This document shows positions 1 through 36,078 of a stretch of DNA of 36,078 bases, piece after piece. The notes beneath the pieces are model-generated. The model did not search any database. It saw only the letters and a program-made list of their open reading frames with translations, and had not been told where the DNA came from. A program made the translations under genes and the position numbers. Each line of letters starts with the position of its first letter. The first letter of the stretch is position 1. Source of the DNA: an uncultured Thermoguttaceae bacterium (lineage in GTDB: Bacteria > Planctomycetota > Planctomycetia > Pirellulales > Thermoguttaceae); NCBI GenBank assembly GCA_937951625.1, contig CALFBP010000075.1, positions 1-36,078 of the forward strand. The letters run 5' to 3'.

Positions 1-806
1 AGGTTTTGCAGGGCGACGCTGACGCGGGCCGCCTTCATGATGTCATCGGGCGTGGGTTCCAGGATACCCTTCGCCTCCTTGGTCCACCGCGCGGCCTCGG
101 CTTCCACTTCTTTGGCGTCCGCCGCGGCGATGAGGTCGCTAAACGACTGCTCGGCCACCGCCACGACTTCGGCCCCCAACCGCTTTTTGATTTCATCCGG
201 GGATTGGGCGGGGGCGGTGCCGCGGGCGGGTGGGAAGAGTACGATCCGCGTCTGCCGCATCAACGGCATCACACGCAACAGCCGCAACGCCCGCTCCAGT
301 TCATTGAGATCGCCGCTGGGCATCAGCGTCATCGGATGCCCCTGCCGCTGCCAACGGTGGGGATACATCCAGTCGTGGCCGCTGGCGGGCAGTGAGAAGA
401 CGACCGTGGGGTGTTTCCCGTCGAGAATCGGTTTCACTACCCGAGTCAACGAAAAACAGCTCAGATTGATTGCCAGCACCGGGGCGCCCGGGCCAATTTG
501 GTTCAAGAGCGCTGCGGTCTGTTCCGGGCTGTTCGATTCGCCAATCACCAGCTCGACGTTCCCCAAATCCTTCTCGGCTTTCGCAAGCCGCGCCTTCATG
601 GCCTCCGTGTGTTGGGGATCGGTATTCCATCCGCGATCCGCCGGTCCTGGCGCTCCCGTGAACAGCACACCGATTTTGGCTTTTGCCTGGGGTCGGGGTG
701 GCAACTCGCCCGCCCAAGCATGGAGCCAAGCCCCTCCGGTCAGGGCCAAGCCGCTGGCCAACACCCCGGAACCAAGAAACTCGCGTCTTGTGCAATGCTC
801 ACACAT
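1..806 (-). CDS. Tat-exported L-fucose/L-arabinose isomerase-fold protein (partial, C-terminus outside window)
   Basis: The reading frame is open from an ATG at 806 to the left edge (268 complete codons) without a stop, so the C-terminus is missing. A strong ribosome site (AAGGGAGG) lies about 8 bases before the ATG. Residues 6-12 are TRREFLG, a twin-arginine-type signal, followed by a hydrophobic stretch and an Ala-rich cleavage region near residue 30, so export of a folded protein is likely. The rest (KIGVLFTG, then a GESNSPEQ segment, then VLAINLSCFS) reads like the N-terminal Rossmann-like half of L-fucose/L-arabinose isomerase-fold proteins. The end, EAARWTKEAKGILEPTPDDI, resembles the linker helix of that family. 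Exported members are known in planctomycetes as hypothetical sugar isomerases; the substrate cannot be told. It is divergent from the signalling cluster and probably not part of it. Moderately sure of the fold, not of the activity. Confidence 0.72.
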   Translation of the reverse strand, partial: MCEHCTRREFLGSGVLASGLALTGGAWLHAWAGELPPRPQAKAKIGVLFTGAPGPADRGWNTDPQHTEAMKARLAKAEKDLGNVELVIGESNSPEQTAALLNQIGPGAPVLAINLSCFSLTRVVKPILDGKHPTVVFSLPASGHDWMYPHRWQRQGHPMTLMPSGDLNELERALRLLRVMPLMRQTRIVLFPPARGTAPAQSPDEIKKRLGAEVVAVAEQSFSDLIAAADAKEVEAEAARWTKEAKGILEPTPDDIMKAARVSVALQN

Positions 807-1177
807 CGGACGTTCCTCCCTTTGGTAGTCAGCGTCTCAAAACCCAAAAGCCACAGCTTCCTCTCCCACGCCGCGAGCGTGGCCACCTCGGAGCACTCGC
901 CGAAGCCAGCCACCGTCACATCCTTCAGACGTGAGTTTGTCCGCGAAAGGTCACCGTGTCAATCAGGTTTCAACGATGCAATACGCCAATCCCGGGGGCA
1001 ACCTCAAAGAACGAGGCGAGGCCATAATGTCGCCCGCGGAAGGGTCGACTTCTGTCGTATCGTCCTCGTCTGTCTGACCATGCTCGCTCACGCTGCGGAG
1101 TTGGTTTACAATCATGGACCAGCACATGGCTTGCGTTTTGATCTGCCGGTCCTATCGCCAGGATTCCGCGGGGAGCG
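807..1177. other. Intergenic region between divergent genes
   Basis: This 371-base gap separates the minus-strand isomerase-fold gene from the plus-strand signalling cluster and must hold both promoters. I see a -10-like TACAAT at 1107-1112, about 65 bases before the FHA gene, but no good -35 at 16-18 bases from it. A perfect 6-bp hairpin (CCACGC, loop CGCGA, GCGTGG) lies at 866-882. No open frame here has codon use or similarity that suggests a gene. Confidence 0.5.
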
Positions 1178-2296
1178 ATGTCGTTAAACCGTTTCATTTA
1201 CTACTGTGCGGTGAGCGGTGGTTGGGCGGTGTTCGTGGCCTGGATGGCCGCGGAATGGTTCTTTTTCCGCCCTCACGCCTGGGGGGCGAACACGCCGGGC
1301 ATGGTCCGCGACACACTCACGGCGGCCCTCGTGGGCGGGGGGCTCGGCGTGGGACTGTGGGTTGTGTCCGGCATGACCAACCCCCAGTGGCGAGTTCTGG
1401 TCCGTCGCGCGGGACTGGGACTTTTCGGGGGATTGCTCAGCGGTGGTTTGGGAGGGCTCGTAGGGTCCGTGCTCTATTGGCTGGGTTTCCCCCGAGCGAT
1501 CGGCTGGCTGGCGATGGGCACGGGCATCGGTGTGGCCGAAGGACTTCACGAACAATCGTGGCGCAAGACGCGGAACGGGCTGATTGGCGGCGCCCTCGGC
1601 GGCTTTTTGGGTGGATGGCTCTTCGAAGGGATCGCGGCCGCGCGTTTGGAGATGTCGGGCCGAGCCACGGCGTTTGTCGTCCTTGGGGTTTCTGTGGGAA
1701 TCCTGATCGGCTCAGCCCAGGTCGTGTTCAAGGAGGCGTGGCTGACCGTCCTGGACGGTTACCGGCCGGGTCGGCAGCTCATCCTCAGCCGAGATGTGAC
1801 CGTCCTCGGCCGCGCCGAGCACTTGCCCCTGCCCTTCCTTGGACACGGCGATGCGGAACTGGAGCTTGAACACGCCCAAATCGTTCGGACCCCAGAAGGC
1901 AAGTACGTCATTGAAGATCGGGGCACGGTTCTTGGGACGCTTGTCAATTCGCAGCGGATTCAAGGGCCGGTGATTCTGCGGGACAACGATTTGATCCGCT
2001 TGGGGACGAACATCGTGCGATTCAGTCACCGGCGGCGCGCGTCACGCGAGGTGGAAACTGCGTCCTCCTCCTCCAATGCTGCCAAGCATCTGCCTTTGAG
2101 CCCCCCTCCTCCACCGCCGATCGTCTTCGGCCGACCCGGCGAGAGGGCAGACGCAGCCGCTCCGGCACATTGGGAAGCTTCCGAGGCTGGAAAAGTGACC
2201 CCGAAAATCGATCCCCCGCCGCGGCCAGCGGAAAGCTCAGTGCGAACCGTGGGCCTTGGTCCGATGCGACCGCCACCCCCACCTCCCACCACCTAA
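1178..2296 (+). CDS. Multi-pass membrane protein with C-terminal degenerate FHA domain
   Basis: 372 residues; the ATG is preceded by GGGGAG. Residues 1-185 hold several Gly-rich hydrophobic segments (about 11-30, 47-64, 79-102, 107-120, 134-153, 163-183), so this half is membrane-embedded with glycine-zipper-like helices. Residues about 200-283 form an FHA fold: GR at 211-212, H232, GTLVN at 253-257, and the final LGTNIVRF strand. FHA domains bind phosphothreonine, but here the usual Ser-Arg before the conserved His is replaced by E229-L230 and the Asn of the NGT turn by L252, so phosphopeptide binding may be lost or altered. Residues 290-372 are a Pro-rich, low-complexity tail with two runs of prolines. 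First gene of the plus-strand cluster that includes a kinase and a PP2C phosphatase, which fits a phospho-dependent scaffold. Exact function unknown. Confidence 0.82.
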   Translation: MSLNRFIYYCAVSGGWAVFVAWMAAEWFFFRPHAWGANTPGMVRDTLTAALVGGGLGVGLWVVSGMTNPQWRVLVRRAGLGLFGGLLSGGLGGLVGSVLYWLGFPRAIGWLAMGTGIGVAEGLHEQSWRKTRNGLIGGALGGFLGGWLFEGIAAARLEMSGRATAFVVLGVSVGILIGSAQVVFKEAWLTVLDGYRPGRQLILSRDVTVLGRAEHLPLPFLGHGDAELELEHAQIVRTPEGKYVIEDRGTVLGTLVNSQRIQGPVILRDNDLIRLGTNIVRFSHRRRASREVETASSSSNAAKHLPLSPPPPPPIVFGRPGERADAAAPAHWEASEAGKVTPKIDPPPRPAESSVRTVGLGPMRPPPPPPTT

Positions 2297-2515
2297 CTGT
2301 TGATCTCATCGGATTTTGACTTCGGCCTCGGTCGTTGGTAATTTGATTATGGAGGGCGACGCATTTGCACCGCGATCATTGGCCACGACCGGCTTGCGCA
2401 AGCGGGTCGACTTGCATGGCGCAAAGGCTGCGATGAGCTTCAGGCCAGCGACCAGCCCGGATTTGGGGACGTGACGTATGGTTCCGCAGCTCCTCCTGCT
2501 TTGGGGGTGGCGTCG

Positions 2516-4684
2516 ATGAGCCGGGCCAGACGATCGAAAGAGGCCATTTCGACCGCAGCCTTTCTCGCGCTGATTCTATGCACCGCTTGCAGCGCCACGG
2601 CGCAAGGGCCTACGCGAACGCAGATCAGTCAGCCCGTCGCCAACAGCAACCGTGATCCGGCCCAGGAGGTGGAAGCTTTCATCGAGCGGTTGCGGGCCGA
2701 GTCGCACGTCAGGAATCGAAATCTGAGGAAAGGGCAATCCCCCTCGAAAACTTCGGCAGCCCGTGCTGAAGACTGGCTACCGCATCGGCTCGCGGTTGCC
2801 TCGCCCGAGGTGCAAGAGGCGGCATTGGCCGTCCTTGCCGCCCAGGCCCAGCCGCTGGAACGCGACCTTCGCAAAGCCGCTGCGGACTTGGATCAGGGGA
2901 TTCGCGAATTAGCGAGCGCGTGGGAGCTTGTGCGGGCCAAATTGTACAGGCAGGGCGCCTTGCTCGAACGCTATCGCAACGCTGCATCCAGCAGCAAGCT
3001 GTACCTGTGGAGTCTCGACGACCACTGGTTTTGGGTTGCGGTTCTTCTGCCTTGGGCGGCATTGGCCGCGTGCATCGTCCACGCACATCGCCACGCCATA
3101 CGACGGCGATGGGGGATACGCCTGAACCGCGCAGCGCGACGTGGCATTGTCCTGGGGGGGATTGTGTTGATCATGGGCCTGGTAGCTGGGCTGGGATTCC
3201 TCGACCGCCTGACCGACGCCCGGAAGACCGCGAACCTCGGGGGACACTCCCTCGAAGCTGCGACGAACAAGGGATTGGATGCGACTGAGGGGGAGACACA
3301 GAAACTTCCGTCCGGCGTTTTTCCCTCGGAACTTTCCCCAACGGCTTTAGGCGAGGGCGCCGCGAGGCTGAATGAGAAAGACGCTCGACTGCTGCCGCGT
3401 CGCGTGATCGAACTTGGCGACCGGGTGTGGGAAGTTGTGGAACGTTTCGAAGTCCTCGATTTTTTGCCGCGGGGTATTCAAGAGGACCTAGAACACTTGC
3501 AGCGACGGGACGCCGAGCTCCGCCAGGCCGCCGCAAAAGTAGCCCCCCTGAACCGTTGGCGTCGAGGAATCCGCGGTGTGTTTGGTCTGGGTTCGCTCCT
3601 TGGGGTGGCGACGGGGGCATGGTTCTTGCGACTCCAAGTGAAACGCCGCGAGGCCAAGGCAAGCACCACGTGCCCGCTCTGTTTGGGGGTGATACCGGGG
3701 GCCGCAGCCTCGCAAAACGGCCAGCCGGGGGACGCGACCGCGCTGGTCCGTTGTGACAATGCCCTTGATTCGGCAGGCAATATCCGCTGTGGTTTCGTGA
3801 TGCGAGACGCGTATCGCCGCATGCCCAGACTTTGTTTCCCCACGCTCGGCCTTCCCCGCGCCGGAAAGACCCATTGGCTGGCCATGACCTACTGGCAGCT
3901 CAACCGCGGTGCCTACCCGCGCTGGGTGCGTTTCCAGCGGGTCCGACCAGTGGAAATCGCGACCAGCGAGGACCTCGACCGCGTGGTGGAGCAGATTCTC
4001 ATTAGCCGCCTGGGAACATCCGCAACTCAGCTAGCGCGACTGCCTCACCCGGTGATGCTCCAATTTACCGATTGCGATTTGTGGGGTCGGTCTACCGTAC
4101 TGGTCAACCTTTTCGACTTTTCCGGGGAAGTGAGCGCGCGGGTCAACCTGGACGATTATCGGCGGCGTCGGGCCTTGGAGGCCGATGGGTACGCCTTTTT
4201 TCTCGACCCGACCTTGCCCGCCGATCCCCAAGCCAAGGCGCTCGCCAACTTGTGCGAGGACTTGCGTCTGATGAAGGGGTGGGCGAGCCGGGACCCCATT
4301 CCCATCCCGCTGGCCGTGTGCGTGTCGAAGATCGACTTGTTGGTCAGACAGCCGTTCGCCCTGACAGACGGCGACGATGCCGTGGCCCATTTCTACGAAG
4401 CCCTGGCCCGGATCGACCCCACCGGCGAGGCCATGACGTTGGAAGTCCTTCGGGCGAGATCGCGGCTTGTGGCAGACCTCAGCGCGACCATTTGGCCGGG
4501 CTGGGACATCCAACGGACTTTGGACGACGCCTTTCGCGGCCACTGGATGTTCTTTCCGCTGACCCCGGTGGGACTGGATGGGCGAGGCGAAACGGACTTG
4601 AGCCTGCGGACCATCGCCCCGTTCGGACTGCTCGAACCGCTGGCGTGGCTGTTGCACATGAACGGATACCCGGTATTGATGTAA
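2516..4684 (+). CDS. Membrane-anchored GTPase, DO-GTPase2 (double-GTPase) type, with zinc ribbon
   Basis: 722 residues from the ATG at 2516, chosen because GGGGGTGG lies 6 bases upstream and it gives a clean signal sequence (cleavage near ATA-QG); a GTG at 2471 is possible. Residues 30-170 are a charged, helical, probably periplasmic region. Membrane segments lie near 171-190, 210-229 and 352-372, with a second periplasmic loop between the last two. A zinc ribbon follows (CPLC at 386-389, then VRCDN and IRCGF). The C-terminal 290 residues are a P-loop GTPase: G1 GLPRAGKT at 445-452, G3 DFSG at 534-537, G4 SKID at 604-607. This order (ribbon, then GTPase ending in a hydrophobic LLxW segment) matches DO-GTPase2 proteins, which occur next to GAP1 proteins in predicted conflict or stress-signalling loci; a GAP1-like gene is two genes downstream. 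Only 3 bases separate it from the kinase gene, so the two are probably cotranslated. Nucleotide specificity is inferred. Confidence 0.8.
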   Translation: MSRARRSKEAISTAAFLALILCTACSATAQGPTRTQISQPVANSNRDPAQEVEAFIERLRAESHVRNRNLRKGQSPSKTSAARAEDWLPHRLAVASPEVQEAALAVLAAQAQPLERDLRKAAADLDQGIRELASAWELVRAKLYRQGALLERYRNAASSSKLYLWSLDDHWFWVAVLLPWAALAACIVHAHRHAIRRRWGIRLNRAARRGIVLGGIVLIMGLVAGLGFLDRLTDARKTANLGGHSLEAATNKGLDATEGETQKLPSGVFPSELSPTALGEGAARLNEKDARLLPRRVIELGDRVWEVVERFEVLDFLPRGIQEDLEHLQRRDAELRQAAAKVAPLNRWRRGIRGVFGLGSLLGVATGAWFLRLQVKRREAKASTTCPLCLGVIPGAAASQNGQPGDATALVRCDNALDSAGNIRCGFVMRDAYRRMPRLCFPTLGLPRAGKTHWLAMTYWQLNRGAYPRWVRFQRVRPVEIATSEDLDRVVEQILISRLGTSATQLARLPHPVMLQFTDCDLWGRSTVLVNLFDFSGEVSARVNLDDYRRRRALEADGYAFFLDPTLPADPQAKALANLCEDLRLMKGWASRDPIPIPLAVCVSKIDLLVRQPFALTDGDDAVAHFYEALARIDPTGEAMTLEVLRARSRLVADLSATIWPGWDIQRTLDDAFRGHWMFFPLTPVGLDGRGETDLSLRTIAPFGLLEPLAWLLHMNGYPVLM

Positions 4685-4687
4685 TCA

Positions 4688-7066
4688 ATGAACTGGCCCT
4701 TGGCATCCCAATTCAGCGCGATGCTCCAACGACCCGAGGTCGCTTTTCGCGATCCGGAGTTGAGGGGTTATCAGATCGAGCGGGACCGTTTTGGGCAGCC
4801 GCGTCCTTGGACGGGGGCGTTCGCCGTGGTGTACAAGGGCATTCCTCCCAACGGTGGTCCGCCCCGCGCCGTGCGTATTTTCACCACCGCCTCCGTGGAG
4901 CGGCATGAGCGCTACGACGCGGTGAGCGAGTATCTCCGGTCGCGGCGCGTGCCCTGCCTCGTCGATTTCGAATATCGCGACGCGAGCGTCCGCGCCGCCG
5001 GCCATGCGGAATGGTTCCCCTTGATCCTGATGGAGTGGGTCCAAGGCGAGACGTTGGACCGTTGGATCGCGGCCCAGTGTCGTGAAAACAACCGCCAAGC
5101 TTTGGCCTCTGCCGCTGCCCGATGGCTCGATCTGGTCAACTCGTTGGAAGCTGCCGGTATCGCCCATGGCGATCTTCAACACGCCAATGTCATGGTGACG
5201 CCAACCGGCGAGTTGAAACTCGTGGATTACGACGGGATGTGCGTGCCGGCGTTGGTGGGCCGACGCAATCTGGAAGTGGGCGTCAAACCGTATCAGCACC
5301 CCGATCGCAACGAGCAAACTCCGTTGTCGCCGACGCTGGACCGATTCTCGGCCATGGTGATCTACGTGGCGTTGCGGGCGCTGGCCGCGGATCCAGGGCT
5401 TTGGACCAACTACGTGGCGGCGACGCACTACGACAAGCTGCTGTTCCGGCCCGAGGATTTCCACTCCTCCGAGGCCAGCCCCTTGGTTGGTGAGCTGATG
5501 CGGTCGCCCGACCCCGATGTCCCCGACCTCGTCGAACAACTGGTCCTTATGGCCCGATCGCCCATGGGAAATCTCCCCGCCTTGGCCGAGGTGGCCCATC
5601 CCAGCCTCAAACGGATCGAGGGACTCTTGCGCGATCAGCGATGGGACGAGGCGCTTGCCCTCTTGAACCGAAGGGGGCGGTCCAACGATGTTCCTGATTC
5701 GTTGCAGCCCTTGGTTCAGCAGGCCTACCGCGAGGTTCGCCGCAAGGAGGCCTGGGCGGCATTCTGCACGCTTCCGGACACCATGAGCGAGGCCGGGGAC
5801 CAGGCCCTGGTTGCAGCCTGGGATGAAGCTTTGTTTGCGGGCTTTCCCCCAGCCGAGGAGCAGCGCAACCGTGTGCGCGAAGCGGAGAATCGTCTGGCGA
5901 TGGTGCGTCATATCGACGCCCTTTTGCACGAATCGCCGGGAAAGGTGTCGTTGGCCAAGGAGCGGGCCTTGGTTCAAGCGGGTGGTGGTCTTCCCGAAGG
6001 CTATGCCCCTCGCCTGGATGGCCGCATCGCCCTGGCTCGGGCTCGCGTAGGTGCCGCGGAGGCGCTAAAAACAGTTATGGAGGCCCCCGAAGTTTTCCCT
6101 CGCCGCGAAGAGTCGATCGTGGCGGCTTGGCGGAAAATCGTGGCGCTGGGCTGCCGCAACATCGTTCCTCAGGCGTGGCGGCAGCGAATCGAATTGGCCG
6201 AGAAGCGGGCACCGTTGGTTCGCGCCTTGCATCAAATTCCCGATTCCCTCCCCGCCGACCAGCTTGACAAAAAACTCCTGGGCCTTTGGAACCAGGAGTT
6301 GCTTGACGAATGCGCGGACGTGGTGCCATGGCTTGGGCATTACGAACGGGCGTTGAGACGACAAGGACTGTTGCGGAGCTTGGCCACTGCAATCCGCATG
6401 CGGCAGGATGCGGAAATCGTCCGTCTCACGAAGGACCCGTTGCTGGTGGATTTCCCGCTCAGCCCCGAGTGGCGTCCAGTTATCCAGGCGGCGCGGGATC
6501 GGATGGCCCAAACGATCGATCTCTTGGAGGCGGTCCAAAAAGGGGACGCGATAGGCCTCAAAAAATTTTTCGATGTCCGGATTGTTCGCCGTCATCAGGA
6601 GCTATTCGCTCCCCACGAGAGCCAACTGAGACGCTGGATAGAGCGCGAGCTGCTGAGCCCAACCCTTTTGGGACTGGGGCCGGCGTTGGGGCGGGCAAGC
6701 CTGGTGTGTATAAATGCCCAGAAAGGGGTGTTCTCCGTCCGGTGGACTTGGCCCTCACAGAGGTTTTGCCAGCGGTGCATCCTCGGGATTTCGGCTCAAT
6801 CGCCGGGTCCGGGTGATGAACCGCAAGCCGATTCAGTGTATCATCGGGTACCAATCGATTGTGCGAGCTGGGAGGCTGGCGGGGGGAGCCGAACGATTCA
6901 AGTCCCCCCCGAATGGCGCGACGGCTGGGTCGCGGTTTGGGCCATGATCGACGTGGGATTTTTCGACCTTGCCAGCCACCCGCTGGTGTTGGGGCGTTTG
7001 CGGGATGCGGCCCAAGGTTTCATCGAGGGCAAGCCGGTTTTCCGTCTTTCAGGCTTGGGGAGGTAA
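4688..7066 (+). CDS. Ter-type protein kinase with long helical and beta-sandwich C-terminal region
   Basis: 792 residues. The N-terminal 300 residues are a kinase fold: catalytic loop HGDLQHAN at 160-167 and metal-binding DYDG at 180-183, with MEWVQGETL at the hinge. The beta-3 motif reads AVRIF (61-65): the usual ATP-contacting Lys is Arg (R63). The DLQHAN loop, the DYDGM(x)VPAL segment and the YQHP sequence are typical of the kinases that accompany TerY VWA and PP2C proteins, both encoded downstream. Residues 305-660 are predicted helical with DEAL-type repeat segments (TPR-like), and residues about 680-780 look beta-rich, like a fibronectin-type sandwich, with paired cysteines in RFCQRC. 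No signal peptide; cytoplasmic. No clear ribosome site precedes the ATG, and the GTPase stop is 3 bases upstream, so translational coupling is likely. Whether it phosphorylates protein is inferred from the conserved Asp residues. Confidence 0.85.
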   Translation: MNWPLASQFSAMLQRPEVAFRDPELRGYQIERDRFGQPRPWTGAFAVVYKGIPPNGGPPRAVRIFTTASVERHERYDAVSEYLRSRRVPCLVDFEYRDASVRAAGHAEWFPLILMEWVQGETLDRWIAAQCRENNRQALASAAARWLDLVNSLEAAGIAHGDLQHANVMVTPTGELKLVDYDGMCVPALVGRRNLEVGVKPYQHPDRNEQTPLSPTLDRFSAMVIYVALRALAADPGLWTNYVAATHYDKLLFRPEDFHSSEASPLVGELMRSPDPDVPDLVEQLVLMARSPMGNLPALAEVAHPSLKRIEGLLRDQRWDEALALLNRRGRSNDVPDSLQPLVQQAYREVRRKEAWAAFCTLPDTMSEAGDQALVAAWDEALFAGFPPAEEQRNRVREAENRLAMVRHIDALLHESPGKVSLAKERALVQAGGGLPEGYAPRLDGRIALARARVGAAEALKTVMEAPEVFPRREESIVAAWRKIVALGCRNIVPQAWRQRIELAEKRAPLVRALHQIPDSLPADQLDKKLLGLWNQELLDECADVVPWLGHYERALRRQGLLRSLATAIRMRQDAEIVRLTKDPLLVDFPLSPEWRPVIQAARDRMAQTIDLLEAVQKGDAIGLKKFFDVRIVRRHQELFAPHESQLRRWIERELLSPTLLGLGPALGRASLVCINAQKGVFSVRWTWPSQRFCQRCILGISAQSPGPGDEPQADSVYHRVPIDCASWEAGGGSRTIQVPPEWRDGWVAVWAMIDVGFFDLASHPLVLGRLRDAAQGFIEGKPVFRLSGLGR

Positions 7067-7236
7067 ATACCGTTTTTTCCGGAAGCCGCCCGTCTTCACC
7101 CGGCCCCCTGGGCCTGAATCCAACTCAGGGCAGGGTGGAGGCGAGCTGAGAGCCTTTGACCGAAATCCTTCGATCACAATCAGCCGACGCCAACAGGAGG
7201 CCAAGACCTTAACCGGCTCCTGAAGGGAGAACTGCG

Positions 7237-9831
7237 ATGAGCGAAATTCATCAGTTGTTTTGCACCCATTGCACGCATGGCAGTTCCGCGTTGGAGCAGC
7301 GGGACGGGGAATTGGCGGACCGGACGTGCGGATATAGCGTTCGCGCAGGCTCTTTGGAGGGCGAGGCCTTGCGCAAGTGCTACCAGCAGTTGGAACCCCT
7401 GCTGTACTACCATCTCCCCACCGATGCGTCTGATGAACAGAAGCTCCAGTTCACCGCGGCCACGGCGCCTCGGAGGTTTTTCAGCCAAGCGTTGGCCGGG
7501 GGCATGCAAGTATGCGGGCAGGTGTGCTATCGGCCCACCGACAGCGAGGGCCGCCCCGGTTCGTACTTCGCCCACCTTCTCGTCCGTGACACTGCCGACA
7601 GCCCATCGCGTTGGACGCCCGCGGAGATGTTGCAATTGTGGGGCGCGGCCGGCTGGGTAATCGAGGACGCGCCGGAAATCCCCTTCAAACTGGAGCCATT
7701 GAACGCCTTGTCCGACTTGCACCAGAGCAAAGCACCGGCGATCGACGACGCTCTTTTGGGGGCCTTCCTCCGCGACTCCGGCGACGCTCTGGCCGCGGCC
7801 GATCCGACCGGGGTCATTCCCGAACGCTGGCGTCTGTTGACGCCTGAGGTCCGCCGCGACTGGTTTCTTGCTTTGCTTTGCGCCGTCGCTCAAAGCACGA
7901 CCAATTCCTCCCAACCGCTTTTGCTCGTAGCGGAGCCTAGCCTGGCCGCGTTGCTGTTCTATGGTGTTGCGCGGCTGCTGCCGCCGGTCCTGGTGGGCGG
8001 CTGGAACGGTTTCTCCACGTATGAACTGGATCCGGATCGGGCTGCTGCCACGCTGGTCGCGACATGGCCCAGCAACCCTCAAACTCTGGCCTCAAGCGAC
8101 CAATTGCCGTGGCAGCGAACCACGGTGAATACGCTGGGGCCTCAGCCCACGCTGGCCGCCACCCCGGGGGCAAAGTATGGCCGAGTCATCGTGCAACGAT
8201 TCTTGGAACTGTTGGATAAGGACCGTGAAGCACTCGACAAGTACCTGAATGCCTTGGCCGCGGTCGAGATTGCGGAGGCCAAGGACTTGGACCACCTGGC
8301 GGAAATCGACCAGGCGATGGAAATGCTTCTGGAAAAGGGCACGTTGCCCTCGGGTGCATGGCGTCAATGGCCCCCCGGAATCGCCTACTTGAAGCAACGG
8401 TTGGTCGACCGATTGGAAGGGCTGGAGGATTTGGAGTCAGCGCTGAAAGCCATAGTGGGCGGGCCTGCCCATTTGGCGGTCGTCGATGTGCTCTGCACCA
8501 AGCCCCCGCTCGCCGGCGCCCGTCGCGTGGTGGTTCATTTGCTGAAGACCTTGCCGCCCGACAAAATCCTTGGCCTTTTGAAACTCGGCTCCGTCCCGGA
8601 CGACGACAAGGTGACGGTGTTGGCGCGCCACATCCACGCCCACGGCACGCTGCCGCCGGGATGCGAGTTTCTGTGGGACGAATGGGCCGAAGCCGCGGAA
8701 CAGCCGCGTCGGGCGGGCAAGGTGCTCATGGCCCGCGTCCTGGCAACCTTGCCCGCCAAGGCCATGGAGAAATTCGCTGCCCACGTGCCGCAACGGTGCG
8801 TCCACGGTTTCCTGTTGAACTGCCTGAAGCTGGTGCAAACCAAGAAGATGAAGACCGCTTCTTTCACCGCGATGATCCGCGCCGCGTCGACGGAATCGGT
8901 CTACAAATTGATCCACGAAGGCGGACCTCAGTTTCTGGCAAGCTACCCGAAGGACGAGCCCGCCTTGGGCGAGAAAATGGTGGATATCCTTCGCACCCTG
9001 GTTCATCACCCCGACGATTTCAAGGAACGACTGGATTTGATCCTGGCGGGGCAGCACCTGCTGGGTGAGGACGTGTATCATGCGGCGGCCGCGGCGTGGG
9101 ACAAGTGCTACAAGTCGATTCAAGATGTCGGGCGGCTCCAGCGGCCAGATGCGGGGATGAACACGGAGAAACGACACGCCTTGCTCGTGGCGGCTTGCCG
9201 CGATATGGCCATGGCCGCCGACCGCGCCATGACCTTGGAGACCATGGATGGGGAGTACACCGCCAGCCAAAAACGCGACTTCCTCCTGAAGATCGGCCAG
9301 CGGGCCCTCGGGGGAACGCCCTTGTTGCTGCCCGGCGCGTGGGAGACGGAAATCCTCATGCAGCGGATCGAGTCCCAGTTCCAAAATCACCGCTTCTCCA
9401 TGGATCCGCTGAAAAAAGAGGCCGCTGAAAAGAAAAAGAAAGAAGAAAAGAAGGAAGCCAAAAAAGCGGCGGCGGTTGCCGCCGCGGCCGCCGAGGGCAA
9501 ACCTTTGGTCCAGACCTCCCGAGGGCTTTTGATCGGAACCATCGTGATGATTGTAATCATCTCCGCGGCGGTCATTGTTGGACTTTATTATATCATCACC
9601 AGCGAACAACCGACCCGGCGGCAGCCTAAGAGAGGCGCCCGCGACCGAGTTCGACAAAAAACGTCGTTCAACCAACGGCTCTGGCCGGGAAGCGTGCCTC
9701 AGAAATCCTGCACGAATGGTTTCGCTTGGGATGATGATAGGGCCTCGTCCTCTCCGCCGGGGACTTGGACCAAGGTGGTTGCGGCCGATGTGCATCGGAT
9801 GGCCTTGGAAATGCTCATACGATCAGGATGA
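7237..9831 (+). CDS. GAP1-like protein (GTPase-associated protein 1) with C-terminal membrane anchor
   Basis: 864 residues; ribosome site AAGGGAG 8 bases before the ATG. The N-terminus (QLFCTHCTHG, later GSYFAHLLVRD and EMLQLWGAAGW at about 108-140) matches the GAP1-N type domain, whose members start with a similar L-F-x-T segment and carry F-A-H-x-L and L-W-G-A-x-x-W motifs. Further on, residues 225-265 contain LLLVAEPSLAALLFY and LVGGWNGFSTYE, as in the middle part of these proteins. Residues 300-730 are mostly helical. A Lys/Glu/Ala-rich stretch at about 730-755 leads to a single membrane helix at 763-788 and a 76-residue tail that would lie outside the cytoplasm. GAP1 proteins are known from gene neighbourhoods with DO-GTPases, and one is encoded two genes upstream. 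Its biochemical role (effector, regulator or adaptor of the GTPase) is not established. The 170-base gap before it may hold a promoter. Confidence 0.78.
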   Translation: MSEIHQLFCTHCTHGSSALEQRDGELADRTCGYSVRAGSLEGEALRKCYQQLEPLLYYHLPTDASDEQKLQFTAATAPRRFFSQALAGGMQVCGQVCYRPTDSEGRPGSYFAHLLVRDTADSPSRWTPAEMLQLWGAAGWVIEDAPEIPFKLEPLNALSDLHQSKAPAIDDALLGAFLRDSGDALAAADPTGVIPERWRLLTPEVRRDWFLALLCAVAQSTTNSSQPLLLVAEPSLAALLFYGVARLLPPVLVGGWNGFSTYELDPDRAAATLVATWPSNPQTLASSDQLPWQRTTVNTLGPQPTLAATPGAKYGRVIVQRFLELLDKDREALDKYLNALAAVEIAEAKDLDHLAEIDQAMEMLLEKGTLPSGAWRQWPPGIAYLKQRLVDRLEGLEDLESALKAIVGGPAHLAVVDVLCTKPPLAGARRVVVHLLKTLPPDKILGLLKLGSVPDDDKVTVLARHIHAHGTLPPGCEFLWDEWAEAAEQPRRAGKVLMARVLATLPAKAMEKFAAHVPQRCVHGFLLNCLKLVQTKKMKTASFTAMIRAASTESVYKLIHEGGPQFLASYPKDEPALGEKMVDILRTLVHHPDDFKERLDLILAGQHLLGEDVYHAAAAAWDKCYKSIQDVGRLQRPDAGMNTEKRHALLVAACRDMAMAADRAMTLETMDGEYTASQKRDFLLKIGQRALGGTPLLLPGAWETEILMQRIESQFQNHRFSMDPLKKEAAEKKKKEEKKEAKKAAAVAAAAAEGKPLVQTSRGLLIGTIVMIVIISAAVIVGLYYIITSEQPTRRQPKRGARDRVRQKTSFNQRLWPGSVPQKSCTNGFAWDDDRASSSPPGTWTKVVAADVHRMALEMLIRSG

Positions 9832-9840
9832 ACCGCGGCG

Positions 9841-11319
9841 ATGAAAACCCTTTGGTTCGTTGCTTTGGCATCCGCCCCCCTGGCGATCTTGACCGCACGG
9901 AACGCGCTGGATTTCGGGGCTGTCGGCGATTCGCTGCCTGGTGATGCCGCCCTGGAAGCCTCGGCCCTAGCTACGCTTGAAAAACAAGCCGCGACGGCCG
10001 CTGCGTTTCGGGAGGAGGTCGACTCGTTGAAGCAGCTCGATCTCCCCTTTGGGGACAGTCTTCCCGTTCTGGACAACCTGCGGCCGAATAGCCCTTTATC
10101 GCCCGTCAAGCGCTCCCTGGCGGCTTGGAATACCGCGTTGGGTATCGTCGCGGCGTTCCTCCGCGTGGCGACGGTCCACGCCGACGACGACCTCGCGCAC
10201 CTCCGGGCTTCGGAGGCACGTTGGGAGAACTTCGCCCAGCAAGTGGAATCGGCGAAGCTGGCAGGAAGCGACGCCATGGCGTGGTTGGCGACGCAACGGC
10301 TCGGGCAAATTCGACGGGAACTCGCTCGCCGCAAAGCGGAAGCCGAGGCGTCGCAGGCTGCCGAGTCGGTAAAAAAGCTCTTCGTCTCGGGCAACTATCA
10401 GGCCTGCTGGACCCAGGCCCAACAGTGGCTCGAGACTCACGCGCCCTGGGCAACCGCCTCCCGCGTCGAGGAAATCAAGGCCCTGGCAGTGCGGGCGGAG
10501 TTCTATGCCGAACACGAGCGGTTGCAGGCCCGTTTGAAGCCGGGGCTTTCGTCCGCCGAACGGGAAGCCGTGTTGGCCGCCTTTGTTGAGCGATTCGGTG
10601 GCGCAGCCTCGCTTGCCGATTCCGAGCGTCTGATCCTCCAGCATAACCGCAAGGCTTTGGAGAAGCTTCGCGCCGAGTCCGCCGCGGCCGCGCAACGGCG
10701 AGCCGCGGACGAACTGCTTCGCGTAAAACTCGCCGATCTTCCGGCGGGCTGGGAAGAACGACTAGCGCTCGCGGCACGGATTCTGGAAGAGCTTCCTTCG
10801 GCCTCAGTGCAAAACGTGCTGTGCGACCGAGTTCGGCAGTGGCTCGAAGAATTCCTCCCGGAAAAACAGGTGGACGAACCTCCCGGGCTTTACGAGGCCC
10901 AGACGAACGGCGGCCGAGTGCTTCGCGGGTATTTCCGCAAGGTTTTGACCCCTGACGGCCTGGTCGGTTACAAGCGGTATGACACCGCCGCCCAACGCGA
11001 CCGTCCCACAGCCGACGTGGGGACATGGCTGGCCAGGGATCTGGCCTTGTTGCCGGGCGCGAGTTTTCCGCGGCGGCTGGTCCAAGTCTACCAGGAGGCC
11101 CGAAAAAAACTCCTCGACGAGCCCTCGCGCCGAGCCTCCTGGGAGGAGTTCGCCACCACGTGCGAGCGTTTACAAGCCGAGTGCGACGCCTACCGCGTTA
11201 AACCGGGCGCAGCGGAGCACGTGCCGAGCTTTCACTCCGAGGCCAAGTTCGCGAGGCGCACGGCGTCGGGACCGGCGTTGGCCCAGCTTCAAGCGATTTG
11301 GGAAACGGCCAGAGATTGA
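9841..11319 (+). CDS. Helical/coiled-coil protein with N-terminal signal or membrane anchor, function unknown
   Basis: 492 residues starting 9 bases after the GAP1-like stop, without a clear ribosome site, so coupled translation is likely. The N-terminus (MKTLWFVALASAPLAILTA) is a signal peptide or uncleaved anchor. The rest is Ala/Glu/Arg/Leu-rich and predicted almost entirely helical, with long coiled-coil-like stretches (about 135-185 and 270-310) and a repeat-like ACWTQAQQWLETH segment at about 195. Near 355-400 lies a short beta-type region (GGRVLRGYFRKV ... VGYKRYD). I do not recognise a family. Its position between the GAP1-like and VWA genes, inside a tight same-strand run, suggests a structural or sensor subunit on the outer face of the membrane, which is inference only. 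Confidence 0.7.
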   Translation: MKTLWFVALASAPLAILTARNALDFGAVGDSLPGDAALEASALATLEKQAATAAAFREEVDSLKQLDLPFGDSLPVLDNLRPNSPLSPVKRSLAAWNTALGIVAAFLRVATVHADDDLAHLRASEARWENFAQQVESAKLAGSDAMAWLATQRLGQIRRELARRKAEAEASQAAESVKKLFVSGNYQACWTQAQQWLETHAPWATASRVEEIKALAVRAEFYAEHERLQARLKPGLSSAEREAVLAAFVERFGGAASLADSERLILQHNRKALEKLRAESAAAAQRRAADELLRVKLADLPAGWEERLALAARILEELPSASVQNVLCDRVRQWLEEFLPEKQVDEPPGLYEAQTNGGRVLRGYFRKVLTPDGLVGYKRYDTAAQRDRPTADVGTWLARDLALLPGASFPRRLVQVYQEARKKLLDEPSRRASWEEFATTCERLQAECDAYRVKPGAAEHVPSFHSEAKFARRTASGPALAQLQAIWETARD

Positions 11320-11352
11320 CTCAGATTGGCTTGCCTCAGCGGAGGATTCGCC

Positions 11353-12219
11353 ATGCCCCATTCGCCGTACTCTCAGGAAATCAGCCGTCAGCATAAAGCG
11401 TGTTTCCTGTTCCTTTTGGATCAGTCGTTCTCGATGGAGGAGCCCTTGGGCGGCTCGGACCAACGCAAGTGCGATGCGCTGGCGACCGCGATCAACGACT
11501 GGCTTCAAAACATGGCGATCCTTGCCAGCGGCGATGAGGGCATCAAGGACTGGTGGGACGTGGGCGTGTTCGGCTATCGCACGGACGAGGCCAGCAACAT
11601 GATCATTGAACCGGCGTTGCTTGGCGAGCTGGCTGGCAAGAGGCTGGCGTCGATCAGCGAGATCGGCAATCACCCCGCGCGGATCGATACCCGCAACCAG
11701 TGGATTCCCTCGGAGGAGGGCGGAGAGATGATCTCCGTGCCGTGCGATGTTCCCATCTGGGTAGATCCGATCGCGCAGGGCGGCACACCGATGTGCAACA
11801 TGCTCTACCTCGCGCGCGACCTGTTGGCGGACTGGATCCGCCAGCACCCCGACAGTTTCCCGCCCATCGTGGTCCACATCACCGATGGCGAATCGCAGGA
11901 CGGCGACCCAGTCCCCTATGCAGAGGCCATTCGCAAGCTGTCGACGAGCGATGGCCAGGTGCTGATGTTCAATTGCCATCTTTCCAGCACAGCGGCCGCG
12001 CCGTTTTTGTTCCCTGCGAAGCCGGACGGCTTGCCCGACCGAATGGCACGGACGTTGTTCGAAATGTCCAGCCCCCTGCCCGAGCATTGTCTCCGTTACG
12101 CCGCCGAGGAGGGCTTTGAGCTTCAGCCTGGCGCGCGGGGCATGGCCTTCAACGCCGATATGGTGTGCTTTCTCAAGTTTCTGGACTGGGGTACTCGACG
12201 CGCGGCGAGACTTCGTTGA
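11353..12219 (+). CDS. terY: TerY-like von Willebrand factor A (VWA) domain protein
   Basis: 288 residues from the ATG at 11353, which has GCGGAGGA 7 bases upstream; an in-frame TTG at 11326 is less likely. The whole protein is a VWA fold with an intact metal-ion-dependent adhesion site: DQSFS at 23-27 (DxSxS), T145 in GGTPM and D178 in ITDGES. The placement of the DxSxS motif near the N-terminus, the GGTPMC helix and the closing RGMAFNADM ... LDWGTR segment match the TerY group of VWA proteins. Known biology: TerY-type VWA proteins occur in a triad with a PP2C phosphatase and a protein kinase; here the PP2C gene follows directly and the kinase lies three genes upstream. No signal peptide, so cytoplasmic. 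It likely scaffolds or binds a metal-dependent partner; the ligand is unknown. The symbol reflects family resemblance, not proven orthology. Confidence 0.85.
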   Translation: MPHSPYSQEISRQHKACFLFLLDQSFSMEEPLGGSDQRKCDALATAINDWLQNMAILASGDEGIKDWWDVGVFGYRTDEASNMIIEPALLGELAGKRLASISEIGNHPARIDTRNQWIPSEEGGEMISVPCDVPIWVDPIAQGGTPMCNMLYLARDLLADWIRQHPDSFPPIVVHITDGESQDGDPVPYAEAIRKLSTSDGQVLMFNCHLSSTAAAPFLFPAKPDGLPDRMARTLFEMSSPLPEHCLRYAAEEGFELQPGARGMAFNADMVCFLKFLDWGTRRAARLR

Positions 12220-12263
12220 GCGGGCTTTCGACGCGTGGTTCCACGGACGCAGCTTGCGAATGT

Positions 12264-13157
12264 ATGGAAGACTTGGGCCCTCCGAAACGTTTGCGGTTGC
12301 AGTGGCGGGTGTTGACCGTCGCCAAGGACGCCGACTACCCGGAGGAGAACCAGGACGCCGTTTACGTGGACGGCGATGGCGGCGCCGCAGCGATCGCCGA
12401 CGGGGTCAGTTCGACGCTCTTCGCCCGCCGCTGGGCCACGATCCTGGTCGAGGCCGCCGCGCGTCATTGTCCCGACCCCGATGACCCAAGGGCCATGGCC
12501 CACTGGCTTGCGGAACGCCGCGCGGCGTGGAGACGTCAGATCGATGTCTCGAACCTGGTCTGGTTCCAGAGCGTAAAACTCCACGAGGGGGCCTTTTCCA
12601 CACTGCTGGTCATCCGGCTCCTCCCGCCGGAGTCCCGCTCGGCGCTCGAAGAGCCCGAGTGGCGTCTGCACGGGGTAAGCATCGGCGATAGCTGCCTATT
12701 CCACCTCCGCCGTGGTCGCTTGTTGCGCACCTTTCCCATCCAAAGCTCCGCGGAATTCGACCAATGCCCCCTGGTCCTTGGTAGCGTGGACCTGCATCGC
12801 GACGAGTACCTCGCGTTTCAGCGGCTCGACGAACCCTGCCAGGAGGGCGACTTGATCGTGCTTTGTACCGATGCCCTGGCCCACTGGGCGTTGCGCCGGG
12901 AGGAAGCTGGCATCAACACGGATTGGGAAGAATACTGGGACATAGACCCTACGGCGTGGAAGGCTCACATCCTTGCCCTGCGGTCGCAACGGGAAATCCG
13001 TCGCGACGACACGACCTTGGCGCTGTTGCGGATCGTCGGCGATGAGGGAGGGCAGTCTCGGGAGGAACGGCGGGAACCAGAACAAGCTGGGCAAGCGGAT
13101 GGACGCGAGGAGAGGAATGAAGGCAACGAGCGGGAGGATGAAGTGGAGCACAAGTGA
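12264..13157 (+). CDS. PP2C-family protein phosphatase of a TerY-P triad
   Basis: 297 residues from the ATG at 12264. Alternative starts exist: a TTG at 12216 overlapping the VWA stop and a GTG at 12165 inside the VWA gene. The ATG was chosen because the domain starts right after it (LQWRVLTVAK). PP2C motifs are all present: ENQDA (28-32), IADGVSS (44-50), SIGDSCLF (140-147), LCTDALA (200-206) and RRDDTTLALL (246-255), giving the Asp residues that hold the two metal ions. It should remove phosphate from Ser/Thr, presumably reversing the action of the kinase of the same cluster. After the domain comes a very charged tail of about 40 residues rich in Glu, Arg and Gly, unlike the rest of the protein. 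No signal peptide. Its stop overlaps the start of the next gene by one base (TGATG), showing translational coupling. Confidence 0.9.
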   Translation: MEDLGPPKRLRLQWRVLTVAKDADYPEENQDAVYVDGDGGAAAIADGVSSTLFARRWATILVEAAARHCPDPDDPRAMAHWLAERRAAWRRQIDVSNLVWFQSVKLHEGAFSTLLVIRLLPPESRSALEEPEWRLHGVSIGDSCLFHLRRGRLLRTFPIQSSAEFDQCPLVLGSVDLHRDEYLAFQRLDEPCQEGDLIVLCTDALAHWALRREEAGINTDWEEYWDIDPTAWKAHILALRSQREIRRDDTTLALLRIVGDEGGQSREERREPEQAGQADGREERNEGNEREDEVEHK

Positions 13158-14425
13158 TGCAAGGCCCATTTGAGAACAACTTTGGCTCTGCCTCCCAATG
13201 CGACCCCCGTGGGACGCCCCAAGCGGATCGGCGCGACGCTTGGCGTTGGGCCTTGGACGTCGCCGCGGCCGTGTCGCTGGGGATCGCCCTGGGAGCGATC
13301 TGGGCGTTGGATTCGCCACGATCCAGGCCGTACGCCGGCGGGCCTCCGACCGACGTCTTGGAGCCGCCGGACCGCGATCGATCGAGTGTCGCGGCCCGCA
13401 CTTTGCGACTGGCCGTCACCCCGCCCGAATACGACGACATGGGCAAGCTTCTGGCCTCGCTTGGCAGCGGCTACCAACCCACCGAAATCGTCATGAACGA
13501 CTTACTGGACGCCGAGCGGCTGGCGTCTTTTGACGTGGTGTTCGCCACGTGCGGGGGCGTACCCCAGTCATGGCTAGGCGAGCGGATCGGCAGCGCGAAG
13601 CGAAGCGGCGCGGGATCCTTTCGCGCTAACCCGACGATCGCCGTCCAGCTCCGCGAGGCCTTGCGGAGTTTTGTTGGCCGCGGCCGGACCTTGTACGCCT
13701 CGGACTGGCAGTTCCAACTCCTTGAGATTGCTTTTCCCGAGATGATCGACCACGCGAAGCGGGCCAAAGGGGCCGTGCAAACCGTGGTCGCCGAGGTGAT
13801 CGACCCGGGGTTGGCCCGCCGCCTTGGACCGACGATCGAACTGCGCTTTGACCAGCCCGCCTGGTTTCCCGCCGCCTTCAAGGAGCCCGAGGCCATCCCC
13901 TATCTTCGCGGCAAGTTCAAGACCATGGAGGGGCGGGAAATGACCGGGTCGCTATTGGTCCGGTTCCCGTTCGAGAAGGGAAACGTGATCTTCACTTCGT
14001 TCCACAATGAACGGCAAAACACGCAGATCGAGCAGGAGCTGCTGCGTTACCTGGTTTTCGCCACGGTCACGGCGCAAGAGGAATCAGAGGTGCGCCGCAC
14101 CATGATTCAGGGAGGTTTCTGGCCGAAAGAACGCAGTCTGCTGAGCGCCTCCGCCGGTAGTCAGCCGGTCGTCCAGGAATACGTGATGCAACGTTCGGGA
14201 CCACTCCAGTTCGTGCTTGGTTTCGAGCCGCGCGGCGCCAGACTCCGGCTGAGAGTTGTTGGTCCCAACGGCGCCAAGTACCAACAGGAGGGCGTTCAAA
14301 CCTTTCGCATCGAGGTCCCGAACGCCGCCCCCGGCACGTGGCGCTGTACGATCACGCCAGTGGAAATTCCGTTTCCTAACTATCCCTTCACGTTGACGAT
14401 CGGGGAGAAAACGAACGGATCGTGA
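13157..14425 (+). CDS. Single-pass membrane protein with class-I-amidotransferase/ThuA-like outer domain
   Basis: 422 residues; the ATG overlaps the PP2C stop by one base. One hydrophobic helix at about 31-51 follows a polar, Arg-containing head, so the N-terminus is cytoplasmic and the bulk is outside. Residues 75-310 alternate beta and helix: LRLAVTPPEYDDMGKLL, FDVVFATCGGVP, ALRSFVGRGRTLYASDW, and later GNVIFTSFHNE, as in glutamine-amidotransferase-like or ThuA-like domains that sense or bind small molecules. A Cys (in ATCGG) sits where such folds often have a nucleophile elbow, but the motif is not canonical. Residues 330-420 look like a beta-sandwich (FVLGFEPRGARLRLRVVGPNG, then GTWRCTITP), similar to pre-peptidase-type domains. 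Last gene of the plus-strand run; it may be the outer sensor of the system (inference). Confidence 0.7.
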   Translation: MQGPFENNFGSASQCDPRGTPQADRRDAWRWALDVAAAVSLGIALGAIWALDSPRSRPYAGGPPTDVLEPPDRDRSSVAARTLRLAVTPPEYDDMGKLLASLGSGYQPTEIVMNDLLDAERLASFDVVFATCGGVPQSWLGERIGSAKRSGAGSFRANPTIAVQLREALRSFVGRGRTLYASDWQFQLLEIAFPEMIDHAKRAKGAVQTVVAEVIDPGLARRLGPTIELRFDQPAWFPAAFKEPEAIPYLRGKFKTMEGREMTGSLLVRFPFEKGNVIFTSFHNERQNTQIEQELLRYLVFATVTAQEESEVRRTMIQGGFWPKERSLLSASAGSQPVVQEYVMQRSGPLQFVLGFEPRGARLRLRVVGPNGAKYQQEGVQTFRIEVPNAAPGTWRCTITPVEIPFPNYPFTLTIGEKTNGS

Positions 14426-14440
14426 GGGACCATGCTTCCG

Positions 14441-16693
14441 TCACGGCGTCCAAGGAAGCGAAGGTTCCCGGCAAGGAGCCTGGGAATCGGTTTGCTCATC
14501 CTGGTTGGCCATCAAGTAGGAACGAAAACTGGTGAGGACTTCCTTGGCGCGATCCAGGAGCTGATCGCGGCGACGCTCGCGGCTCTTTTCAGGCGCGATG
14601 GTCACGCGGATCCGCGTGCGAGCCCAAACCGTCGGCTGGGCTGAATTCGCGGAGGCTTGCCCGCCGCATTCCTCATCGAGCTTTACGTCGACGCGGAACA
14701 CGGCCGGCCGATCGCCCCAGCGGCGCGAACGTTTGGGCTTTTCGATTTGAACCAGCATGGCCACGTGGTTCTCCCCGACGTGAAGCACCTTGGCGCGGTG
14801 ATCGGCGATGAACCCGCGGAGCTTCTCGACGGCCACCCAAAGAGGCACGGGGGTGACCAATCGCTGCTCGACGAAGGCGGAAACGCCGGCGGGAAGATTT
14901 GCGGAGTCCGCGCCGTCCAGATCGGCGCCCCCGCCCAATTGCACCACCCGGTCGCGTCCCTGCTGTTTAGCCATCAACAATGCCCGATCCGCGCGGCGGA
15001 GCATCGTTTCGGGGGTATCGCCGGGCTGGACTTCGGTCACGCCGAAGCTCGCCGTCACCCTTTGGCCACTCAGGCAGCCGTGCTGCATTTGCGCGAGCGT
15101 CTTGCGTGCCTGTTCCGCCAAGCGCACGGCCTGGGCGTTGTCGCAGTCGGCACAAAGGACGACGAACTCCTCGCCGCCATAACGGGCCACAAGGTCACCG
15201 GCCCGGCAAACGCCTTTAAGCACGTTGGCCAGGGCCTGGATCACCTCGTCGCCCGCCTGATGCCCGTACGTGTCGTTGACCCGCTTGAATCGGTCTAGAT
15301 CACACATGATCAGGCTGCACGCCACGTGGTGTTCCTTGTGTGCGTGCAGGAACATTTCGAGCACCCGATCGAATTCGGCGCGGTTGGCGACCTTGGTGAG
15401 GGGATCCTTTGTCGCCCTTTCGTACAGGCTTTGGCAGCGTTGTTCCAACGAGGTTTCGCCCGAAGCGTCGTGCATCAGGAGCACGGCGCCGAGAACGCCG
15501 CCGTCGGCGGCAGTTACCGGAATGGCGTGCACATCGACCGAGATTGAGCGCCCACCGCGTCCGGAAATCGTCAGCCGTCGAAGCGACTGAACCTGGGACT
15601 GAAGGGCGCAGCGGACAGGGCAGTCCTGTTCGGCCAGCCACTCGCCTTTCTCATTCTGCATTTGGAGCAGCGACGGCGACCAGAGACGCTCCATCATGCT
15701 GACGGCCGCGATCCCGGTCAGACGCTCAGCGCCGCGATTCCATTCGACCACGCGCATGCCGGCGTCGATAAACATCACGGCGTCGTGCATGTTCTCCAGG
15801 AGTTTCCTTTCAAACCATCGGGCGGTTTCCGTGGTCGCTCGGGGCTTTTCCGTAGCGAGCAGCTCCCAGTAGGAGTTCGCGGTCTCCGCATCCAGACCGC
15901 GGAGCCAACGTTGCGCCACTTTGTCCCGCCACGGCTTTTGGTCGCCAGCGCGGAACTCCGCGAACTGCTCCACCAAGTTGGGATCAAACTGGCTCCCCGC
16001 CGAAGCGAACAGCTCCTGCATTACCCGCTCATGCGACATCGCCCGCCGGTACACTTGATCGGTGGTCATCGAATCGAAGGCGTTGACGATGGCGATCATC
16101 CGTGCGCCGGCGGGAATCTCACGGCCGCTCAACCGATAGCCGCCTTTGGATCCATCGAACCAAGCCCCGACATGTTCCACAATCTCAAGGACTTTCGCTT
16201 CAGCGCAGGCATGGCGGAGGATCTCGGCGGCCAGGCGCCGTCCCTGTTCGACGATCAGCAGCTCGTCGCGGGTCAAAGGGCCCGGCTTCAACAAGACGCT
16301 GTCGGGAACGCCCACCATGCCCAGATCGTGCAACAGCGCGGCCACCTCGATGGCGTCGAGGTCGCCCGGCGTCAGTCCCAATTTTAAACCCCATGCCGAG
16401 CAAGTGAGCGCTACGCGGAGCGAGTGGGCGGCCACCGCGGCGCTGCGACACCGCAGCGCTACGAAGAGACTGCTAGCCATGCCCAGTCGCACGATGATGA
16501 GCTGGTTGTCCACCCACGCCGTTTCCGATCGCCCCGCCTCTGGCGATGACGCGGTTTCCCGCCCCACCCCCTTGCTGTCCAACTCTGCCAAGAGGTTGTG
16601 GAGTTTCTGGATGCCGTGCTCCAGCGGCGCGTCGACCGGCGTTTGGGCCTTCCCATTGCCGACGTCGGTTTGGATCAGGCTGAGGTCGCTCAT
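14441..16693 (-). CDS. Diguanylate cyclase with HD-GYP-like and PAS domains
   Basis: 750 residues from the ATG at 16693; a TTG at 16714 with AGGAAGG upstream is a real alternative. Domains: HD-GYP-like at about 80-240, with HD at 122-123 (ALLHDLG) but degenerate later (GGYRLSG instead of GYPxGL, and no HHE), then PAS at about 293-410 (NMHDAVMFIDAG), then GGDEF at about 425-590. The GGDEF motif is an intact GGEEF (506-510), and a product-inhibition site RAGD lies five residues before it. It should therefore make cyclic di-GMP from two GTP; breakdown by the HD-GYP-like part is doubtful. The last 150 residues (VRVxIAPEKSRERRRDQ-like segment) form an extra C-terminal region I cannot assign. No signal peptide or membrane segments. 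It lies 15 bases from the convergent end of the plus-strand cluster. Confidence 0.9.
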   Translation of the reverse strand: MSDLSLIQTDVGNGKAQTPVDAPLEHGIQKLHNLLAELDSKGVGRETASSPEAGRSETAWVDNQLIIVRLGMASSLFVALRCRSAAVAAHSLRVALTCSAWGLKLGLTPGDLDAIEVAALLHDLGMVGVPDSVLLKPGPLTRDELLIVEQGRRLAAEILRHACAEAKVLEIVEHVGAWFDGSKGGYRLSGREIPAGARMIAIVNAFDSMTTDQVYRRAMSHERVMQELFASAGSQFDPNLVEQFAEFRAGDQKPWRDKVAQRWLRGLDAETANSYWELLATEKPRATTETARWFERKLLENMHDAVMFIDAGMRVVEWNRGAERLTGIAAVSMMERLWSPSLLQMQNEKGEWLAEQDCPVRCALQSQVQSLRRLTISGRGGRSISVDVHAIPVTAADGGVLGAVLLMHDASGETSLEQRCQSLYERATKDPLTKVANRAEFDRVLEMFLHAHKEHHVACSLIMCDLDRFKRVNDTYGHQAGDEVIQALANVLKGVCRAGDLVARYGGEEFVVLCADCDNAQAVRLAEQARKTLAQMQHGCLSGQRVTASFGVTEVQPGDTPETMLRRADRALLMAKQQGRDRVVQLGGGADLDGADSANLPAGVSAFVEQRLVTPVPLWVAVEKLRGFIADHRAKVLHVGENHVAMLVQIEKPKRSRRWGDRPAVFRVDVKLDEECGGQASANSAQPTVWARTRIRVTIAPEKSRERRRDQLLDRAKEVLTSFRSYLMANQDEQTDSQAPCREPSLPWTP

Positions 16694-17036
16694 GAACAAG
16701 TTGCCCACCGACAAGATCTAGGGCCTTCCTGCTCTCCAGAAGTCCAGGAGAGGAGATGGCCGGTTAGGACAAGTTCCCAGGCCGCACGTGGCATTCGCCT
16801 CGTTGGGCCATGCGGACGTGAGTAGCCTATATCCAACCCTACGTTACGATTCGTTCCGATTCAAAATCATGGAGGGAAGGGAAGCGTTGCCAAAAGGCAA
16901 CAAGGCGGCGACTCCCCGGCACAACGCCGCGGGACGGCAAGCCTCCTGCCGTGCCGAAAAAAAAGGAGCGATTTGCGATCGGAGGCAACAGGCTCGCTAA
17001 GCCCGTGAGGCCCCATAGTCCCCGCGGCGGAAGGTT
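16694..17036. other. Intergenic region between two minus-strand genes
   Basis: About 340 bases between the end of the acyl-AMP ligase gene and the start of the cyclase gene. It should hold the cyclase promoter and possibly the ligase terminator. A perfect hairpin GTTGCC-AAAA-GGCAAC lies at 16886-16901 but has no T-run on the minus strand side. A run of eight A residues near 16958-16967 reads as T on the minus strand, without a convincing stem before it. No gene seen. Confidence 0.45.
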
Positions 17037-18854
17037 TTATTGCCGGGAGGCCCAGACAGCTAACTTTTCCCGGGAAATTTTTACGTTGTGGCGGATATCC
17101 ACCGGAAAAGCCGGGTGGAAAAAGAAGTCACTGATGGGGCGGGTCAAATCATTGGATTCCGCGAGTTGGCGCAGCTCGTCAACGAACGCGCGCCGCTGCG
17201 GATCGTTGCGGGGAAAGCAACCGGGAAGCGGTTCTACGACAATTGCTGGGCGCTGCTGGCCCGGTGATCCGATCCCCACCAGCGCCGAGCGTCGCACCTG
17301 GGGATGCTGGTTGAAAATCGCCTCGCAGGGGATGGTGAACATAGGGCCGCCCGGCGTGACCACGCGATGGGCCACACGACCACAGAACCAGAAGCGGCCT
17401 TGTTCGTCCAAAAAGCCGGCGTCGCCCATCCGGTGCCAGACCTCCGCGCCGTCGCGAATCTTGGCTACGGCGTTGGCCTCGCGCCGCGTTACATACTCCC
17501 GCGTGACAACGGGGCCTTGGACGATCAATTCACCGATCTCGCCCGGCGGGAGTTCCACGGCCAAATCGAGCGTCGGAATGGGGCCCTCGACGATGCGAAT
17601 CACACGCCATTGGATCTGCGAAAAGCGCCTGCCCACGCAAACACCGCTGCCACGAAGCGTTCGGGCCTCGGTCTCGCCCAACCGCTCGGTCGCGGCGATT
17701 GAGGCCACCGGCAACGCCTCCGTCGCCCCGTAAGGCGTATGCACATCACCCTCCGGATGGATGCAATCCTTCATACTCCGCAGCACGCTCGCCGGCACGG
17801 GCGCCCCGGCGGACATCACTCGGCGGATCGTCTCCAAGCGAATCCCTTTATCGCGGCAGTACGGCCCCACTCGGCTCCACACGGCCGGGGAGCCAAAGGT
17901 CTGGGTGGCGTTCCAGTCGGTGATCGCCTCGACGATTTTGGCCGGATCGACGTCCGCCGGTCGCGAGGGATTCATGTCGGGAATTACCGCCGTCACCCCC
18001 ATGGCCGCGTTGAACAGGCCAAAAAGTGGAAAGCACGGCACGTCGATCTCGCCGGGCCAAATGCCGTAGTGATCCCGGATTTCCTCGATCTGCGCGTCGA
18101 AGTTTCCGTGGCGGTATAGCACGCCCTTGGGCGGGCCGGTGCTGCCGGTGGTAAAAATGATCGCCGCCGGATCTCTGGCCCGGGTGGCCGTTGGAATTCG
18201 AATCTCAAAGCCCGCCGTGGCCGAGGCAACGTAGTTTTCCGCAGCCTTGGGGCCACTTGCAGCGGACACCATGCTTCCCATCTCCTGGTTCGAAGGCTGG
18301 GCGCGGAGTTGTTCCAAGGTCGCGCCGCCCCAGAACCAACGGCGGCCTACCGTGACGTAGAAGCGGGCCTTGGGAAATCGCCATTGGAACAGGACACGCA
18401 CGGCGTGCGCCAGCGGAACGGCGATGAAACCGTCGGGCTCGGCCTCACTTAAGCAGCGGAGCAAGTTCCGTCGGCCCATGCCGGGATCGATCAGGATCGC
18501 TACCACCCCCGCCTTGAGCAAAGCGAAGACGAGACTGATGAAGTCGATTCCTGGACGGACCAACAGCGCAAGCCGGTGGCCCGACTCGATCCCCATCTCG
18601 TGCAGCCCGAACGCGATGCGACTGCTGTCGTCGTCCAGTTCCCGGAAGGAAACCCGCCGATAGCGACGCCGCCCGAAACCGTCGTAGCCTAATGGTTCGG
18701 CCACGGCGACGGCGTCGGGCATGGTTTGGGCCATGGCCGTAAGCCGCGCGGCCACATTCAAAGGGCGTTCCCAGGCATCAGGCCATGGGGTCATGTCCGC
18801 TCGTTGGACTGCTTCGTCGCCCCTTTTCGTGAATGCGGATCCCTCGTCAACCAT
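17037..18854 (-). CDS. OleC-like acyl-AMP ligase (ANL superfamily)
   Basis: 605 residues; ribosome site AAGGGGGG about 6 bases before the ATG. ANL adenylation motifs are present: TTGSTGPPKG at 235-244, YGATE at 375-379, GDAGFLDEQGRFWFCGR around 477-493, and the catalytic Lys in RHNVKISREKL near 588. The IDPGMGRRNLLRCL segment (about 122-135), VTVGRRWFWGG (168-178) and the FPVDIRHNVKI ending are characteristic of OleC-type proteins, which in long-chain olefin synthesis turn a beta-hydroxy acid into a beta-lactone with ATP. OleA, OleB and OleD genes are not seen nearby; instead a PTR1-like SDR gene precedes it by 14 bases, in the same operon. The substrate is therefore uncertain: it may lactonise or simply activate another acid. 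Cytoplasmic; no signal peptide. Confidence 0.87.
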   Translation of the reverse strand: MVDEGSAFTKRGDEAVQRADMTPWPDAWERPLNVAARLTAMAQTMPDAVAVAEPLGYDGFGRRRYRRVSFRELDDDSSRIAFGLHEMGIESGHRLALLVRPGIDFISLVFALLKAGVVAILIDPGMGRRNLLRCLSEAEPDGFIAVPLAHAVRVLFQWRFPKARFYVTVGRRWFWGGATLEQLRAQPSNQEMGSMVSAASGPKAAENYVASATAGFEIRIPTATRARDPAAIIFTTGSTGPPKGVLYRHGNFDAQIEEIRDHYGIWPGEIDVPCFPLFGLFNAAMGVTAVIPDMNPSRPADVDPAKIVEAITDWNATQTFGSPAVWSRVGPYCRDKGIRLETIRRVMSAGAPVPASVLRSMKDCIHPEGDVHTPYGATEALPVASIAATERLGETEARTLRGSGVCVGRRFSQIQWRVIRIVEGPIPTLDLAVELPPGEIGELIVQGPVVTREYVTRREANAVAKIRDGAEVWHRMGDAGFLDEQGRFWFCGRVAHRVVTPGGPMFTIPCEAIFNQHPQVRRSALVGIGSPGQQRPAIVVEPLPGCFPRNDPQRRAFVDELRQLAESNDLTRPISDFFFHPAFPVDIRHNVKISREKLAVWASRQ

Positions 18855-18868
18855 CGTCGCCCCCCTTT

Positions 18869-19627
18869 TCAGGAGCCCGCGATGGTGCGCCCGCCGTCCA
18901 CTGGTAGGCAGACTCCGGTGACGAAATCGTTTTCAACGAAAAAAAGGACGGCCTGGGCGACGTGTTCCGGTCGCCCCTCGCGACGCAGCAGGGTGCCGTC
19001 GATGGCTTCGCGGCGTTCTTCAGGCGACAATTCGGGCGGCAACATGACCGGCCCCGGCAGGACGCAGTTGACGCGAATCGCTGGATTTCGCTGGGCAAAT
19101 TCCACCGCAAGCGACCGCGTCATGGTGAGGATGGCCCCTTTCGACGGAAAGTAAGCTGCGTAACCCGGATAGGGCCGCTCGACCGCCCAATCGCCGATCG
19201 TTACGATTACCCCGCCTTCCGGCTGGCCCACCATGATCAGGCCCGCCTGTTGACAGCAGAGAAAAGTGCCCAACACGTTGATTTCGAAATGGCGGAGCAG
19301 ATCGGCCGCGGTGACCTGCTCCAGGGGCTTGGGCTCCCAAATGGCGGCGGCGGTCACCAGGATATCGATGCGGCCAAAACGGTGCATGACCTCGCGAAAC
19401 AAGCGGCGGACATCGGCCTCGATCGCCACGTCGGCCTGGAAGGCCTCGGCTTCCACGCCCCGTCTTTTCAATTCATCCACTGTTTCCCCGGCCTCGCCAG
19501 CCGACTGGCGGTAGTTGATCGCCACGCTGAAGCCTCGGTCCGCGAGCGCCTGGGCAATGACGTTGCCCACCCGCCGCTTGCCCGCCCCCGTCACCAACGC
19601 GACACGTTTTTTCCCAGCCATAGTCAT
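18869..19627 (-). CDS. Short-chain dehydrogenase/reductase, PTR1/FolM-like
   Basis: 252 residues from the ATG at 19627, which has GAGGAAG 5 bases upstream; an upstream TTG at 19651 lacks a ribosome site. Classical SDR of normal length: cofactor motif TGAGKRRVG at 13-21, N117 in the INVLG segment, and catalytic Y159 and K163 in YFPSK. In place of the usual catalytic Ser, 13 residues before the Tyr, there is Asp (D146 in GDWA, followed by ERPYPGY). An Asp there and the GDW/RPY context are typical of pteridine reductase PTR1 and bacterial FolM. The Arg-rich glycine loop suggests NADPH. It is the first gene of a two-gene minus-strand operon with the OleC-like ligase, so it could instead reduce a beta-keto acid for that ligase. 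Both roles are inference; the SDR assignment is secure. Confidence 0.9.
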   Translation of the reverse strand: MTMAGKKRVALVTGAGKRRVGNVIAQALADRGFSVAINYRQSAGEAGETVDELKRRGVEAEAFQADVAIEADVRRLFREVMHRFGRIDILVTAAAIWEPKPLEQVTAADLLRHFEINVLGTFLCCQQAGLIMVGQPEGGVIVTIGDWAVERPYPGYAAYFPSKGAILTMTRSLAVEFAQRNPAIRVNCVLPGPVMLPPELSPEERREAIDGTLLRREGRPEHVAQAVLFFVENDFVTGVCLPVDGGRTIAGS

Positions 19628-19800
19628 GCGTCTTCCTCGATTGTGGGGCAATCGACGCTCGGAGATTGCCCGGCGGAAGAAGCCGATTCCGCCCGAAAAA
19701 GCTCAGCTCCGTTGGATCGTCAACGAGTTCGCGCCAGGCAGCTCACCGCGCCAAAACGCGGCCGCCGACCGATCCGAGCATTGTTTTATGTCGCAGAGAA

Positions 19801-19840
19801 ACAAAAAGAAACCGGGGGCGGTGTCAATGCCCTCGGTTTC
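19801..19840 (-). terminator. Rho-independent terminator of the outer-membrane barrel gene
   Basis: Reading the minus strand, GAAACCGAGGG, an 11-base loop region and CCCCCGGTTTC form an 11-bp stem with one mismatch, followed at once by TTTTTG. It lies 35 bases after the stop of the minus-strand outer-membrane gene and before the start region of the SDR gene, which separates the two transcripts. Confidence 0.65.
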
Positions 19841-19874
19841 TTGGTGTTGCTGGTCGCAGTGCTCGGGCCTAAAG

Positions 19875-21071
19875 TTATCGGTTGATTTCGATGCCGATGC
19901 CCAGGCCCTGCAAAAAGGCCAGGTCCCGATTCATGTACCGCAAGATTCCTAGCACGCTGGTCTGCCCCAATTCGTAATTGACCATACGGGAGGGTCGGGC
20001 GATCTCGCCGATGTACATCCCGTTCCAACCCGCCCGGAATCCGACGTTGCGGGTCAACTGGTACTTTCCCTCGATCCGCAATTCCACCACTGGGCTGAAG
20101 ACGGACATGTAGGAGATGTAGTCGGCGTTCGTAGGCGGCATGGCCAACGGAAAGCCCGGCGAACCGGCGCCTCGGGGGAAATTCGTGGGCGTTAGATCGG
20201 ACCCGACGAAGCCGTGGAGTCGGACGTTTTGGCTGTTCCAACCAGCTAGGAATTTACCTTCGGCCGAGAACTGCCAGCGGTCGTTGGTGGTGAACCACCG
20301 CAAGCCAAGCTGCGGACCGAAGATATTGTTATTGGCCAGATTGGTGAACACCGTGTCGGCCAGGGCGGAGACGGGGGGGGTGCCGTTGGCGTTGATGCCG
20401 AACTGCTCCTCGAACTCCAAGTATCGGGCCCCAAGGAACCACTCGAAAATTCCGCCACGTTGGCCAGGGTGCGTGCGGAGCAGAAGGTTGAACTCCGTGC
20501 CCCAGAGCTTCGTCGTGAGGTCCATGATCACGGAATCGAACCAGACCGGCAAGGGAACTGGGGCGGCTGCCCCAACGTCGTGTACCAGGTGCGGCAGGTT
20601 GTTGACGCCCCATTCCTGATCGTTGAAGTACATCTGCACGCCGGGAAACGTCTGCCCCTGGCTCAACTGGTGGAGCTTCATGTAGCTGAACAGCCAGCCG
20701 GCGTGTCCGTTGACGTGCCCCAATTCGATCCGCTGGCCGGGGGTAAACAATGTTTGGAAGGTGCTGGTGTTCAGGGTGGAGCCCTGCGTGAACGTCTGAT
20801 CGGGGTCGTTGGTCCACCAAACGTTGCGATTTACGGCCAGCTCCTCGGTGTTAATGCCGACCGTCGCTCGCTCGGGTGGACTAATGGTCCAGTACAAGGC
20901 GTCGTAGGTAAAAAAGAATCCCTCATTGGCCCGGACGCCACCACCGTAGTGGCTGGGCTCGGCCGGCGCGAAAAGATCCGCATCTCGCAACCCCTGGGCC
21001 GAAGCAGGCGTTGCCGCAACCAATCCGACCAACAAGGCTGCCAGCCACGTTCCTGTACGATTGAACGACAT
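19875..21071 (-). CDS. Planctomycete outer-membrane beta-barrel protein (BBP7-like)
   Basis: 398 residues from the ATG at 21071; the frame extends upstream to 21230, but only this start gives a signal peptide (MSFNRTGTWLAALLVG, cleavage near ASAQG). A modest GGTGGGA precedes it. The mature protein is rich in alternating aromatic and polar strands (FFFTYDALYWTI, GWLFSYMKLHQL, EWFLGARYLEFEEQFG, WQFSAEGKFLAGWNSQNVRLHG), as expected for an outer-membrane barrel. The GxRYLEFEEQF and EGKFLAGxNxQNVRLHG patterns recall the BBP7 beta-barrel family that is expanded in planctomycetes. It has no partner gene nearby, ends in a strong terminator and starts close to a perfect palindrome, so it is probably a single-gene unit. 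The transported substrate, if any, is unknown. The terminal residue is Arg, not the usual aromatic. Confidence 0.72.
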   Translation of the reverse strand: MSFNRTGTWLAALLVGLVAATPASAQGLRDADLFAPAEPSHYGGGVRANEGFFFTYDALYWTISPPERATVGINTEELAVNRNVWWTNDPDQTFTQGSTLNTSTFQTLFTPGQRIELGHVNGHAGWLFSYMKLHQLSQGQTFPGVQMYFNDQEWGVNNLPHLVHDVGAAAPVPLPVWFDSVIMDLTTKLWGTEFNLLLRTHPGQRGGIFEWFLGARYLEFEEQFGINANGTPPVSALADTVFTNLANNNIFGPQLGLRWFTTNDRWQFSAEGKFLAGWNSQNVRLHGFVGSDLTPTNFPRGAGSPGFPLAMPPTNADYISYMSVFSPVVELRIEGKYQLTRNVGFRAGWNGMYIGEIARPSRMVNYELGQTSVLGILRYMNRDLAFLQGLGIGIEINR

Positions 21072-21459
21072 GGTTCCCACCCATCTCGATGTGCAACGGA
21101 GTGAACGTCCCGTCCAGACCATGGAACCTGAAGGTTCCACGAATTCTGGTCGTGACGTTAGTATCGGACATACGATTGGTGACAGTTGAGTAAGAACGGC
21201 AAGAGTTGCGGGAAATATCAGACTCTCCATTCGTTTGCCTGCACAGTTTGCGAAAGATGTGAATTTTGGGGAGTCTTGGAGCGCTAGTTTTCCCTGGTGT
21301 CGTTGCGTCGGGTTTTGCGAGCGGCTAAGATATTTTGGCCACTAAGAGTTGACGGACCGGGGTTTGGGCACAGCCCCAAATTCGCTTGAATGGCAAAGCG
21401 GCCTGGCTAACTAGCTACCGACGGCTCTTTTTCTTTTTATTCCAACGCGGTGTAGTTCA
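21072..21459. other. Intergenic region between divergent barrel and TerC genes
   Basis: 388 bases that must hold both promoters. It contains the 18-base palindrome at 21122-21139, listed separately, and a small hairpin TTTGGG-CACAGC-CCCAAA at 21363-21380 about 80 bases before the TerC start. Because TerC/Alx genes often follow a manganese (yybP-ykoY) riboswitch, I looked for its conserved GGGGAGUAG and GCGAGACC-like elements; only a lone GGGGAGT was found. No small gene seen. Confidence 0.45.
21122..21139. promoter_or_regulatory. 18-base perfect palindrome upstream of barrel gene
   Basis: TGGAACCTGAAGGTTCCA has two perfect 8-base arms around a GA centre. It lies 50 bases upstream of the barrel gene start, in the leader or promoter area. 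It could be a protein-binding operator for a dimeric regulator or a leader hairpin; there is no T-run, so a terminator is unlikely. Confidence 0.4.
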
Positions 21460-22794
21460 GTGTCACAAGTCACTATCTGGCACTGGTTTTCGTTCGGATT
21501 CGTTATATCCCTGTTGTTGGCGCTGGACCTGTTCGTCTTTCACCGGAAGGACCATGCCCCCAGTTTGAAGGAGTCGATCGGCTGGTCGATTTTCTGGATC
21601 ATGCTCGCCCTGGCATTCAATGCCTTGATTTGGGGGTGGCTGGGGGACGAGGCGGGAATCCGCTTTCTAGCAGGTTTCCTCGTGGAAAAGTCGCTTTCGG
21701 TTGACAATCTCTTCGTTTTCCTGGTCATCTTTCGATTCTTCCAAGTCCCCGTCCAATTTCAGTACCGAGTCCTATTTTGGGGGATTCTGGGTGCGGTGTT
21801 CATGCGCCTCCTATTCATCCTCGCCGGCACCGAGTTGATCGAGCGTTTCCACTGGATGAACTTTGTGTTCGGGATTTTTCTCCTCTACACGGCCTTCAAG
21901 CTTTTCATGCACAGTGGGACGGAGGTTGACCCGGAAAAGAACATCGTGCTCCGTATAGGTCGGCGGGTGCTGCCGATCAGCCGTGGCGACCACCGCCAGC
22001 ACGGATCGCACTTTTTTGTCCGCGAGGAAGGGCATTTCCGAATCACCCCGATGTTGCTCGTACTCTTGGTGATCGAGAGCACGGACGTGGTTTTTGCCGT
22101 GGACAGCGTCCCGGCGATCATTGGCATCACCAGGGACCGGTTTTTGGTGTTCACGTCCAACATCTTTGCCATTTTGGGGTTGCGGGCCCTGTACTTTGTT
22201 CTCGCCGGCGTGATGGACCTGTTCCGTTACCTGCATTTCGGACTGGCCGCAGTGCTGGGGTTCATTGGCTTGAAAATGGCCGGGGAATATGTCGCCGAGC
22301 TGATGCATTGGAAACAGGCCGGCGCCGATCTGGTGTCGCCTTGGACATCGTTGGGCGTCGTAGCCGCTTTGCTGGCAGTGGCGATCGTGGCCTCGATCTT
22401 TGCCAGCCGCCGCGATGCCGCGCGGGCAGCAGCTCTGGCCAATGGCCCCCATCGAATCCGTTTGCGGAAACCCTGGCGCTGCGAAGTCACTGACCAAGGT
22501 ATCTACTGGCGAAGGAAGTTCGGCAGACCGACTGGCGTGGGGACGGAGGAGACAGTGTGGATATGCTTCGAGGGGATGCCAGCGAGTTGTGAGCTAGCCC
22601 TCAACGCCGAGCCTTTGGGCGTGTTTCCCGATCGCGAACCCAAGGCGGAATTCAATCTCACCGGGCGGTTGTTGCCCCGCAATGAGATTGAAATCAGGAT
22701 TATGCAAAATGGTGATGTGGCCCCAGGGGCAACGATGCCCGCAGGCGATGTCTATCTCGAAATACGCGCAAGTTCTGACGTTGTAAGGGAATAA
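21460..22794 (+). CDS. TerC/Alx-family membrane protein with C-terminal beta-rich extension
   Basis: 444 residues with a GTG start; no better start is in frame. Residues 1-320 are a TerC-family integral membrane domain with about nine hydrophobic helices and both signature motifs: EKSLSVDNLFVF (76-87) and ESTDVVFAVDSVPAI (206-220), whose acidic residues in the membrane are thought to bind metal. Family members are tied to tellurite resistance and, for Alx/MntY-type proteins, to manganese export, including loading of exported enzymes. Unusually, about 120 residues follow the last helix (325-444) and read as a soluble beta-rich domain (WRCEVTDQGIYW, EETVWICFEGMP, AEFNLTGRLLPRNEIEIRI), recalling a galactose-binding-like sandwich. 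A short hairpin AAACAC-CCCGCA-GTGTTT (22801-22818) follows the stop. The CBS-pair gene is next, 150 bases on. Confidence 0.93.
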   Translation: MSQVTIWHWFSFGFVISLLLALDLFVFHRKDHAPSLKESIGWSIFWIMLALAFNALIWGWLGDEAGIRFLAGFLVEKSLSVDNLFVFLVIFRFFQVPVQFQYRVLFWGILGAVFMRLLFILAGTELIERFHWMNFVFGIFLLYTAFKLFMHSGTEVDPEKNIVLRIGRRVLPISRGDHRQHGSHFFVREEGHFRITPMLLVLLVIESTDVVFAVDSVPAIIGITRDRFLVFTSNIFAILGLRALYFVLAGVMDLFRYLHFGLAAVLGFIGLKMAGEYVAELMHWKQAGADLVSPWTSLGVVAALLAVAIVASIFASRRDAARAAALANGPHRIRLRKPWRCEVTDQGIYWRRKFGRPTGVGTEETVWICFEGMPASCELALNAEPLGVFPDREPKAEFNLTGRLLPRNEIEIRIMQNGDVAPGATMPAGDVYLEIRASSDVVRE

Positions 22795-22800
22795 CTGGAA

Positions 22801-22818
22801 AAACACCCCGCAGTGTTT
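22801..22818 (+). terminator. Possible weak terminator hairpin after terC-like gene
   Basis: A perfect 6-bp stem (AAACAC and GTGTTT) with a six-base loop starts 6 bases after the stop codon. Only three T residues end the stem and there is no further T-run, so termination may be weak or absent. Confidence 0.3.
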
Positions 22819-22946
22819 GCCGACCTCAACCAGTTGAATCGCCCGACTCCGTTGGGGTTGTTGGTTAGAGGGGGCTTAAGGGGATACCATGGAACGCGCC
22901 AGCACCGCCTTATGCCTCATGTCGCTAATGGTGTGGGAGTAAGAAC

Positions 22947-23387
22947 ATGACCTTGTACGAAATTCTTAAGATCAAAGGCAGCACAGTGTTCACCATTCAT
23001 CCCCAAGCCACTCTGGATGAAGTGGTCAGCGAACTAGTGCGGCGGAACGTGGGCTGCCTGGTGGTTTGTGACCGTGGCCTGGATGAAGGGGAGCGAATTG
23101 TCGGAGTGGTGAGCGAACGCGACATCCTCCGTTTCGTGGCATCTGGCAAGGGCCCCTTGAATGCCACTTTGTTGTCTTCGATTATGACGACGGATGTGAT
23201 TACTGGCTCTCCGCAGGATTCCGTCGAGGCGACGATGGGGTTGATGACTACCCGGCGTATTCGCCACCTTCCCGTCTTGTCTCAAGGTCGATTGGTGGGC
23301 ATCGTCTCGATCGGCGACATCGTGAAGTTCCAACACGACCGACTCGCGCTGGAAAATCAATTCATGAAGAACTACCTGACGAGTTGA
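22947..23387 (+). CDS. CBS-domain pair protein
   Basis: 146 residues; ribosome site GGGAGT about 7 bases before the ATG. The protein is just two CBS domains in tandem (about 8-68 and 76-138): TVFTIHPQATLDEVVSELV ... GVVSERDILRFV, then DVITGSPQDSVEATMGLM ... RHLPVLSQGRLVGIVSIGDI. The GVVSERD and GIVSIGD motifs are the usual ligand-contact ends of each repeat. Stand-alone pairs of this length (IMPDH-CBS-like) bind adenosine nucleotides and act as energy or redox sensors on partner proteins. No catalytic domain and no membrane segment. It stands between terC-like and tatA-like genes; I see no direct partner. Assignment is secure, target unknown. Confidence 0.93.
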   Translation: MTLYEILKIKGSTVFTIHPQATLDEVVSELVRRNVGCLVVCDRGLDEGERIVGVVSERDILRFVASGKGPLNATLLSSIMTTDVITGSPQDSVEATMGLMTTRRIRHLPVLSQGRLVGIVSIGDIVKFQHDRLALENQFMKNYLTS

Positions 23388-23511
23388 ACTAGAAGAAGCA
23401 GGGCCTGAGTGAGTCACCGCCTGCCGCAGTCTTCGATCGGCGTCGGCAGAACCTCCTCTTGTGCGAAGCGCCGCCAGGGCGTAACCTGAGGATTACGGAG
23501 GGCCATGGCCC

Positions 23512-23724
23512 ATGTTCGGCATCGGCGACGTTGAACTATTCTTCTTGGTGCTGGTGGGTTTGTTGCTATTCGGCAATAAGCTGCCTGCGATCATGCGTTC
23601 CGTCGGCGAGAGCGTCGCTCATCTTAAACGAAGCATGGATGAGATGCGGGAACAAGTCCGCAAGAGCGTGGAAGAGGCGAACGACGCTGACAAGAAAGAA
23701 TCCGAAAACACCCCCTCTCACTGA
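23512..23724 (+). CDS. tatA: TatA/TatB-family twin-arginine translocase component
   Basis: 70 residues with GGAGG 10 bases before the ATG. It has the family layout: a short periplasmic start (MFGIGDVE), one membrane helix (LFFLVLVGLLLFG, about 9-21), the hinge FGNKLP, then an amphipathic helix (RSVGESVAHLKRSMDEM) and a charged tail. FG at the hinge and the Lys-Leu-Pro are conserved in TatA/TatE and TatB. TatA forms the pore-like assembly by which TatC passes folded proteins across the inner membrane. The window also encodes a Tat-signal protein at its left edge. No tatC is seen, so tat genes are likely scattered. Glu at position 8 is in the place where E. coli TatA has Gln and TatB has Glu, so TatB is possible. 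Confidence 0.85.
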   Translation: MFGIGDVELFFLVLVGLLLFGNKLPAIMRSVGESVAHLKRSMDEMREQVRKSVEEANDADKKESENTPSH

Positions 23725-23787
23725 GCCGGGGAATCGGCAGCGATCACCACGAATACCTCCGTTCGAGCTGCCCGCTGGTCTACTTCT

Positions 23788-25095
23788 CTACCGCTGCTTA
23801 CGGGCTTCGATTCGATACAAGGCAGTCTTGGTCCGTAGGTACAGGGCGTTTCCCGATACTGCCGGCGAGGCCATGAATCCGTCATCGAGCGTATTGACGG
23901 CGAGTGTTTTGAACTTTGGGGCGGCCTCGAAGACGGTAGTCTTGCCTTTTTCGTCGAAACAATAGATTCTCCCGCGGGCATGGATCGGCGAGGCCGAGAA
24001 ATTTCCGCCCAGCCGCTGCTTCCACAGCTCCTTGCCGGTCTTGGCGTCCAGGCAGGCGGCCACGCCGTCGCTGCCCACGTCGAACAGCCAATCGCCGACC
24101 AACAGGGGCGAAGCGCGTCGCGGGGCCTCGCGTTCGTAGCGCCACGCGACATGAGTCGAAGTAACCACGCCATGACCGTCGGGCCGCACGGCCCAAAGCT
24201 CGGCCGTGTAGCCGATGGGCGAGAACACCAGCCCGTGGCCCGCCACCGGCCGCGCCGATCCCGAGTGGCTGCCGGGCGATTCCGCGCGCCACAGCTCCGT
24301 TCCGGTCTCCGGCTCGTAAGCGTACAGGCACATGGAGCCCAAGCTGATGAGCACCGGCTTGCCTTGGACCTCCACGATCAAGGGCGTGGAAAAGGCCTTC
24401 CGGTAGTCGCCGTCGATTTTTGGCCGTCCTGTCTCCGGGTCCAGATCCTGAAAGTCCACCGAGCGGGGCGTCTTCCAAATCGTCTTGCCCGTGTGTTTGT
24501 CGAGGGCCATGACATATTGGAAGTCGCTTCCGTCGAAATGCAAGATCAGGAGGTCCTTGAAGAGGATTGGAGAAGAGCCCGGCCCGCGAAAATGGTTGCA
24601 AACCAGGTCGGTCCGCTCCCAGAGCACCTTGCCCGTTTGGGCGTCCAGGCAGCCAGTGTATGGCGAACCAAAAGTCACGTACACGCGGCCTTCCTCGACC
24701 ACGGGCGATGGCGAGGCGTAGGAATTGAAGGGATGGCAGTATTGCGGCCCTGGCACGAAGCGGACCTGCTTGGAAAACAGGGTCTTTCCCGTATTCTTGT
24801 CGACGCAGAGAACGAAAAGTTGCGTGCCATCCTCGAAGGCGTTGGTGAGCCAAATGCGGTCACCCCAAATGACGGGCGACGACCAGGCCTTGCCCGCAAG
24901 TGGCGTTTTCCAGACCACGTTTTCTTGCTCGCTCCAGCGGAGCGGCAAGTCCGCGTCGGCATGTCCCTGATCCGTAGGACCGCGGAAACTGGTCCAATGT
25001 TCCCCGCCCCAACTTGGCGCGATCCAAATTGCGAGAACCAAAAAGACAAGGATCGTCCACTGGATGGACGCGATTTTCGTGCAACCCCATTTCAT
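23788..25095 (-). CDS. Exported PQQ-like beta-propeller repeat protein
   Basis: 435 residues; GGAGG 10 bases before the ATG. The N-terminus has a signal peptide (WTILVFLVLAIWIAPSWG, cleavage about residue 30). The remainder consists of beta-propeller blades of the PQQ/outer-membrane BamB type, each with a closing Gly-Lys-x-x-W motif: TGKTLFSKQ, TGKVLWER, TGKTIWKT, TGTELWRA, TGKELWKQ. The opening HWTSFRGPTDQGH is typical of planctomycete and verrucomicrobial secreted propellers. No alcohol-dehydrogenase catalytic motif was recognised, so it is probably a binding or structural protein rather than a PQQ enzyme. Convergent with the tatA-like gene; the M28 remnant lies upstream on the same strand after about 320 bases. 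Confidence 0.9.
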   Translation of the reverse strand: MKWGCTKIASIQWTILVFLVLAIWIAPSWGGEHWTSFRGPTDQGHADADLPLRWSEQENVVWKTPLAGKAWSSPVIWGDRIWLTNAFEDGTQLFVLCVDKNTGKTLFSKQVRFVPGPQYCHPFNSYASPSPVVEEGRVYVTFGSPYTGCLDAQTGKVLWERTDLVCNHFRGPGSSPILFKDLLILHFDGSDFQYVMALDKHTGKTIWKTPRSVDFQDLDPETGRPKIDGDYRKAFSTPLIVEVQGKPVLISLGSMCLYAYEPETGTELWRAESPGSHSGSARPVAGHGLVFSPIGYTAELWAVRPDGHGVVTSTHVAWRYEREAPRRASPLLVGDWLFDVGSDGVAACLDAKTGKELWKQRLGGNFSASPIHARGRIYCFDEKGKTTVFEAAPKFKTLAVNTLDDGFMASPAVSGNALYLRTKTALYRIEARKQR

Positions 25096-25418
25096 GTTGA
25101 CCGTTTCCTCCGATCATCGCCCGATGCTCCAGAACGGCTTCGCTTAATTTGGATGGCAGCCGCCCTGGTTCCTTGCTGAAAGACCGGAGTTTACCTCGCG
25201 GCTGCACCACCGCACAAGAACTGAGGCCGGGCCGCACCACGGAGGGCCAGAAGTCAGCCCCGTGTTCTTGCGGCAGCAAAGCTCCAAGATTCGTGCACAG
25301 CGTTTCCACCAGTGTGCGAAAAGCAGCGTCGCGCGGCCGGAAACATCCGAACCGAGAATCCCACGCGACGGCGATAAGGCAAAAATCGCCGCAGCTCTGA
25401 GAGCACGTGGCTGGGCGC
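25096..25418. other. Gap upstream of the propeller gene, no gene seen
   Basis: About 320 bases between the M28 remnant and the propeller gene, both minus strand. It should hold the propeller promoter. An imperfect inverted repeat (GGCGAT ... ATCGCC) is found near 25371-25391. Open frames here are overlapping, Arg/Cys-rich and without recognisable domains, so I read them as chance. Confidence 0.45.
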
Positions 25419-25907
25419 CTAATTCTCCGCGTCGAGCGTGAGAATCGCCGCCAGGGTGGCGCGAACCACCATAGCCGCGTTCTCTATGTCGCAGCGCTCG
25501 GGAATGTCGCCCTCGGCGTGGAGGTTGTAAGCTGTATACCACGGGTCTTCTGGCCGGGGCGGGGCATATTGTTGCTGTTTGGGTTTGCGCGGATCGCGAC
25601 GATACGCTTGAACTTGCACTCCCTCCCGTTGTACCTGATATCCCCGCGATGTCAGGTGGTCCGCGAGAAAGTCATCCGCCTCGTGGAGCGTTCTTTTTTG
25701 CTGACCGGGCCGGGTGTGGTTGAGCTTGCGAAATGGCAAAGGATTTCTAGCCAGTTTTGAAATCCGCCCCGCAGTCACGTCGGCAATAAGCCTGCGTATC
25801 GTCGCCTCACTGTTTTCCTCGGCCATGGACGAGTACGAACCCGTCACGAACGCGACGACGAACACGAAAAGTACCGTGCAGCGGCGTATTAAGCGGCTCT
25901 CCCTCAC
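25419..25907 (-). pseudogene. M28-family aminopeptidase remnant with internal deletion of the catalytic core
   Basis: 162 codons from a GTG at 25907, with a signal peptide (VLFVFVVAFVTGSYSS) and no visible ribosome site. Residues 33-134 (IRRLIADVTAGRISKLARNP, HEADDFLADHLTSRGYQV, WYTAYNLHAEGD) match the N-terminal part of exported M28 zinc aminopeptidases, ending just before the metal-binding AHYD segment. Residues 135-160 (IPERCDIENAAMVVRATLAA) match the very C-terminal helix of the same family, normally about 150 or more residues further on. All zinc ligands and the catalytic Glu are missing. The frame is kept across the junction (near base 25505), so an in-frame deletion is the simplest explanation. 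It cannot be a working peptidase. A truncated but expressed exported protein cannot be excluded. Confidence 0.72.
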
Positions 25908-26431
25908 TTAGCAGAGTTGTCAACGAGTTTTGAATTTTTTTGTTGGGAGAAATCGGGCTTGAGACTGGCTTCGTCGCTGCGCTAAAGGGAAACCGGGGCC
26001 ATGCTTTGCCGGAATTCTCACCCGGGAATTGAGGCAGGCAAACAGGGATGCATCTTTGACGCCTTGCGGAAACGAAACGCCTCGGCCAGATATGCCGAAC
26101 CGGAACAACCAGGAGGCCTGACAACACTCAACCAACGTGCTTTGGGAACGTCTGCTGCCAACGCTTAAGCGTATAACGGGAAATGTCTTATGTGCAGGGA
26201 AAAAGTATCCGCGTACGCTGGAATCCACGATTCGACGGACGACCAGGCGTTATTCCGGCCCAGGCGAAGTCTCCATATTTTTACCGCGCTACTTGACCAT
26301 GGCCGCGTCGGTTCTGGCTTTGGGGGCGGCTTCCGTGCGACATCCACTAGCGGGGGCGGGCGAGTAGTTGAATAAGCGATGGACGTGTTCGATCGGCTTC
26401 GCGTGCCGCCTGTTTCGCATTCGCGCGAAGC

Positions 26432-26445
26432 GTTCTTGCAAGAAC
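26432..26445. promoter_or_regulatory. 14-base perfect palindrome, possible operator
   Basis: GTTCTTGCAAGAAC is a perfect 7+7 palindrome. It lies about 70 bases before the candidate -35 box and 230 bases before the next gene start. A dimeric regulator could bind it; no regulator gene is nearby. Confidence 0.35.
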
Positions 26446-26514
26446 ACAACCCCTTGGAGGGAGATACCCCCCCAAGAAAATCTGTTGAAGATTGGTTAGA
26501 CGTTGGGTTTTTTG

Positions 26515-26542
26515 TTGACAGGAAAAACTCCATTTGTAAGCT
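26515..26542 (+). promoter_or_regulatory. Candidate sigma70-type promoter
   Basis: A perfect -35 box TTGACA (26515-26520) is followed after 16 bases by TAAGCT (26537-26542), a poor match to TATAAT. It would give a leader of about 125 bases before the exported Gly/Ala-rich protein gene. Confidence 0.35.
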
Positions 26543-26675
26543 AGAAGGACGTGATAGCGATGTTGGCGTTTATCCTGCCGCTTCGCAAAAGCCCTTCGTA
26601 GCGAGGGGCGAAGATTTCTGGCTTCCAGTGAGTCGTCAGCTTCTGATGAACATTGCACAAAAGGGAGTTCACTTC

Positions 26676-27410
26676 ATGAAAACGCGAAAGCAAAATTGGG
26701 TCGAGGGCAGCCTCGGGGTGGTCAGCCGGTGGGGCGCTGTGGCCATTGTGGCGGCGTTCGTGTGCTTGGGTCAAGTCACCAAGGCAAGAGCTGCTGACAC
26801 TGCGATGGGTGGGCAAAAGTGGTATGAGTCGGTCCGGCTCCGCGTCGACGGGAACCTCGCTGGCCGTGTGGTGAAGTTCACGCCTTCTGGCGAGGTTGTT
26901 CCTGCCCAAGCGAAGGTTTTCTTCGTCCAGAATGGCCAAGTCGTGGGCAATGTGCAAACGGGCGAGAACGGGGCGTTTCAGGCCATGAAACTCTCGCCCG
27001 GTGTTTATTCAGTCATGGCGGCCGGAGCGGACGGTATCGCGGTGCTGGCCGTAAGAGTGCTTCCCTACGCGTCCCCCGAAGTCAAGCGGCAAGCCTCGGG
27101 GGCCTCCGAGTCGTCGGGCGGCTTGCGGGCGCGAACCGTGGCTCTGGCAGAGACGCCGGCGGATGAGAACACTTTGGAGATTCCCTTGATACCCCGGTCC
27201 GACCTGGATGCCCTCCAGGCTGTCTTGGGCGAACAAGTGCCGGGGATGGCTGGCGTAGCCCCTGGTGCAGCGACCACGCCTGGTGCTGCCGGCCCTGGCG
27301 GGGCTGGGGCAGCCGGCGGTGGCCTCGGGGCCTTGGCGGGCCTGGCGGGCCTGGCGGGCCTGGCAGGAACCGCCGGTGGCGGTGTGCCGGCAAGTCCAAA
27401 GGCTCCGTAG
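26676..27410 (+). CDS. Small exported protein with carboxypeptidase-regulatory-like domain and Gly/Ala-rich tail
   Basis: 244 residues from the ATG at 26676, chosen because AAGGGAG lies 8 bases upstream and a signal peptide follows (RWGAVAIVAAFVCLGQ, cleavage near ARAAD). Residues about 55-135 form a short beta-sandwich of the carboxypeptidase regulatory or transthyretin-like kind: LAGRVVKFTPSGEVVPAQAK, VVGNVQTGENGAFQAMKLSP, GVYSVMAAG. Such domains bind sugars or proteins in cell-surface assemblies. The last 60 residues are low-complexity Gly/Ala/Pro, including three GLA repeats from a 9-base tandem repeat. It stands just before polysaccharide genes on the same strand, so it may be a surface protein of the same locus; no enzyme motif seen. 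Confidence 0.75.
   Translation: MKTRKQNWVEGSLGVVSRWGAVAIVAAFVCLGQVTKARAADTAMGGQKWYESVRLRVDGNLAGRVVKFTPSGEVVPAQAKVFFVQNGQVVGNVQTGENGAFQAMKLSPGVYSVMAAGADGIAVLAVRVLPYASPEVKRQASGASESSGGLRARTVALAETPADENTLEIPLIPRSDLDALQAVLGEQVPGMAGVAPGAATTPGAAGPGGAGAAGGGLGALAGLAGLAGLAGTAGGGVPASPKAP
27338..27364 (+). repeat. Three perfect 9-base tandem repeats
   Basis: The unit GGGCCTGGC occurs three times in a row, preceded by a degenerate copy, and encodes Gly-Leu-Ala repeats in the tail of the exported protein. Repeat number may vary between strains by slippage. Confidence 0.8.
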
Positions 27411-27728
27411 CCTTTACGGTGATACGAAATCGTAATTTTTCCCTCGCGTTAACGATAGCTCAGCCAGCATGCTGAGCACAACGCGCGGCGCAGGTCGCGC
27501 AGAAATTTTTCAATATCCTCTCCCGGCCACGGAACAGAGTCATTCGGCCGGTGCATGGGCAGGGATAGCTCGATCGCCGGAACCGTTGTCCGTAGCTTGT
27601 GGCGGGGTTCGCTGAAGGTGCGCACTCGCCGTTGCTCCCGCGGTCAACACAAGTGCGGAGTTCGTTTTCTGGCGATAGGCTTCACCCTCAAGCAGGTGGT
27701 AAGCGGGACTGAAGCTCGGTCGATTTGC
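27411..27728. other. Intergenic region before the O-antigen-ligase-like gene
   Basis: About 320 bases if the ATG at 27729 is the real start. A weak hairpin with ATTTTT (about 27423-27440) could end the upstream transcript. A perfect 7-bp hairpin GCTCAGC-CAGCAT-GCTGAGC lies at 27458-27477 without a T-run. The ligase frame stays open back to 27555, but its coding there is Arg-rich and unlike a membrane protein start. Confidence 0.4.
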
Positions 27729-30524
27729 ATGGTTTCGCTTTCACCGAGGTATCTCAACACTGAACATGCGGGGCGACCGTCGGGGCTGCGATTGGCGATG
27801 GGGGGGATTTGTTCGGTTATTGGGGGGCTAGGAGCCGTTGGGGCTGTCGTTGCCGCGCCTTGGTGGTTTGGAAGTGTCCAGTCCGCTGCGCAGTTCTGGT
27901 TGTTGTCGGCCAGCATCGTCAGTCTGGCCTTGTGTGGTCTTTCGCTGCTGCTGGAGCCCAAAAGCTTTCGTTCATTGAAAATTGGAGGTTTCCGTTTGGC
28001 AGTCGTCATGCTGCCTCTTATAACGGCCCTAGGACTGGGTTTTCTACAGCTAGTGCCTCTGGATAGTGCCGTGGCCGCCGTAGTGGCGCCCGGCACCGTG
28101 GCGCTTCGCGAGCAGTTGGTCGCGGAAGGCACTCCTTCGGATCAATCGTTGATTGCTCGCGCCAGCCTTTTCGAGCCCACGCACGCCCAACAGGTGAGTC
28201 TTTGTCCGGCTGCGACCCGACTGGAACTTGCTTGGCTTACGCTAGTATCGGTCTTTTTTCTGGTTGGCGCGTACTGGTTTTCCAACGGGAAAGCTCAAGT
28301 CGCCCTGTGGTTTGTCGTCGCAGCGAACGGCGCTGCAATCGCGTTCTTCGCACTGGTGCAGAAATTGTCCTATAACGGCATGATTTTTTGGACAGTACCG
28401 CTCAGTCAGGGTGGTTCGCCGTTCGGACCCTTTGTGAATCGCAACAATGCGGCGGGCTACTTGAATCTCTGCCTGGCGTGTGGTTTCGGTCTGGTGCTTT
28501 GGGCGTTTCAGCGAAGCGGGTTTCTCGGGTTTCGGGGGAAGCATTCGCCTACTGATCCGGGAACGAGAATCACCTCTTTGCCGTCTGGCTCCGATCGTCG
28601 GTTCTCATCCAGCGTTCGCGAGTTTCTTCTGAGGCTCGACGGGTGGTCGGTCATTAGCTTGGTGTTCGCCTCCTTCATGTTGGCCGCGGTGGTGGTTTCA
28701 CTCTCGCGAGGGGGTATGGTTGCCTTGGCCTTGGCACTCCTGTTCCTCGCGGCCACCATCTTGGCCTCGCGGCGATTCAGCGGCCGCGTGGTTTGGACGG
28801 GCATTGTGGTGTTGGCCGGTCTAGGATTGGTTGGTTGGGTTAACGCTACCGAGGCAGTCCGCGATCGTTTGGCCACCTTGATGGAGCGCACTGTCTTTGG
28901 AGAAGGAAGGGTTCGTCTTTGGAAAGACTCGCTCCAGGCAGTGCCGGCATTCTGGCGAACAGGGACCGGCCTGGGCACGTACCGCTATGTCTACGGCCTT
29001 TATCAGACCGAGCCAGCGAGCCACTGGTTCCAACACGCTGAAAACCAGTATGTGGAGTGGCTGGTCGAAGGCGGCGTGATGGGACTGGGACTTTGGGTTG
29101 GCTTCTTGGGAATGGTCGGCGCGGCGAGCTGGCGTTTGCTGCGTTCCGCAGCGGACCCAATGGCCCCCATCGCTGGAATGGTCGGCATGTTCGCGTTGGC
29201 CACTCAGGCCACCCAGGCCTGCTTCGACTTTGGGCTTCGCATCCCTTCCAACTCGATCTTGTTCGCTATGATCTGCGGGTCCGTGAGCGGCAGCGCTATC
29301 CGCCCCATTCCCAGGGCAGTAAAAATCAATCGCTCGTCTGGAATGCGTTGGGTGTCGGGACGATTGCTGCCAGCAAGTTTGATTGCCGTCCTAGCGGGCG
29401 TCGGCGTTTGGGGCATGGCTCAAACAGCGGCTGCCGCCAAGCTGGAAACCGCCTTGAGAGAAGTCCCAGTAATCGAGGCGTGGACCGATGCCGCCGACAG
29501 CCACTTGTGCCGTACGATCCACATGCTGAACGAGGTTCTCCGCGAGGTTCCCGACGACGCGATCGGCCATGCGACGCTGGGCAAGCTCTGGGTTGCGCTG
29601 TATCGATGTCGCGAGTTCAACCGGCTTCAACGACAGGCCCCGGCGACCGCACGCCGCGAGGTGCTTTGGGAGCAGACTTCGCCACGGTATTTGCATGGGC
29701 GGGTGCATCGATTGGCGCGTGTAAAAATGGACGACGCGCTAGAACGGCTCCGCGGTGACGGCCTGGTGCAGGAGACCTTGGCCGTCGCCCTCCGCCACCT
29801 GCTCCTGGCTCGGCGGTACAACCCGTTGCTATCGGATGTTCATTTGCTCACGGCCGAATTGAGCGTGTTGTTCGCCGATTGCGGCGCGGACGAGGTTTAT
29901 GTGCAACGCTTGCGGCATTTGGGCCCGGGAGATCCGGAGTTGTTGTATCGTTGTGGGCTGCTCGATTTTCAGGCCCAACGGCGGGAGGCCGCCCTGGCAA
30001 GTTGGCGACGAAGCCTTACTCTGAGCGAAAACCGGCTTGCCGACGTGGTGCGGTGGTTGGGTGTGGATTTGCAATCCGCGGAGACCGTGCAGAAGGTTTT
30101 TCCGCCCAACCCGACGCTCTTGATTCGACTGGCGACGAATTATTTTCAATCTCCCGACCGCGCACGCGAGCGAGCGAACATCCTGGCTTATGCAGCGGAG
30201 AGCTTGAATCATCTTGCCATCCCGGACGCTCAGCGTCATTACCTTCGCGGCGCGGTGCTCCTTCTTGATGGCCGTGTCGCCGAGGCCATCGCCGAGTACG
30301 CGCGAGCGGTCCAATATAATCCCAACGAATTGGCTTGGCGGTTCGAGTTGGCCCAGCTCCTCGAAGCTCAAGGACGCTGGGACGAAGCCCGGCGTGAGGC
30401 CAGGCTTTGCGTAGCGGTGGATCCGAACCGGAGGGAGTACCGCGAGTTGCTCCACCGCATCAGCATGGCTGAAGCGGGACTGCCGATCCCCATGCCTCCA
30501 GACAGAACACCCTCGCGGCATTAA
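27729..30524 (+). CDS. O-antigen ligase/polymerase-like membrane protein with C-terminal TPR domain
   Basis: 931 residues from the ATG at 27729; the start is uncertain (27555 and 27798 are possible) because no strong ribosome site is visible. The first 580 residues hold about eleven hydrophobic helices and the Wzy_C/O-antigen-ligase signature: FGPFVNRNNAAGYL near 231-245, then the large loop with GTGLGTYRYVYGLY and HAENQYVEWLVEGGVMGLGLW near 413-450. In this family, conserved Arg and His residues of the loops transfer or polymerise lipid-linked glycans at the outer face of the inner membrane. The last 340 residues are helical repeats typical of TPR (HYLRGAVLLLDGRVAEAIAEY, ELAQLLEAQGRWDEARREA). 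Such fusions are common in planctomycetes and exopolysaccharide loci. It heads a run with Wzc-, WecA- and exporter-type genes, so it likely polymerises or ligates that glycan. Confidence 0.87.
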   Translation: MVSLSPRYLNTEHAGRPSGLRLAMGGICSVIGGLGAVGAVVAAPWWFGSVQSAAQFWLLSASIVSLALCGLSLLLEPKSFRSLKIGGFRLAVVMLPLITALGLGFLQLVPLDSAVAAVVAPGTVALREQLVAEGTPSDQSLIARASLFEPTHAQQVSLCPAATRLELAWLTLVSVFFLVGAYWFSNGKAQVALWFVVAANGAAIAFFALVQKLSYNGMIFWTVPLSQGGSPFGPFVNRNNAAGYLNLCLACGFGLVLWAFQRSGFLGFRGKHSPTDPGTRITSLPSGSDRRFSSSVREFLLRLDGWSVISLVFASFMLAAVVVSLSRGGMVALALALLFLAATILASRRFSGRVVWTGIVVLAGLGLVGWVNATEAVRDRLATLMERTVFGEGRVRLWKDSLQAVPAFWRTGTGLGTYRYVYGLYQTEPASHWFQHAENQYVEWLVEGGVMGLGLWVGFLGMVGAASWRLLRSAADPMAPIAGMVGMFALATQATQACFDFGLRIPSNSILFAMICGSVSGSAIRPIPRAVKINRSSGMRWVSGRLLPASLIAVLAGVGVWGMAQTAAAAKLETALREVPVIEAWTDAADSHLCRTIHMLNEVLREVPDDAIGHATLGKLWVALYRCREFNRLQRQAPATARREVLWEQTSPRYLHGRVHRLARVKMDDALERLRGDGLVQETLAVALRHLLLARRYNPLLSDVHLLTAELSVLFADCGADEVYVQRLRHLGPGDPELLYRCGLLDFQAQRREAALASWRRSLTLSENRLADVVRWLGVDLQSAETVQKVFPPNPTLLIRLATNYFQSPDRARERANILAYAAESLNHLAIPDAQRHYLRGAVLLLDGRVAEAIAEYARAVQYNPNELAWRFELAQLLEAQGRWDEARREARLCVAVDPNRREYRELLHRISMAEAGLPIPMPPDRTPSRH

Positions 30525-30956
30525 ACCAAATCACAAAACCGAACAACTGCAAAAAACCAAAACTGTCGGCCGTAGGAGCCCCCAGGACGACCGCGGCGAC
30601 AGAAAACCAGATACGAATTGTCCACTTGGTGATAGCCCTGCGAGTAACAGCAAAAGGGGCGACCAAGCGCGATGAAGGAAATGATGGAGCCTAAGGAGCG
30701 TCAGAGTAAAACGGGAGTTTCACGCGACGTCGGGTAGGCACGGCCGCTCTGGCGTTGAGGCGAAAAGGTCGACGGAGGAAAGCACGCATGGACGCAAGAC
30801 TCCCCAATCTGTCGCTCGCAAGGGTGCGATTTGCAACCCACGGGAACGGAGTATGCGCCGAAGGCGAAAAAGTGGTTTAAAAAACGTAAACACCGGCGGG
30901 CGCGGGGTGCGGTCCCCGGAATTCGTTTCGCCATCTTCTGGTAGCGAGGTCTTAAA
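30525..30956. other. Intergenic region upstream of the Wzc-like gene
   Basis: 432 bases with no recognisable gene. A 21-codon frame at 30672-30737 is open but has no clear ribosome site. Near 30880-30925 an A-rich stretch is followed by GGGG-TGCGGT-CCCC, a small hairpin in the leader of the Wzc-like gene. A promoter is expected here, but I cannot place one with confidence. Confidence 0.4.
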
Positions 30957-33401
30957 ATGATGGAACCGAGAATGGGGCAGCGCGTGGATTGGGCAGTCCC
31001 GGAAGGTCCGGAAGACGCAGTGGGCGGTGGGGTCAATCCGCTGGCCGTCCTTTGGCGGCACAAGTGGATCATCGTCTTGTTCACGGCGGTGAGCTGTGGG
31101 CTGGGGTACCTTTATTACCTCCAGCAGCCGCCGGTGTATCAGTCCTCCGGGCAGGTGTTGATCGTTCGCAACGAGGCGAGGCTGCCAGTCCAGGGGGTCG
31201 ATTCCCAGCGATCCAGCGACGACTCGCTCTCCATGCACTCGGTTTTACTCAAGAGCCCGACGGTCATCAGCCGTGCTGTGGAGAAACATGAGCTGGGAAA
31301 ACTCCCGTCACTACGAGAGGCTGCCGATCCGACCGGCGTAATCATTGGCTCTCTGACTACGAGTACGCCCACGCCGACCGGAGGTAGTTCGAACATCGTC
31401 GGCTTGACCTTCAAGGGTAGCGATCCAGATGATTGCACGAAAGTGCTGACTGCGATCTTCGACAGTTATAAAGAGTTTTTGGGCGACGCCTATCAAGACC
31501 GAACCAAGGAAACGGCGGAGTTGATCTCCCAGGCCAAGGACGTGCTGCTCAAACAGCTCGGCGAAAAGGAAGAGGCCTATCGCAAGTTTCGCCAGGAGGC
31601 GCCACTTCTGTGGAAGGGTACGGAGGGCTCCAATCTCCACGAGGACCGCATGGCGAAGATCGAAGCGGCTCGGGCCGATGTCATTGTCCAGGTTTCTCAA
31701 ATCAAATCCCGGATTGCTGCGCTCGAGAACGCCATCGCCAGAGGTGGCAATCGGGAGGCCATTGCCCTTTTGATCGGCAATTTGGCGGCCATCAACGATT
31801 CGACAAACGCTGCCGGTTCTGCGACGCGCCTTACGCCACGCAACGCCTTCGAAGACAACCTCTTCAACGTCTTCCTTGAAGAGCAAATGCTCTTGGAGGA
31901 GTTTGGCCCAGACCATCCCAAAGTCAAAGCCGCCCGCAAGAGAATGAACCTCATGCGCACCCACATGGCGAGCTTCGCCCCGGGGTCCGAGGGATCGGGG
32001 TCCGAGGACTTCATCAAAATCTATTTGGAATCCTTGCGTCAAGAAATGAAGCTGCACGAGGAGCGATTGCAGGGGCTGAATACCTTGTTCGAGGCGGAGC
32101 GCAATTCAGCCAAGGCTCTCGCTACTTACCAAGTCCAAGACGAAACCTTTCGCAATGAGATCAGCCGCACTCAACAGCTTTTTGGTGTCGTTGTGAAACG
32201 GTTGGACGAAATCAACTTGATTAAAGACTATGCCGGCATCAACATGCAGGTCATCTCGCCGCCAGGTTATGGTGTGCAGGTCGCGCCCAAGTTGCCCAAC
32301 ATCATGGCGATCGCGGCCCTGTGCGGCATGTTGGCAGGTTTCGGACTGGGCTACTGCATCGAATTGATGGATCGCCGCTTCCGCAGCCCGGAGGAGGTCC
32401 GATCCTATCTCGGCTTGCCCATCTTCGGCCACATCCCCACGATCGGGCTGCGCAAGGGCAAGCGAATCGTCCCCGAGGCCGCGGCGAATTCGCCCTTGGC
32501 TCCCACCCTCTGCGTGGCACACCAACCCAAGGGACGCCAAGCCGAGGCCTACCGCGCGGTGCGGACCGCGCTGTATTTCAGCACCCATTCGGAGGGCCAT
32601 AAGGTCATTCAAATCACCAGCCCCAGCCCTGGCGACGGTAAGAGCACGACGGCCGCGAATTTGGCCCTGTCGATCGCCGATTCTGGGAAGCGGGTGGTCC
32701 TGGTCGACGCCGATTTCCGCCGCCCCCGAATCCATAAATTCCTCGGTCTGGAAAACCACGTCGGTTTGAGCAATTTGATCAACGGCGAGGCCGAGTTGCC
32801 CGACGCCGTTCAGGCCACGGCCGCTCCCAACCTCTGGACGATCACGACCGGCCCCCGGCCCTCGAATCCCGCGGAATTGTTAACCTCAAGGCAATTCGAG
32901 GAACTTATTGCCGTGTTGCGCGACCAGTACGACTATGTACTGATCGATAGTCCGCCGGTACTGGCTGTGACGGATCCTTCGGTGATTGCTCCCCGGGTCG
33001 ATGCCGTGCTTCTAGTACTTCGCTTGACCAAGCACGCCCGGTCTTCTTCGCGGCAAGCCACCGAGACCCTCACCTCCTTGGGAGCGAAAATCCTCGGCGT
33101 CATCGTCAATGCGGTCGGCCGTGGGGGCGGCTACGGCTACGGTTATGGTTATAGCAGCTACGGATATCGGGCTTACGGGTACGCCGGATCGAAGTACGGC
33201 TACGGCCGCTATGGCTACGGCTCGGGTTACGGGTATGGTTATGGCTACGGCCACGGCTACGGCTACGGCGAAAGCGACAAGGTCTACTACGACGAGAAGA
33301 GCGAACAGCCCGCCGGCGGCAACGGCGCCGCGGCCAACGGCAAGTCGGGCAGCAAGTCGTCGGGCAAGGCCGACGCCACCAAATCGCAGCAAGCCACCTA
33401 A
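30957..33401 (+). CDS. Wzc-like polysaccharide co-polymerase and tyrosine autokinase
   Basis: 814 residues. N-terminal Wzz-type chain-length domain: membrane helix at 36-55, a long periplasmic coiled-coil region (about 60-440) and a second helix at about 447-468. The cytoplasmic BY-kinase domain follows: Walker A PGDGKSTT (558-565), Walker A' VVLVDADFRRP (580-590) and Walker B YVLIDSPP (660-667). After about residue 720 the tail is a run of Gly-Tyr and Tyr-Gly repeats, with about 25 tyrosines in 60 residues, then YYDE and a Gly/Ser/Lys-rich end. In Wzc proteins a C-terminal Tyr cluster is autophosphorylated and controls polymer length and export; here the cluster is far larger than usual. It acts with the neighbouring polymerase-like and exporter genes. 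BY-kinase assignment is secure. Confidence 0.95.
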   Translation: MMEPRMGQRVDWAVPEGPEDAVGGGVNPLAVLWRHKWIIVLFTAVSCGLGYLYYLQQPPVYQSSGQVLIVRNEARLPVQGVDSQRSSDDSLSMHSVLLKSPTVISRAVEKHELGKLPSLREAADPTGVIIGSLTTSTPTPTGGSSNIVGLTFKGSDPDDCTKVLTAIFDSYKEFLGDAYQDRTKETAELISQAKDVLLKQLGEKEEAYRKFRQEAPLLWKGTEGSNLHEDRMAKIEAARADVIVQVSQIKSRIAALENAIARGGNREAIALLIGNLAAINDSTNAAGSATRLTPRNAFEDNLFNVFLEEQMLLEEFGPDHPKVKAARKRMNLMRTHMASFAPGSEGSGSEDFIKIYLESLRQEMKLHEERLQGLNTLFEAERNSAKALATYQVQDETFRNEISRTQQLFGVVVKRLDEINLIKDYAGINMQVISPPGYGVQVAPKLPNIMAIAALCGMLAGFGLGYCIELMDRRFRSPEEVRSYLGLPIFGHIPTIGLRKGKRIVPEAAANSPLAPTLCVAHQPKGRQAEAYRAVRTALYFSTHSEGHKVIQITSPSPGDGKSTTAANLALSIADSGKRVVLVDADFRRPRIHKFLGLENHVGLSNLINGEAELPDAVQATAAPNLWTITTGPRPSNPAELLTSRQFEELIAVLRDQYDYVLIDSPPVLAVTDPSVIAPRVDAVLLVLRLTKHARSSSRQATETLTSLGAKILGVIVNAVGRGGGYGYGYGYSSYGYRAYGYAGSKYGYGRYGYGSGYGYGYGYGHGYGYGESDKVYYDEKSEQPAGGNGAAANGKSGSKSSGKADATKSQQAT
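33124..33270 (+). repeat. Low-complexity Gly-Tyr codon repeat in the kinase tail
   Basis: Imperfect tandem GGCTAC/GGTTAT hexamers encode the Gly-Tyr tail of the tyrosine kinase. Synonymous codon mixing (TAC/TAT, GGC/GGT) shows the repeat is not a fresh expansion and is kept at protein level. Confidence 0.85.
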
Positions 33402-33453
33402 CTTTTCGGTACTCTAGTTCTCAGCGTCGTTCTCGCTCCTTGCGAAGCTACAG

Positions 33454-35124
33454 ATGATTCCTGCAATCCTTGCCCTGTTCGCCATCGCCTGCGGCGTGAG
33501 TTTCGCGCTGTCGTTCGCCATGCGCCGCCTCGCTGCCCGCATCGGATTGGTCGATCGGCCCGACAATTTCCGCAAACTGCACCAGCGCCCGATCCCGCTG
33601 GGCGGCGGACTGGCGATATTTGTGGCATCGGTGTTGGTCGTTCTCGCGGCATGTGCCTTCCCCACTCCGCTTCAGGACGAGCTCCTGGCCCAGGCCGTGG
33701 AACTCTGGCCGCTTCTGGTGGCAGGTCTATTGATCGTGGTCGTGGGGCTCGTGGACGATTGGGTCGGCCTCCGCGGACGCCAAAAGTTCCTCGGTCAAGT
33801 GTTGGCCGCCTCGATCCTCGTGGCCGGTGGGTTTTCCATCCACCGCATCGTGCTCTTCGGCTACCCGATCGACATGGGCGTCATGGGCTTCGTTTTCGCA
33901 CTGTTCTGGCTCCTCGGCGCGATCAACTCAGTGAATCTGTTAGACGGCATGGATGGCTTCGCCACGACTTTGGGAATCATCCTCAGCGTGGCCACGGCCC
34001 TGATCGCCGCGGTCTCTGAACACCTGGATGTGGCCATTCTGGCCATGATCTTTGCCGGGAGTCTCACTGGGTTTCTTTGGTGGAACCTGCCGCCAGCTAA
34101 AATGTTCCTAGGCGACGCGGGCAGCATGTTGATCGGACTGGTGGTGGGCACTTTGGCGATTGCCGGATCGGTCAAAGGCCCAGGCACTGTGCTCTTGGCC
34201 GCCCCTCTGGCAGTTTGGACGATCCCGGTCCTGGACTCGGCCGCCGCCATCCTCCGACGTCGATTGACGGGCCGCAGCGTCTACTCCACCGATCGCAGTC
34301 ACCTCCATCACCGCCTTTTGGATCGGCTGGGAAGTAATCCAAAAGTCCTTGCCGTGGTCGCGGTGCTATGTCTTTTGACAGCCGGCGGGGGCTTGATCAG
34401 TCAGTTCTACCGCAACGACCTTGTCGCTTTGATTACCTCCGGCGCGGTCGTTTCCATCGTGGTAACCACGGGCCTGTTCGGTCGGGCCGAGTGCTTCTTG
34501 CTGCTCCATCACTTGCGCAGCTTCGTTCGATCCGTGGTCAGGCCGATCGCGCAGAGAAGCCCGCAGCAGGCCACGTATCCGGCCGCTCATCAGTCGGTGG
34601 TCCGGCTTCAAGGCTCGCGGCCTTGGGAGATGCTTTGGGAAACCATGGTCGAGTCGGCGGAAAAACTCGGCCTATGCCATATCCGCTTGGATGTCAACAT
34701 TCCCGCCCTGCGCGAAGGTTTCCATGCCTCCTGGCGACGCAAAGTCCAACTTGTCGACGAGGAACGATGCTGGTCGCTCGTCGCACCCCTGTTGAGTAAC
34801 GATAACCGGCTGATTGGCCGGATCACGGTCGAAGGCGAAGTAGAGGAGGAACACGAAGGCAATACCGCGGGCCAAAACAGCAATTCTGTGACGCTCGTGG
34901 AACGGCTCGATCAAGTCACGGAAATGCTCGACGGCGTCCATGGCTTGCTGGACGCCGTGGGCGAGCTTACCTTCACCGCTGTCCGACCCAAGAGAAAATT
35001 CAAGAAGCACTCCAAAAAGTCCAGAAAAGTTTCGTCCCTGTCTCATCTGAAAAGCGATTCCTCGCTCGGCCGCCTGGGGGTGAACGGAAACGCCGCCGAA
35101 CGCGAAAATAGAAACGGAAAGTAA
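33454..35124 (+). CDS. WecA/TagO-type polyprenyl-phosphate sugar-1-phosphate transferase with cytoplasmic extension
   Basis: 556 residues. The first 360 residues are an integral membrane enzyme of about ten helices with all family motifs: VDDW (100-103, the DD pair for Mg2+), NSVNLLDGMDG (158-168), MFLGDAGS (217-224) and the cytoplasmic HLHHR (283-287). It should transfer a sugar-1-phosphate from a UDP-sugar to undecaprenyl phosphate, the first step of lipid-linked glycan assembly at the inner membrane. Typical WecA proteins stop near residue 360; this one continues for about 190 residues as a soluble domain (PWEMLWETMVESAEKLGLCH ..., a beta-rich segment with RITVEGEV) and ends in a Lys-rich tail. 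The extension resembles the one found in planctomycete and related undecaprenyl transferases, role unknown. It lies 52 bases after the tyrosine kinase gene and 3 bases before the exporter permease. Confidence 0.93.
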   Translation: MIPAILALFAIACGVSFALSFAMRRLAARIGLVDRPDNFRKLHQRPIPLGGGLAIFVASVLVVLAACAFPTPLQDELLAQAVELWPLLVAGLLIVVVGLVDDWVGLRGRQKFLGQVLAASILVAGGFSIHRIVLFGYPIDMGVMGFVFALFWLLGAINSVNLLDGMDGFATTLGIILSVATALIAAVSEHLDVAILAMIFAGSLTGFLWWNLPPAKMFLGDAGSMLIGLVVGTLAIAGSVKGPGTVLLAAPLAVWTIPVLDSAAAILRRRLTGRSVYSTDRSHLHHRLLDRLGSNPKVLAVVAVLCLLTAGGGLISQFYRNDLVALITSGAVVSIVVTTGLFGRAECFLLLHHLRSFVRSVVRPIAQRSPQQATYPAAHQSVVRLQGSRPWEMLWETMVESAEKLGLCHIRLDVNIPALREGFHASWRRKVQLVDEERCWSLVAPLLSNDNRLIGRITVEGEVEEEHEGNTAGQNSNSVTLVERLDQVTEMLDGVHGLLDAVGELTFTAVRPKRKFKKHSKKSRKVSSLSHLKSDSSLGRLGVNGNAAERENRNGK

Positions 35125-35127
35125 CCC

Positions 35128-36078
35128 ATGGCTCTCGACGATCTTGCGGCCGTCGCCGACGACGCCGCGGAATTCGAAATCCAGCCTCCCCAGCCCCAAG
35201 CTTCTGCCTCCACCGAGCCTTCGACCAACGGCGAAGTGCCCGTGCTGGTCATCGTTCCCACGCATGGTTGGAGGGCCATCGACCTCCGCGAGGTCTGGCG
35301 CTACCGCGGCTTGCTATTCGCTCTGACTGCCCGCGAAATCAAAATCCGTTATAAGCAAACGATCCTCGGCGCAGCTTGGGCGTTGATTCAGCCCCTGATG
35401 ACCACCGGCATCTTCGCCGCCTTGTTCGCCATCCTCATGGGCCGGGCGAACATGCCCACCGTGCCGGGCATCCCCTACGTCGTCTCCACCTTCTGCGCCA
35501 TGTTGCCCTGGCAGCTCTTCGCCCATTCGCTCTCGCAGTCGGGCCAAAGCCTGATCGCGCACCAGGCCATGATTACCAAGGTCTATTTCCCCCGCCTGAT
35601 CTTGCCGTTTTCCTCGGTCTTGGCGGCCCTGGTGGATTTCGGCATCGCCCTTGTTGCCTTACTGGTGATGATGCTTTGGTATGGCGTGACGCCCTCTTGG
35701 GCCGCGGTCACGTTGCCAGTCTTCATGGTCCTCGCCGTGGTGGCCTCGCTGGCCGGTGGGCTGTTGCTGGCCGCGCTGAGCGCCATCTACCGTGATTTCC
35801 GCTACGTCATCCCTTTCATCGTCCAGTTCGGCATGTTCCTCAGCCCGGTGGTCTATTCCACGAGCTCCTTAGAAAGCAAACTGCCCGATTGGGCCATGGT
35901 TCTCTACGGCCTGAACCCCATGGTGGGCGTGATCGAGGGCTTCCGCTGGGCCTTGCTCGGCATCGCCAGGCCGCCCGACCTGATGTTCCTTGTCTCCATC
36001 GTGATGACGTTCCTCCTCCTCATCGGCTCGATGTACTACTTCCGCCGCATGGAACGCACCTTCGCCGACGTGATATGA
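35128..36078 (+). CDS. ABC-2 permease of a polysaccharide/O-antigen exporter (Wzm/TagG type)
   Basis: 316 residues, complete; its stop is the last codon of the window. After a polar, Pro/Ala-rich cytoplasmic head of about 55 residues comes the family signature REIKIRYKQTILGAAWALIQPL, then six hydrophobic helices, with the conserved SAIYRDFRYVIPF loop and the LNPMVGVIEGFRWALLG motif near the end. Such permeases pair with a Wzt/TagH ATPase to move lipid-linked polysaccharide across the inner membrane. The ATPase gene is expected immediately downstream, outside the window. Only 3 bases separate it from the WecA-like gene, so the two are surely cotranscribed. Coexistence of an ABC exporter with Wzc- and polymerase-like proteins is noted as a finding. 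Confidence 0.93.
   Translation: MALDDLAAVADDAAEFEIQPPQPQASASTEPSTNGEVPVLVIVPTHGWRAIDLREVWRYRGLLFALTAREIKIRYKQTILGAAWALIQPLMTTGIFAALFAILMGRANMPTVPGIPYVVSTFCAMLPWQLFAHSLSQSGQSLIAHQAMITKVYFPRLILPFSSVLAALVDFGIALVALLVMMLWYGVTPSWAAVTLPVFMVLAVVASLAGGLLLAALSAIYRDFRYVIPFIVQFGMFLSPVVYSTSSLESKLPDWAMVLYGLNPMVGVIEGFRWALLGIARPPDLMFLVSIVMTFLLLIGSMYYFRRMERTFADVI

Follow-up and report, generated by a model that had tools for sequence, protein, structure and literature searches.

A Wzc-type tyrosine kinase with a lengthened glycine-tyrosine tail in an uncultured Thermoguttaceae bacterium

Genes and features of the locus

The window—the whole stretch of DNA analysed, 36,078 bp in length—is the complete contig G000:C75. 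Positions 30957–33401 of the forward strand form an open frame of 814 amino acids, which is preceded by two genes and followed by two more on the same strand:

26379–27410, +: protein with a weak carboxypeptidase-regulatory-like match (PF13620, 23 bits, below the cut-off of 32.3) and a Gly/Leu/Ala-rich end; homologues in loci L204, L205 and L206
27555–30524, +: Wzy/O-antigen-ligase-type membrane protein with TPR repeats (PF04932 (Wzy_C), 70.5 bits; TPR families)
30957–33401, +: Wzc-type polysaccharide co-polymerase/BY-kinase, 814 aa (open frame; TIGR01007; best Foldseek match E. coli Wzc, 7nhr)
33454–35124, +: glycosyl transferase family 4 (GT4) enzyme, WecA-like (PF00953, 128 bits)
35128–36078, +: ABC-2 type export permease (PF01061, 53.1 bits); the contig ends at its stop codon

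The order of the first three genes is kept in L204, L205 and L206, and GT4 adjoins Wzc in L205, L036 and L038; for the ABC-2 permease, no homologue was found in the eight related loci searched. WecA is the name that we take to apply to the GT4 enzyme. Two details of the operon's ends may be added: its first gene closes with a GLAGLAGLAG repeat, as does the relative at L204:5311–6048, and the ABC-2 permease lies directly after the Wzy/Wzc/GT4 set, where the end of the contig hides any partner ATPase.

Within the part of the operon that the contig covers, neither a phosphatase gene nor a Wza gene was recognised; matches lie on other contigs. The genome carries (i) one CpsB_CapC match, on contig C9 and about 3 kb from a kinase paralogue (G000:C9:93711–94409), (ii) three LMWPc matches, and (iii) four Poly_export matches on three contigs. 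A CpsB_CapC gene immediately follows Wzc in L036 and L038. The paralogue's own locus (L209; G000:C9:84000–100000) consists of a Wzy_C/TPR gene, a Wzc with 12 tail tyrosines, a Poly_export/SLBB (Wza-like) gene and, about 3 kb on, the CpsB_CapC gene.

Identity of the kinase

Three lines of evidence bear on the identity of the 814-residue protein. Firstly, it scores 177.7 bits against the NCBIfam model TIGR01007 ("polysaccharide biosynthesis tyrosine autokinase"; cut-off 108.05), and its Pfam matches are Wzz and AAA_31. Secondly, it carries the domain and motifs listed here, with their retention among 184 aligned rows of the survey described below:

31041–31286, +: Wzz domain (residues 29–110), N-terminal part of the membrane/periplasmic region (PF02706, 41.4 bits)
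32544–32564, +: E530-x2-R533-x2-R536 motif (E in 183/184 rows, R533 in 172/184, R536 in 180/184)
32619–32645, +: Walker A, residues 555–563, catalytic lysine K562 (K in 183/184 rows)
32703–32726, +: Walker A' (DxDxR type), residues 583–590; D584, D586 and R588 are retained in the window kinase
32937–32957, +: Walker B, residues 661–667 (D664 in 184/184 rows)

We take the E530-x2-R533-x2-R536 stretch, in both name and role, to be the oligomerisation motif. Walker A, A' and B all agree with the BY-kinase consensus given in PMC5260027, and the C-terminal tyrosine cluster of a BY-kinase is present, with 20 tyrosines. The Wzz domain is fused to the kinase together with two long helices in the AlphaFold2 model (36–56 and 446–471), which would fit two membrane helices.

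Thirdly, the fold. The AlphaFold2 monomer model, built from 31 sequences, has a mean pLDDT of 75.2 and a pTM of 0.49; the kinase domain is confident, and residues 723–814 are without structure. The best solved Foldseek matches are chains of E. coli Wzc (best E 1.3e-30); CapAB, BceF and Etk are further matches, and the kinase fold itself aligns to 4jmp with a TM-score of 0.96 over the target at 35% identity (3la6 and 6z0p match too). By the family, motif and fold features tested, the window protein is a Wzc-type BY-kinase; the sequence-only reading, which had called it a Wzc-type tyrosine autokinase with a tyrosine tail, is borne out. Like the E. coli K30 Wzc (PDB 7nhr and mutants), it joins a Wzz-type membrane part to a BY-kinase with Walker motifs.

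Composition of the tail

The tail (residues 719–814) begins with a seven-residue linker after N718, beyond which three segments can be distinguished:

33132–33269, +: Gly-Tyr track, Y726–G771, with 18 Tyr, 3 Lys/Arg and no Asp/Glu (residue counts; pLDDT about 30–41)
33270–33296, +: acidic patch ESDKVYYDE (residues 772–780) with the terminal tyrosine pair Y777/Y778 (terminal-pair survey; SYYD in E. coli K30 Wzc)
33297–33398, +: Tyr-free extension, K781–T814, with 5 Lys/Arg and 2 Asp/Glu (residue counts)

The tyrosines number 20 (residues 726, 728, 730, 732, 735, 737, 740, 742, 747, 749, 752, 754, 758, 760, 762, 764, 768, 770, 777 and 778), fewer than the roughly 25 first estimated, while the Gly-Tyr repeat and the YYDE said to follow it are both present in the frame. 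YYDE is not the C-terminus of the protein, a placement ruled out by the 34 Tyr-free residues K781–T814 that come after it.

Twenty tyrosines in 96 residues have a binomial probability of about 1e-13 at the tyrosine frequency of the protein body. The tail contains 14 GY dipeptides, against a mean of 5.8 and a maximum of 13 in 20,000 within-tail shuffles, by which a chance origin of the Gly-Tyr run is rejected. The tail as a whole is predicted by the model to be disordered.

How do these features compare with known tails? The K30 Wzc shares a Tyr-rich C-terminus in which a YY pair is followed by an acid (SYYD at 716–719). It differs in having seven tail tyrosines and no long Gly-Tyr track, the window kinase having 20 (about three times as many); its 7YE construct has seven tyrosines mutated, at 705, 706, 708, 713, 715, 717 and 718 (PMC8285477). 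A Tyr-Gly repeat tail as such is already known: the BY-kinase CpsD of S. pneumoniae is reported to have one, the (YGX)4 domain. CpsD is unlike the window protein in that the kinase is split from its membrane partner CpsC, three tyrosines are phosphorylated, and the repeat unit has three residues. For Gly-Tyr tails in planctomycete BY-kinases no description was found in the open-licence literature searched, which is weak evidence of novelty.

Tail length among relatives

Tail length was surveyed across 188 loci, which are high-scoring matches and not sampled at random, with paralogues of a single genome among them; three were contributed by a scan of a named-contig collection. Tails were counted for 183 of them, after removal of four weak ParA/MinD-like matches from the window's own genome (L003–L006) and of L080, whose tail is cut by a contig end. 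The survey leaves out the lower-scoring rows of the kinase searches and, from the better rows, G074:C311 and G008:C196 (in both, the tail runs up to a contig edge), G089:C735 and G043:C810. The labels "own family" and "order/class" were assigned to surveyed tails by locus number.

The 183 tails have a median of 9 tyrosines (range 2–32), and their cores are 34% Tyr and 33% Gly. At least 20 tyrosines occur in 33 of the 183, the window included (more than 20 in 27). These long tails are found in 32 of the 90 surveyed from the window's own taxonomic family, the window again included, and in none of the 45 order/class tails and none of the 45 other phylum tails; the 33rd is L038, from a named contig that stood outside the comparison of families. 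A long tail unique to the window genome is rejected by these counts. The adjective "extreme", applied to the tail from the sequence alone, holds against the seven tyrosines of E. coli K30 Wzc and the 10–20 residues quoted for the BY-kinase tyrosine cluster (PMC5260027), but not against the kinase's own family. Absence of the tail from relatives had been named beforehand as grounds for refutation; in fact, 179 of the 183 surveyed kinases have at least four tail tyrosines.

Many of the longest tails belong to genera coded g33 and g34, and these differ from the window's in having a HRFYNEFA-like stretch ahead of the track. In a 49-row tree, the window kinase is grouped with eight kinases having 7–12 tyrosines (SH-aLRT 91, below the 95 mark); against these shorter tails, that of the window kinase seems to have been lengthened locally. 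The closest relative by full-length identity, L007 (48%), has 10 tail tyrosines. A FastTree of 183 rows implies at least four changes between fewer than 20 and at least 20 tyrosines, and contains no well-supported set that includes the window; track length differs several-fold among related kinases. The window protein belongs to a known kind of kinase and has a lengthened tail, of a sort seen repeatedly in its family.

At the other end of the range, four of the 183 kinases have two or three tail tyrosines (L012, L013, L159 and L180). Two of these, L012 and L013 (G012:C207 and G011:C97), are same-family Wzc-type kinases with two tyrosines each, as if the cluster had been lost; since they keep only two, the family can evidently do without a long tail.

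A kinase core with a Gly-Tyr tail is shared with the window by surveyed kinases of the same family, including the paralogue on C9 (L002, 12 Tyr). The C9 group is unlike the window kinase in ending with RR[V/A]A instead of a tyrosine pair. Exactly this ending, placed after the tyrosine track and a variable linker, is seen in 37 of the 183 surveyed BY-kinases (among them L002, L030, L086, L112 and L132). RR[V/A]A is a conserved C-terminal extremity beyond the tyrosine cluster, with no known role.

A conserved terminal pair

The window kinase and its 45 closest neighbours in the kinase tree make up a set of 46, of which 31 have the last tail tyrosine in a YY or YF pair, where shuffling predicts 7.4; the other 137 tails show no such excess (24, with 25.5 expected). 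A hand-chosen subset of 39 of these 46, which omits L014, L015, L022, L050, L057, L083 and L089, gives the pair in 29 with about 5.2–5.7 expected, and in this 39-row version 25 of the 34 pairs found have an acid within four residues after them. Tails that lack a Gly-Tyr track can have the pair too (e.g., L137, L149 and L150). What near relatives conserve is the terminal YY pair, the length of the track is variable, and the excess of pairs is confined to the window's neighbourhood in the tree. By cryo-EM of the K30 Wzc, Y717 sits in the active site of the neighbouring subunit, and Y718 is described in PMC8285477 as not conserved and of no functional significance; the pattern seen here, in which the first tyrosine is kept and the second may be Phe, fits that description. 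VYYDE may accordingly be the docking end of the tail, with the track forming a variable length behind it.

Proposed role of the tail

We put at roughly 0.7 the probability that the window protein is the Wzc-type BY-kinase of an exopolysaccharide operon and that its tail is an enlarged, autophosphorylated tyrosine cluster controlling the Wzc octamer. Tail tyrosines would be phosphorylated in trans, and the growing negative charge would weaken the ring until it came apart. A phosphatase would then reset the tail, and the cycle would gate the Wzy-type polymerase whose gene lies alongside. Because the Gly-Tyr track would supply many interchangeable substrate tyrosines as well as slack, the octamer should withstand a larger number of phosphorylations than that of E. 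coli, for which four are described. Autophosphorylation, the octamer, this order of events and an effect on polymer length are all features that we infer for the window kinase. To judge from their domain matches, phosphatases encoded elsewhere in the genome could perform the resetting step. The graded phospho-switch suggested in the sequence-only reading is, in these terms, plausible.

For E. coli Wzc, a ratchet has been proposed in which tyrosine i occupies the active site and tyrosine i-2 a pocket (the YxY pattern), phosphorylation proceeds from C to N, and the octamer falls apart after the fourth phosphate; the pocket glutamate E675 is proposed to reject phosphotyrosine, making the ratchet one-way (PMC11986026). 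The window kinase agrees with this scheme in its spacing: 11 of its 20 tail tyrosines have a tyrosine at i-2, and nine do not. Across 179 tails, shared ancestry included, two tyrosines lie 2, 4, 6 or 8 residues apart 1.30, 1.58, 1.41 and 1.51 times as often as expected, respectively, and spacings of 1, 3, 5 and 7 are depleted to 0.34–0.67. A universal even-register rule is rejected; some tails use three-residue units (L118).

The pocket is different. Glutamate occupies the position in the K30, K-12, BceF and S. aureus CapB chains aligned, whereas the window kinase has no acidic residue there in a gapless sequence alignment, E675 falling opposite Ser697 (nt 33045–33047). Among the surveyed rows, position 697 is Glu in 5/184 and Asp in 30/184, and position 695 is Arg in 151/184. 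A median of 25 tyrosines was obtained for 29 rows with Asp at 697, the long-tailed kinases being mostly from two related genera. Because E675 aligns with Ser697 and Glu is rare in the survey, it would not be safe to transfer the E. coli ratchet unchanged to the window kinase.

These observations make a serious rival, on present alignments, of a reading in which any tail tyrosine may be phosphorylated, in no fixed C-to-N order, and the stability of the octamer depends on how much charge the tail carries in total, not on where it sits. The missing glutamate and the prevalence of Arg at 695 speak for it, as do the nine tyrosines that have no tyrosine two residues before them. On the other hand, the remaining 11 follow YxY, even spacings are enriched over the 179 tails, near the window the terminal pair has been conserved, as would be expected were one end the most important, and the pocket may hold another acid that is invisible to sequence alignment. 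We regard such unordered phosphorylation as a real possibility, but one we lean against.

A bolder form of the octamer-control reading makes the track a multi-step counter, in which every added tyrosine puts one more phosphorylation step between the docking of the terminal pair and the octamer's release. This we think unlikely. If it were true, the natural number of tyrosines (2–32) would tune the duration and precision of polymerase engagement, and hence polysaccharide chain length. As a matter of arithmetic rather than measurement, n equal sequential steps give a relative spread in lifetime of about 1/sqrt(n), or about 0.5 when there are four steps and 0.22 when there are 20. Since the pocket glutamate is missing, phosphotyrosines might also linger close to the pocket, so that the track could be read without ejection of the tail.

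The extra track could instead merely lengthen a tether, use being confined to the terminal pair and a small number of proximal tyrosines. No single tail tyrosine is essential in E. coli Wzc (PMC8285477), and the several-fold differences in track length among related kinases would also suit a passive spacer. Such a spacer, however, need not stay at about one-third tyrosine, as the surveyed cores do (Tyr 34%, Gly 33%) while the synonymous codons along the tracks are scrambled; we consider it improbable.

The second idea of the sequence-only reading, a condensate or self-assembling segment that changes with phosphorylation, fits the predicted disorder and the Tyr/Gly-rich composition with a few Lys/Arg. 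It draws on those two properties, no description of it was found in the open-licence literature, and the kinase family already explains the presence of the tyrosines; we judge it very unlikely.

Finally, the DNA of the window tail is itself repeat-like (a 6-base unit, 13.0 copies, 72% matches). Fresh slippage would leave adjacent codons alike. In tails with at least eight tyrosines, neighbouring identical Tyr codons number 987 (1010 expected) and neighbouring identical Gly codons 649 (688 expected); recent DNA slippage is rejected by this lack of excess. The motif (GGN TAY)4 gives 78 matches in 33 of 119 family genomes, compared with nine in seven for a reversed-pattern control. The 78 matches represent 38 genes, 34 of which are BY-kinase genes (30 were checked as loci, giving 26 BY-kinases and four others; the other eight, the window among them, lie at listed kinase places). 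A neutral, functionless low-complexity expansion by repeat slippage would account for the repeat-like DNA and the labile length among relatives, but is scarcely credible given the codon counts and the concentration of Gly-Tyr repeats in BY-kinase genes.

Three features make this group of kinases of interest: the natural length series, the terminal pair conserved near the window, and the missing pocket glutamate. They bear on how Wzc phosphorylation is converted into polysaccharide chain length: relatives whose tails carry between 2 and 32 tyrosines, behind a common catalytic core, form a natural series in which tyrosine number could be set against octamer lifetime. With the glutamate absent here and rare in the surveyed relatives, the generality of the glutamate-based, one-way ratchet of E. 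coli also becomes testable.

Other observations

Gly-Tyr repeats are also found in four non-kinase proteins of the family (L219, L224, L231 and L242). In the window genome, the shorter motif (GGN TAY)3 occurs at three places: the window tail, the paralogue on C9, and a non-kinase frame on C73 (L208; G000:C73:30864), which contains a GYGYPGYGYP run.

Elsewhere in the window, positions 1178–14425 hold a series of genes, all on one strand, whose matches are to FHA, protein kinase, GAP1-N2/GAP1-M and PP2C, with a further DO-GTPase2 match below cut-off; the cluster is of a signalling or conflict type. It is followed on the reverse strand, at 14441–16714, by a gene for a 757-residue HD + PAS + GGDEF protein, likely a cyclic-di-GMP protein.
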